In this document: one piece after another, positions 1-64,000 of the stretch | How positions within the stretch are numbered: position 1 is the first letter of the stretch | How the letters are laid out: every line of letters begins with the position of its first letter | Origin: Alligator mississippiensis | Taxonomy: Eukaryota; Chordata; Crocodylia; Alligatoridae | Direction: 5' to 3' | Length of the DNA stretch: 64,000 bases | Assembly: GCF_030867095.1 (NCBI RefSeq) | Contig: NC_081828.1 | Coordinates: 217,031,978 to 217,095,977 of the forward strand | Translations under genes and position numbers: made by a program | The notes under the pieces: generated by a model | What the model was told of the DNA's origin: nothing | The model's input: the letters and a program-made list of their open reading frames with translations, nothing else | Database searches by the model: none

Positions 1-584
1 TCCGTGTCTGGGTTAGGGCCTGAGTTGCTCCCATGGATAGTCGTGTCCCCTTTTTCTGGCTAGCAGGTCTGTGCTGTTGCTGATAAATGGGATGGGACCT
101 TTTTTTGTTCTCAGCTGGATGGGTCTTCTCTCTCTCCTCACCCGGCCCTCGGGTGTCCTGGAGGTGTCCTGGGAGATGGTTAGGGTATTTTTTCACCAGT
201 GTGCACCAATCTGTCACCCCCCTGTTGCCTCCCAGCAGCAAGGAGAAGAGACCCCTGCACTGCGGCTGGCTCTGAGGTCCTCCATCTGCTGCGTGTTTGG
301 AGCTGATGGGCCAGGGAGAGTCCCCGTCTGGCTCCCCGAGTGGGTGAGCGTCCAGGAGTCCCTGTGGGATGCTCGGTGTCCTTTCCACCTCAGTGCCAGC
401 AGTTCACTGTGGACACGTGGCTCATTTGCAGGCCTCTGAGTGAAGCCATCTCTCCAGGAGGGGCACACGAGCCTTATATAATGGCTTATAAAACCTTATC
501 ATGCTCAGTGGTCCCAGTTCTTCCTGCCTCCAGTGAGCTGGGAAAATGCCCCTGTAGCTCATCACAGATGCACCTGTTTTCCCT

Positions 585-715
585 CCTATAAGCAGCTGAG
601 GCCTGGAGCTGTAAAGTGACATGCCCAAGGCCACATGGGGAGTTTGTGGCAGAGGCAGGAGCTGAACCCCGGTCCCCAAGGCCCTGTTCAGTGCTTTGTC
701 CGCACCGTGATATTG
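585..715 (+). mobile_element. MIR SINE fragment
   Basis: GTAAAGTGACATGCCCAAGG, followed by GTGGCAGAGGCAGGAGCTGA and AACCCC, matches the MIR core known from amniotes. It explains the accidental 249-codon open frame starting at 635. Confidence 0.75.
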
Positions 716-2330
716 CTTCTCCTCCTTGCCCTCAACGAGCCCAGCTGGCGAGGCCCTCGGCGCCCTTGCAATGCCATCTGTGGTGTGAGGGTGCGGGGAG
801 CGGTGCTGCTTGCTTATCTGGGCAGTGAGCAAATAGGCATGAGCCTGGGTGGAGAAACCCCTCTGAGCACGGGGGCACATGGAGTCTGGTCCGAATCCCG
901 GGGGGCTCACACCCCAGCTCGCCGACACTTTTGGGAACTCAGTGAAAAAGAGGAACGCACCCGAGGATACCCAGAGCTGCTCCTCATCCCCCTCACCCTT
1001 GTGAGCAGGTACGTGGATGTGGGGCGCTGGCTGCGGTGGGGATTTTCTAAGGTTGCTCAAACCACTCGGATCTGGCCCCAAGCCCAGTCCTGGAAGGGCT
1101 CGGGTGCAGGTGAGGCAATCCTCTCCAGTCCCTACACTGTGGTTTTACCCCCGGATACCTTGCTTCATAGGGGTGATCTCAGTTTTGGAGGCTCTGCAGC
1201 AATGCCCAGGTGCCGCTTTGTTCAGGGGCTTCAGTCTCCTGTTGACCCCAGCTTTCCCCGTGCTGCGCCCCGTCTGCACAGGACACGAGACTCTTCAAGC
1301 CAGCAGCGCAGCGGGGCTGGTTGTGTGCAGATGCCCCAAGCCTTGTGCCTCGCCTGCCACGGCTTTTTAAAGCACAAAGTATAGCAGCATCCTAGCTGAT
1401 GCCTAGCCAGACCCAGAGGCCTGAGCTATGGGCCTGTCCCCTGGCAGAAAGGGCTAAGGATTGAGCCAGGAAACAGCGGGCAGATTATACTGAGATGCCT
1501 GAGGCCTGGGATCAAGGGAGTCACTGATGCATCGTATGGGATAAGGCAAAATAAACATCAGGGATGACGATGAAGAGATTTGTGAACAAAACAGAAAGTA
1601 TCATGATGCCCCTTTAGAAACCCCTGTTGTATCCACATTTTCAAAGCTGCGCCCAGTTCTGGTTCCCACACCACAAAAAGGATAGAGAGGAACCAGTGCT
1701 GGGAAGCAGGACCACGGGCCAGGATAATCACGTGACATAATGACATTAATAACGAATCTACTATACTCTAAAACTCATTCACTACAGAGCCAGCATTTTG
1801 CCTTCAGTGGAAATAAGTGTCGCGGTGTAGCACAGTTAGTAGACTAAAGAGACAAAGCCAACATGCCCACGACACAATGCCAACATGCCCGCATGCTTGT
1901 GTATATTAGTTACAGATTACGGTGCTTAGACTTTACATCAGGAAGGCAAATGCACATGACTATTACATTTTAAAAAGCCACCGGACTATTGTATAAATAG
2001 GATTCAACATTTATTTTATTCAGTACCCTATCATTTATCTCCCAAGTGACTCTCAACAGTCTCCTGGAGATTTATATCTAAATTCTGGAGACTCTGAGGC
2101 AAACCTGGGAGGTTGGCAAACGTGAATCCAGCCCAGCCTCTGAGGAGCGAGTGATGGCAGGACCTGGATGGGGCAGGAGGGGACTCCAAGAACACCAGGA
2201 AAACTTTTAAAACATCAGGAAAACCCACTTGTGCAAACAGTAACACCGTTGAAAAGCAAGAAAGGGCAAATTTCGTGACATGTACAAGGGCCCCAAGGCT
2301 TGTGTTACTCTTGTCACAATAAGCAGAGTT
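716..2330. other. No gene recognised
   Basis: No coding exon or clear repeat was identified. The part from 1750 to 2040 is AT-rich. A 40-bp patch near 1039-1075 resembles the outer edge of the cathelicidin arm at about 27490-27525. Confidence 0.5.
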
Positions 2331-2800
2331 GGTTTAATTTGTTGCCTCCAAAAGGATGGAGACGAACCAGGGAAGAGCCAGAGAAGGGCAAGAAGGATGA
2401 TGGAGGGGCTTCCTGAGGCCAGGCCCATTCAGTATAGAAAAGAGATGCTAGAGAGGGGGCATGAGAAGGGTTTATAAAATACTAAATGGCAAAGAGAAAG
2501 TTGCTAGGGGTTTATTATGGATGGTCTCGACAATTCAAGCATGAGGGGTCACCACATGAAGCTAGCAGGCAGTATGTTTAAAATGAACACAAGGCAGTTC
2601 TTTATCACCCGGTGTGTCACTAAAGGGTGGGACTCGTTGCCACCAGACACGGGGGCAGCTGTGAGTTCAGCCAGATGCAAACAGGGATTGGACACGTTCC
2701 TGGAGGAAAGGGGCATCAGGAGCTATGGAGCACGGGAGCGAGGGGCACGGCCTCTGCAACACAGCTTCCCAGACCTTAAGTGCTGGAGGCTGTAAGGAAG
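2330..2800 (+). mobile_element. CR1-superfamily LINE 3' fragment
   Basis: Degenerate coding: YRKEMLERGHEKGL, then MFKMNTRQFFITRCVTKGWD and SLPPDTG, a variant of the conserved LINE C-terminal block (VTKVWxSLPPGVV). It is related to 29790-30060 and the reverse strand at 37080-37225. Confidence 0.55.
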
Positions 2801-2924
2801 AGAGGAACAGGGGGAGAAAACCCCTCATCAGACCCCGTTCACTCTGCTGGCCAGCCTCCACGCTCTGCCAGGGAGACGGGCAAGACGGACCTAGGGTCTG
2901 CCCCAGCCCATGGTAGTGCTGATG

Positions 2925-3463
2925 CTCCTATGAGCATCAGTGCTCTGGGCGGCGCGCTGAAGGAGTTCGGTGCACAGGTGGTTTTCTCTTCCATCCTACC
3001 AGTGACCGGACGAGGAAGACGGCATGAGAACTGCATCAGAGAGACCAACTGGCGGCTTCGGCAGCGGTGTCTCGAGGCAGGCTTCGGCTTCCTGGACAAT
3101 GACCCGCACATCACGACGAGGGACATGCTCAGCTGGGATGGGCTTCACCTGTCCCCAAAGGTAAGCATGTGTTTTCTTCTAGGTTGGCGGATCTCCTCCG
3201 GCGGGCTTTAAACTAGGCTCGTCGGGGGGAGGGGAGTACGAGGGCAGGGGAAGCTGTGGACCACCAAACCATGTGGCACCCACAAGGACAGCCCAGCCTG
3301 AAGAAGGAGAACATTGGGAACCTGCAAGCCATGGGGAGACCAGCACTACTGCACAGGTAAGAAACAAAAAGGTAAGAATCAAAGGGCCCCTTGGGACTCA
3401 GAGCGGGGGGGCAGCAAAGGCACCAGTCACAGGGCTCAAGTGCCTATATACTAATGCTAGGAG
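2925..3463 (+). mobile_element. CR1 LINE, 5' part (ORF1 end and start of ORF2)
   Basis: Left half of the CR1 copy split by the LTR element. Codons from about 2945 read GAQVVFSSILPVTGRGRRHE, then CLEAGFGFLDND and MLSWDGLHLSPK, the typical end of the CR1 ORF1 esterase-like (SGNH) domain. Near 3430 the reading LKCLYTNARS is the usual start of the ORF2 endonuclease, cut by the LTR insertion and resumed at 9453 with SMGNKQDELALLL. The 5' limit is uncertain. Confidence 0.8.
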
Positions 3464-4430
3464 TGTGGCAGAAATGCCACCGTCAGTGCACCTCTCCAGA
3501 GACCTGTCTCAGCCAGCCTGGGAGGCTGGTGTTGAATCCCTCAGGGTGGGGATCTCCCACCTGGTCTACATGACAAAAGCCTGGCGCCTGGGAGGCGATG
3601 CTCTGGTCACCTGGGCAGGGGGGAAAGGCCCGGCCCTGCGCGGGCCCAGGTAGCCAGGGATGCGGGGGAGATTGGTCAGCTTGTGGCCAGTATTGGCAGC
3701 TTCAATTGGACCGGGCTGCTGAGGTCAGAGAGGTTATTTAAGGGCTCGGTCCAAGAAGAAGGGAGGCAGCCATTAGCCATGCGGTCATCCAGGTGAATCT
3801 GAGCCTGGCTCTCTCCTCATCACCGCATGCTCCAAGAGTGCCCTGCCTCCAGAGGAAACAACAACCACCTCTGGACGATGAGAGTGAGTAAGCTACTAAA
3901 GATCCGATTAGATATTTAGTTTCAGTAACTCAGATGCGTTTAAACGGCTACCTCAGCCACCCTGGTTTGCTCAATGGGATTCCTTTGATATTCCTGTAAG
4001 ATTTCTATGATACTGCTCTACCTTTTACCCTGTTTTCACTCTACCCCTGTAATCAATAAAGTTCTCCTTGTGACCGGTGTGGGAGACTTATTGAGGGGTG
4101 GGTCTAAATTATGCCAAGGAGGCCCCTTAGGTCTGTGGACTAAGGGAGACTTTCCTAATAAGCCCCTGACTTGGGGAAGTGCCCCAAGTGCTTGTATCGG
4201 GTCTAGGACCCATTGGACGATCAGGCCTGCGTTCTCCAAGGTGCGCAGAGCCAGAAGTGAGTCCAGAGCCTTGGATGGTGGCAGCGGGACCCCAGGCGAG
4301 CGGGTGTGCTCCAGGGAAGGGGTCGGCCGGACGGGAGGCACCCTAAGGGAGGCACTCGGAGCCTGGAAGGTGGTCGGGCGCAGGGAGGTGGGCGGCTCAA
4401 CGCAGGAGCGCCCCCTACTGGCCCGCCACA
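3464..4430 (+). repeat. Left LTR
   Basis: Starts TGTGGCAGAAATGCCACC and ends CCGCCACA. It has a TTATTTAAGG TATA-like stretch and an AATAAA near 4053. It pairs with 8483-9447. Confidence 0.9.
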
Positions 4431-4432
4431 CG

Positions 4433-4450
4433 TGGTGGCAGAGGTGGGAT
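4433..4450 (+). promoter_or_regulatory. Primer-binding site, tRNA-Leu-like
   Basis: TGGTGGCAGAGGTGGGAT starts 2 bp after the left LTR. Its complement matches the 3' end of a vertebrate tRNA-Leu (AAG type, from memory) except at one base. Confidence 0.7.
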
Positions 4451-7400
4451 CCGAATACCCTGCTGTATTAGAGGCATAATTTGGGGAAAGGAATAGAGTC
4501 ACTGAAATCCCTTGAGCAAACAATTTCTAATTTGACATCGGGTCGACTGGATAGGGTAGAGAGTCAGGATGGCGGACGAGTATGTCCGGATGACTGTGCC
4601 CGAACTGAAGGAACTGGCAAAAGAGAGAGGCCTTCATGCAACAGGAAGGCTAAAGAAGGATGAGCTGGTTAAACTCTTGTGCACCAGCGAGTCAGAACCA
4701 GCGTCAGCTTCATGCTTGTCAACTCCTGGGCCTGACCCAGGACCACACTCCCGCTCGCCAAGCCCAGAGGCTGCCGGGAGATCACTCTCTGAGAGCGAGC
4801 AACAGAGACTCCATGAGAGAGAGATGAAAAGGATGGAGCTGGAGGCCCAGCGTGAAAGGGAACAGCAGGAAGAAAAGAAGGAACAACGACGGCTGGAGAT
4901 GAAAAGGATGGAGCTGGAGGAGAAAAGGCTGGAGCAGGAGGACCAGCGTGAGAAGGAGCAGATAGAATTGAAAAGGATGGAGCTGGAAGAGAGGAGGTTG
5001 GAAAGGGAAGCCCGGTTGGAGGCACAAAAGCTGGAAGCACAGCTTCATTTGCAGACCATTGGGGGAAACGCGAACCCTCTGCAAGCGTCCGGGGAGCAGC
5101 CCAAACTGGACGTCTCCGCCTTTGCTCGCTACCGAGAGGGAGACGATCCTGCAGTGTTCCTAAGCAACTTCGAAAGACAAGCCCAGCTCCGGAGGTGGGA
5201 ACAGATCCAAGAGCCAAAGCCCTGCACTGTTCATGCGGTGACTCGCCTGCAGAGCAGGAAGGCTAAAGAAGGGGGGTTAGGAAATCCCCGGGAGAAAGTC
5301 ACACCATTGGCCGCAGGGGAAGGGACCCCTGCAGATGGCGATTGCACCCTGGTCCCAGAGGGAACCGGTAACCCCGAGGGTGGGTTAAATGACAGTCCCA
5401 GGGAGGTGTGTATTCCGTCAGTGGCAGAGGGGGGTGACACTAGCAGGGAGGAGACCCAGGAAGTCCCTGTGGGTGAGTGTGCACTCCCTGCTGATTGCCT
5501 AGTTGGGCAAGAGGAGTTCAAGCAGGAGGTTTGGGAGGACCCCAGCTTGGAGGGACTCCGGCAGATGGCTCAGGAGCAAGAGACTGAGTTCACGCCGGAC
5601 AAGAGGGAACAGGTGGTCTGGGATAAGGGGCTTCTCTATCGGTTGTGGGTGCCAAAGAACCATGCCGAGACCAGGGAGCCCCAGCGCCAGCTCATAGTAC
5701 CCCGGAGATACAGACAGCAATTGCTTGCCCTGGCTCATGATCTACCGTGTGCTGGTCACATGGGCAGGGAACGGACACGCCAGCGGTTGCAGGTGAACTT
5801 TTTTTGGCCCAGAATTGCCCAGAATGTGACGGACTATTGCAAATCTTGCGAGACATGCCAGCGGACGGGCAAAAGCGGGGACAAGAGAAGGGCTCCCCTG
5901 CAGCCCCTCCCGATCATCGACCAACCCTTCCACAGGGTGGCCGTGGACATTGTGGGACCGCTGAAGCATAGGACTCGTAGAGGAAAGAAATACATACTGA
6001 CTCTGGTGGATTACGCAACGCGGTACCCGGAGGCAGTTGCCTTGACCTCCATCGAGGCACCCGTGGTTGCTGATGCCCTCATCAAGGTCTTCTGCCAGCT
6101 GGGTTTTCCCTCCGAGATCCTGACGGACCGGGGTGGGAACTTCATGGCGGAGGTAATGGAGTGCCTGTGGGACTGCTGTGGGGTGCAACACCTTAAGACC
6201 ACAGCCTACCACCCTCAGACAAATGGGCTGGTGGAAAGGTTCAACGGGACCTTGAAAGGGATGCTCAAGGCCTATGTGGACTCCAACCCCAATGACTGGG
6301 ATGAGAAACTGCCGCACCTGCTCTTTGCCTACCGGGAGGTGCCCCAGGATCCACTGGGTTCTCGCCCTTCGAGCTGATGTTCGGGAGGCGAGTGCGAGGT
6401 CCTCTCGATTTGGTGAGAGAGGAGTGGGAAGGGAAGATCGCTTCCACCAAGACCTCCGTGGTGGAGTATGTGCTTGACTTCCGTCAGAAACTGCCTGACA
6501 TGATGAAGGTGGCACGGGACTCCCTGGGACAGGCCCAGGAGAAGCAAAGGTCCTGGTATGATGAGAAGGCCCGCTTACGTACCTTTGAGCGGGGTGAGAA
6601 TGTGATGGTTTTCCTGCCACTAAAAACGGACAAGCTGCAAGCTGCTTGGGAAGGTCCCCATGCTGTCCTGGACAGACTGGATGATGTGACCTATGTAGTG
6701 GGTATTAAGGGTAGGAAACCTAAGACAATTCACGTGAACATGCTTAAACCCTACTACGACAGAAAGGAGATGGTATTCTGGGTCCCCTCCGTTGAGGGAA
6801 CTCCGGAGGACCCCGAGGAGCCGGTCATGTATGGAGACTGGGATGGCGAGGCAGGGATCGAGGATCTCCGCCTACCAGACCATCTGCCCTCCCAGGACAA
6901 GGACCAGCTGCTCGCAGCGCTCGAGGACTTTGAGACTGTGTTCTCTAACAAACCAGGTAGAACGGACCTGGCGGTACACTCGATAGAGACGGGCAGCCAT
7001 CGCCCTATATACTCCCGACATTACCCAGTCAATGAGAAGGGGAGGCAAGAAATAGAACGGGAGATCGCAGAGATGGAGGAGTTGGGGGTAATCCGGCCTT
7101 CAATGAGTCCCTGGGCCAGTCCGGTGGTACTCGTCTGGAAGCAGGACGGGACCATCCAGTTCTGTGTGGACTACCGGAAGCTGAATGCCATCACCACCCC
7201 TGATGCGTACCCTATGCCCAGGATGGACACGCTGCTGGATCGCCTGGGCCCAGCCAAGGTGATCTCTACTCTCGATCTGTCCAAAGGATTTTGGCAGATG
7301 GCCCTGGACCCAGATGCCATAGCCAAGTCTGCCTTTACCACACCTACGGGGCTATACGAGTTCACAGTTTTACCTTTCGGTTTGCGCAACTCGCCCGCCT

Positions 7401-8465
7401 CTTTCCAGAGACTGATCAATAATCTGCTGCAAGGATGTGAGCAGTTTGCCATGGCTTACATCGATGACATCGCCATCTTCAGTCCGGATTTCGAGTCGCA
7501 CCTGACTCACCTGACCACCGTGCTAGGTAAGATCAAGCAAGCTGGTCTTACGGTGAAAGCCAAGAAGTGCCAGTGGGCTCTATCGGAGGTAGTGTACTTG
7601 GGTCATCGTGTGGGTGGAGGTCAGATTGCTCCCTTGTGGGACAAGATCGAGGCCATCAAAGACTGGCCGCCTCCACAGACCAAGATGCAAGTCAGAGCCT
7701 TCCTTGGCCTGGCGGGTTACTACCGAAGATTTGTCCCAGGGTTTGGAGCAACCGCAGCCCCACTGCACGAGCTGACCAAGAAGGGCAGCCCGGACCCGGT
7801 GGTCTGGAAGCAGGGGTGCCAGGAAGCGTTCGACGCCCTCAAGGCTGCCCTGGTCAAACAACTGATCCTGAAGGCACCGCTCCAGGATAAACCCTTCTAC
7901 GTGGCAACGGATGCCTCCGACGTGGGACTGGGAGCTGTGCTCTTACAGGAGCACCAGGAGACACGGCACCCCGTGGTGTACCTCAGCCGGGAGCTAATCC
8001 CTCGGGAGCGAAACCTGTCCTCCATCGAGAAGGAGTGCTTGGCCATCGTCTGGGCCCTGAACAAGCTGAAGCCCTATCTGTGGGGACAACAGTTCACCGT
8101 CCTGTCGGACCATGCCCCACTGCAGTGGCTGCAGACCATGCACAACACCAATGCCAAGCTGCAACGTTGGTCTTGGCAGCTGCAGGAATTTAATTTTACG
8201 GTCCAACACATAAAAGGAAGCCTGAACGTGATAGCGGACACCTTGTCACGAAAGGACTCTGGGTAGCGAGTCCTTGGGACTTGGGACTAGTGAGGAGATC
8301 ACTAGCATAAGACTGCCATCAGGTTTTATGGTTTCTATCTGTTATTGTCTTAACTTGTTCCATGTTCCAGGTTTTTCCCTTTTCCTTCTTCTGGCATCCT
8401 GTGGGAACTCCCTGACCCGACACGCCCGGACCCACGGCCCTGAGAGGCCCCGTGTCCGAGCTTGT

Positions 8466-8482
8466 AAAGGAGGGGGGGGAAG
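8466..8482 (+). promoter_or_regulatory. Polypurine tract
   Basis: An unbroken A/G run directly before the right LTR; it would prime plus-strand DNA. Confidence 0.8.
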
Positions 8483-9447
8483 TGTGGCAGAAATGCCACC
8501 GTGGGTGCCCCTCTCCAGAGACCTGTCTCAGCCAGCCTGGGAGGCTGGTGTTGAATCCCTCAGGGTGGGGATCTCCCACCTGGTCTACATGACAAAAGCC
8601 TGGCGCCTGGGAGGCGATGCTCTGGTCACCTGGGCAGGGGGGAAAGGCCCGGCCCTGCGCGGGCCCAGGTAGCCAGGGATGCGGGGGAGATTGGTCGGCT
8701 TGTGGCCAGTATTGGCAGCTTCGATTGGACCGGGCTGCTGAGGTCAGAGAGGTTATTTAAGGGCTCGGTCCAAGAAGAAGGGGAGTCAGCCATTAGCCAT
8801 GCGGTCATCCAGGTGAATCTGAGCCTGGCTCTCTCCTCATCACCGCATGCTCCAAGAGTGCCCTGCCTCCAGAGGAAACGCCAACCACCTCTGGACGATG
8901 AGAGTGAGTAAGCTACTAAACATCCGATTAGATATTTAGTTTCAGTAACTCAGATGCGTTTAAACGGCTACCTCAGCCACCCTGGTTTGCTCTATGGATT
9001 CCTTTGATATTCCTGTAAGATTTCTATGATACTGCTCTACCTTTTACCCTGTTTCCGCCCTACCCCTGTCATCAATAAAGTTCTCCTTGTGACCGGTGTG
9101 GGAGACTTATTGAGGGGTGGGTCTAAATTATGCCGAGGAGGCCCCTTAGGTCTGTGGACTAAGGGAGACTTTCCTAATAAGCCCCTGACTTGGGGAAGTG
9201 CCCCAAGTGCTTGTATCGGGTCTAGGACCCATTGGACGATCAGGCCTCCGTTCTCCAAGGCGCGCAGAGCCAGAAGTGAGTCCAGAGCCTTGGATGGTGG
9301 CAGCGGGACCCCAGGCTAGTGGGTGTGCTCCAGGGAAGGGGTCGGCCGGACGGGAGGCACCCCAGGGAGGCACTCGGAGCCTGGAAGGTGGTCGGGTGCA
9401 GGGAGGTGGGCGGCTCAACGCAGAAGCGCCCCGACTGGCCCGCCACA
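8483..9447 (+). repeat. Right LTR
   Basis: Same ends as the left LTR and directly follows the polypurine tract. It is followed by the AGGAG target duplication. Confidence 0.9.
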
Positions 9448-11528
9448 AGGAGCATGGGGAACAAGCAGGATGAACTAGCGCTCCTGCTTGCACTAAACAC
9501 CTATGACTTAGTGGGGCTAACAGAGACCTGGTGGGATTCATCCCATGACTGGGCGGTACATATTGAGGGCTATAGATTGTATAGAAAGGACAGGTCGGGG
9601 AGGAAAGGGGGGGGGGGGTTGCACTTTATGTCAGTGAGCAATATACATCAACCCTCATCAAGACAGAATCCGAGGTTGAGGAAGTAGAAGGATTGTGGGT
9701 TAGGCGACACGGGGGGCAAGGAGAAAGGGATTTGGTGGTAGGGGTCTGCTACACACCCCCACACCAAGGGGAAGAAATAGATGCAGGGCTCCTGAGGCAA
9801 CTCTCGGAGACCATAAAAGTTAAAGAGGCGGTAGTCATGGGGGACCTAAACTACCCGGACATCTGCTGGGAGACACAGACAGCAAGGTCCCATCGCTCAC
9901 GCAGGTTTCTAACCTGTGTACAGGACCTCCACCTGACACAGGAGGTACACGGTCCCACTAGGGGGAATGCCATACTGGATCTGGTATTGGCAACAGGAGA
10001 TGACATGATAGGGGCCCTCCAGATCGGTAGCCGTTTGGGAGACAGTGATCACCTAATAATAGAATTCAACACAAGACGGCGAGTGGGTAAGGTAACTAGT
10101 AGGGTGAAAGTGCTAGACTTTAGGAAAGCTGATCTCAATGCACTCAGGCAATTAGTCAAGGAAGCACTGCAGAGTAGGAGATTTGAAGAGATGGGAGCCC
10201 AAGAAGGGTGGCTGTGCCTTAAGGAAACGATCCTTCGGGCACAAAGCAAGACGATCCCCGAGCGAGGCAAAAGAGGGAAAGGGGCCAGGAGGCTCCCCTG
10301 GCTGACCAGAGAAATCCAGGGCAGCCTAAGGGCCAAAAGGGGAGCACATAAAAAGTGGAAACAGGGTGAGATCACTAAAGATGAATATACCTCCTCTGCT
10401 CGTACTTGTAGGGAGGCAGTTAGACAGGCGAAAGCTACCATGGAGCTGAGGATGGCATCCCAAGTAAAAGACAACAAGAAATTGTTTTTTAGATATATAG
10501 GGAGTAAAAGGAAGGCCCAGGGAGGAATAGGACCCCTGCTAAATGGGCAGAAGCAATTGGTGACAGATAGGGGGGACAAGGCTGAACTCCTCAACGAGTT
10601 CTTTGCCTCAGCGTTCCTAAGCGAGGGGCACGACAAGTCTCTCTCTGGGGTTGTGGAGAGGCAGCAGCAAGGCGCCAGACGTCCATACGTAGACCCTGAG
10701 GTGGTGCAGAGTCACTTGGAAGAACTGGATGCCTTTAAGTCGGCAGGCCCAGGCTCCATCCGAGGGTGCTGAAGGCACTGGCCGACATCACTGCAGAGCC
10801 ACTGGCGGGAATATTCGAATGCTCGTGACACACGGGCCAAGTCCCAGAGGACTGGAAAAGGGCTAACGTGGTCCCCATTTTCAAGAAGGGGAGGAAGGAG
10901 GACCCGGGCAACTATAGGCCAGTCAGTCTCACCTCCATCCTTGGTAAAGTCTTTGAAAAAATTATCAAGGCTCACATTTGTGAGAGCCCGGCAGGACAAA
11001 TTATGCTGAGGGGAAACCAGCACGGGTTTGTGGCGGGCAGATCGTGCCTGACCAACCTAGTCTCTTTCTATGACCAGGTTACGAAACGCCTGGACACAGG
11101 AGGAGGGGCGGATGTCGTATACTTAGACTTCAGGAAGGCCTTCGATACGGTATCCCACCCCATACTGGTGAACAAGCTAAGAGGCTGTGATATGGATGAC
11201 TGCGCGGTCCGGTGGGTGGCGAATTGGTGAGTATTTATTCACCAAGGCGCCCCCGGGGTTTACAAGAAACAATGGCCACAAGCTAGCAGAGAGCAGATTT
11301 AGATTGGACATTAGGAAGAACTTCACAGTTCGAGTGGCCAAGGTCTGGAACGGGCTCCCAAGGGAGGTGGTGCTCTCCCCTACCCTGGGGGTCTTCAAGA
11401 GGAGGTTAGATGAGTATCTAGCTGGGGTCATCTAGACCCAGCGCTCTTTCCTTCCTATGCAGGGGGTCGGACTCGGTGATCTATTGAGGTCCCTTCCGAC
11501 CCTAACATCTATGAATCTATGAATCTAT
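9448..11528 (+). mobile_element. CR1 LINE, 3' part (endonuclease, RT start, 3' end)
   Basis: Continues the CR1 copy interrupted at 3463. The endonuclease shows LVGLTETWWD, VVMGDLNYPDICWE and LGDSDH. The RT half shows [35 protein letters not shown] and [16 protein letters not shown]. At about 11225 the sequence jumps from VANW straight to EYLFTKAPP, losing about 0.9 kb of RT compared with the copy at 39.6-40.6 kb. The C-terminal motif NGLPREVVLSPTLG is kept. It ends in TCTATGAA repeats at 11510-11528. Several frame breaks make it inactive. Confidence 0.88.
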
Positions 11529-13242
11529 GAGGATCCTCTGATGCCAGCATCCAGCTGGACGGAAACCGGGGAGCCGCTCTGCGCCAAGGGATGGAGGCGG
11601 CAGAAGCCAGCAGCTGAATGCCTTGTCCTTCGTTTAGTGACTGGCCGGTTGCTGAACAGGGCGGCAAACCACCCAGGTGCTGCTGTGTTCCTGCTGCCAC
11701 CGAGACCTGAGGCAGCAGCAACGTCGCCCCAGAAGCATGAACACCAGGAAAGAAACCAAGATCTCAATCCGGGGCCAGGAAACTCTTTGCAAAGAATATG
11801 AAGAAACCCTGGAAACTACTAAAAAGGAACCAACGTCTGCAACTCTCAGGCCACGTCTGGACCCTCCTGGGGAACTGGTCCAGGCCGTGGGACTTGCCGA
11901 TTATCTCGAGCAAACAGTTGCAAGAGTGTTTGAATGGATTGAGCAACTGCAGAGTGCCCGGCCTGGCGCTGGGGTTTTGAGTATGGGTGATTTGTCTCTG
12001 GGAGAGGTCGGCTGGATGGCGTCCCAGCTTCCCGGTACAACAGGGGTGGGGCAACAACCTTATTGCTTCCAGCGGTAAGGGAAGGAACCACAGATGCGTT
12101 TCCTATTTTGCAATGGGAGGACACTTCAGAGAATGGGAAACGAGAGCAAACCTTACTGATTTAATCTGTGCTCCAGCGAGAACGGTCCTGGTAACGCTTT
12201 CACCAGAGGTCAGGGAGAAGGGCCACGAGTCGAGCAAAGTGGGACTGAGTTACAAACTGGCCACACACACACGTGTGCATTTGGGGAACTACACAGCTCC
12301 CTCATTAAAGATCCCACGAGGTGTGCATTGTATCCAGACCCCTTCCAGGGGGGGTTTCATTTAACACTATGCTGTACTACAGGCATCTGTCAGGCAGAAG
12401 AAATAACAGCAAAACCATTTGAAGGAGTTGATGAACCAGGGCAAACAAATGCATGTCCTGGTGTGCAAGCTGGGGTCTGGGTCTACAACATCCGAGGGCC
12501 CGGAAAGCCGGTGAGCAAGGGGAATGGAACAAACCCGGGCCAGAGGCAATCCAGGGTGGTTTTAAGGGCAAAATCCTTTCACCAGAAAGTACAATTTGGG
12601 GAGGGAAAACCTTGAGGCTACACCAATTTTAACCCTTCAAGCAACAGATGAGCAGACACACGATACGTCGCTAGGGGTGCTGAGTACCGAGCCGTCGAAG
12701 GATAAGGGGCACGTGGCTCTGCTTGTGCATGATGCCCAAATCGGGAGCTTTGACACTGGGAAAAGAGCAAGGCCTGTGTGATGTCTTGGAAGTGAGAGGC
12801 TGCATTTGAACCTTATAGACTGACTGAATCAGAGATGCAGAGCATGAGCTTTTGGAAGCAGAGGATGACTTCAGCCAAAGTGCCTCTCTCTACAGTCGCA
12901 GGACACTTGCAGGGTGAAGCCCATTCACAGCTTTGGATATTTGGCTAATAATCTACAGAGGGAAAAACTGCAAGTGTGGGCAAATACTACAGAGATCATG
13001 AGGCTCGGGATGGGAGAGCGGGGCTGGTGTTTCAGCTGCGGGAATCTGATGTGGCAATCGCACTGCATGTACTGTCGAGGGGGAATTTAAACTCAGTGCA
13101 AGCAGCAAATGTGGTAAAGGGGAAAAAAGATGACTGGGATATATTTGCATAACTCGAGGATGGATTTGGAGGCTTCCTCAAGGGCTTGTTGAGTATACCC
13201 ATCTCACCTGTAGTACATGCCCCTTGCAAAGTTCCTGTGGCG
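11529..13242. other. Unrecognised region, no supported gene
   Basis: A 133-codon open frame (11677-12078, +) has no recognisable domain and no splice or promoter context. A degenerate stretch near 12815-12880 (GACTGACTGAATCAGAGATG) looks like old interspersed-repeat debris. Confidence 0.4.
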
Positions 13243-13625
13243 TGGAGAATCATAGAAAATTCAGGTTGAAGGGAGCTCAGGAGGTCACATCTAATCCAAC
13301 CCCCTGCTCCAAGCAGGACCAGCCCCACCGACATCATCCCAGCCAAGGCTTTGTCTGTCTACCCGGGTCTTAAACACCTCCAAGGATGGAGAGTCCACCA
13401 CTTCCCTGGGTAACTTCCAGTGTTTCACCACGCTCCTTGTGAGACAGTTCTTCCTAATCTCCAACCTCAACTTCCCTTGCTGCAGCCTGAGCCCATTGCT
13501 CGTTGCCCTGTCATCTGCCCACACGGAGAACAACCCAACTCCATCCTCTTTGCAACCCCCTGCAGGGAGGTGAAGGCTGCTATTCAATCCCCCTCGGTCT
13601 TCTCTTCTCCACACTGAATAAGCCC
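13243..13625 (-). mobile_element. CR1 3' fragment
   Basis: Minus-strand CR1 end: TCACATCTAATCCAACCCCC, CCAAGGATGGAGAGTCCACC and TTCTTCCTAATCTCCAACC are standard CR1 3' blocks. The 3' terminus is at 13243. Confidence 0.8.
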
Positions 13626-15212
13626 AGTTCCCTACTAAATAAGCCTGAGAGAGAGAGTTAAAAAAGAGTCCCATCATGTTGGACAGGTGCACGTCGTAGG
13701 CAAAGGGCAAGGACCTGTGGGTGAGTCCGACTATTATAAATGTAGACAAATGAGGGTGAGGTGAAATAAGATCACAGCTGGATCCACGGGATCTGAATGA
13801 AGCAGTAAAAGGGAATATGTCCAGCTGCCCTGTCTACAGGAGAAGAAATCACTGGTGATTGCAGCAGCGGCTCCAGGTTCCCGAGCTCCCTGCAGGTACC
13901 GGGCTGACATCTGAAGGCCAGGGAGCTGTTGAATGTTACGCAGGCAATACACGGATCTGGAGAGGTCCCAGACGAGACCAGCCCTGGGGTTTTAGGCAGG
14001 GCTTATGAAAGGGCTCTACACCTGCAAAACCCCGTAAAACCTGAAACTCAGGCGTTGTTGAATGAACGGATACAACCGCAGCAAGCTTCAGAGCCCAGGT
14101 GTTGGAAAGGTGACTCACCTGGGCAAATCTGGTTCATGCATGTCAAAAATCATCCCTCGGGGGTAATTACAACACCTGCTGGGAAAACCTCTGCAGTTTG
14201 CCCGGAAGCCATAAAAACCTAAGCAGAGCCGGGCTGAGTCAGACCAGTATCCATCTAGCTCGCTATCCTTCCCCGACAGCGGCAGAAGTGGATGCTGTAG
14301 AGGGACAGCATTGCCCTACACTGATCCATCCCCATCGACGCCATCCCTGACATCCATCATTGGAGATGGCAGAGGAAACATCTCCAGCCAGTCAGTTCAA
14401 TAGCCAGGAATAGGTCAATCATCCAGGAACGTATCCAGTCCCGTGCCGAGCCTGCCTGTGCTCTCTGCCTCCACCCCCTCCTGCGGCAGTGAGTTCCACG
14501 AGTTAACGGCGTGTTGCTTTACAGAGTACTTTCTCTCTTTTACCTATTTGTTTCAGCAGGTGCCCCCTAGTTCTGGGATTCAGGGACTTGGTGAACAACA
14601 GCTCCCCGTCCCCTTGGTCTGCACCCTCCACGACTTTATAGACCAAAGCCAAAGCAGGAAGGTGCAGCAACACTTGAAAGAACGGGTTATCGAGCAGTGC
14701 AGAAGGACTTGCATCTTAAAGATCCCTTGACTGGGGCATGGTCCTCAAGCCCTGAGCTAGGCTGGTTTGCTGGGATGCCCAGACCGAGATCTGAAGTATC
14801 AGAGGAGACCTGTGCTTTTACACGTGCACAGGAATTAAGAGTGCGAGGCAGGCTTATCTTCCACAGGATCCTGCCGCTGGGAGCAGAGCCGGGATTCCCA
14901 AAGCCGGGGCCTACTTTTGTATCTCGCTGCCAAGCCCGGGGCCCTGCCTCTGGAAATGTACTCGGCAACAGGCAAGCAGAAGGATCCAGCTCATGGACAC
15001 AATCCTTCCTGCAGCTTCTCTGGGCCTAGGATGCCTCCACATGCTGGGATAATGCATGAGCTTCCTGCCACCCCATCCATGAGGACAAACTGAGCCCTCA
15101 TCCCACGAGCACCTGCCTGGACCTGGGGTGCAGAGCGCTGCGGATGGGCTGCGTGTCTGCCGCAGAGCCAGACCACCCCTGCTGTTGCTGAGCTCGGGGC
15201 CCTGAATCCAGG
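13626..15212. other. Intergenic, with an L3/CR1-like fragment at about 14220-14660
   Basis: The part around 14235-14270 (CAGACCAGTATCCATCTAGC) and 14560-14640 resembles an old L3/CR1 3' end. No gene was recognised. The rest is unique. Confidence 0.45.
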
Positions 15213-15308
15213 GAGTTTGAGCAAGTTCAGAAAATCCTCACTGCCCGCAGAGCCCACGCGCCTGGGCAGCAGGGAGGGGGCCGTGCCCAGGGCGGGGAAG
15301 CTGCAGCC

Positions 15309-15376
15309 GGGGAAACCCCAAGTGCCTTGGCCATGACTCATCCCTCCTTGCACAAGGAACTGGACAACATATAAAA
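15309..15376 (+). promoter_or_regulatory. Cathelicidin 1 core promoter: kappaB, AP-1, C/EBP, TATA
   Basis: Within 68 bp there is a perfect kappaB palindrome GGGGAAACCCC (15309-15319), an AP-1 site TGACTCA (15334-15340), a C/EBP-like TTGCACAAG (15348-15356) and TATAAAA (15370-15376). The ATG at 15420 follows. These are sequence matches only. Such a set fits inducible expression in myeloid cells. Confidence 0.7.
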
Positions 15377-15419
15377 GGGCTTTCCTGCAGCCAACGGCAC
15401 AGCCCAGACCCACGGCACC

Positions 15420-16848
15420 ATGCAGACCTGCTGGGTCATCCTGCTCCTGCCCCTGCTCGGGGCAGCCAGCACCGAGCTGCCCACCCCTGGCACCGACCCA
15501 CCGCAGCCCACGCCGACCTACGCCCAGGCCCTGGCCACGGCTGTCGACGTCTACAACCAAGGGTCCAACGTGGACTTCGCCTTCCGGCTCCTGGAGGCAG
15601 AGTCCCGGGATGACTGGGTGAGCATCAGCCTGCAGTGCCCAAGCCCAGCCCCGTGCGGGGTCACAGCTGGCGGGAAGGGGCTGCCCAGCCCAGGGGACAG
15701 GGTGTGGGCATCTCCTCCATGCACCAGGACCTGTAGTGTCCAGCCGTGGCTCACGGCAGCCCCACGGGCACTGGGGGTCCTGACCCAGTCGGGGAGGGTC
15801 CCTTGGGGCTCCCTGCAGCACACACTGGGCCGGGCGTCCAGGCCGTGGCGGGCACCGGGGCAGTGCTCCCTGCCAACCCCTCAGCACCCCCGGGCTCCTG
15901 TCTCCCCAGGACGTGAGCACGGATCCCCTGCGGCAGCTGGAGTTCACCCTGAAGGAGACCGAGTGCCCCGTGGGCGAGGACCAGCCCCTGGACCAGTGCG
16001 ACTTCAAGGATGGCGGGGTGAGGAAGGCACAGGGTGCAACCCCTCCTTTGCTCAGGGGCCGGGTGCACGGGTGGGCGGCACTGGACCTCAGCATCATCCC
16101 TAGGCTAAGGCCCCTCTGGGTGCAGCTGGGCGGTGGGGAGAGGGTCTGCACCACTGGAGGGTCCAGCCTGCCTGGCCAGCGGGGACGAGTGGGCGCCGTG
16201 GGGGATTTGCACGGACCTTGCCCCACCAGAAACATGTCGTGGAGGCGCCTCTGGCCTCGCAAGCTGGGGCACAAGCCCCATTCCCACAGTGACATGCCGT
16301 CCCACGGCCAGTGGCACCACGCTCGTCCCACATGGACCCTGCGACTCCCCAGTGCTCTGGCCCCCAGGCTGGGGTCTGGCTGGGCGGACCCGGCGCTGCC
16401 CCGCGTGGCCGTGCCGGAGGTGCCACGTGTGGCGCTGAGCTGTTCTCTCCTCGCTGCCGTGGCAGGCGGTGCTGGACTGCACAGGGACCTTCTCCTGCTC
16501 CGAGGCCTCGCTCATGGTGCTGGTCACCTGCCAACCCGCCGAGCCCCCGGTGAGTGTCTGTGCCCCCTCCAGCGCCCGCCCTGGCCCCCGGCTCCTGCTC
16601 AGCAGGGTCCCGGCACGTGTGCCCGGGGCTGGGCAGGGAGGGCTGGTGCCGAAGGGACCCCTGGGTGGGCAGAGGTGGGTCCTGCCCTGGAGACCCTCAT
16701 GGGCGCCTCTCTCCTGCAGCCCGACCGCGTCCGCAGGGGTCTATTCAAGAAGCTGAGGAGGAAAATCAAGAAGGGCTTTAAGAAAATCTTCAAGCGCCTG
16801 CCTCCCGTCGGTGTCGGTGTCTCCATCCCACTCGCAGGAAAACGGTGA
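15420..16848 (+). CDS. Cathelicidin 1 precursor (4 exons, 172 aa)
   Basis: Host-defence peptide precursor, secreted or stored in granules. Exons: 15420-15617, 15910-16017, 16466-16549 and 16720-16848, all GT-AG and all phase 0. Exon 1 (66 aa) gives a signal peptide starting MQTCWVILLLPLLGAAS, then the start of the cathelin domain (YAQALATAVDVYNQG). Exons 2 and 3 (36 and 28 aa) complete cathelin, with Cys85 and Cys96, then Cys107 and Cys124, plus an extra Cys113. Exon 4 starts PDRV; elastase-type cleavage after Val134 would free a 38-residue peptide beginning RRGLFKKLRRKIKK and ending SIPLAGKR. It has 15 Lys/Arg and no acidic residue. The ATG follows a TATA box by about 45 bp; AATAAA lies 172 bp after the stop. 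The peptide matches the alligator CATH36-type peptide from memory. Gene 2 is its inverted copy. Confidence 0.95.
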
Positions 16849-17019
16849 GGAGCCCGGGACGGCTCCATCTGCACCTCCAGGACCCCCGGACCAGGCGCTC
16901 GGTGCCCTGGGAATGGGGCCCGGCGAACCCAGCCCTGCCTCTGAAGAGCCGTGGCGGGGCTGGGGTGGGCAGGGAGGGGTGGCAGGTTCGGGGCTGCACG
17001 CTCCTGTTCCTCTTGTCAC

Positions 17020-17025
17020 AATAAA
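17020..17025 (+). terminator. Polyadenylation signal of cathelicidin 1
   Basis: AATAAA, 172 bp after the stop codon, inside the duplicated arm. Confidence 0.75.
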
Positions 17026-17494
17026 TGGTGAATGTAATAACTCGGTGGTGTGCCCTTGCTGCGCGGCCTGTACTTTTTCCTTGGGGAAGGGCGGCGGAGG
17101 GCAGAGACCCACCCTGCTGCGGGCACCACGACCCCAATTGTGGCTCCATCCTGTTAAGTGGCCCCTGAACAGCCCACGGCTCCACGCTTCACCCCCATTC
17201 GGGCCAAAGGAGCGGCCCTGGTGCAGCCCTGCCGTTTGCCGTGTTGGTTTAATTTCTTTCCTGCCATCTCGTCTCGCTCCATCTCTGCACGGCGGTCCGG
17301 CATGAAGCATCGACGCTGTCCCTGCAAAGCCGGGCTCTCCCCGTCGGCATGCAGAGCGAACGCTCTGGGCTGTACGTCGGGCTGGACCCAGCACCGATGC
17401 GGGGACATCTCCTAAGGGAGCTCCTTCCACTCACACAGCACCCAGCTCCCAAGGGCACGTGGACCCGTGTCCTGCCGGAGACGTCCCCTGGGAC

Positions 17495-17705
17495 CCGGGT
17501 TGTTGGTTGTAGCCGGGTCGGTCTACGGACACGGGCAGGAGCGGTTCTTTGGGTAGACGTGATACCTCTTATTAGACCAGCTAATAAAAAAGTCTCCCAT
17601 TGCCTGAAGAAGGGTGTTTGGGCCCGAAAGCTTGCCAAGAACTTTTTTCCAACTATGTAGCTGGTTTAATAAAAGATCTCACATTTACCCCAAGAAGCTT
17701 GCCTT
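17495..17705 (+). mobile_element. Penelope-like repeat fragment with hammerhead-like core (copy A)
   Basis: Contains GTTGTTGGTTGTAGCC, a CTGAAGA...GAAA core (17604-17629) and TTTAATAAAAGATCTCAC. The left part (TGATACCTCTTATTAGACC) is an inverted copy of the right part, so the core is flanked by inverted repeats. The repeat family recurs at 44.25, 53.3, 57.5 and 57.7 kb. Confidence 0.55.
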
Positions 17706-19030
17706 CCCCGGGACCTTGGACTTTTGCATCGTGCCTTCCTCGAGGGCAGCGATGGATCGCACCCCACGAAGGAGCGGGCTGCTGCCGAGCCCAGCCCCGG
17801 GGACCAACACGCTTGCACAGAAGCAGGTTGAGAAGCTTTCACAGGAGGCTTCAGGCCAACAGGGAAGGAAATGGGTTTGGAGGCAGACGGGGGTTAAATC
17901 TCAGCGGCAATTCAAGCCAGCTCATCTCAGGGTTAATAACTCACAGGAGGCAAACCTGAGAGTCTGTGGGCAGAGGCAATTTAGATAACGAGGGTCAGGA
18001 GGGCTGGAAATTCGGGTGGACCAGGGGACTTGCAAAGCGCCACTGTTTTGCCTCGGGAAGGTTCAAGGAAGTGCAAAGAATAAATAGGATGAACAAAAAA
18101 GCCGCAGCCAGGATTGGGATGTCTTTCCTGAGCACAAGGAGATGTACGAAGGCTTGCAGGGTAAATGCTAAATCCACAGACCCAGCTGTGTCATGTCGCC
18201 CGCCCCGTAATGCTTCTGCGGCCTGAAGGGCCAGTTAAAAAAGAATTGCACCGCATGGAAGAGGCATACATGATAGGACCGGATGACCTCCAGAGAGCCC
18301 TTCCAGGCCTTGTTTTTTGGGAGCTGATAGCCAAGGGGCAAGAAGAAGGGCAGGTGGGGAAGCTCGCCCCTTTACTTACCCCTTACAGGAGGGGAAACGT
18401 GCCAGGAAATGCAGCGTAGACCTGCGCACGGGAATGAAAGCACAGCTGGAGCTTCCAGTGGGGGCTCTGAGCTGCACATCTGCAGTGGTGTCGCCAGCTG
18501 TGTTCAGTTTAAAGGAAGGGTCAGGAGCAATTAGGGTGAGGAAACCCCCCAGAGGGGCACTGAGCTGTATTAAACACCCCGGGAAGATAAAAGTAAATCA
18601 GCTGTGATGTGTCACGGGGATAAAACAGGCATTTGAATGGCTGCGTGGGGCTGAGCATCGGATAGGACGCGTTCTGCGGCGGGAAAGGCCAGCAGGGCCA
18701 GGAGCACGGACAGGGATGCCATTCAATTAGAGGAAATGCAAAGCGGCTGGGACGGCAACACGTCTTCGGCAGTCCCTCGCAGCGGAGGGCAATCACCTTC
18801 CATGCATGTCTTATTTGAGGGTCCGAAGATGGCTGACGACCGGGATCGACAGACCCGGGGGGCACTCGGGCACATGTTTCCATGGGGGTGGGTGGCTCCT
18901 GATTCTTGATTCAGTCCCAGACACGCTGCTTTTCCCGCTACTCTTGCTGTCATGAGGTTTCAAAGTACTGAGACCCCTGCAGCACTCTTCCTCCATGTGG
19001 GGCGGTCCTGGGCCATCGTCTCCCATGAGC
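17706..19030. other. No gene recognised
   Basis: Unique-looking sequence without exon, promoter or clear repeat signals. It ends at the CR1 3' tail at 19031. Confidence 0.5.
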
Positions 19031-20006
19031 TGATTCATAGATTCATAGATTCATAGATGTTAGGGTCGGAAGGGACCTCAATAGATCATCGAGTCCGACC
19101 CCCTGCATAGGCAGGAAAGAGTGCTGCGTCTAGATGACCCCAGCTAGATGCCTATCTAACCTCCTCTTGAAGACCCCCAGGGTAGGGGAGAGCACCACCT
19201 CCCTTGGGAGCCCGTTCCAGACCTTGGCCACTCGAACTGTGAAGAAGTTCTTCCTAATGTCCAGTCTAAATCTGCTCTCTGCTAGCTTGTGGCCATTGTT
19301 TCTTGTAACCCCCGGGGGCGCCTTGGTGAATAAATACTCACCAATTCCCTTCTGTGCCCCCGTGATGAACTTATAGGCAGCCACAAGGTCGCCTCTCAAC
19401 CTTCTCTTGCGGAGGCTGAAAAGGTCCAGTTTCTCTAGTCTCTCCTCGTAGGGCTTGGTCTGCAGGCCCTTGACCATACGAGTGGCCCTTCTCTGGACCC
19501 TCTCCAGGTTATCCGCATCCCTCTTGAAGTGTGGCGCCCAGAATTGCACTCTGTACTCCAACTGCGGTCTGACCAGCGCCCGATAGAGGGGAAGTGTCAC
19601 CTCCTTGGACCTATTCGTCATGCATCTGCTGATGCACGATAAAGTGCCATTGGCTTTTCTGATGGCTTCGTCACACTGCCGGCTCATGTTCATCTTGGAG
19701 TCCACTAGGACTCTGAGATCCCTTTCCACCTCTGTGCCACCCAGCAGGTCATTCCCTAGGCTGTAGGTGTGCTGGACATTTTTCCTCCCCAGGTGCAGCA
19801 CTTTGCATTTCTCCTTGTTGAACTGCATCCTGTTGTTTTCTGCCCACTTGTCCAACCTATCCAGGTCTGCCTGCAGCTGTTCCCTGCCCTCCGGCGTGCC
19901 CACTTCTCCCCATAGCTTTGTGTCATCTGCAAACTTGGACAGAGTACACTTCACTCCCTTGTCCAAGTCACTGATGAAGACATTAAAGAGTATCGGTCCA
20001 TGATGT
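19031..20006 (-). mobile_element. CR1 LINE, family A, 5'-truncated
   Basis: Minus-strand RT end with one long open frame: LFNVFISDLDKGVKC, FADDTKLWGEVGT, MQFNKEKCKVLHLG, then FRLDIRKNFFTVRVAKVWNG. It stops after LAGVI. The 3' tail is TCTATGAA repeats at 19033-19060. Little frame damage in the kept part suggests a fairly young copy. Confidence 0.88.
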
Positions 20007-20271
20007 TGGCCTTGAGGATGTCCTCGAAGTGCTTTCTCTGCCCTCCTCTTGAGCATGCGCCTTGGGAGAGAGAAGCGCACTTCCAGAGTCTGGAGTCAAT
20101 CCCCTGGATGACATGAGCTTGTTTTATCCAGGAACGCCCCAAGGGCTGATAATGAGACAGTGTTTGGGATGTTCATTGAGAAAAGACCAAAAACCTGGTA
20201 CCTCGAACATCATCGCAGGACCCAAAATGGCCCCAGCCAGCTGGCAAAGGGTCCCGGGAGAGGTTGCTAGT

Positions 20272-20390
20272 CCTGTTAGTCTGAGGTCAGTCAGAAGGCA
20301 GAGGAGAGATGCGCCTATATACAGACTGACTAACAGATACAGAGAGAGAGCACAGGCTTTCGTGGGCAGAAGCTGGGGAACATTTCTCAC
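20272..20390 (-). mobile_element. Short interspersed repeat, second Penelope-like type
   Basis: On the minus strand TGCCCACGAAAGCC is followed by TATCTGTTAGTCAGTC, a repeat tail common in turtle and crocodilian DNA as far as I know. Family assignment is tentative. Confidence 0.35.
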
Positions 20391-20404
20391 CATGGTAAAT
20401 CGAC

Positions 20405-22078
20405 CCCAGGAAATGATGACTCCAAGATCCCTTTCTGCCTCTGTGCTCTCAACAAGGGAGTTTCCCATCTTATAAGTGTGCTGCCGGTTACTACTGCCCA
20501 AGTGCAGCACCCTGCACTTGTCAGTATTGAAACACATCCTGTTTTTGTTAGCCCTCCCCTGCAACCTATCCAGGTCTTGCTGCAGTCTTTCCCTCCCTAC
20601 TAGCGTGCCCACCTCTCCCCATATTTTGGTATCATCAGCAAATTTGAACAGGTTGCTTTTCACCCCGTCGTCCAAATCACTGATAAAGAAATTGAACAGC
20701 GCGGGCCCAAGGACCGAGCCCTGGGGGACTCCGCTGCCCACTTCCCCCAGGTCGAATATGACCCGTCCACCACCACCCTCTGAGTACGACCCTTCAGCCA
20801 ATTCGCAATCCATCTGACCGTGTAGGCATCGATGCCACAGTCACCTAGTTTTTTAATGAGGATGGGGTGGTCAACAGTGTCAAAGGCCTTGCTGAAGTCC
20901 AGAAAGACTACATCCACGACGACACCTGCATCCAGTGCTTTTGTGACCTGATCATAAAAGGCAATCAGGGTGGTCTGACATGACCTGCCCCTAATGAAAC
21001 CATGCTGGTTGCCCTTGAGCATCATCCCCGATGCCAGCCCATCACAGATGTGCTCCTTGATGATCTTCTCAAAGAGTTTCCCCCGGATTGAGGTAAGACA
21101 GATGGGCCTGTAGTTGCCCGGGTCCTCCCTTCTCCCTTTCTTAAAGATGGGGACCACATTGGCCATCTTCCAATCATCCAGCACCTGGCCCGAGCACCAC
21201 GAGCGCTCGTAAAGCCGTGCCATGGGCCCTGCAATAACCCCTGCTAGCTCCCTCAACACCCTGGGGTGGAGAGCATCTGGACCTGCTGACTTGAACATGT
21301 CCAGCCCCTCCAGAAGCACTCTGACCCGGTCCTTCCCAACCTTAGGTCTGGAGGCGTTCCCCTCGAGTCCGTCTTGAATCCCGGTGGGGGAGTCCTGGTC
21401 CCTGCACAAGAAAACAGAGGTGAAGAATTTGTTAAAGAGGTCTGCCATCTCCTCTGGCACAACCACCAGATTGCCCAGCACATCTTGCAGGGGCCCCACG
21501 TTTCCCGGTGCCTTCTTCATCCTCCCTATATATTTGAAAAAGGACTTTTTATTATCTTTGATCTTGGACGCTAGTCCTAGCTCTATGTCCGCCTTAGCTT
21601 TCCTAACAGCCCCCCTACAGGCCCGAGCAGTGGAGGTGTACTCCTCTTTGGAGATTGACACACCACTTCCACCAGGTGTATGCCGCCTTTTTGGCAACCA
21701 GGCATTCCCGGACGTCCTTGGTGAGCCAGGGAGGCTTTTGGGCACTCTTGTCCCCCTTGCTTCTTGTTGGGATTGTCACCCCTTGGGCCCTGAGTATCGT
21801 CTCCTTAAGGAACGACCACTCTTCTTGGGCACCGAGCTCCCCTGCCCTCGAGGACCCCAGCGCCTCTCCCACCAATCTCCTCAACTCGTTGAAGTTGGCC
21901 CTCTTGAAGTCTAGGGCTACCGCCTTGCTGCAGGCCCTTGACACCCTGCGCTGGATGGTGAATTCCAGCAAGCGATGATCGCTGTCACCCAGGTGGTCAA
22001 GGGCCTGGAGCCCCCTCACCATGTCGTCGCCTGTGGCCAGGACCAGGTCCAACAGGGCATTTCCTCTGGTGGGAATGT
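20405..22078 (-). mobile_element. CR1 LINE, endonuclease end plus RT, truncated both ends
   Basis: Minus strand from 22078: DLVLATGDDMVRGLQ and LGDSDHRLLEF (endonuclease end), then [58 protein letters not shown] and [11 protein letters not shown]. Coding stops near 20405 without a 3' tail. At least two frame breaks are visible (near 21650 and 20750). Confidence 0.85.
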
Positions 22079-22084
22079 CGGTAT

Positions 22085-22229
22085 TGTCATAAAATCACAG
22101 ACAATGAGGGCTGAAGGGATCTCAGGAGATCACATCTAGTCCAACCCCCCGCTCCAAGCAGGACCAGCCCCAGCTACAGCATGCCAGACACGGCTTTGTC
22201 TAGCGGGTCTTAAAAGCCTCCAAGGATGG
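22085..22229 (-). mobile_element. Older CR1 3' fragment, first half
   Basis: CATCTAGTCCAACCCC and TTAAAAGCCTCCAAGGATGG are minus-strand CR1 3' blocks. The fragment is interrupted at GATGGAG and resumes at 23973. Confidence 0.8.
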
Positions 22230-23972
22230 AGGTGCCAGGTAAGGTGGGGCCTCTGCAGGACACGCTAGGAAATCTGGTCATCTCACCTGACGCTAAAGCT
22301 GACATATTCAACAATTTCTTTGCCTCCGTATTTCTGAGGAGGGACCCGGATATCTCCCCGACTGGCCCCCCCAAGGGCCCGGTGGGTGGCACACCCAGGC
22401 CAAGGGTTAATGAGGACCTTGTCAGGGAACTTCTGGAGGGACTGGATGTATTTAAATCCACAGGTCCTGATGATCTCCACCCCAGGGTGCTGAAGGAACT
22501 AGCAGGGGTCATTGCGGGACCTCTGGTGCAGCTCTACGAGCACTCACAGCGCTCGGGCAATGTGCCAGAGGACTGGAAAAGGATCAATGTGGTCCCCATC
22601 TTCAAAAAAGGGAGGAAGGAGGATCCACGAAACTATAAACCCGTTAATCTTACCTCGATCCTGGGTAAGCTTTTTGAGAGAATTACCCTGGCGCATGTCC
22701 ACGAGGGGTCGGCAGGGGAGGTTATGCTTAGGGGCAGCCAACACGGGTTCATTAGGGGCAGGTCTTGTCAAACCAACCTGGTCACCAAGTCCTTGGATGC
22801 AGGTGTCGTGGTGGACGTAGTCTTTCTGGACTTCAGGAAGGCCTTCGACATGGTCTCTCACCCCAATCTCAGTAAGAAACTAGGAGACAATGGTGTCGAC
22901 ACCTACATGGTCAGCTGGGTCACTAACTGGCTGAAGGGCCGCACCCAGAGAGTGGTGGTGGATGGGTCTTATTCGACCTGGAGGGCTGTGGGCAGTGGGG
23001 TCCCCCAGGGCTCGGTCCTTGGACCCTCACTGTTCAACATCTTCATCAGTGACTTGGCCGAGGGGTAAAAAGCACCTTGTCCAAGTTTGCAGATGACACT
23101 AAGATGTGGGGGGAAGTGGGCATGCTGGAAGGGAGAAATAGGCTGCAATTGGACCTAGACAGGTTCCAGGGGTGGGCGGATGAGAACAGGATGGGTTCAA
23201 CACGGACAAGTGCAAGGTGCTGCACCTGGGGGGGAAGAACCAGCAGCAGACCTACAGGCTGGGGAACTCCCTTCTCGTCAGTGCAGAGGCAGAAAAGGAT
23301 CTTGGAGTCATCATTGATGCCAAAATGAACATGGGCCGACAGTGTGGGGATGCGGTCAGGAAGGCCAACCGCACCTTGTCGTGCGTCCACAGATGCATCT
23401 CGAGCAGGGCCAAGGAGGTGATCCTCCCCCTCTACGCGGCACTGGTCAGGCCGCAGGTGGAGTACTGCGTCCAGGTCTGGGCGCCGCACGTCAGGAGGGA
23501 TGTGGGCAGCATGGAGAGGGGCCAGAGGAGGCCACCCGCATGATCGGGGGCAGCAGGGCAGGCCCTGCGAGGAGAGGTGATGGGACCTGAACCTGTTCAG
23601 CCTCCACAAGAGAAGACTGAGGGGGATCTAGTGACCTGTTACAAACTGGTCAGGGGGGACCAGCAGGCATTGGGGGAGTCCCTGTTCCCCCAAGCACTCC
23701 CAGGAGTGACTAGAAATACCGGTCACAAGCTGGCAGAGGGTAGATTCAGGCTAGACATCAGGATGCACTACTTCGCAGTCAGGGCGGCTAGGATCTGGAA
23801 CCAACTTCCAAGAGAAGTGGTGCTGGCTCCTACCCTGGGGGCTTTAAGAGGAGGGTGGATGAACACTTTGCCGAGGTCGTTTGATCCCAGTGCTCTTTCC
23901 TGCCATGGCAGGGGGTCGGACGTGATGATCTCCTCAGGTCCCTTCCGACCCGACCAGCTATGAAACTATGAT
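22230..23972 (+). mobile_element. CR1 LINE, family B, inserted in an older CR1
   Basis: Plus-strand CR1 from the pre-RT linker ([17 protein letters not shown]) through RT ([59 protein letters not shown]) to the LINE end (RLDIRMHYFAVRAARIWNQL). The tail is CTATGAAACTATGA, which differs from family A. The GATGGAG motif is present on both sides, as expected of a target duplication. It has frame breaks near 23067, 23200 and 23540. Confidence 0.87.
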
Positions 23973-24215
23973 GGAGATCTCACAACATCTCTGGGTAACC
24001 TGTTCCAGTGCTTCCCCACCCTCCTAGTGAGAGTTTTTCCTAATCTCCAACCTCAACTTCCCTTGCTGCAGCTTGAGCCCATTGCTCCTTGTCCTGTCAT
24101 CTGCCCCCACTGAGAACAGCCCAGCTCCATCCTCTGTGCAGCCCCGCCGTGGGGAGGTGAAGGCTGCTATTCAATCCCCCTCAGTCTTCCCTTCTGCAGA
24201 CTAAATCAACCCATT
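23973..24215 (-). mobile_element. Older CR1 3' fragment, second half
   Basis: Continues the fragment broken at 22229: ACATCTCTGGGTAACCTGTT, TTTTTCCTAATCTCCAACC and TTGCTGCAGCTTGAGCCC. Confidence 0.8.
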
Positions 24216-25511
24216 TCCCTCATAAGTCACGTGCCCCAACCTGCAAACCATTTTTGTTGCTCAGCCCTTTATGGCACCCTTTGGGAAAGCCTGTGGGGTT
24301 TGCCTGGAGGACAAAGCAGGGGAACAGAAACACTCGAACTAAGCGCTTCTCTAACGATCCCAGCGATGCAGCTGGTGGTGAGTAAAAGAGACCACCCTCC
24401 AAAAAAATCCTTGCCCCTTCAGTGTGCGCGCGAGAAGCCGGTGGAGCCTGTCGAGTGGTTTCCAGAAGTCCTTTCTCCGATGCATGGGCAAGGGGCGAGC
24501 TCCGAGGAGGCTGGGTCTTCACCGCAGCCCACACTCTGACCCACTAAAGCCATAACTAAGGACGTTCAAGCAGCTGCAGCAAAGGGTGCGTCCCCCAAAG
24601 ATAAGCCAAGCTGTCGTGCCGGGATGCCCTGGAAAACCTGGGGTGCTGGAGGAGGCCTGGGCTTCTTGCTCCGAGGGAGAAGAGCTAAGTGCGTGGGCTG
24701 GATTTTCTGAGGGAGGGACGCAACTGTGGGCTGGGAGCATCTGAGAGCAGAGCCCTCGGCTGTGATTTCTGGGAGCAGGGGTGTGTAAAGAGAAAACCGA
24801 AGCCAAGTAAGCGGAGTCCAGCTGAGGCCGTGGTACGCTCATGTGGGATAAGACCAGTGGCTCCAGTGGGTGGGCACTGGGGCACCTGGGCTGGGGACAC
24901 CTCTGCACACAGGCCAGGGGCACGGATCCGGCTTTCAGCACCCAGCGTGGTCCAGCCTTGCTGGGCACCAGACGTCTCGGCTTCGGGTCGAGTGAGTGAC
25001 GGTGGGAGCCCGGAGCCGCAAGGAGCAGCGCCCTCCACGTCCTCCCGTTTTCTGGTTTCTTCGGCACGAAGCATCCCGCACCTCGCTGCATTTCCGTGCA
25101 CCTCTTCATGCCTCAGCCACGGGACGCGGGATGTGTCCCTGCCCGGGTGTATGAAGTGGCTCGGTAATGTCTAGAGAGTGGTTTCTCCACAAGCTGCAAA
25201 AGCCTGGGATCCAGGGCAACCTCTTCCCCAAAGCCTCAGCTCCAGGGTCCGAGGCTTTCGGAGGAACCAGGCTGGACGAGGGGAATAGAAATGACTTTGG
25301 GCTCTCTGAGACGGTAGCTGTCTGTGCACAGTCCTGCCGAGTGCAGAGCGGGGCAGTGGCTCCATGCACACACGCTCAGCTTTGCAATTAAAGGCATCAG
25401 GTGCTTCTTAGGGGATATCAGCTCCCTCCAGCCATTCCCCCAGCCCCTCCCTGCCTGCCCCGTCACCCGCAGGCCGTGCCCTTGGTCTTGGCTATGCTGT
25501 GACTTCTCCCC
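24216..25511. other. Spacer, no gene recognised
   Basis: Between the CR1 nest and the right duplication arm. Long open frames here (up to 196 codons, minus) show no domain or splice context. Confidence 0.5.
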
Positions 25512-25726
25512 TGCAGACAGCAGGGCTGCACTGGGGCCGCTCCTTTGGCCCGAATGGGGGTGAAGCGTGGAGCCGTGGGCTGTTCAGGGGCCACTCAACA
25601 GGATGGAGCCGCAATTGGGGTCATGGTGCCCGCAGCAGGGTGGGTCTCTGCCCTCCGCTGCCCTTCCCCAAGGAAAAAGTACAGACCGCACAGCAAGGGC
25701 ACACCACCGAGTTATTACATTCACCA

Positions 25727-25732
25727 TTTATT
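25727..25732 (-). terminator. Polyadenylation signal of cathelicidin 2
   Basis: AATAAA on the minus strand in the same context as in gene 1. Confidence 0.75.
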
Positions 25733-25913
25733 GTGACAAGAGGAACGGGAGTGTGCAGCCCCGAACCCGCCACCCCTCCCTGCCCACCCCAGCCCAGCCC
25801 AGCCCCGCCACGGCTCTTCAGAGGCAGGGCTGGGTTCGCCGGGCCCCGTTCCCGGGGCACCGAGCGCCTGGTCTGGGGGTCCTGGAGGTGCAGATGGAGC
25901 CGTCCCGGGCTCC

Positions 25914-27316
25914 TCACCGTTTTCCTGCGAGTGGGATGGAGACACCGACACCAACGGGAGGCAGGCGCTTGAAGATTTTCTTAAAGCCCTTCTTGATTTT
26001 CCTCCTCAGCTTCTTGAATAGACCCCTGCGGACGCGGTCGGGCTGCAGGAGAGAGGCGCCCATGAGGGTCTCCAGGGCAGGACCCACCTCTGCCCACCCA
26101 GGGGTCCCTTCGGCACCAGCCCTCCCTGCCCAGCCCCGGGCACACGTGCCGGGACCCTGCTGAGCAGGAGCCGGGGGCCAGGGCGGGCGCTGGAGGGGGC
26201 ACAGACACTCACCAGGGGCTCGGCGGGTTGGCAGGTGACCAGCACCATGAGCGAGGCCTCGGAGCAGGAGAAGGTCCCTGTGCAGTCCAGCACCGCCTGC
26301 CACGGCAGCGAGGAGAGAACAGCTCAGCGCCACACGTGGCACCTCTGGCACGGCCACGCGGGGCAGCGCCGGGTCCGCCCAGCCAGACCCCAGCCTGGGG
26401 GCCAACGCAGCCCGGAGCACCGGGGAGTTGCAGGGCCGGCCCATGGGGGACATGCAAGGTGCCCCTAGCCACGGGGTCAGCACATCGCAGTGGGGACGGG
26501 GCTGTGTGCAAGTGCCCCCACGCTGCCCGCCTGTCCCCTCTGGCCGGGCAGGCTGCACCCTCCAGCGGTGCAGACCCTCTCCCCACCGCCCAGCTGCCCC
26601 CAGCACCCGGAGCTTGAAGGGGCTTAGCCTGGGGGCGGCATTGCCACCCAGTGCCGCCCACCTGGGCACCCAGCCCTGTGCAAAGGAGGGGTTGCACCCT
26701 GTGCCTGTGCCTTCCTCACCCCGCCATCCTTGAAGTCGCACTGGTCCAGGGGCTGGTCCTTGCCCACGGGGCACTCGGTCTCCTTCAGGGTGAACTCCAG
26801 CTGCCGCAGGGGATCCTTGCTCGCGTCCTGGGGAGACAAGAGTCCAGGGGTGCTGAGGGGTTGGCAGGGAGTGCTGCCCCAGTGCCCGCCACGGCCTGGA
26901 CACTCGGCCCAGTGTGTGCTGCAGGGAGCCCCAAGGGACCCTCCCCGACTGGTCCAGGACCCCCAGTGCCCATGGGACTGCCGTGAGCCACGGCTGGACA
27001 CTACAGGTCCTGGTGCATGGAGGAGATGCCCACACCCTGTCCCCTGGGCTGGGCAGCCCCTTCCCGCCAGCTGTGACCCGCACGGGGCTGGGCTTGGGCA
27101 CTGCAGGCTGATGCTCACCCAGTCGTCCCGGGACTCTGCCTCCAGGAGCCGGAAGGCAAAGTCCACGCCAGGCCCTTGGTTGTAGACGTCGACGGCCGTG
27201 GCCAGGGCCTGGGCGTAGGTCGGCGTGGGCTGCGGTGGGTCGGTGCCAGGGGTGGGCAGCTCGGTGCTGGCTGCCCCGAGCAGGGGCAGGAGCAGGATGA
27301 TCCAGCAGGTCTGCAT
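25914..27316 (-). CDS. Cathelicidin 2 precursor (inverted copy of cathelicidin 1)
   Basis: Four phase-0 exons on the minus strand: 27119-27316, 26720-26827, 26213-26296 and 25914-26042. Exon sizes equal those of gene 1 (198, 108, 84, 129 nt) and the precursor is again 172 aa. By eye it differs from gene 1 at seven residues, all in the signal peptide and cathelin part: V6I, S49P, N50G, V68A, T70K, E89K and P130L. The 42 residues of exon 4 are identical, with one silent change. Introns 1 and 3 have nearly the same length as in gene 1 (291 and 170 nt); intron 2 is 423 rather than 448 nt. The extra exon-3 Cys113 is kept. The gene faces gene 1 tail to tail across about 8 kb of LINE-rich spacer. 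Role as for gene 1, doubling the locus dose of the same peptide. Confidence 0.95.
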
Positions 27317-27359
27317 GGTGCCGTGGGTCTGGGCTGTGCCGTTGGCTGCAGGGAAGCCC

Positions 27360-27427
27360 TTTTATATGTTGTCCAGTTCCTTGTGCAAGGAGGGATGAGT
27401 CATGGCCAAGGCACTTGGGGTTTCCCC
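27360..27427 (-). promoter_or_regulatory. Cathelicidin 2 core promoter: kappaB, AP-1, C/EBP, TATA
   Basis: Mirror image of the gene 1 promoter: GGGGTTTCCCC (27417-27427), TGAGTCA (27396-27402), CTTGTGCAA (27380-27388) and TTTTATA (27360-27366) on the plus strand. All four sites and their spacing survive, so both copies kept their control region. Confidence 0.7.
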
Positions 27428-27743
27428 GGGCTGCAGCTTCCCCGCCCTGGGCACGGCCCCCTCCCTGCTGCCCAGGCGCGCGGGCTCTGCGGGCAGTGAG
27501 GATTTTCTGAAGTTGCTCAAACCTCTGGCATTTGGGGACAAAGTCCAAATTTGTGTCGCAGCTCGAGGGTGGTGAGGGCAGCCCCAGGGCGATGCTCTGT
27601 GGCTGGGGTCTGCATGGCCAGGGATGGTGCGGAGCTGGGGGTCATCTCTAGATGAAACCTGATGACAATATGTTATATCTTCACAATATAAGACGAGTTG
27701 AGACCTCAGATGTGTTGCCTGATCCACACACCAGACCAACGGG

Positions 27744-27905
27744 CTTGCCATGACCATGTGTGGGGCGTGCACCCTGCACAGGTCCCATTGCACAGGGACA
27801 TAAAGGGGAAAGGGCAGCACTGTATGGATGGACTTGCCATGACCACATGTGGGGCGCGCACCCTGCACAGGTCCCATTGCACAGAGACGTAAAGGGGAAA
27901 GGACA
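27744..27905 (+). repeat. Tandem duplication, 89-bp period, two copies
   Basis: CTTGCCATGACCA begins at 27744 and again at 27833. Each copy has GTGGGGCGYGCACCCTGCAC and CATTGCACAGRGACRTAAAG. Confidence 0.75.
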
Positions 27906-30900
27906 GCCGGTGGAACAGGTGAAAGCTACAGCCGGTGTGGAAACCCCTGCTGCTTGTGCCAGCTCTGCAGGGACTGCAGTAAAGTCAGCCCAAGTGACAG
28001 TTTCTCCTGTCCCAAACAGATATGTATTTGGGCACGTGCGGCTGGGTGCCAGAAATGCATTGGACCATCATAGAGAAGCTGGGCTGGAAGGGACCTCCAG
28101 AGCTCACCTAGTCCAGGGGTGGGCAAGTATTTGGGCTGGAGGGAGTTTTGGTGAGCTGTTGCAGGTCGTGGGGGCCTTGATGCTATGTGGCCCAGGCTCG
28201 TTCACCCTGCATCCACCCCTGGGGGTGCCAGGCAGGTGGGCCTCCAAGGAGACCAGACCGGGACCCCCATGGGCAGGGAGCGCTCGGCCGGGCGATGAGA
28301 TGGGGCCATAGGAGGGCAGGGGCAGTGTCCAAGAGTAGGACAGCTGGGTAGGGCTGGGATTGCGGGGCAGTGACAGCGCGGGGCCAGGGCCCAGGGCAGA
28401 GCTGCAACCAGCTCCCTGCATGTATATCCCTGTGATGGGCACCGGTTCCATGGGCATGTCCTACTGCCTGCCCCTGGCAGTGGGTACAGGGTGGATGGAC
28501 TGGGGTGCCTATCCCTGGCAGTGGGTCCAGTGGCAGAGATACTGGCAGCATCAGGAGGAGCAAAACCCTCTAGCCCCCCAGCTCCAGCTTTGCTCCTAGC
28601 AGGAGAATCAGCACGCCCCCACCGAAAGCCCCAGCCCTAGCTGTAGCCCAGTCCGTACCTTCTTCTGCAAGTCTGGGTTGCCTTGCCACCCTTCAGGTGC
28701 CAGTTCATCTCCTGGAGTGTCTCACGGAGCGACACCAGAGATGTTTGATGTCCTGGAAAGGCTTGAGCATTGTACAGAGGATTTCCTGCTGTGGGGAAAT
28801 GCCTGGCAAGGCCAGGGCAAAAGGCTTCAGAGTTTTGCATGGGGGTTTTGCAAATGGGATCCGCCACTGAAGAGGCACGAATGCCACGAGGTGGTGGCGG
28901 AGCTGAGCCATCTGAGACGGCTCCCAGCCAGAGCAGGTGTAAGCCCCAATACCCCAACGGGCTTGCCAGGCTGAGTTGCAGAGACCTGGACGTTTCCTTA
29001 TCGGGCAAATCTATTCCAGGTGTCAGCGGGCACGGGAAACCCTGCCGAGTCTGCCTGGATGCCACAGCAGGGCACAGACACGCCTGAAGAGGTGGCTTGC
29101 ATGGAGTCAGTGCTCCAGTGCTATGGACTGTAAGGGGAGAGAGACACATTGGATCTTCCCTTTCCCCTCCCAAACTTCCCCCCATCATTGACACAGCCCA
29201 AGGGGATCATTTCGGGCCCTGGCTCTGAGATCCCAGTGGCAAGAGCCCCTGTGGCACCACTACGTGACTTTTCCGGCGCTGGGCTCTGCTACATCCATAG
29301 AGACGACCTTGGGCCATGAGCTCGAGGGTTTTGGAAACTCTCAGGACCGGTGGGGAGATGTGGAGAGTCCCCCTCCAGGCTCCTCACCTCAGGATGGAGC
29401 CGACTCCCCCAGCCACTGCCGTGGGGAGTCTCCGTGGCCTAGGACACATGCCCACGGGCTCGGGGAATTGCTATGGAAGGAAAGCCATGCAGTGCCAGGC
29501 GCTGCAAGACGGGCTGGGAGCAGAGAGCTTTTCCCATCAACTGGAGGGACCAAGGCTATTGTGTAAGGAGCTGCAGAAATATGTCAGTGCATTGAGAAAC
29601 ACAGCTGCGGAAAGCTCCACCTGCCTCTGCTTTCCTGAACGTGCAGTCTCTGTGTCCCTGGCAGACCTTGCCTGAATCGCCTTATGCAACAGGGCTATCC
29701 CCAGCTCCGACCTGCCAGGAAGTTTTGCGCGGCGATTTCTCCTATCGTGCCCCATCCCACAGGGTGGGACCGGCACTGTGTTCCTTGGCCCAGGTGTTAC
29801 ATTCCCATCATACAAAGAACAGTCTAAGCAGAAGTTTAAAGTTTCCGGGTTTAAAATGAACACGAGGAAGTTTGTTGTCACCCAGCGTGTCACAAAAGTG
29901 TGGGGCTCGTTGCCACCAGGTGTGGTGGGAGCTGACCGCTTAGCCACGTTCATCAAGGGACCGGACACGTTCCTGGGGACAGGGGCATCGGGAGCAGGAG
30001 AGCGAGGGGCACGGCCTCTGCATCAAAATATCCCGGACCTTAAATGCTGGAGGCTGCAAGGGAGAGAGAAACAGGGAAAAAAAGCCCTGCTCAGATCCAC
30101 TTGCATGGGACACAGGATGGCCCAGCCCTTTAATTTAATGAAAGCGGTGACAGTAGCACCAGAAGGGATCCTACTGGGTGTAACACGTGTTCCCATGCCT
30201 ATTGCATCAAGCATCTTACACCCGAAAGGCTCAAGTCTTACTGGGGTTGTCTCAGAAACAGCATCCCCTGGGCCCGAGCGGTATGGTCACAGGAGGGCAG
30301 CTGAAGTCCAGGAAGGAGTAGGCAGCGGGTCCTCGGTGTCTGGCAGGTTTATGGCTGAGCATCCTGTGCGCTGAGGATCACCTGGGCAAGTCCTGCCCTT
30401 ACCCTGCGGTGGACTCTCCATCCCTGCATACTTTGCAGGAGCAGATTGTGGCCAGGATGGTTTAGGCTGGGATGATCCTGTCTTGAGCAGGCGTTTGGGC
30501 TAGATGCGACCTCAGGAGGGCTGTGTCTGACCGTGGTGGAAACACACCTGAATCCCCCCCCTCCGAATGCTCTAAAAGGATAGACAGCCACTTCCCACCC
30601 CCCAGCAATAGGGACAGCACCCTCTTCCCCCTCCTCCGCACACCTAGGTGCCCTGGAGCACCTCTGTCGGCGCAAAAGGCTGATCTTATCCACGCACCAC
30701 TGGGCTGGGACTCAGGAGATCTCCACGATTCCCGGGAAGGCCTTGGTCATGTCCCTCTATCTCTGCCTGCCTCAGTGTGCCCCTCTGGACAATGGGGACA
30801 ATAATCTTTTCCTCCCCACCTTTAGACTGGGATCTGCGTAGGGGAGGGGCCGTCTCTGTGCAGCCCCGAGCGTGGCAGGGCCAGGGGCTCAGATGGGGGT

Positions 30901-31742
30901 GCCAAGCACCTGCTGTTTCGCCGTCTTCCGGTTCTCTGTGCTGCGGCCTGGGCTTTGCTGCAAGGGCAGCACCGGGCAAAACCCTTTGCTATTCTCCACC
31001 CAGGCTGCAGCCACCTGGTCCCAAGTAGAGGATCTCTGAAAATCCCTGGCAAGACTTTGCTGAGACCCAAGTGTCTTATTTAATACACCTTAGGTTTGTC
31101 TGACTTTCCCTAAACCCTGCTGCAGACTCATGACGTGGCCTCTCCCAGCATTAGTGACACTGCAGGCTACCGTGTCCCTGGCACAGTCTCCAGTGCGGCT
31201 CTGCCCCAGAGGTGCAGTCTACATACTTCAGGGCCCTGGAGGCACTCGGGTCTCTGGACAGTCACCTTTGAGCATCAAATGGGCAGGAGGAAAAGAGGGC
31301 AGAAATGCAGGTCGGAGCCGGCAAGCCCCTAAAGGGGAGGCCTGGGGCCCAGGACTTGGCTGAGCTGATGCTCAGGAGAAGCCAGAGGATAACCGCAGGT
31401 GGCGGAGATGCAAGGGAAGGCAGGCTGGGGGCTGTTTGCAGGGGCCAGGGAAGGAGGCTGAAGCCACGGAGACGAGAGGCTGGCCCAGATGCCTGTCTGC
31501 TCTGATCCAGCTGTGCTTTTTTTGTCTTGCCATCAGCCTGGCCCCTGGGTTGGGAAGTCCTGGGTACTGAAATCTAGCTTTGCCCTAGCGAGGGAGTCCT
31601 GAAGGCACCCAGCTCCTCCTGGGGTGGGCTACGATCCCCCTGACGCCAGCCTCGGGGCAAGGGGAGGCACTTCAGGCCCCTCCTGCAGCATGGAAGGGCA
31701 AGGAAGGATGAAAACACGGCATCCCAGGTTGAAAATTGCTTT
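27906..31742. other. Intergenic between cathelicidins 2 and 3, with repeat debris
   Basis: No gene was seen. Fragments: CR1 end at 28064-28125, LINE 3' coding debris at 29790-30060 (MNTRKFVVTQRVTKVWGSLP), CR1 terminal piece at about 30403-30540 and a MIR-like piece (minus) near 30700-30860. The Trp-rich frame near 28440-28590 comes from a GGCAGTGGGT-like local repeat. Confidence 0.5.
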
Positions 31743-31748
31743 TTTATT
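31743..31748 (-). terminator. Polyadenylation signal of cathelicidin 3
   Basis: AATAAA on the minus strand, about 175 bp after the stop. Confidence 0.65.
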
Positions 31749-31922
31749 AGACAGAGCAGCTCCAGGGGACAGTCCTTGAAGGAAGCAGGCAGTGAAGCAG
31801 TGGGGAACGGCGTGTGCCCCCAAGCAGCCAGTCGATGCAGCTTCCAGCCACGTGCCACGGGCAGCGCCGTGAGGGCTGGGCTGTTTGCACCAAAATCCAG
31901 GTTTGCCCTAGAGAGTGGGGTC

Positions 31923-34623
31923 CTACTGGTTCCTGTTGAGGTGAGCCCGAATGCCCCAGCCAGCCGCTTTTAGACCTCCTCTCAGAAGCCAAAGCCATCG
32001 GGTGACCCGGACAGGCTGTAAGGAGAAGAAGTGCATTAGTATGCCCACGGAGACTGGCCACGGGTCAGTGGTGATGGCCCGGGGTTTGTGGTCTAACACT
32101 GGCTGCTATCTCCCAAACTTCGGGCTGCTCTAGGTGGAGAGCTGAGTTTCAGAGGGGGGCACGGGTGCTGAGGACCCAGGAAGACCGAGGGGTGGATGGT
32201 CTGTGGTGCTGGGTGCGGTGGCACCTGTAGTGGCGGCAGGTTGGGGCAGGGCCATCTTTCCGGTGCTGGTTCTGCCCACGTACAGGAGACGTTACATTAA
32301 TGGCGCCTGTGCCCAGGCGGGACGGGGACTCCCAGCTGCAGGGTGGATCGCCTGCGGTCCCAAATAACTGTGTGCTGTCCTTCTAGGTCTGATCCGACCC
32401 CCATCAAAGTCAACAGAAAGAAGCTCAGAGACTTCACTTGGCTTTGAATGAGGCTTGGGTTGGGTTTGACGCTAGACTCTTCTTGGCCAAGCCCAGCCAA
32501 GGCGGGCCCCGTGATGGAGGAGAGAGAGAGCGGCCCCCATACAGCCCCGTAGGTGTGGTGGGATGGTAGGGGCCACGTTCTCCTCCGCCTCCCACTCCCT
32601 CCCAGCATCACGCAGCCGAAGTACCAGTGGTACCTTGGCCTCTCTCCCGGTTGGGTTGGACTCCTCTTTCTAGGGCAGGGCGCTGTGTGGCCCATGGAGG
32701 GGATGTGCGGGGTAGACTTTCGTCACAGCACCAGGAGATGCCCCAGTGGCGTTTGCACCCAGGAAGCCCCAGCCAGGACCCCGCAGGGAGAGGCATCGCC
32801 CAACCCATTCCTAGGAGTAAGAAGACATCCCTGCCCCACCTTGCTGGGTTAGAAAGCTCACCTCCGAGGGGGCCTCTTCACAGGTGACCACAATGAGAGG
32901 AGCCACTTGCTGGGTGGAGAAGAAGCCCACGCATGCTCTGACCAGCTGCGGGGAGGGGAAAGCAGAGTCGTTAGCTCTGGGCGCCCCAACGAGGCTGAAG
33001 TCTGGTCCTTGGAGACCTTCGTGTGTGCCTCCAAGCGTGGTGGAGGCAGGGCTACAGGGGGAAGAGCAGGACGTGAGGGCTCTTCCTGCTAATCTGATTT
33101 ACGCTCCGTTGGGCCCGAAAGGAAGAGGACGGTTGCAAACAATGAAGGCACGAAAAGCGGATCTCCTCACTCCGTGCCTGCCTCTGAACTCAGATGAACC
33201 TCACCGCGGACATCTGATTGCACTGGCGTACCGGGGCCTACCCAACGTGCCCCCGGACGTTAGGAAATGGGGCACCGGTCTCAATCCGATGCACTGAGCA
33301 CCTCTGGCTCCCCTTCGCTTCCAGGGAAGGTCGGGGTTTTCAGCACCCCTGAAACCACATGGCTATTTGGGGACCTAGGGAGAGAGATTGCGGAGCTGAG
33401 AGCATTTGAGTTGGATCGAGTTGGCTTGCCGTATTTACTCGAATCCAAGATGAGGCCATTTCCTCGTTCCCCATGGAGGAAACAGAGTCTCATCTTAGAT
33501 CTGAGCACCAGCCCGGGGCAGGCGGGTGCAGTGGCCCTGGCGCTGGGACTGGGCTCACAGCCCCTGCCTGCCCTGGGCTGGGGTGCTGGACGGGGGCAGG
33601 GGGGAGACTGCATGGGGGAGACCATGCAATGTGTGGGGGGACAGGGTGCGGGGTCGACTGCTCCCATCCTGACCTGGCCCAGAGCTACCGCTGCTGCCTG
33701 GCTGGGACTGGGCCCAGGGCTCATGCATTGGGTAGCCAGTGGCAGGGGGAGCTAGTGGTGGGGAGCAGGAATAGCCTGGGTCAAGTATCTGGGGAGACAA
33801 GCAATAGGGGGACAGGCACCCATGAGGGCACATGGGGGGGAGGCAAATTATAACAAATGTACACTTTTCCAGATGTAGGCACGTTTGCACTGCCTCTGAA
33901 GTCAGAGGAAAACGTCCTTCAGCAGCGCGGGAGGACCATTTCAACGTGCAGCGATGCTCACAGCAGCTCACAGCACGTCGGCTCCGGGAGGATTCGGCGT
34001 CCGATTCTAGTTCACGGCCTCCCAATGCACACTAAGTGCCTGCACAAGCCTGCCGGGTACGTGGTCCTGGCTGGTGGCCCTGGCCCGGGGCTCAGTAGTG
34101 TTGGTCATTGGAGGAGATGGGTGTTAAAGCAGGGGACAGCCCCCCTCCCCCCATCTACTCCTTACCCCGTTTTCTTTGAACTGGCACGGCTCTTGAGTGG
34201 GTTGGCTCCCAACAGGACACGTGGTCTCCATGATGGTGAAATTCAGCCGCCGAAACTCAGACGGGCTGGAGACCTGTAGGTAAAAACAGTTGCATTTCTG
34301 GGGGAAGCAGGAGGGAGAAAGCCTTTTGTCCTGGGATCCTACAAGCCCACTGTCCCTCTTGCAAACCCTGTGAAATATGACAGAAAAGAGATGGACAATA
34401 TATTTGAACTTGAATGAACTTGGCAATGGACTTGACTGCGCCCTTGGACAATGCCGTGCAGTCCAAGTTCATTGCCGGAGGGGTGAGTAAGGGGCTGAGC
34501 CCTTCCTCCTTTGTCCCAGAATCGCCTTCAATGAGACGGCTGTTTATACCCTGAGAAGACAAGCAGATAAAAATAAAAAACCCAGGTAAACTTCTTGCAG
34601 CGAGGTTGGACTGACAATAGGAT

Positions 34624-34655
<32 letters not shown>

Positions 34656-35912
34656 ACACGCATGCACGTGCACACACACTCTCGTGCTCCTGGACAATTT
34701 ACACCATAACTAGGCAGAGGGGAAATTTCTCTCTAGCTGCACGCTGTTGGTGGTTGGCACAGGCCCCGGCACCAGGACTGCTCTGTCCCATCTAGATGGT
34801 TTTGTGCTGGTTTCTTTAACTCCCAATATCCTTAGTGCCGTGCAGGTGTCTCAGTCTAACCTCTGCCATGTGGTTCAGCAAACTGCTTTTAAACTAGCCT
34901 TGGCAGCAGCTAAGGGCTTCATCTGCTTCAGGACCAGCCCAGACAACATGGCAGGATTGCACTGACTGGGCGCATCTACACGTTCATTAATGCACCTTAA
35001 TTATTGTGCATTTAGCTTAGTACTTGCTTAATGAAGTACTAACTAAGTGCACAGCACCGAGAGTGACTGTGCAGTAGTGCCGGCACACCGTTATTTTGTG
35101 CTGCTTACTGTGCATGAGTCTAGTAACACTCGTTATTAGGCTAATGTGCAGTAAGCGTCTCGTGCAGATGCACCCAGTGTGACTGTGCATCGCTTTGGGG
35201 TCTTTCCCCTATAATTACGGTATCAATGATGCCTGGGGGCAGCACCGGGGTCCTGCCCAGATGCTGCGCACTGAGCCAGATTCATGGTTAGCACCAAGGA
35301 AAGGCCTTTTTGATTCCTTTAGTGCTTGTCATTTGTGCAAGAAAGCAACTCCCCGCGAGGCTGGGGAGGCTTCGGAGGCTGGGGGCGGTTGTGCTATAAA
35401 GTGGGGCGGGCTGTTACTGTTATACCAGCAGCAGCAATAAATTCCAGCGTTTGCTCATGCACATTAATTGCAGATGTAAACGCGCCCAGGGAGGATCAGG
35501 AAGAACTCGCAGATGGGGGGAAAGAGGAGGAACTGGAGGATTAAGTGACTTTCTCTAGGTCGCGCAGGGAAGCAGTATCACAACCCAAGTCCCCCTAGTC
35601 CGAGCCCAGCCCCCACCACCCCCCAGTGCTGTTTAGCTTGGAGAAAAGGCCTTGTCTTGGGCGATGAGATGACCCCAGACCCAGACCCAAGGGGGCTACA
35701 CGTGCACACCCTGCCCCGGGGCTCTCCCCCCTACTCACCACGTCACCGCTGGGGGCAGTTCGGAGGAGCTGGAAGGTGTTGTTCACGGCCAGCCCTCGGT
35801 TGTAGAAGTCAACGGCCAGGGAAACGGCCTCGTTGAAGTTCAGCTGAGACTGTGCAGTGGCCGCGGAGGCCATGCATCCCACCAGCAACACGAGCGCCCA
35901 GCAGCTCTTCAT
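31923..35912 (-). CDS. Cathelicidin 3 precursor, chicken CATH1/3-like (4 exons, 152 aa)
   Basis: Exons on the minus strand: 35739-35912, 34166-34273, 32862-32945 and 31923-32015, all phase 0. Exon 1 (58 aa) opens MKSCWALVLLVGCMASAATA, a good signal peptide, and is shorter than in the other copies, ending SGDV instead of a Trp. Exons 2 and 3 supply the four cathelin cysteines (77, 88, 99, 116). Two N-glycosylation sequons are visible (N44-N-T and N69-F-T), which the other copies lack. Exon 4 begins PVRV; cleavage after Val126 would give a 26-residue peptide starting TRWLWLLRGGLKAAGWG and ending HLNRNQ, with five Lys/Arg and three Trp. Its R-V-x-R-x-W start recalls chicken CATH1 and CATH3 (inference from memory). 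Introns are long (1465, 1220, 846 nt) and hold a CA repeat, a TIR element and a MIR. TATA is about 57 bp upstream; AATAAA is 175 bp after the stop. Confidence 0.92.
34623..34680 (+). repeat. CA microsatellite and alternating purine-pyrimidine tract
   Basis: (AC)n from 34623, followed by GTGCACACGCATGCACGTGC. It makes about 58 bp of almost unbroken purine-pyrimidine alternation in intron 1 of cathelicidin 3. Confidence 0.9.
34968..35175. mobile_element. Non-autonomous TIR element, short copy
   Basis: Ends GGGCGCATCTACACGTTCAT and CGTGCAGATGCACCC are inverted repeats. Inside are TGTGCA and AGTAA motifs as in the longer copy at 43476-43883. It lies in intron 1 of cathelicidin 3. Confidence 0.55.
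35495..35610 (+). mobile_element. MIR-like SINE fragment
   Basis: GGATTAAGTGACTTTCTCTA and GGTCGCGCAGGGAAGCAG match the MIR core. It is in intron 1 of cathelicidin 3. Confidence 0.55.
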
Positions 35913-35968
35913 CCTCGCTCCGGCTTCTCCGGGCAGTACGCAGCGCTCGTGCCCAGCACATCGCCTGT

Positions 35969-36002
35969 TCTTATACACTGCCTTTTCCGTTGCTTTGTGC
36001 AA
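35969..36002 (-). promoter_or_regulatory. Cathelicidin 3 core promoter: C/EBP and TATA
   Basis: On the minus strand a TATAAGAA box (35976-35969) lies about 57 bp before the ATG, with a C/EBP-like TTGCACAAA (36002-35994) just upstream, as in genes 1 and 2. No perfect kappaB site was seen close by. Confidence 0.55.
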
Positions 36003-37080
36003 GGGCGATTATTAGCCAACCCCTGCTGTGTGCGGGGCTGTGGCTTTCCCTTGCTCCCACAGGAAATCTAGATTGGCCAACAGGCCAGGCTCGAACGGGC
36101 AGGGGCTTCAGCATCCCCCAGCTACAGTTTGGTGGGGGAGAGAAGAAAGCGAAGTGGGCAGTGCGGGATGGGGGGGAATGCACAACTGCAAACTGAATAA
36201 AACCACCTGATGCCTCAAGAGCTGCACCCCTTACAAGTAGCCTGGGAAGAGAAGAATTGAGAGGTGATGGGGCGGCACCAAGCATCACCCATCATCGCTA
36301 TGGGGCTGTTGGGGGATGCGTGCCCGGCTGCTCTATTGACCGGTTCCCGACGGACCTGCCTTCCCCAAATCGCTCTCATTCCTGGTTGAACCTCGCTGCG
36401 TCTGCACCCGCTCGTGGCAGCCACCTCCGCAAGTTCACTGCGCAGCGGGTACAGCAGGTCTTCCTCCTGGTTGTTTGAAATCTGCCCCCACTGCCCCTAG
36501 TTCTTGTATTCTTGGCAAATAGCAGTTCCTTATTCACTTTATCCTCTACCTGTCATGACTGTGTAGAGCCCTGTGTACCCCCCTCGGCCTTCTCCTTTCC
36601 AAACTGAAGAGGAGGAAGTGTATGGAAACCAAGCGTCGTCTAACGGAAGAGAAACGAGGGGTTAACTGGAAGCCAGTCATCCTCAATAATCATTTGCACA
36701 TCAGATTTAATAGCAAGTCTTCTGCCTGGCCGTCCATCATTAGAGCACGGATTGACAGCGATGACGGCTCCGGTGGCTCTTCTGAAGCCAGGATGAGATT
36801 AAGGGATGGTGTGAGGCAAGGGGTTAGATGGGTGCCAGCGGTCTGCCTCTGGCATGAAATCTGCCCCGTGGCGGACAAGGCTCGTTGGGTAGCGCAGGCT
36901 GTCCCCTGACTTCTTGTTGAATGGAAAATTGAGGAGCAGAACATGTATAACGTCAGAGGCAGGAGGTTGAGGTTTAACCTTGAGCCCGCACTGACTGCGT
37001 CAGATCATAAGTCCATCTTGCCCATCTCCTGTGTCACACAGCAGCAGAGAGCGGATGCTGGGAGGGAGGGAGAGTGAAGT
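36003..37080. other. Intergenic upstream of cathelicidin 3, CR1/L3 debris at about 36330-36615
   Basis: GTTCTTGTATTCTTGGCAAA and CTCGGCCTTCTCCTTTCCAA belong to an old minus-strand CR1-like 3' end. No gene was recognised. Confidence 0.4.
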
Positions 37081-37890
37081 GGGTCCGAGCAGGGGTTTCC
37101 CCCGTTCTTCTACTTGCAGCCTCCAGCGTTTAAGGTCTGGGACGTTCTGACGCAGAGGCCGTTCCCCTCCCTCGCTCCTGTGCTCAGGCTGCTGGTGTCC
37201 CTTTCCTCCAAGAATGTGTCCAACCACACTTCCACAGACCATGAGGGTTGAAGGGACCTCAGGAGGTCACATCTAGTCCAACCCCCTGCTCCAAGCAGGA
37301 CCAGCCCCAACTACATCATCCCACCAAGGCTTTGTCTAGTTGGGTCTTCAACACCTCCAAGGATGGAGAGTCCACCACCTCTCTGGGTAACTTCCTCCAC
37401 TGCTTTACTACCCTCCCAGTGAGAGTTTTTCCTAATATCCAACCTCAACTTTCCTTGCTGCAGCTTGAGCCCATTGCTCCTTGTCCTGTCATCTGCCCCC
37501 TCTGAGCACAGCCCAGCTCCATCCTCTTTGCAACACCCTGCAGGAAGGTGAAGGCTGCTATCAAATCCCCTCGGTCTTCTCTTCTCCAGACTAAATCAGC
37601 CCAGTTCCCTCAGCCACAAGACATGTCCTCCAGCCCTCAAACCATTTTCATTGCCCTCCACTGGACTCTTTCCAATGTGTCCACATCCTTTCTGTTGTGG
37701 GGAGCCCACAGCTGGACACAGGACTCCAGATGTGGCCTCCCCAGTGCTGAACAGAGGGGAAGAATCACTGCCCTCCATCTGCGGGCAACGCTCCTACCCA
37801 TGCAGCCCAGGATGCCGGTAGCCTTCTTGGCAACAAGGGCACACTGCTGGCTCATCTCTATCTTATTGCATGCTGTCCCCCCAGGTCCTT
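37081..37890 (-). mobile_element. Two CR1 3' fragments
   Basis: 37081-37225 is debris related to the 29.8-kb LINE fragment. 37226-37890 is a longer minus-strand CR1 end: TCACATCTAGTCCAACCCCC, ACCTCCAAGGATGGAGAGTC, CCAGATGTGGCCTCCCCAGT and GCCTTCTTGGCAACAAGGGC. On the minus strand the last part reads MSQQCALVAKKATGILGCMG, the CR1 RT C-terminal region. Confidence 0.8.
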
Positions 37891-38759
37891 TTCTGCAAAG
37901 CTGCTGCCCAGCCCGTCACCCCCCAGCCTATCCTGATGCCCGCACCCCCCTTTTTTTTGTTCAATCCCTTTTCAAATTGGGCCTTGGTGAGCACCCTAAT
38001 CATGGAGTTACTGTGTAAAAGGGGGGACCCACCACCACCCCCTCCTTTTGCTATGCCCAGGAAGAACCCAGAGGCCATCCCTGCATTTCACAAGGGGCCG
38101 TATCCCATCACTGCGTGTTTTGTGTGCAGCCGACCTCCGCGGGGGCTTTCTGAGCTGGACAAGGGATGCCTGGGGTGTGGATCCTGGCAGGGGTCAAGGC
38201 ACCAAGTTCTTTAGGCAAGTGTGAGCAAGCCAAGCGTGAGCAGGTGGGCTAGCCAAGTGTGAGCAAGGCATCAAGTTCTTTGGGCCTGACAAGATGGGGA
38301 CACTGCTCCAGGGACCTGGAAACTTCAGCGCTAAAAATTCAGGGGCCTACAGTGTTTGGTTGCCTCCAAGGTTAGAGGGCAGCTGGGTGGGTGGTTTGGG
38401 GATCTCACCTTTGGACGTGGATGCCGACACTGGGCCCAGGCTTCACTTTGGGCACTCGTGACCTTCGAATCTGGCCAGCACTCGTGGCCGTGGCTTCCAC
38501 GTGCCTCAATTATGGAGAAAATGATGCTGGGATCCAGGATACCCAAGATTTTAATTCTCCCAAGCCAAGTACTATAAATTCATGTTGACAAATAACCCCC
38601 AGGGCCCCTCCTGTGGGACGGTTCATAGGCAGGAGCATTTACAGCCCCACCTTTATGTCTTTGCCTCGTTTCTGCGGAGTTCAAGTAGTTCCTTGACTAA
38701 CTGTGCACCTTGAACATCGCGTGGGACCTTTGCAGCCACCGGTGAAGCTAAACCATTCC
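37891..38759. other. No gene recognised
   Basis: Contains short local duplications of AAGTGTGAGCAAG (38217-38266) and CACCAAGTTCTTT. No exon signals. Confidence 0.45.
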
Positions 38760-39394
38760 TGGGGGTTGTTGACCAGCTTTGAATCTCACCGAAACCAAAT
38801 CAGGATGCAGATCCCACCGTGACAGGTGCCTGGGAAATATCTGGGAGAGAGAAGTAGGATGGCCATGTCTCCAGTGCATTGTCAGTGTGGCTGCATGCCG
38901 TCGGCTTCTCCTCTGGGTATTTCCCACGCTGCTGGGCTTCTGCTGCATGGGGCAGGGTGTTTTTAAGCCTTGCTCAGGGGCATTGGGTGCTGGCTGCAGC
39001 CAAGGTGGGGATTTCGACGGGGCTGTGCCCATGCTCCTGCAGAGCGGGAGGTTCCTGGCTGGAGGGTCTTGCCCCTCTGCTCAGGGTCAGATTGGTGCCA
39101 CATTTGGGGTCAGGAAGGAGTTTAACCCCATGCTCAGATCGGTGTGGACTGTGCAGGTTTTTGCCTTCCTCTGTAATGCCGGGGTGGTCCTCTGCCTGGG
39201 ATCTCTTAACAGCCTTTGCAGCAGCTTTACCCATGGCAGGCTGGGGGGTGATGTCTTGTGCTCTGTCAGGATGGACGATAGTTTTACTAAGAGCTTGGAC
39301 AATGCTGGGGATCGACGAGAGCCCCTTCCCCGCGGCGATCCTAGCTAAAAAGGAGGTGTGCACCCAATGGAAGGGAGGGACATCACCGGGGAGC
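38760..39394 (+). mobile_element. CR1-like 3' fragment, family C
   Basis: GTGTTTTTAAGCCTTGCTCA, GGTGCTGGCTGCAGCCAAGG and GGGGTCAGGAAGGAGTTTAA recur at 42.9-43.3 kb and, more weakly, at 46.9-47.1 and 61.55-61.67 kb. No protein is encoded. Confidence 0.5.
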
Positions 39395-41458
39395 ATTATA
39401 CACGGGTTCATTCGAGGCAGGTCCTGTCAGACCAGCCTGGTGGCCTTCTACGGCCAGGTCACAACATCCTTGGATGCAGGTGTCGCAGTGGACGTAGTCT
39501 TTCTGGACCTTAGGAAGGCTGTCGACACTGTCTCTCACCCCATCCTCATTAAAAACTAGGGGACTGTGGTGTTGACACCTACATGGTCAGATGGGTCGCT
39601 AACTGGCTGGAGGCCCGCACCCAGAGAGTCGTGGTGGATGGGTCGGTCTCGACCTGGAAGGGTGTGGGCAGTGGGGTCCCGCAGGGCTCGGTCCTTGGAC
39701 CGATACTCTTCAATGTCTTCATCAGTGACTTGGACGAGGGAGTGAAGTGTACTCTGTCCAAGTTTGCGGATGACACAAAGCTATGGGGAGAAGTGGACAC
39801 GCTGGAGGGCAGGGAACAGCTGCAGGCAGACCTGGACAGGTTGGACAAGTGGGCAGAAAACAACAGGATGCAGTTCAACAAGGAGAAATGCAAAGTGCTG
39901 CACCTAGGGAGGAAAAATGTCCAGCACACCTACAGCCTAGGGAATGACCTGCTGGGTGGCACAGAGGTGGAAAGGGATCTTGGAGTCCTAGTGGACTCCA
40001 AGATGAACATGAGCCGGCAGTGTGACGAAGCCATCAGAAAAGCCAATGGCATTTTATCGTGCATCAGCAGATGCATGACGAATAGGTCCAAGGAGGTGAT
40101 ACTTCCCCTCTATCGGGCGCTGCTCAGACCGCAGTTGGAGTACTGCGTGCAATTCTGGGCGCCGCACTTCAAGAAGGATGCGGATAACCTGGAGAGGGTC
40201 CAGAGAAGGGCCACTCGTATGGTTAAGGGCCTGCAGACCAAGCCCTACGAGGAGAGACTAGAGAACCTGGACCTTTTCAGCCTCCGCAAGAGAAGGTTGA
40301 GAGGCGACCTTGTGGCTGCCTTTAAGTTCATCACGGGGGCACAGAAGGGAATTGGTGAGGATTTATTCACCAAGGCGCCCCCGGGGGTTACAAGAAACAA
40401 TGGCCACAAGCTAGCAGAGAGCAGATTTAGACTGGACATTAGGAAGAACTTCTTCACAGTTCGAGTGGCCAAGGTCTGGAACGGGCTCCCAAGGGAGGTG
40501 GTGCTCTCCCCTACCCTGGGGGTCTTCAAGAGGAGGTTAGACGAGTATCTGGCTGGGGTCATCTAGACCCAGCACTCTTTCCTGCCAATGCAGGGGGTTG
40601 GACTCAATGATCTACTGAGGTCCCTTCCGACCCTAACATCTATGAATCTATGAATCTATGACTCTATGCATCTAGGATGGGTTTCAACACTGACAAGCTC
40701 AAGGTGCTGCACCTGGGGAGCAAGAACCAGCAGCAGACCTACGGGCTGGGGAACTCCCTTCTCGTCAGTGCAGAGGCAGAAAAGGATCTTGGAGTCATTA
40801 TTGATGCCAAAATGAATATGGGCCGACAGTGTGGGGACACGGTCAGGAAGGCCAACCGCACCTTGTCGTACATCCACAGATGCATCTCAAGTAGGGCCAA
40901 GGAGGTGATCCTCCCCCTCTATGCGGCACTGGTCAGGCCACAGCTGGAGTGCTGTGTCCAGGTCTGGGCGCCGCACTTCAGGAGAGATGTGGGCAGCATG
41001 GAGAGGGGCCAGAGGAGGCCACCCGCACAATCGGGGGCAGCAGAGCAGGCCCTACGAGGAGAGGCGACAGGACCTGACCCTGTACAGCCACCACAAGAGG
41101 AGGCTGAGAGGGATCTAGTGACCTGTTACAAACTAGTCGGGGTGGACCAGAAGGCATTGGGGGAGTCCCTGCTCCCCCGAGCACTCCCAGGAGTGACTAG
41201 AAATACCGGTCACAAGCTGGCAGAGGGGAGATTCAGACTAGACATCAGGATGCACTACTTCACAGTCAGGGCGGCTAGGATCTGGAACCAACTTCCAGGA
41301 GAAGTGGTGCTGGCTCCTATCCTGGGGGGCTTTAAGAGGAGGCTGGATGAACACCTTGCCAGGGTCGTTTGACCCCAGTGCTCTTTCCTGCCATGGCAGG
41401 GGGTCGGACGTGATGATCTGCTCAGGTCCCTTCCGACCCGACCAACTATGAAACTATG
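39395..41458 (+). mobile_element. Composite CR1: family B split around a family A copy
   Basis: 39395-39600 reads [19 protein letters not shown] and VVFLDLRKAVDTVSHPILI in family B style. From about 39600-39700 to 40670 the sequence is family A with a long open frame: [46 protein letters not shown], ending in TCTATGAA repeats at 40640. Directly after, 40676-41458 is family B again (GFNTDKLKVLHLGSKNQQQT to RMHYFTVRAARIWNQLPGE) with the CTATGAAA tail. About 200 bp of family B are missing at the junction. Confidence 0.82.
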
Positions 41459-42239
41459 AAACATCTCTGATGGCCAAGAGCTCCCAGATTGACAAAAATG
41501 CCAAAGCGCACAAAGATCAAGATCCAGACACCATTTCTGTCGTACGAAAGAAGACAGTGGGTTTGTCTGGGATGGTCTGGATGGGGCTGATCCTGCCACA
41601 GGCAGGGGTTGGACTCGGCGTGAACTCTGCCGCTCCCTTTCAGCCCCACGTCTCGGCGATTCTCTGTTTCTGTTTGACTTCATTTAGTTTCCGATAATGT
41701 TCCTGATACCAGAACAGCAAATATCCAGGGTTCAGGAGCTGGGTATTGGGTGTGACTTGTATTTGCAGGCTAGCAAACAAACTGTCCACCCTGGATCATC
41801 CGAGACAGCTTGTGTGTCTTACACAAGAGCGGTGTTTGCTTTGCGTTGGCCAAGTGCACCACCCGTTGCCTGCCTCCGGCGGTTGTCAGCGGGCAAGACT
41901 CTGAGTTCCCCTTCGTTACGGTCAGTTGGGATCACAGAAACAGGCCGGTTTTCGGTCCATCGGTTTGACAGTTGGGCAGCATGCCTCCCTGCTCCTTCTG
42001 TAATAATATCGACAACTTGGTGGCTTTGCAAACCCCCTTGCAACATGATTGCAATGAGGGCATTGTGCAAAGGCGTCAGGCTTAACGCCCACCACCCTAC
42101 TGGTAGATGCCCCCACAGACTTTTGCAATGCATTTTCTTTCAATGCTTCCTTAAAGAAAAGCAGGGTCTCACTCTTCCCCTCTCACACAGCTCACTCCTT
42201 CTTCCTTGTGTGCTGAGTAGCCCTTGACCCAGGGTACAA
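41459..42239. other. CR1 terminal piece then unrecognised sequence
   Basis: 41560-41690 (GGTCTGGATGGGGCTGATCC, AGGCAGGGGTTGGACTCGGC) is a CR1 3' end. 41690-42239 shows no gene or clear repeat. Confidence 0.5.
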
Positions 42240-42340
42240 AGTCAAGCTTGGCATATTTACACTCAAGTTGGCCTAAGTTGGCATATTTACTGCACAGTAG
42301 GGGCATGCATGTGTAGATGCACACCTTTCCTGCCGCTGAT
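42240..42340 (+). mobile_element. Partial copy of the same TIR element
   Basis: TTGGCATATTTACACTCAAG and GCATATTTACTGCACAGTAG match the right half of the 43.5-43.9 kb copy. Confidence 0.6.
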
Positions 42341-42824
42341 GTCAATTAAGAGTAACTCCACTGAAGTATGGTGCAAAACCAGTGGTTGAAGTTAGGAAGA
42401 AACTTTCCTTATGGACAGTTTTTTCCCATCACCGGGCATCGTGGAGTTCCCTGCATCTTCCTTTTCAAACATCTGGTGCTGTCTAAGAAGACATCTACAT
42501 TGCAGTGGGGAAGTGGGGTGGTGCCAGGTGTGGACAGACCTGAGCTAGCTTCCCTCCAGCTGGTTTCAGTATCGACAGCCACGAAGCTGCAGCAACAGGG
42601 GCTCGAGCCGAGGCTGTCTTGCCCATCTCTGACTTACTGGGCGATCGATGCCCAGGCTGTTACAGATAGATGTGCAGCACAACCTCCTTCTAACCGGCTC
42701 TTTTTATAACTACCCTCCTTTTACCGATGTCAGCAGCAAAAACAGATCTGTCCAATCTCAAAGTGCAGCAATGCATGAGCCCTACTGCAATCACCCATTA
42801 CCCTGTCAGGGCGGCGAGGCAGGG

Positions 42825-43470
42825 GAATAGAGGCCTGGGGAAGGGGTGGCTCCCCTTCACTGGAGGTGTTCAAGAAGAGGTTGGACAGCCACTGATCGGG
42901 GATGATGTAGGGGTAGTGATGCCATGGGCATTTCCCAGGCTCCTGGGCTTTGCTGATTGTCCCTTTCTCCTCCTTTCTCTTCTTTCTGCTATGTGTCAGG
43001 GTGTTTTCAGGCCTTCCCCAGAGGTATTGAGTGTTGGCTGCAGCCAAGCCTGGGGATGGGACTGGGCTGCACCAATGCTCCTGCTGGGACCAAAGCAGGT
43101 TCCTGGCTAGAGGGCCTTGCTGATCTCCACATTGGGGTCAGAAAGGCATTTTACCCCATGGTCAGATTGGTACAGATTGCAGGAAATTTTCCTTCCTCTG
43201 TAGTGGGAGCATGGCCCTTTACCTCCAATCTCTTGAGCGTCTATCGACAACATTTTATGGACACAAGACATGGACTGCCGCAGTTCCCCTACTTGCCCTG
43301 GGCAGGGTCGAGTGTGAGGTCCAGGTTGTGTCAGGGTTGACGTTCATCTTAGGAAGAGTTTAGACTATGGTTTGTATTGGATGGTTTCGATAGGGATGAA
43401 CCTGCCTCAGGCAGAGGGTTGGACTAGACGTGACCTCTAGAGCCCCCTTTCAGATCTACTTTTCTATGAC
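42825..43470 (+). mobile_element. CR1-like 3' end, family C
   Basis: CACTGGAGGTGTTCAAGAAG, GGTTGGACAGCC and GTTGGACTAGACGTGACCTC, then a short TCTATGACTCT tail. It abuts the TIR element at 43476. Confidence 0.7.
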
Positions 43471-43475
43471 TCTCT

Positions 43476-43883
43476 GAGCATGTCTACACGTGCATTTACA
43501 CTGGCTTAAATTTACTGTGCAGTAAATTACCGTGCAGTAAGTGGGAAGAAGCCACTGTCTACACGTGCAGGTGTTAAAGCGCATTAACACTGTGTGTGAA
43601 CTGACTCGGGACTAAAGTGGGTCTCCAACCAATCCACACACACAGTGTGACTGTGCAGTAAGGCGCCTGCATGTGTGTTACTGTGCAGTAACTAATCAGG
43701 TGTAAGTTTGATACCTGCATGATGCAGGCACCAAATTTATGCTCAAGTTGTCATATTTACACTTAAATTGGCCTAAGCTGGCATATTTACTGCACAGTAC
43801 GGGCGTGCATGTGTAGATGTGCACCTGAACTGCACAGTAATTTTGGCTATGGGGCAGTAAATGTGCATGCGTAGACGCACCCT
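43476..43883. mobile_element. Non-autonomous TIR element (MITE-like), 408 bp
   Basis: Left end GAGCATGTCTACACGTGCAT mirrors right end ATGCGTAGACGCACCCTC. The interior has many ACTGTGCAGTAA-type palindromes and no coding capacity. CTCTGA occurs at both edges and may be part of a target duplication. Confidence 0.65.
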
Positions 43884-44249
43884 CTGACAGTGACAACTCC
43901 CTTGTGGTGAGCTTTCCTCCCAGCCGCATGGAGGCTCATTATAACAGGGTTGTGCTGCGTCTTAAAGGGGAGTAAAACGGTTTGATCCCAGTGAATCCTG
44001 CCTTTTGCTTGCCAGCGTCTATCCACTGTCGTTTGTGTCCTGACTTGTCCCCTTTAAACTCTGACATACGTTACTCTGCCTCTGAAGCCTCTGGTCAGCA
44101 GTGTGCAGAGGCGTGAGTGCAAGGTGGACGGCATCCCTTTGCAGCACTGCACGGTGTGTGAGCAGCATAGGGGACGTTGCGGACATCATAGAAGGCATCT
44201 CGCCACCGTGCTATGAGCAGGACATCCTCCATCCCGGGCAAGGTTGCAC

Positions 44250-44400
44250 CAACTTCTGGGGGTTTGTGCCCGAAAGCGTGCAATTAAAGACATTTTTTTG
44301 CAAAACTCTTGTTGGTCTAATAAAAGATATCACCTCTACTGTGAGTCCCGATTGCCTTTTCCTCTAGACCAATACGGCTACAACCTGGATACCTGGCTTC
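44250..44400 (+). mobile_element. Penelope-like repeat fragment (copy E, core 5' part missing)
   Basis: Starts inside the core (TTTGTGCCCGAAAGC at about 44263-44277). It continues with TTGGTCTAATAAAAGATATC and ends with the inverted terminal motif ACCAATACGGCTACAACC. Confidence 0.55.
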
Positions 44401-46950
44401 TGCACACACCAGGGGACTCACTGCAAAGTGGCAAGCTCCTGGGTAAGTGAGCATTGCTGGGCTCCAAGCCAGCCAGTACCATGGGCAGGATTTAGTCCTG
44501 TTTCCTCCCCAGCATGGGACCAGTGGGTGGGTTGGATGGGAGATCACCCAGGGCTCAGTAGAGCCCAGGTCTTGAATGAGCCATGGACCTGCACGGGTCC
44601 CAGCAGATACAACACTTGGTCACATCGCTGTCCAGGGTGCAGGCACATCCTTCAACTTCCCCCCATATTCCTAGTGTCTGTAGGTGCCTGTGCGGTGGGA
44701 GACATCCTCAGGGGTAGTAACACTGGTGTTGAACTGGGGCCCTGGGAAGGAAAGGGGAGTGGGACACACATCTCTGCCTGTTCTCTCCAGCAGGACCACC
44801 TGGTTCAGTGAAAGGCTCCCAAATCCCTGCACGTCACCCACCCCCGAGGAGCATTTCTCTCCTCTGCCTGTACTTAGAGGGTAGGAGGGTTCAGGGTGAA
44901 ACAGATGGTGAAAACAGGAGGCTGAGCGGAGTGAGATGATGTAAAGCAAATAGCTGATGCTGCAGCTTCTCTTCCTGCTTCCCCCTTCAATGAACAAAGA
45001 CCTGGTTGTTCTGGATGCCGAGCTCCCTCTCCTCACCCTAGCCAGCAGAGACAATGAATGGGGCAGTGCCAGGGCTTCCTGGCCGCGTTGCAATGGAGGA
45101 AGCTATGGAAAGGTAGCAAGCATCTTGTCTGCAGGCTTTAAATGCCCAGGGGGGCAAATGCATCTGCAGTGTCGACCTCTTCAGAGCTGGCTGTGGAGGA
45201 ATAGCCCCACTGTGTGTGCCTGCCTCAGCAGTGGGCATGCTGGGGTGCGGTGGAAAGGGCTAGCCTGCACCCACATGCCTCTGGCTACACAGAAGAGGCC
45301 AAATGATGCGACATTCACTTGGTCAAACAGGATCTAGACCCAGACACCCAGGAACCCCCAGCTCACCCGCACCCCAGTGTCCTCCAGACCCCTCTCTGTA
45401 TTCATTGCACCGGATAGGTTTCTGCACTGCATCCTGGCTTTGGGGGACAGCAGTTTCCAATGTCAACCGGTCAGAAAATCCCAGCTGCCTTGAGCGGTTC
45501 CCCGGTCCAGACCCTTGGCTTTAAATTGCAGCAAAGCAGATCTAGGTGAGATCTCAGGAAAGCCTTCCTTGCTGGCAGAAGAGCGAGGCCCTGGGGAGCT
45601 GTGGGTGTCCTCCACTGGAGGCTTTCAAGAGGAGACAGGCCAAGCAGGGATGGTTCAGGAGCAGCGTCCCTGCCTTCCCGCAGCGCGCAAAGCCAGAAGA
45701 AATCACGTTCTTCTGCCCAGAATGAGGTGAGGTCCTTGGGGCAGAGAGAAACGGGGGTAAAAAGGACTTTCTCTGCCCCGGGAACTTGCAAGGAGGTCAG
45801 ATGAGATGACGCACTCGTCCTGCCTGGATTTAAACACTATAAAAATAGTCAACACATGGAGATAACAACTTGAAAAGGGAGATTAGAACGGCATTTCTTG
45901 GCATGAGTGGCTAATTCAGTTTTCAATGTTCCCTATTGTCAAAGCAGTTATCAAAACACTTTCATCAACAGCAGAGCAAATAACTCTGTGCCTTCAAGCT
46001 GCTCCCTGCCCTCACCGACACACGGCTCTTTCTGTTGAATGCGCCCATTTCTTGGGTGTTACACCCAGGCCTTTCTCAGCACACGCACAAAGCAGAAGTC
46101 GGTCGAGCCAATTCATTGCCAGAGCTTTGCTGGGGGAGGTGATCGTTCCTCATTTTCCTATTGCCCCACGAGCTCGCAGTCATTGCAAAACTTTGTACGC
46201 GTCCATGGATTAAATATGAACTATGCCAAGGGGCTCCCAAATCCCTCGGAAGATCCCTATTAACCTATCCATAGCATAAGCTTTATAGTTGTTCATGCCA
46301 GGAGAGACCAGTAGGTCATTTTGTATAACAGAGGCTACAGGTGCATGTCCAATTACATTGCCATTAATATGCGTTTGACGAGTCACTTCAGGGTCTTGAG
46401 TCTGAGGCATCAGCACATGGAGAAACCCCTCTCCCTGCTGCCCCCATGGTGAACGACCTCCTTCTCAGCGCGGTGTTGGGCTGCAGCACCTCTAAAATGG
46501 GCTAAAACCTGCTGCTTCTCTCACTTGCATCCTTCATGATTGATGCCCCCCAAGGGCCAGGGCAGGACGTGGTCGGGTCTAGATGGATGAGGATGGGGTG
46601 GGAAGGAGTCTCCCTCCCTCTCTTTTAAGTCACAAGGGTCCCTCAGCCAGCGCCGAGCACCTCGCTCCGCACACCCAGCGTCCCCTGGGTTTGCACGATG
46701 TCTTTGGGAGGCAGAAAGTGTTTCCTCAAACCCTCTCACTGCTGCTCCAGGGCTCTGGCCAGGGGAGTGGGGCTGGTAGTTTGGGAGGGTAGGACTGGGG
46801 GAGTCCATCTGCGGGCATTGCTGGGCTTCATTAGCACGGGGAACGTGAGCAGCTCTTGCTGGTCGCTTCTAGAGTCCAGGGAATAATTGCTTTCCCTTCT
46901 GGGTGCTTTTGTCTTCTCTCTGAAGCACTGGGCTGTTGGCTTCACCGAAG
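44401..46950. other. Intergenic, only short CR1 traces
   Basis: Traces near 45540-45680 (CTCCACTGGAGGCTTTCAAG) and 46285-46420 are CR1/L3-like. No gene or exon was recognised. Confidence 0.45.
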
Positions 46951-47489
46951 GCTGGGTGCATCGATGTTCCCGCTGTCACTTAGCAAGCCCAGGGGGCCCT
47001 CCCTGGAGGGTCCTGCTTCTCTGTCCAGAGCAAGACTGATCAGCAAAGTGGGGGTCAGGGTGGGAGTTTTCTCTAGGCCATGAGGGGTTTTGCCTTCTCC
47101 TTAGGGAGCATGGTCATTTTTAAAATACAAACGAACTAACAGGTCCCCTGCTGCTGCAGTGATGGGCAGTGCCCTCGCCTCCCCCGCTGTTACCTGGGGC
47201 ATGTTCAGATGGCAGGACAAGGAGCAATGGGCTCAAGCTGCAGCAAGGCAAGTTGAGGTTGGATATTAGGAAAAAATGTTTCACGAGGAGGGTGGTGAAG
47301 CACTGGAAGGGGATACCCAGAAGGGTGGTGGACTCTCCATCTTCAGGGGGTTTTAAGACATAGGTCAACAAAGCCTTAGCTGGGATGATGTGGTTGGGGC
47401 TGGTCCTGCTTGGAGCAGGGGGTTGCACTAGATGTGACCTCCTGGGGTCCTTTTCACCCTCCTTGTTTGTGAGTCTGTGATTCTAGGGT
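46951..47489 (+). mobile_element. CR1 3' fragments
   Basis: 46951-47100 is a family C trace. 47205-47489 is a clear CR1 end: GGTTGGATATTAGGAAAAAA, GGTGGTGAAGCACTGGAAGG, TTGGAGCAGGGGGTTGCACT and GATGTGACCTCCTGGGG. Confidence 0.75.
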
Positions 47490-48028
47490 GTGCCCGATGT
47501 CCCTGGTTTTGTGTCTTGCAGTTGTGCGTGAGGGTTTGACATGATGGTTGTGGGGAACCCCTCAGTAAATGGCTGCCTGTGCATACAGGCAACAGGGTTC
47601 AATATCCTAGAAGGTCCCTTCCTGCCGCATAGCCCTATGATCCTAATGGGCACGTGGCAGAGAAAGGGGCTAGCGTGCAAACAGAAAGAACAGCTTTTGG
47701 TCACCAAGCTGAGTGGTGATGTTGCTCAGCCTTGCAGTTGCTTCACTTCCTCCCCCCTGTGTACTCAGGCCCCTGCCTCTGATCTGTGAATGAGACAGTT
47801 GCATCTGAGCGGCTCTCAGTTGCCAGCCTCCATCTGCAAACTCTCTGGGGTAGGGGCTGCATCCATCTTTCCACGCCTGTGTGCACCAGGAACTTGGTGA
47901 CCCCCAACCTCTGTCAACTGGGTGGAGAGGGACCCTCAGACCATGCTGGCTGCAGGGTCCACTTATACAACTCCTAGCATGATTAGGACATCTTATCCTA
48001 GACAGGCAGGCCATGCCCCCAACACAGC
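47490..48028. other. No gene recognised
   Basis: Left flank of the hexanucleotide array; no exon or repeat was identified. Confidence 0.4.
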
Positions 48029-48745
48029 TATAAGCAATAGCAATAGCAATAGTAACAGCAATAGCAATACTAATAGTAATAGCAATAGCAATAGCAATAG
48101 CAATAGTAATAGCAATAGCAATAGTAATAGTAATGGCAATAGCAATAGTAATAGCAATAGCAGTAGTAATAGTAATGGCAATAGCAATAGCAATAGCAAT
48201 AGTAATGGCAATAGCAATAGTAATAGCAATAGTAATAGTAATAGTAATGGCAATAGCAATAGTAATAGCAATAGTAATAGTAATAGTAATGGCAATAGCA
48301 ATAGTAATAGCAATAGTAATAGTAATGGCAATAGCAATAGTAATAGCAATAGTAATAGTAATAGTAATGGCAATAGTAATAGTAATAGCAATAGCAATAG
48401 TAATAGTAATAGCAATAGCAACAGTAATAGCAATAGCAATAGTAATAGCAATAGCGATAGTAATAGTAATGGCAATAGCAATAGCAATAGCAATAGCAAT
48501 AGTAATAGTAATGGCAATAGCAATAGTAATAGCAATAGTAATATTAATAGTAATGGCAATAGTAATAGTAATAGCAATAGTAATAGTAATAGTAATGGCA
48601 ATAGCAATAGCAATAGTAATAGTAATGGCAATAGTAATAGTAATAGCAATAGCAATAGTAATAGTAATGGCAATAGCAATAGTAATAGCAGTAGTAATAG
48701 TAATGGCAATAGTAATAGCAATAGTAATGGCAATAGCAATAGCAA
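48029..48745 (+). repeat. AATAGY hexanucleotide array, about 715 bp
   Basis: Built from AATAGC, AATAGT and AATGGC units. A 42-bp higher-order unit starting AATGGCAATAGC repeats two to three times near 48205-48370. Five of six frames stay open over most of the array (Asn-Ser, Ile-Ala/Val, Leu-Leu, Ala-Ile, Tyr-Cys runs), so the long open frames are a property of the repeat. Confidence 0.95.
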
Positions 48746-50693
48746 AACTGGGGCTTCTGCACCACTGACATCCAAGAAAGACTGATTCTTCCTGATAAGC
48801 TGCAGTACAGCAGCTGTTACGTGGCAGTGCACTTATACACCCTTTCTCTTCCTTTGTGTCCAGAAGCAAGGCTCCTGTGACTGCTTCCAGGGCGCTGGGG
48901 AGACCAGAGGGCCTCGTTCTAAGATAGAGAAAGAACAAGCCCTATCTGCCGATGGGGTTTTATGAGCACAAGGGCAGGACAATCCAGACTGAAGTGAGGC
49001 CAGGAGATCCTAGGACCATGGAAAAGTCCAGCTGGAAGGGACTTTGAGAGGGCATGTCGTCCAGCCCCTGCTCAAGGCAAGATCATCCTTGACTAAACCA
49101 GCCCAGCCAAGTGCCCTGTCCACCCTGGATCCTGGGGACCTGCTTGTCTGGGGTCCTGAGCAAGACCGGGAGCAGCCCGGGCAGAAGGTTGAGCCGATGG
49201 GTGAGGGTGTTGTGGTGGTGAAAGGTCTGCCTGGGTCACAGCAGGGAGAGCCAAGGCAATACGAGTTGCCCAAATTGCTTACAGCTTCGCACAGACCCCG
49301 AGGAGATGGAGGCTGCACTTATGGGGTGTTTGTGTCCTGCCGTCACTTATCCCCCATCTGTCTCCTCCCTGCTGGGTGTGCAGAGGTGAAGGGGGGACCC
49401 CGAGCCTCTGCCGGGCAGAGCCCACTCTCACTGCTTTTGCCCGGGGCTTTCCCAGACCAAAACAGCACTCCCTTTTTTGCACCAAGAGTTCCTGTTGGCA
49501 CAGACAGCCCTGGAGGTGAAGGCAGAGTTCCCTACCATGTGAACAAGTATCTTCTCAAGCAGCTTCACTATCTCTAAGCCATCCTGCTAATCAAGACTGA
49601 TTGTATTTAACTCCTTCTGTGCCCATTTTCTGGCTGGCCATCTATGCTGTCGCCTTCCCCCTGAAATCAATGAGACATTAGGGTCCCCTAGCAAAAGAAG
49701 CCAGCTTGGCTGCACGGGGACTGTTCACTGGTTGTGTAAGGGGTGCATCTATATTTGTGCTGCTGCTTAATGTACAAAATATCTGTAGAGCAGGTATGAG
49801 TCTTCAAAGTCCCAGGTACAGAGGACTCAGTCCTATGTGCATCAGGACTTGACCCAACCGGTCTCCATGGAACAAGATCTTCCGATCCCAGCAAGGTTCT
49901 TGTATTGTTCTTGTATTGAATGCTTGCATCTGGCAAAAACCCCGGGGGAAACCCCTCAAAATTGCAAGATTGGCCCCCAATCAAGAATGCTAATAGGTCA
50001 GGAGAGACAAAGGCTAGACCAAGCCTTGCTGGGATGATGTAGTTGGGGCTGGTCCTGCTTGGAGCAGGGGTTTGGACTAGATGTCACCTCCAGAGCACAT
50101 TCAAGTGCTGGCTATGAGCGGGGTCCCCATGACTCTCTCCCTTTCACCTTCTGCTTCGTGTCACCGTGAAAGAGAGGACCTTGGGCTGGAGGGCCCTGCG
50201 GGCTGACCCCCATCTGGCAGTTCTTGCCTTCTTAATAAATGCCGTCTTGTTTAAGAGAGGCTGCCTGCTCTCCTGCATATGAGTCAGGGCATAGTCTTTC
50301 CCCCTCCTATGGCTTGAAGCCCAAATCCTCCAAGGGGGTTAGTGACTTCAGATGTGAGACTGAAGACACCCATGTTCCCGTGATGGTGGTGGCTCATTGC
50401 CCCGAGATGACATGTCTGGAGATGTCAGGCCCTGGAGACCCCTTTCATGCTGCCCACCCAGAGCCATGGGTTTCTACGTGGACCACATATATCGTCACAT
50501 GTACAAGCCCCCATAGTAGTGCCTGGACCCCCGTTGCACTAAGACAAGGGATATCTTTCTGCGGAGGATGGAAAAGGATTCACACTTGGGGTCTTTTACT
50601 GGCTGAGAGTCAAGCCTGGGGACTCAGAGCTGTTCTGGCCCCTCCCGCCCTATGCAAAAAGGAGACAACAATATTGAGTTTCCAGAATGAGAA
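48746..50693. other. Intergenic with CR1 traces
   Basis: A minus-strand CR1 trace at 49015-49140 (CTCAAGGCAAGATCATCC) and a plus-strand CR1 end at 49985-50100 (GATGATGTAGTTGGGGCTGG). No gene was seen. Confidence 0.5.
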
Positions 50694-50699
50694 TTTATT
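50694..50699 (-). terminator. Polyadenylation signal of cathelicidin 4
   Basis: AATAAA on the minus strand, 130 bp after the stop. Confidence 0.7.
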
Positions 50700-50828
50700 A
50701 GGAGGTGGAAAAGCAGCTTGGGGGGAGAAGAAACAGGAGCTCTGTAGCTCTCCAGCTTGCCAGGGGCCTTGTTTCCAACGATGCTTGCAAGCGGGATCCC
50801 CGGCTGGGGCTAGCAGGACGGCAGCAGC

Positions 50829-53800
50829 TTATCCCAAAAAAAAAGGGGCAATTTTGAGAGCACCATTAAGAATTTTTTTCCAAAATTTCCTCCTCGTGAC
50901 GAGCTCAGGCTGGAAGACAGGGAGAAGGCAGCAGGGTGAGCAAGTACATGCAAATTAAAAATTAAAGACGCCCATCTGTGATCCCTGCTCTACCCAGCGT
51001 TGAAAACCAAGTGCATGGCCGTGGCAGCCACATTTCTAGGCAGGCAGCGGTGAGGGAGTCCACTGACTTCCTGGCTCGTTATAATCTACCTGAGCCCTTC
51101 TACACTCTTCACTCTGCCGGTGTTAACGAACCCCTCCCCTTTTCAATGGACTCGATGTTGCACCCATCACACTAGCCGTTCTTCTGCATTTCTGCTGTCT
51201 GTTTGCTGCTCCTGGTGTGGGAGCTCCTATCCCACAGCCCTGCAGACTGCTGCTAACTCTAGTTAGAAACATTAACTCAGGGGTGAAAATATTATCTCAG
51301 GTGAACTTCAGCTCAGGTGTGGAAATAACTTCCAGTGAAGCACTGAATGCACTGTCCAGATGCTCAAGAAGGCTAGATTTTGTTTTCCGAATCTGAAAAA
51401 GGGATGTCCATTTAATTCTAATGACTGGAGAGCTAATGAAGCAACACCTTTTGATTATGGAGGTGTCTAAGACTTGGCTAGAGAAAGCCCTGGCTGGGAT
51501 GATGTAGCTGGGCACAGTCCTGCTTGGAGCAGGGGGTTGCACTAGATGTGCCCTCCTGGGGTCCCTTCCACCCTCGTTGTCTATGATTTTTGCCTAGATT
51601 ATTGTGGTTTTTATACACAGTATATGATATAGCAAATGAATGCACATTCTAATATATTTATATTCGTTTTTGCTCCAATCTTAAACTGAATCATACAGCC
51701 CTAGGCCACTAGCTTATGGTTTTAGCTTCTTTTTAGCTAGATAAAAAGAGGTGCTATGTGATATGTGATGGCGCACCATATCCTCTGCACCCCCCTTTTC
51801 CAAATCCTAGATCGTGACCTCATGAGGTCCCATCCAACCCGCAACTTTCTGTGGATCTATGAATCCACCCGGGGCAGGAGGCATTGGTCCATGAGCTCCC
51901 GGCAGATGGAGATGCACACTCTGCCCGGGGATCATTCAGTGCCGTGACGTGCCAGGCCGGGATCTCCACGGGGTAAACCCTCGGACCGTGACTCACCTCC
52001 TGAGATGTATCCTCGCATTTAACAGCAGTGACAGGGGGCTTTTTCCCAGCGGTGAAGAGCCCGGAGCAGTCTTTAACAAGCTGCAAAGGAGACACAAGAC
52101 ACCCCAGCTTCAAGGAGCAGTTCCCAGGGCTGCCCAAAACTCTGGTTTCCACCCCATTGCTCCTGTGGTCCCCGGTTCCCCATCAACCCAAGGGACTGTC
52201 CACAACCGGACTGTGGTCCTCTGCACTGGACCGCCGTGTGATGCCCCGCAGGTCACTAGTGCAGCGGGAGGTCGGCACGCTCCTTCCTGAGCCAGGCTTG
52301 GGCACTGCCCTGGGTGGGAAGGGCTGGATCCTGGTGGTTGGTGAGAGAGAGACCAGGAGAGGGGAGATCTGGGCGCCTTACCCCGTTTTCCTTGAAGTCG
52401 CATTGCTTCAGGTTGCCTTTCTGGGCTATGGGGCAGACCGTCTCTTTCACGGAGAACTTCAGCGGTTGAGCAGCTTGGGAAGACGGGTTCTGGGGAGAAA
52501 GTCAGAGGACAAGGCAGATGAACTCCTACCCAGCCTTTATATAGGACCACGCTGCAGGCAGGTCTTGGCCCCTCTGTGCCGGGTCACGTCGTAGACATGG
52601 GATCCTAGGAAAGTAGGGTAGGCAGGACCTCAAGAGGTCATCTAGTCCTGACTAACCCAGCCCAGCCCCGTGTCTGTATTTCTGGGAGCTGAGGGCTGAG
52701 GTTGTGGGCTGGGGCTCGTGGCTCGGGGTGCCCCCAACTTTGGCAGCCTGGCATGAGATCCCCCCAGACTGCAGTGGATGTCTAATGCATTGGGTCACAC
52801 TACCTGAGAGGCAATGCTGTCACTTGGCAAACAATTAGCAACCTTGATAATGAATTCACAAGACTTTTCATGTTGAATCTTTTCTTCCTACCCAAAAAGA
52901 AATCCATGGTGCGATGAGAGGCAGGGAGGGCTCTTAATCCAAGGTTTCCCTTTGGAAGCCTTCCTAGGCCTTCACAAATCCCTTTCTTTCTAACGAGGAG
53001 ATCTTATTCATCTATCTGAGCTGGGACACGCTCCTTCAGGCCGGCCGAGACCTGAACCCCTTTGCAGAGCTGCCCGGTTTGGGGATTTTATCAGCCCCAG
53101 CTCCCGGGGTCTTGTGGCTGCATGAGACGCTCAGCTCCCATTTCTTCATAAGGGGTCTGTTATTTCTCACCTCCACCCTTTCAGCAAAGAGCTTGCAGCT
53201 ATTACCCTCGAAAGTGCAAAAACTAGAAGGCAAAGAACCGAACCCCAGCCCCAAAATGCACGCCATTCGTTGGCAGCCAGTGTTCGTTGGGTAAATGTGA
53301 TATCTTTTCTTCGACCAGCTAAATAATGGGAAAAATTGTTCTTTGCAAGCTTTCAGGTACAAACACCCTTCTTCAGGCGCAGGGAGCATCTGTCGTTGGT
53401 GCGTCCTTAGACCAACACAGCTACAACCAACAACGCCACTAATCGATGCATGCATCCCCTCAATTTAGGGCCAATTCCTGGCTTTTGAGGGCCAGTGACC
53501 AGCCACGCTGATGTGCACTATGCACTGTACCGTACAGAGGGTGAGTTAGACCCGGCTGCTTGTATCGCACACCCTGCTGCTGTACCATTAGGCTTCCTAA
53601 TTGTGCATGACTTCACATGCTTCCTTGGCAGCCAGACAAGCTGCTCTTAAGGACTAGGAAGCGGTTGCATCAGGGCAACAGGAAATGTCTCGGTGGTTGC
53701 TACTCACCCACATTAAAGCACTCTTGAAATGCCCACTTCTGCCATGCTGCTTCTGGCAAATCAAGGCGCCTTGCAAACGAATGACCCCCCTGGTTGTGGC

Positions 53801-54174
53801 TTTCCCCTCGTCCCTGCGTGCCAGGACTGTGTGGGATCCGAGCACCCGTTTGCAAAGCGCCCAGCACAAAGCACTGGAAGAAAATCAGCAGTGATCCCGA
53901 ACAGGCGGGCTGGGAAGCACGGCTAATGCAAGAGCCGGCAGCGGGGAGCGGGGGTCTCGGGGGCACTCACCCATTCCGACTGGGGCTCAGCCTCCAGGAG
54001 CCGGTAGGCTTGGGGCAGGCCCGACTCCTGGTTGAAGATGTCCACAGCGGTGGTGACGGCATCCTCGTAGCCTGCCTGGGACTGGGATTGGGTTTGGGCT
54101 TGGGCTTGGGCTTGGGCGGTGGCCACGGCCGTGGCCACCCCAAGGAGCAGCAGCAGGCACAGGCAGGTCTCCAT
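50829..54174 (-). CDS. Cathelicidin 4 precursor (4 exons, 158 aa)
   Basis: Exons on the minus strand: 53971-54174, 52382-52489, 51997-52080 and 50829-50909, phase 0 throughout. Exon 1 (68 aa) starts METCLCLLLLLGVATAVATA, followed by a low-complexity QAQAQAQTQSQSQ tract encoded by a short tandem repeat, then cathelin (YEDAVTTAVDIFNQESG). Cysteines 87, 98, 109 and 126 form the usual two pairs. Exon 4 begins PELV; cleavage after Val136 gives a 22-residue peptide starting TRRKFWKKILNGALKI and ending APFFLG, with six Lys/Arg and no acidic residue. The C-terminal Gly could donate an amide. The end of this exon crosses a run of nine A (+ strand) that keeps the frame to a TAA. A TATA box lies 60 bp upstream and AATAAA 130 bp after the stop. 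It resembles the alligator TRRKFW-type cathelicidin known to me. Confidence 0.93.
51440..51590 (+). mobile_element. CR1 3' end in intron 3 of cathelicidin 4
   Basis: TGGGATGATGTAGCTGGGCA, TTGGAGCAGGGGGTTGCACT and GTCTATGATT. Confidence 0.75.
52605..52680 (-). mobile_element. CR1 terminal fragment in intron 1 of cathelicidin 4
   Basis: GGACCTCAAGAGGTCATCTA and GTCCTGACTAACCCAGCCC. Confidence 0.6.
53268..53455 (-). mobile_element. Penelope-like repeat fragment with hammerhead-like core (copy B)
   Basis: Lies in intron 1 of cathelicidin 4. On the minus strand: GTTGTTGGTTGTAGCTGTG, then core CTGAAGA (53376-53370), a 15-nt stem-loop with AGG/CCT ends, GAAA (53354-53351), GCTTGC, then GAAAAGATATCACATTTACC. 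Confidence 0.55.
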
Positions 54175-54233
54175 GCTGCACGCAGATGTGAAGCAGGAGG
54201 GCAGTTCTGCTCTGGGAGTGCAAGGGCGGCCCC

Positions 54234-54378
54234 TTTTATACCCTGCCTGCCCCGTGGCTCACTGCCGGGTGGGCCACGTTGGCTGCTGGGCTTTTCTATT
54301 TCCTCCCAGGGGAAGTCCCCCCGAGCGGCGGGGCAGAGCCGGGGGCATTGCCGACATCGTGAGCAAGAGTTGCACAAC
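54234..54378 (-). promoter_or_regulatory. Cathelicidin 4 promoter: TATA, kappaB, C/EBP
   Basis: TATAAAA (54240-54234, minus) is 60 bp before the ATG. Further upstream are a perfect kappaB site GGGGAAGTCCCC (54309-54320) and TTGCACAAC (54370-54378). A GAGGAAAT Ets/PU.1-like core lies next to the kappaB site. Matches are by eye. Confidence 0.6.
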
Positions 54379-57184
54379 AACTTGGCCCAGGGTCCCGAGG
54401 GCGGTGAGCAGCCCCTTGGTTGGGAAAGGCTGAGGGAAGTATCTGTTGGGCGGTTGGCACCGTTGGACCCCGACAGCTGAAACCCTTGCACCAGCTTGTC
54501 AAGATCCCCTCTCAAGCCCTGGGATCCTCCAGGCTCCACAGTCTTTAATGCACACATTGCCCTTAGTGGCATTACACAGCCGTGGTCTCTGCTTTACACG
54601 CGGAGGTTCGGGTGTTAGGTCCGTGCTGTGTCAAGGTTGAGGGTAGTCTTATGGAGAGTTTAGATGATGGTTTTTTGTCTGGGGTGGTTTGGACAGGGCT
54701 GGACTAGATGACCGCTGGAGGTCACTTCCAGCCGGACTTCTCTGTAATTCTCTATGATTAATGAGAGACCCCCCTAGAGCAGGTTGCTCCGCACAGCTGG
54801 GGCCTGAAAATGCCTTTAAGACACTTTTTGTTTTAAAGGGCATCTTGGGATCACAGCATGGCAGTCAGATCTTTGGTGGCAATTAGAGCAGCCTAAAGGC
54901 TGCCCTGGTCTCTGCTGGCTGCCAGAAAAGGGGCTCTTCTCCCTGACGGCATCCTCCAGCGCCTGCTGTAGTACTAGGGGATATAAAAACACATAATTTT
55001 GCTCGCCAAAACTGGAGGGATTCAAATTCCCTCTCCCTTGCAGTCCCGTACCAGCATGCCCACATAGCATACAGGCGCTAGGACTGCCCTGCCCTCACAT
55101 TATGTCTTCACGGCTGAGTGTGCCTGGGTCCAGGCACCTGGGTGTGAGCGTCGGGGAGAGCTGGTGAGTGCCCAGAGGTCTTCCCCAGTCATAGCCATGC
55201 ACCCCTCACCCCCCAGCACTGGGTTTCTAGGGCATGCCCCATATTTCCTAGGAGGTTGAGGAGCCAGGTTGAGGAGACTGTGCAGGTTGGTGTATGCCGA
55301 GGCAGAAGCAGACTGAGGCCACAGGAGCACAGAGCAAGGAGGAGCTACATGGTCCGGCAAACTTGGAGAGACCAAGTGCAGCCCCAAAGCCTCCATGGAC
55401 CGAAGGCAGCTCCATGGGTGGATCCAGGATTTTGAAAAGGCAGGGTGCCGATGGTGTGACACGTCATCGCGTACAGCAACATGTATTTTTTCTCCAGTGA
55501 AAAAGAAACTAGAAGTTTTCCTAGTGTGCCAGGAGCCTAGTGCTGCGCTATTCAGTTTAAGCTCAAAGCAAACACAAATCTAACTTGAGCGGAAGGTGCA
55601 TTCACATCTTAGATGATAGCACTCTCTCTTTCCCTAGTTCCCATACATCTCCAAACAGGACGCTGGCAACCGGGGTCTTCCGCAGATCTCTTCTCTTTGA
55701 GGCATACAGAATATCCAGTGCCAATCCATTCATCCACGATACGCTATATTAAATCATATAGATGCTATATTAGATTTAAAAACCCAAACTGAGCCCAAAA
55801 TTGTCAAAAATCATAGTTTTGTAACTCCTGCCATCATTATTGTTAAATGTACATCTCATATTTAGAGTCGTCAAATATAAAGCTGGCCTTCCTGCGTGTC
55901 TTGCCAGAGCCTCCAGTACTTCAGTGCCAGGCACTTCTACACCTCCATTACATGGACCGCACCTGAGCAAAGGGTTTTAGCTGCAGCTCAAGGCAGGGCT
56001 GTGAGATAGGAGGGACAGACATGGCTGGCAGACAGCAGCATTGCAGAGGATAGTGCAATAGTGAATTTGAATAGTGGAAAATTCAGACTATTAAAAAGGA
56101 GAGGGGGTGTCAGCAGAGATGTTAACAACTGACGCCCTCGGGGCTGCCTGTGATTAGAAAGGCCACTGCTTCTCCCAGGCAATTGGTTGGAAAGTTTGGA
56201 TGAAGCAGGAGTCAAAGGGGGGGCGAGTGCATGGCTGCACCCCACCCCTGCATCCGCCCCTTGGACACATTTAGTGGCAAGCACAGAGAGCAGGTAGGGC
56301 TGCAGCATCAGCACGGGCATGGAGGCAAGAGGCAGAGAAACGTGCCAGGGTGAACAGCAGGCAGAAGGACCCTGAGGACCCCCTCTCTGCGGTCCCCAAT
56401 CCCCCAAGCTGCCAGTCCTCCCCACTCTCCACAGGCTGGATCCAGGCCACGGGCCACTGCCCGTCTAGACTCAGCAGTATGGTGGTGGGCACCTGCCTGG
56501 GCAACATGGAGTATCTAAATGCCAATGCTGGCATCCAGCGCTGGTAACTTTAGGAACTGAAGACACAGGATGCTCAGATCAGATCTCACCCCCCACAAGG
56601 CAGCGGCGCAACGGAAAGTTGGTTGCAGATTTGCTTTCCAGAGGTGCTGGCATGTCTTGGGCAAGGGCAGGGAGCCCAGGGGAGTTGTGTAACAGGACCG
56701 GTCGTTTGCTCGCTGAAGCAATGTTTCCTAATCGATGGCTTTTTTCTGTGCTGAGTAAACCCCCAGACACAGGCCTTGCACCTGCCTGGAGCCCCGCTTC
56801 GGGATCACAAGGTGCTCAGTTCACCCAAATGATCGTCCCAGCAGGATCATCCCTGCTTAACCAGAGGCAGGTGTGTGTCCAGCACTTCCACGGATGGAGA
56901 TGCCGCGACCTTTCTGGGGAACCTGCTCCAGCCCCTAAGCACCGCTGCAGCGAGAAAGTCCGTGCTAACACCTAACGAACATCCCCCTTTGTGGCAACGT
57001 ACGCTCATGATGTCTTGTCCTGCTCCCCCGTAGGTACCAAGACAATGTGATTGCTAGCCTCTCTTTGTCCTGGGAGACTCGAAGCCATTCCCCTGCTCAG
57101 TCTTCTCCGTGCTAAATAACCCAAGCTCTTCCAATCTCTCCTCCTAAGTCATTTCCTAGACTGCTGATCATCATGGTTAGCAAG
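54379..57184. other. Intergenic between cathelicidins 4 and 5, left part
   Basis: CR1 end near 54630-54765 (+) and an old minus-strand CR1 at about 56840-57180. 55417-56262 may be a TIR element (see findings). No gene was recognised. Confidence 0.45.
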
Positions 57185-57400
57185 ATCATAGGACAGTCAG
57201 GCTGGAAGGGATCGAATCCAGCCCCTGCTCAAGGCAGGATCATCCCTGACTGAGCCAGCCCAGCCACGTGCCCTGTCGAACGTGTTCCTGAAAGTTTCCA
57301 AGGATGGAGATCCAACAATTTCTCTGTTGCAATGCCTGAAACCCTCAGAGTCAGACAGCTCCTCCTCACCTCCAGCCTCAGTTTCCCTTGCTGCAGACAG
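57185..57400 (-). mobile_element. CR1 3' fragment
   Basis: AGGCTGGAAGGGATCGAATC, CCTGCTCAAGGCAGGATC and TTTCCAAGGATGGAGATCC. Confidence 0.75.
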
Positions 57401-57489
57401 AGGGAACAGGATGGAAGAATGGTTTCCCTTGACTCACACAGCTGTCCTGTTAATGCATTGCAATGCAGCCTTTTGACCATCTTTAATTC

Positions 57490-57605
57490 TCCCTGAGCCT
57501 GAGGAAGGGTGCATGTTCCTGAAAGCTTGCAGAAAAAGATCATTTTTGTGCAATTTCTTAGTTGGTCTAATCAAAGTTATGCTCTCTGAACCAAGAGACT
57601 GCCTG
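57490..57605 (+). mobile_element. Penelope-like repeat fragment with hammerhead-like core (copy D)
   Basis: CTGAGGA (57499-57505), AGGG...TCCT stem, GAAA (57521-57524), GCTTGC, then TTAGTTGGTCTAATCAAAG. Confidence 0.55.
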
Positions 57606-57674
57606 CCTAGGGTTTTCCATCTATTGACTCCTCTGTGAAATACAAACTTTCATTTCTACCCAGGAGAACTTTTA

Positions 57675-57835
57675 CAATCTTTTCTCCAATGCCTGATGAA
57701 GGGTGTTTGTGCCCAAAAGCTTGCAATTAAAGACATTTTATTGCAAAAATCTTTTTGGTCTAATCAAAGATATCATCTCTACTACAAGCCCTGATTGCCT
57801 TCTTCCTCTAGGCCGATACGGCTACAACCCTGATG
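57675..57835 (+). mobile_element. Penelope-like repeat fragment with hammerhead-like core (copy C)
   Basis: CTGATGA (57693-57699) is followed by the same stem-loop and AAAAGCTTGC, then TTTTTGGTCTAATCAAAGAT. It ends in the inverted terminal motif CCGATACGGCTACAACC. Confidence 0.55.
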
Positions 57836-57934
57836 CATTACAATGCAGGACTCACTGTTTGAATGACTCTGCAGTTACCTCCACCTAGTCCTCCAGGACT
57901 CTGGCATGAAACTAGCCAGTTTTGCACGCCCCCC

Positions 57935-58412
57935 CCTTGCAGAAAGGATGTGGACACATTGGAGAGAGTCTAGCGGAGGGCAATGGAAATGTTTCAGGGG
58001 CTGGGGGACAGGACTGGTGGCTGAGGGAACTGGGCTGATTTAGTTTGCAGAAGAGAAGACGGAGGGGGATTGAATAGCAGCCTTCACCTCCCTGCTGGGG
58101 GGCTGCAAAGAGGATGGAGCTGGGCTGTTCTCAGTGGGGGCAGATGACAGGACAAGGAGCAATGGGCTCAAGCTGCAGCAAGGGAAGTGGAGGTTGGATA
58201 TTAGGATAAACTCTCACGAGGAGGGTAGTAAAGCACTGGAAGAGGTCACCCAGAGAGGCGCAGTCTCCATCCTTGGCAGTTTTGAAGACCTGGGCAGACA
58301 AAGCCTTGGCTGGGATGATGTAGCTGGGGCTGGTGCTGCTTGGAGCAGGGGGCTGCACTAGATGTGACCTCCTGAGCTCCCTTCCAGCCCCCATCTCTAT
58401 GAGTCTATGATT
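57935..58412 (+). mobile_element. CR1 3' end
   Basis: GGACACATTGGAGAGAGTCT, AGAAGACGGAGGGGGATTGA, GGTTGGATATTAGGATAAAC and GATGTGACCTCCTGAGCTCC, with a TATGAGTCTATGA tail. Confidence 0.82.
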
Positions 58413-60284
58413 ATCACCTGGCCCTGCTGCCCCTGTCCAGGTAATCTCTAACTTGCTCCTTCCTTCTGCTAAACTGAGTGCTTGCCCTTTCCTTGCTGCT
58501 AACTGTGCTTCTGCTCTGCCTCTAGTCCTGGTTTTGAAGACTATAGTAAAAAAGGCGTTCAATGCTGCTTCTCTGTGTCATCCATTATTAGCTTCCCCTC
58601 CCCTTCGGCAAGGGGTCTGCCCTTCCCTTGATCTTCCCCATGCTTGCATTGAATTTCTGCAGTGCTTTATTGGTGCTTTTATGTCTCTTGCTGGCTGCAT
58701 CTCACTTTGTGCCGTGGTCTTCACGGCTATTGCCCTGCAGACCCTCCTCAGCAACATGGCCACTTTTCATCAGACTCCTTTTTAAGTTTCAAGTCACAGA
58801 AGAGCTCACAGTTTGGGCTGGGTGGGCTCTTGTTGCTCATACTCTCATTCCTTTGCATTGAGGTAGCCAGCTTGCATGCCCTTAATATTGTCTCTTCAAG
58901 GAACAATAAGGCCTGGATGCCTTTCCCCTTTGAGTTTCATAAAAAATCATGAAGTCAGAGAGCAGTGGGGCTGGAAGGGAGCTCCAGAGCTCACATCTAG
59001 TCCAAACCCTGGCTGAGGCAGGGTCAGCCCTATCCAAACCATCCCACACAAACCCATTGTCAAACCTCTTAGCAAAACTACACGGGCAACCCTGACACAA
59101 CACCAGGCATCGCCCTTGAACCTGCCACAGGTAAAGCAAGGGACACAGCTGCTAGCATCCTGCTTCTGGAAAATGCTAATATATGCTCAAGAGATCCCAA
59201 AACTCAAGATTTCCTCCCATAGGTTCTTGCCACCCCTCCCCGGCATGAGGTCTGCTCTTCTGAAGCCCGGCGTTTGTATCCCGCCGATCTCCTCCCTGTC
59301 CTGAGGATCATGAAAGTTGCCGTTTCACGATCGCTGTGACCCCAGTTGCCGTCCATCTGAGCAGAGGTCGTACAGTAGCATCCAAAGGGCAGATGCACCG
59401 GGCCTGGCTGCTAGGTACCCAACAGCATCCGGAGATGAATCCTGAAAACCCCTAGAAATCTCTCAGAGGTGGCTCAGCACCTCCCCAAGCTCCTAGCAGC
59501 ACCTGCCAACGGGACCCAGGTCTTTGCTGGGGGTTGCAGAGCTCCCTAATTGCAGTCTGACCACCAAGGGGTCATCGAGTCTGACCTCCTGTGTATCACA
59601 AGGGCATTGGCTATCACACAGGTAGCTTGATTTTAAGCCTGACGATGCTAGTTAGAGCAAAGGGGTTGAATCCCAGGTGTCTGAACAGCCTGTCAGAGGA
59701 CAACGGCAGGGTCGGGTCCCGCTGCTCGCACCCCTGCCTCCCTCCCCGCTGTCCCACTCACACTCCTGCGTGCTGCTGTCCCACGGTCTCACATTTTCCT
59801 TCGTACCCCGACAAAAGCAATGCTGGGTGTGCAGGTGACACATGGAAGGAGCTCGTTCTCCCCTTTCCCATCCTGTTCCCCCATCTACAAGGACTAGTGA
59901 TTTGGTCCTGTTTGGAGGATCTGGGGCTCACTGGGGAACAGCCTGTATAATGGGGCTGTACAGTGGTTAGCTCTCCCCACCCCATCCCAGCAAGAGATTG
60001 AGACCACACTTGAGATCCCTTGAAGGAAGGGTGTCAGCTCAGCCCTGGGCCTCTGGAGGCTGCTTCATATTGAGGACCGGCTACTTCTGGGGGCAAGATG
60101 GACCTAAGCGACCCGTCTCCACTTCCAGGGCATTGGGACGAGGGGTGTCTCCCTGTCAGGAGGATGCAGCTTGACTCCCAGTAAGGGTCATGCACCAACC
60201 TGGGGGTCCGAGCTGCACACACCTCTAACGTGCCCCCGTCCCATGGAAGAAGAGGACAGCACTCGTGGGTTTGCAAAGCCACCA
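58413..60284. other. No gene recognised; CR1 traces
   Basis: Minus-strand CR1 end at 58945-59095 (ACATCTAGTCCAAACCC) and a trace at 59555-59640. Open frames near 58450-58950 show no domain. Confidence 0.45.
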
Positions 60285-60290
60285 TTTATT
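60285..60290 (-). terminator. Polyadenylation signal of cathelicidin 5
   Basis: AATAAA on the minus strand, 178 bp after the stop. It is intact although the gene has an early stop codon. Confidence 0.65.
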
Positions 60291-60467
60291 GCAAGGAGGA
60301 CCCTGCATGGGCCCATGGGAGCAGCAGCAAAGGCATGAGGAGAGGCAGGAGCTCAGCAGCTCTTGGGGTGGGCCGGGGCCACGTTTCCAAGGCTGCTTCC
60401 AAGCGTGGGACGGCGGGCAGCGTGGCTGGGTCTCACGGGGCAGCCGCTGGCCACCTCCTTGTCCTGC

Positions 60468-62659
60468 CTAGCCGCCTAAGATGTAGGGTAGAAATCTAAG
60501 CACTGTCCTTCCTACCTTCGGCCAGTTCACTCTTTTGACGAGCTGAGGCTGGAGAGAGGGAGAAGACCGAAGGTGAGCGAGGCCGTGCAGGATGCAGGAC
60601 GTCCCACCCAGGGCAGTGCTAACGGGAGACGGGCTGTGCCCCAACCCATTTCCAGTCTGGACAGAGCAGCAAGCAGAGGGCAGGGGGCACGGGTCCGGGT
60701 CACAGAGCAGGAGAGGGCTGGTCGGGGGTCCTGGACGGGGATCACCCCTGGGCTTTAGGGGGAGCAGGGTCGTGTCTGCCGGAAGGATGGTGCAGCTGGC
60801 ACGCGTCCTATCACCTCCGGCCATGCATGCCTCTGGCCCGTGGACCTGTCTATAAATAAGACCTGAGTCTGGTGCCTGTGGGTGCAGGGCGAGGGGGGTC
60901 AGAGCCTCCACCACGGGGAGGTAGTGGGGATGCCCCCCCCCCCCCCCGAGACCTGCTTCCTGCCCACAGGGCATGTTGGGGGGGACGTGGGTCCTGTTGG
61001 GCACTCGGCTTCGTGGCCCTCAACCCCCATCCTGTCCTAAGTCCCTGCTGGGGACTAAAGGATTTGACAGCCAGGGTCACGGGGCAGGATGCTTGGCCAA
61101 CGCGGGCCAGGCATCCAGAGCTGCACCCTCGTGTTGGGACAGTCCAGCACCGGGACGGGCCATGAAGTGAGGGACTCCCACCCCGGCCTGGCCCCGCGGG
61201 GACCGGACAGGACCTGCCGGCATCACTTACCTCCTGACCCGCGTCCTCGCACTTGGCCGTGATGACCGGGGGCTCCTTCTCCTCGGCATAGAGGCCTTTG
61301 CAGTCTTTGACCAGCTGCAGAGGAAAGATGAAACCCCTCCGCTGTCAGCCTCCGGACCCCCACGTCCGGCCTCTCCCCCGACCAACCTGCTTCCCACGGG
61401 GGTCCCGGCACAATTCACGCAATTCCTCTTGCATCACAGATTCAGCGTCTGCCCCGTGTCGCAGGGGGCTGCGGCTGGCTGGGCACGTGGGTGCAGGTCC
61501 CACCCCCCCGGGGCTCCCCCTGCCCGTCCCAGGACAAGGGTCCTGGCTAGAGGGTCTGGGCCCTTTGCTCAGGGTCAGACCAGTTGCCACGCTTGGGGTC
61601 AGGCAGGAAAGTGACCCCAGGGTCAGGTTGGTACAGACTGGGGGCTCCTGGGGCGCCCGTGGAAATGTCCCCGTGCAGCCGCAGACTCTCACCCCCTTGT
61701 CCTTGAACGGACACTGGCTGACGTCGCGTTTCTCCGACACCAGGCACTCCGTCTCCTTGATGGAAAACTTCAGCGGCTGCGCGGGCTGGGAGGACGGGTC
61801 CTAGGGGGGTTCAAGGACACAACACCATCCATGGAGCCGGGGACCCAGACCGCTCCAGGACTTATTTCAGCCTTTCCTGTCCGTTTCGGTGCCCTCCAGA
61901 CCCCCGATAACCATGGCAGCCCCTTGAGCAGAGGCATGCTCAAACTCCCCGCACCCCGGGCATTTCTCCTGCCCGCGGCCAAGATCTCAGGACGTGGCTG
62001 GAGGTTTGGGGGCAGCCTCATACTGCCGAACCCAAGTCACCCAGACCACTGCGGGAATCAGGGCAGGTCTCAGGGCAGAGGATGTTAGTCCAGCAATGCC
62101 TTAGAGCAGACCTTGGCATAGCGCGAGTTTATCCCGATGGTGCTTGCCCCCTCGAATGGGACAGCAATGTTTCCCTTGCCCAGGCTTGGCTAATGTGGAG
62201 GATAACCCTCCTCCAGGCAGGACCCGGGATGCGCACTGCCCCTGGAAGAAGGGGGTGCTGAAGTCTCCCCCTCCCCACCCTGGGCCCTGGGACCGGGAGC
62301 GTCTCTGAGCAGGACGCAGCCTCCCGTTGGGGAAAGAGTCCGGCCAAAGTGCTGCTGTGCGTGCACCCGTCGGTGCGCAGACACGGCCAGGCTGCACCGT
62401 GCAGACGGGAGCCAGGGCCCCGGTCCTGCCCCAGCATGCAGCCGCGTGCGGGGGCACTCACCCATTGGGGCTGGGGCTCAGCCTCCAGCAGGCGGTAGGC
62501 CTGGGGCAGGCCCGACTCCTGGTTGTAGGTGTTGACGGCCGCGGCCAGAGCCTCCTGGTAGCTGCTCAGGGCTGGAGCTGGGGGTGCGGGCAGGGCCACG
62601 GCCACGGCCACGGCCACGGCCGCCCCCAGCACCAGCAGCGCTCACCAGCAGGGCTGCAT
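60468..62659 (-). pseudogene. Cathelicidin 5, intact exons but TGA at codon 6 (156 codons)
   Basis: Exons on the minus strand: 62462-62659, 61693-61800, 61231-61314 and 60468-60548, all with GT-AG borders and phase 0. Exon 1 starts M-Q-P-C-W, then TGA (62644-62642), then continues in frame A-L-L-V-L-G-A-A-V-A. Gene 4 has TGC (Cys) at this codon, so one base could explain the stop. No other in-frame ATG exists in exon 1. The signal region also carries a (Val-Ala)n run from a 6-bp repeat. Cathelin cysteines 85, 96, 107 and 124 are all present. Exon 4 starts PQLV; the peptide after Val134 would be 22 residues, KRVNWPKVGRTVLRF to YILGG, with five Lys/Arg. The KRVNW start is typical of some reptile cathelicidins. 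The TATA box is GATAAAA rather than TATAAAA. It is either a recent pseudogene, a null allele or an assembly error. Confidence 0.8.
61535..61680 (+). mobile_element. Family C CR1-like trace in intron 2 of cathelicidin 5
   Basis: CTGGCTAGAGGGTCTGGGCC and GGGGTCAGGCAGGAAAGTGA match the 39.1 and 43.1 kb copies. Confidence 0.5.
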
Positions 62660-62711
62660 GCTGTGGGCGCTCTTCGGCTGCCAGGGTGCTGTGCTGCGCC
62701 CGGGCAGCCCC

Positions 62712-62718
62712 TTTTATC
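62712..62718 (-). promoter_or_regulatory. Cathelicidin 5 TATA-like box, GATAAAA
   Basis: This is the position where genes 1, 2 and 4 have TATAAAA; here it reads GATAAAAGG on the minus strand, 53 bp before the ATG. A weak TTGCAAAAC is at 62859-62867. No perfect kappaB site was seen. Confidence 0.45.
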
Positions 62719-64000
62719 CCCAGGCAGTGCCCGGGGGTGCAGGCGGTGGTCCTCCCCCCGCTGTTGGCTCCTGTGCTTCCTGCTGCGGGAGCTGCCCCAG
62801 AGCCGGGCGGTTGGGGACGAACGTTTTGGAGAGGAGTTGCTGAAACTCTTGGTCCCAGTTGCAAAACAGCCCCTGGTCGGGGGCTCGGGGCCCCGTGGGA
62901 TGGAAACGACAGGTTGGCATCGAGCCCAGTCCCCTGCACTGAACGGTTGCAGGTCGGCCTGTTCCTCTGCATGGGGAGCTGCCCCTAACATCCGGATAAG
63001 GAGGACTGTCCCTGCCAGCTCTGCATCCACAGCCCCCTGGGACACGTGCTGTGGATGCAGTGTGGAGACACCAGACCCGGGTGCAGGTGGTGCCAGGACG
63101 TGCTCAGGGGAGGTCTCAGGGCTTGGACAGGGCAGGGCAATGCAGGCACGATTGTCCTGTCGGGGCTGTTTTCTACTGCCCCATGCCCCAGGTGCTCTCG
63201 GCAATGGGGCTCTCACCCCATCCCTGGAGATGCTGCCTCAACGCCAGAGACACCTTGCTGTCAAAAACACACCTGCTTATTCACCTGAGATTTGAATCAA
63301 ACCCACGCTTTCCCTTTCCTCGTCCCCTCCCATGACACTGGGTAAGAGCCGAGCTAGAGAGGACCGGTAGCCGCGGGGCCAGGCACCGTGCCTCGACTGC
63401 CTTCCTCCCACTTATGAGCCTGAGCTGCCAGGCAGGGCTAGATACCCTCGGTGCCGGTCTCACGGAGCCGAAAACAGCCGTGAGTCCCCTTAGGCATGAG
63501 GACAACTTGAAAACAGGCAAATAAAAGGGATCCCTGGGAAAGGGTGTAGAAACACCACCCGTTGCAATGGGAACTGCAGAGGATCTAGAGCCAGTCGGGG
63601 TGAATTGTTATTGCAGCCATGGTGGGACAGGGCAGATGTGAGCATAAAGGGTTTCTCGGACACATCTTTTTTGGCCCAGCCGCCGTCTGCGCCGTAGGAA
63701 TCTGGCTGCTAATGCTTGACAGGCTCAAAGCACTGGGTGCCCATGGGAGATGCATCCCTGGGAGGAGATGGGGCTTTCCTGTGGCAGCAGACAAAGGTGT
63801 GAAGGATGCAGGGGCTGGAAGCAGAAGCCAGGCAAGTCCATACTAGACACAAAGCACGTTTGCAGTGCTGAGCTTAATCAACTAGTGCCACGAGCCCCCG
63901 CTCAGCACCAGGGGCGGTTTCTGCATCAGGATCGGAGCAACTCCTAAAAGCAGAGCTCTGGGACCAGCCCGACTCCTCGGGGGCAGGCCTCTCACCAGCC
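62719..64000. other. Upstream of cathelicidin 5, no further gene
   Basis: No exon of a sixth cathelicidin or a flanking gene was recognised to the window end. Confidence 0.45.

What the first reader, a model, noticed from the sequence alone, without database searches (positions are those of the whole stretch)
57499..57530. Hammerhead-ribozyme-like core in a dispersed Penelope-like repeat
Four copies share CTGANGA, a stem-loop of the form AGGG(n)CCT or CCC, GAAA (AAAA in one), then GCTT and GC. This is the order of a type I hammerhead: CUGANGA, stem II, GAAA, a two-pair stem III (A-G/C-U) with U before the cleavage point, and a short stem I (TGC before, GCA after). Copy D (57499-57530) and copy B (53376-53345, minus) pair A-T, G-C, G-C in stem II. 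N is A, G or T among copies, as the ribozyme allows. Minimal hammerheads of this kind are known in Penelope-like elements, where they act as dimers.
Basis: partly seen in the sequence, partly recalled or inferred. Interest (0 to 1): 0.75.

Follow-up and report, generated by a model that had tools for sequence, protein, structure and literature searches.

The report
Minimal hammerhead motif in retroelement repeat
Five scattered remnants of one mobile element in an animal (probably reptile) genome carry, in three cases intact, the sequence signature of a tiny self-cutting RNA (hammerhead ribozyme) of a kind already known to ride in Penelope-like retroelements, so it is real but expected.

Summary
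Five copies of one dispersed repeat lie in the window: A 17604+, B 53376-, C 44258+, D 57499+, E 57693+. A, B and D satisfy a complete minimal hammerhead descriptor. They are the only hits in 64 kb, where shuffles give 0.013. C has lost CTGANGA. E carries AAAA, i.e. a changed G12, and should be inactive. The motif is the best-conserved stretch of the repeat (87% pairwise identity, against 60% in the tail and 47% upstream). There is no two-sided covariation and no Rfam hammerhead match. D and E appear to be one insertion: two head-to-tail units 194 nt apart, flanked by a 16-bp direct repeat. The 3' end is an A/C-rich tail about 115-130 nt after stem II, like the internal reverse-transcription start of the Anolis Penelope element. 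Best reading: decayed, PLE-type, probably non-autonomous insertions with minimal type I hammerheads, originally acting as dimers or with protein help. This class is already described as widespread in animal genomes. No PLE protein is present and no cleavage was tested. New members of a known kind; low to moderate interest.

The parts
57499..57530 (+). Copy D, minimal hammerhead core: CTGAGGA, A + GGG..CCT stem II, GAAA, GC-TT; predicted cleavage between 57528 and 57529
   Evidence: Descriptor hit, model hit 52.5 bits (model built from these copies)
57693..57724 (+). Copy E, same motif, G12 replaced by A (AAAA); stem I TGC/GCA; predicted inactive core
   Evidence: fails the GAAA descriptor
53345..53376 (-). 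Copy B, intact core CTGAAGA..GAAAGCTTGC
17604..17635 (+). Copy A, intact core CTGAAGA..GAAAGCTTGC; sits between two inverted tail segments
44258..44281 (+). Copy C, damaged: stem II/GAAAGCGTGC half present, CTGANGA missing
   Evidence: partial model hit 44258-44279, E 0.92
57469..57832 (+). D-E insertion: two head-to-tail units, cores 194 nt apart, ending at the A/C-rich tail
   Evidence: D and E units align from 57470 through the core into the tail
57453..57468 (+). Left target-site duplication ATGCATTGCAATGCAG
   Evidence: 16 bp, 1 mismatch with 57833-57848; such a pair in 8 of 1500 random placements
57833..57848 (+). Right target-site duplication ATGCATTACAATGCAG
57810..57828 (+). Tail end AGGCCGATACGGCTACAAC of copy E
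   Evidence: Motif shared with C, B-left and A-left
44366..44384 (+). Tail end AGACCAATACGGCTACAAC of copy C
53409..53427 (+). Tail end at the left end of copy B, inverted relative to the core
17506..17578 (-). Whole tail at the left end of copy A, inverted relative to the core; pairs with the right arm
   Evidence: RNA fold z -2.7
17643..17705 (+). Right tail arm of copy A

Best explanation
The repeat is a set of old, short insertions of a Penelope-like (or PLE-mobilised, non-autonomous) retroelement. Its conserved head is a minimal type I hammerhead ribozyme with almost no stem III. In the active master element the RNA would fold as stem I (consensus AUUGC/GCAAU), CUGANGA, one extra A, stem II (GGGU/GCCC), GAA and A-G-C-U. 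The self-complementary AGCU pairs with the same motif of a second unit, in tandem on one transcript or in trans, forming a shared stem III. Cleavage would fall between GCUU and GC and would separate units of a multimeric transcript. Reverse transcription starts at the A/C-rich tail 115-130 nt downstream and copies back through the core. Shown here: family, core, conservation peak, tandem units, flanking duplication and shared tail end. Inferred: origin from a PLE, dimer action, cleavage. The copies in this window are probably inactive or very weak.
For: Complete descriptor met by A, B and D only, 0.013 expected by shuffling. The motif is exactly the best-conserved 34-column window of the repeat. 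The only freely varying core position is N7. The consensus folds by itself into stems I and II with an open core. D-E are tandem units with a 16-bp flanking duplication and a shared tail end. The Anolis PLE has a hammerhead just at its ORF start, tandem units, and RT starts 111-118 bp into the ORF in an A/C-rich stem-loop (PMC11167929). Minimal type I hammerheads without helix III are reported as dispersed motifs and in PLE pseudo-LTRs in many animals (PMC7761336; PMC6155905). Penelope insertions are reported in crocodilians (PMC4316615).
Against: No Rfam hammerhead hit. No two-sided covariation. Stem I is only 2-3 bp in the copies. There is an extra A between A9 and stem II. No PLE reverse transcriptase or GIY-YIG domain was found in the frames scanned, so PLE origin rests on anatomy. 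No sequence outside the window could be compared. Native folds of B, D and E disfavour the hammerhead.
Confidence: 0.8

Rival explanations
1. A short non-autonomous retrozyme-like element: tandem units of about 194 nt, each with a hammerhead, processed to small circular RNAs and reinserted by a PLE enzyme.
For: D-E spacing of 194 nt falls in the reported size of animal retrozyme units, 150-450 bp, dimers and up, with larger TSDs (PMC7229834); a 16-bp flanking duplication; no coding sequence.
Against: Retrozymes carry canonical type I hammerheads with loop-loop contacts; these are minimal ones. Only one dimer is seen, and a deleted PLE body would look the same.
Confidence: 0.15
2. A dispersed repeat of another kind (SINE or foldback element) that contains a hammerhead-like string by chance, preserved only because the copies are related.
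For: All copies are homologous; no covariation; no Rfam hit; copy A is a long inverted repeat.
Against: 0.013 expected per 64 kb; the conservation peak coincides with the motif; tandem and tail anatomy match a biochemically studied PLE.
Confidence: 0.08
3. A domesticated, still active ribozyme at one of these loci, as reported for intronic hammerheads in amniotes.
For: A, B and D keep an intact core; for A a hammerhead-compatible fold costs only 0.6 kcal/mol over the best fold.
Against: Copies look randomly decayed, stem I is 2 bp, and stem III is two pairs with no loop, so a monomer is unlikely to cleave well.
Confidence: 0.03

Closest known systems
Minimal type I hammerheads of Penelope-like elements (Cervera and De la Pena 2014; Lunse, Weinberg and Breaker 2017; reviewed in PMC7761336)
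   Same: Core letters, short stem II, near-absent helix III that invites dimers, tandem occurrence, dispersed non-coding copies
   Different: Only 2-3 bp of stem I left in the copies here; extra A before stem II; no PLE ORF seen. The two primary papers were not held; their content is taken from reviews and own knowledge
Poseidon PLE of Anolis carolinensis (PAc, PMC11167929)
   Same: Hammerhead close upstream of an A/C-rich reverse-transcription start, tandem units, both strands primed, which would explain inverted tails at copy ends (inference)
   Different: PAc encodes RT and GIY-YIG; the copies here are under 400 bp. No PAc sequence was available to align
Metazoan non-LTR retrozymes (PMC7229834)
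   Same: Short tandem units with type I hammerheads and TSDs
   Different: Retrozyme hammerheads have a fuller helix III and/or loop contacts; many copies per array

Membership tests
Minimal (PLE-type) type I hammerhead ribozyme | Core C-U-G-A-N-G-A ... G-A-A with A15.1-U16.1 and a non-G at position 17 | tested here: met
   Met in A, B, D; not in E (G12 to A) or C (5' core lost)
Minimal (PLE-type) type I hammerhead ribozyme | Stem II of at least 3 bp closed on the core | tested here: met
   GGG(U)/(G)CCC, 93.8% of cells pair with one extra A before the stem
Minimal (PLE-type) type I hammerhead ribozyme | Stem I | tested here: met
   Weak: 2 bp in A, B, D and 3 bp in E; 5 bp in the consensus
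Minimal (PLE-type) type I hammerhead ribozyme | Paired (compensatory) changes in the helices | tested here: inconclusive
   None on both sides in four related sequences; too few to decide
Minimal (PLE-type) type I hammerhead ribozyme | Self-cleavage at the predicted site | not testable with these tools
   Needs RNA assay
Canonical hammerheads as modelled in Rfam | Match to an Rfam hammerhead model | tested here: not met
   No match at gathering score or at E up to 10; minimal PLE variants lack helix III, which may be why (own inference, no positive control run)
Penelope-like element | ORF with telomerase-like RT and GIY-YIG endonuclease | tested here: inconclusive
   None in the frames scanned; RVT_1 hits in the window belong to other elements; copies are too short to hold it
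Penelope-like element | Tandem or partly tandem units with hammerheads in the repeats | tested here: met
   D-E unit
Penelope-like element | Insertions ending at an internal A/C-rich RT start about 110-130 nt after the hammerhead | tested here: inconclusive
   Shared end CGGCTACAACC in C, E and, inverted, in A and B; position similar to PAc, but no direct alignment
Metazoan retrozyme | Canonical type I hammerhead with loop 1-loop 2 contacts in 150-450-bp tandem units | tested here: not met
   Unit length fits (194 nt), but stem I is 2-3 bp with no loop 1, so no such contact can be drawn

The most novel reading that the evidence does not exclude
D-E is a retrozyme-like, non-autonomous tandem element of 194-nt units whose two minimal hammerheads pair with each other through AGCU on one transcript, mobilised by a PLE enzyme in a reptile lineage where only isolated PLE remnants had been described.
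Probability: 0.12. Interest if true: 0.5.

Novelty: new member of a known kind. Interest (0 to 1): 0.3.

Why it matters
The role of minimal hammerheads in PLEs is described as still unknown (PMC7761336), and in the one PLE tested in vitro cleavage needed the element's protein and was not required for insertion (PMC11167929). A family whose hammerhead is much better conserved than its other sequence argues that the ribozyme mattered to the spreading element. D-E, with a flanking duplication and two units, gives a compact natural test construct for the dimer model. Otherwise it adds copies to a class already estimated to be very large.

Tried and rejected
Chance origin of the motif: rejected by the shuffle test. 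Outside copies: a core-plus-GAAAGCTTG pattern in viral contigs and in prokaryote genomes gave only unrelated sequences, which served as negative controls and score at most 17.4 bits against 52-58 for the repeat. Tail motifs and a recalled relative's motif gave nothing in viral contigs. Searching papers for repeat letters found nothing relevant. No host genome is held. Conserved coding in the copies was considered: the frame from ATG in E is open for about 30 codons but closes in A, so rejected. Target-site duplications for A and B: only a 10-bp match for A, not better than chance, and none for B. The dimer energies printed for D are wrong because an upstream CTGA was taken; they are not used.

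Full report
What is there. The sequence at 57499-57530 reads CTGAGGA AGGGTGCATGTTCCT GAAA GCTT GC, as stated. The same string recurs at 17604(+), 53376(-) and, with AAAA for GAAA, at 57693(+). A profile made from these and a fifth tail match finds five copies of one repeat: A 17586-17719, B 53394-53270, C 44237-44362, D 57485-57616 and E 57676-57805. There is also an inverted partial copy at A's left. C has lost CTGANGA.

Chance. CTGANGA followed by GAAA is by itself common (7 found, 3.7 expected). With stems I, II and III and the UH rule added, only A, B and D remain, against 0.013 expected in shuffles. The copies descend from one source, so the support is for one family-level event.

Structure. 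Four copies align over 38 columns with 27 invariant. In the core only N7 varies freely (A, A, G, T), the position hammerheads leave free. Leaving that A unpaired and pairing GGG(U) with (G)CCC gives 93.8%. An extra nucleotide in a natural hammerhead core has a published precedent (title of reference 28 in PMC6155905; its exact position, next to A9, is from own knowledge). Changes are one-sided only, so covariation is neither shown nor excluded. The consensus folds on its own into a 5-bp stem I and 4-bp stem II with the core open. Natural copies B, D and E prefer other folds by 4-9 kcal/mol and A by 0.6. Stem III is the palindrome AGCU; as a monomer it has two pairs and no loop, so a dimer is the natural reading, as reported for minimal type I hammerheads (PMC7761336).

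Models. Rfam gives no hammerhead match at its cut-offs or at E up to 10. A model built from the four copies finds those four at 52-58 bits and nothing else above 17.4 bits, in the window or in the chance matches from viral and prokaryote contigs. It is not independent evidence.

Conservation. Among A, B, D and E the motif has 87.3% pairwise identity, the tail 60.4% and the upstream part 47.4%. The motif is exactly the top 34-column window. That suggests the motif was under constraint while the element spread; with four copies this is suggestive, not proof.

Element anatomy. D and E align head to tail from 57470, next to the end of a 16-bp direct repeat (57453-57468 and 57833-57848, one mismatch). 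Comparable repeats turn up in 8 of 1500 random placements. E ends in CGGCTACAACC, an end also found in C and, inverted, at the left ends of B and A. So D-E is most likely one insertion of two units 194 nt apart, reverse-transcribed from the A/C-rich tail. In the Anolis Penelope element, units are tandem, the hammerhead sits at the ORF start, reverse transcription starts 111-118 bp into the ORF in an A/C-rich stem-loop, and both strands are cut and extended (PMC11167929). The inverted tails of A and B fit priming on both strands (inference). In A the two tail arms make a long hairpin with the core at its tip (z -2.7).

What is missing. No Penelope reverse transcriptase or GIY-YIG domain was found in the frames scanned, no genome is held and no relative was found outside the window. 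PLE origin therefore rests on anatomy and on reports of Penelope insertions in crocodilians (PMC4316615). The host is inferred to be a reptile from cathelicidin genes and CR1-like elements (own knowledge), not shown.

Verdict. The paired-change argument is not supported, and at least two of five copies should be dead. The kind is known and abundant, so interest is modest; D-E as a bounded two-unit insertion is the part worth a bench test.

Noticed in passing
window 4560-8263 (+): LTR-type retroelement with a SAP domain and integrase upstream of reverse transcriptase and RNase H, in overlapping frames. Integrase before RT is unusual for Gypsy-type elements (compare Gmr1-like elements, own knowledge), unless two copies are fused.
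   Followed up: partly
window 26627-27361 (-), 62132-62641 (-), about 53970-54175 (-): Cathelicidin host-defence peptide genes: Pfam hits for the first two; the third by eye from its signal peptide and propeptide start.
   Followed up: partly
window about 14994-17430 and 25564-27641: Long segments repeated in inverted orientation that include a cathelicidin-like frame (15375-16100 + and 26627-27361 - start with near-identical protein), suggesting a recent gene duplication.
   Followed up: no
window 9585-10769 (+), 19133-23065, 39553-40563 (+): Several broken LINE (probably CR1) endonuclease and reverse transcriptase frames.
   Followed up: partly
window 57454-57467: The insertion site of D-E contains a perfect 14-bp palindrome TGCATTGCAATGCA, with ATT on both strands, the motif the Anolis PLE prefers to cut.
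   Followed up: partly
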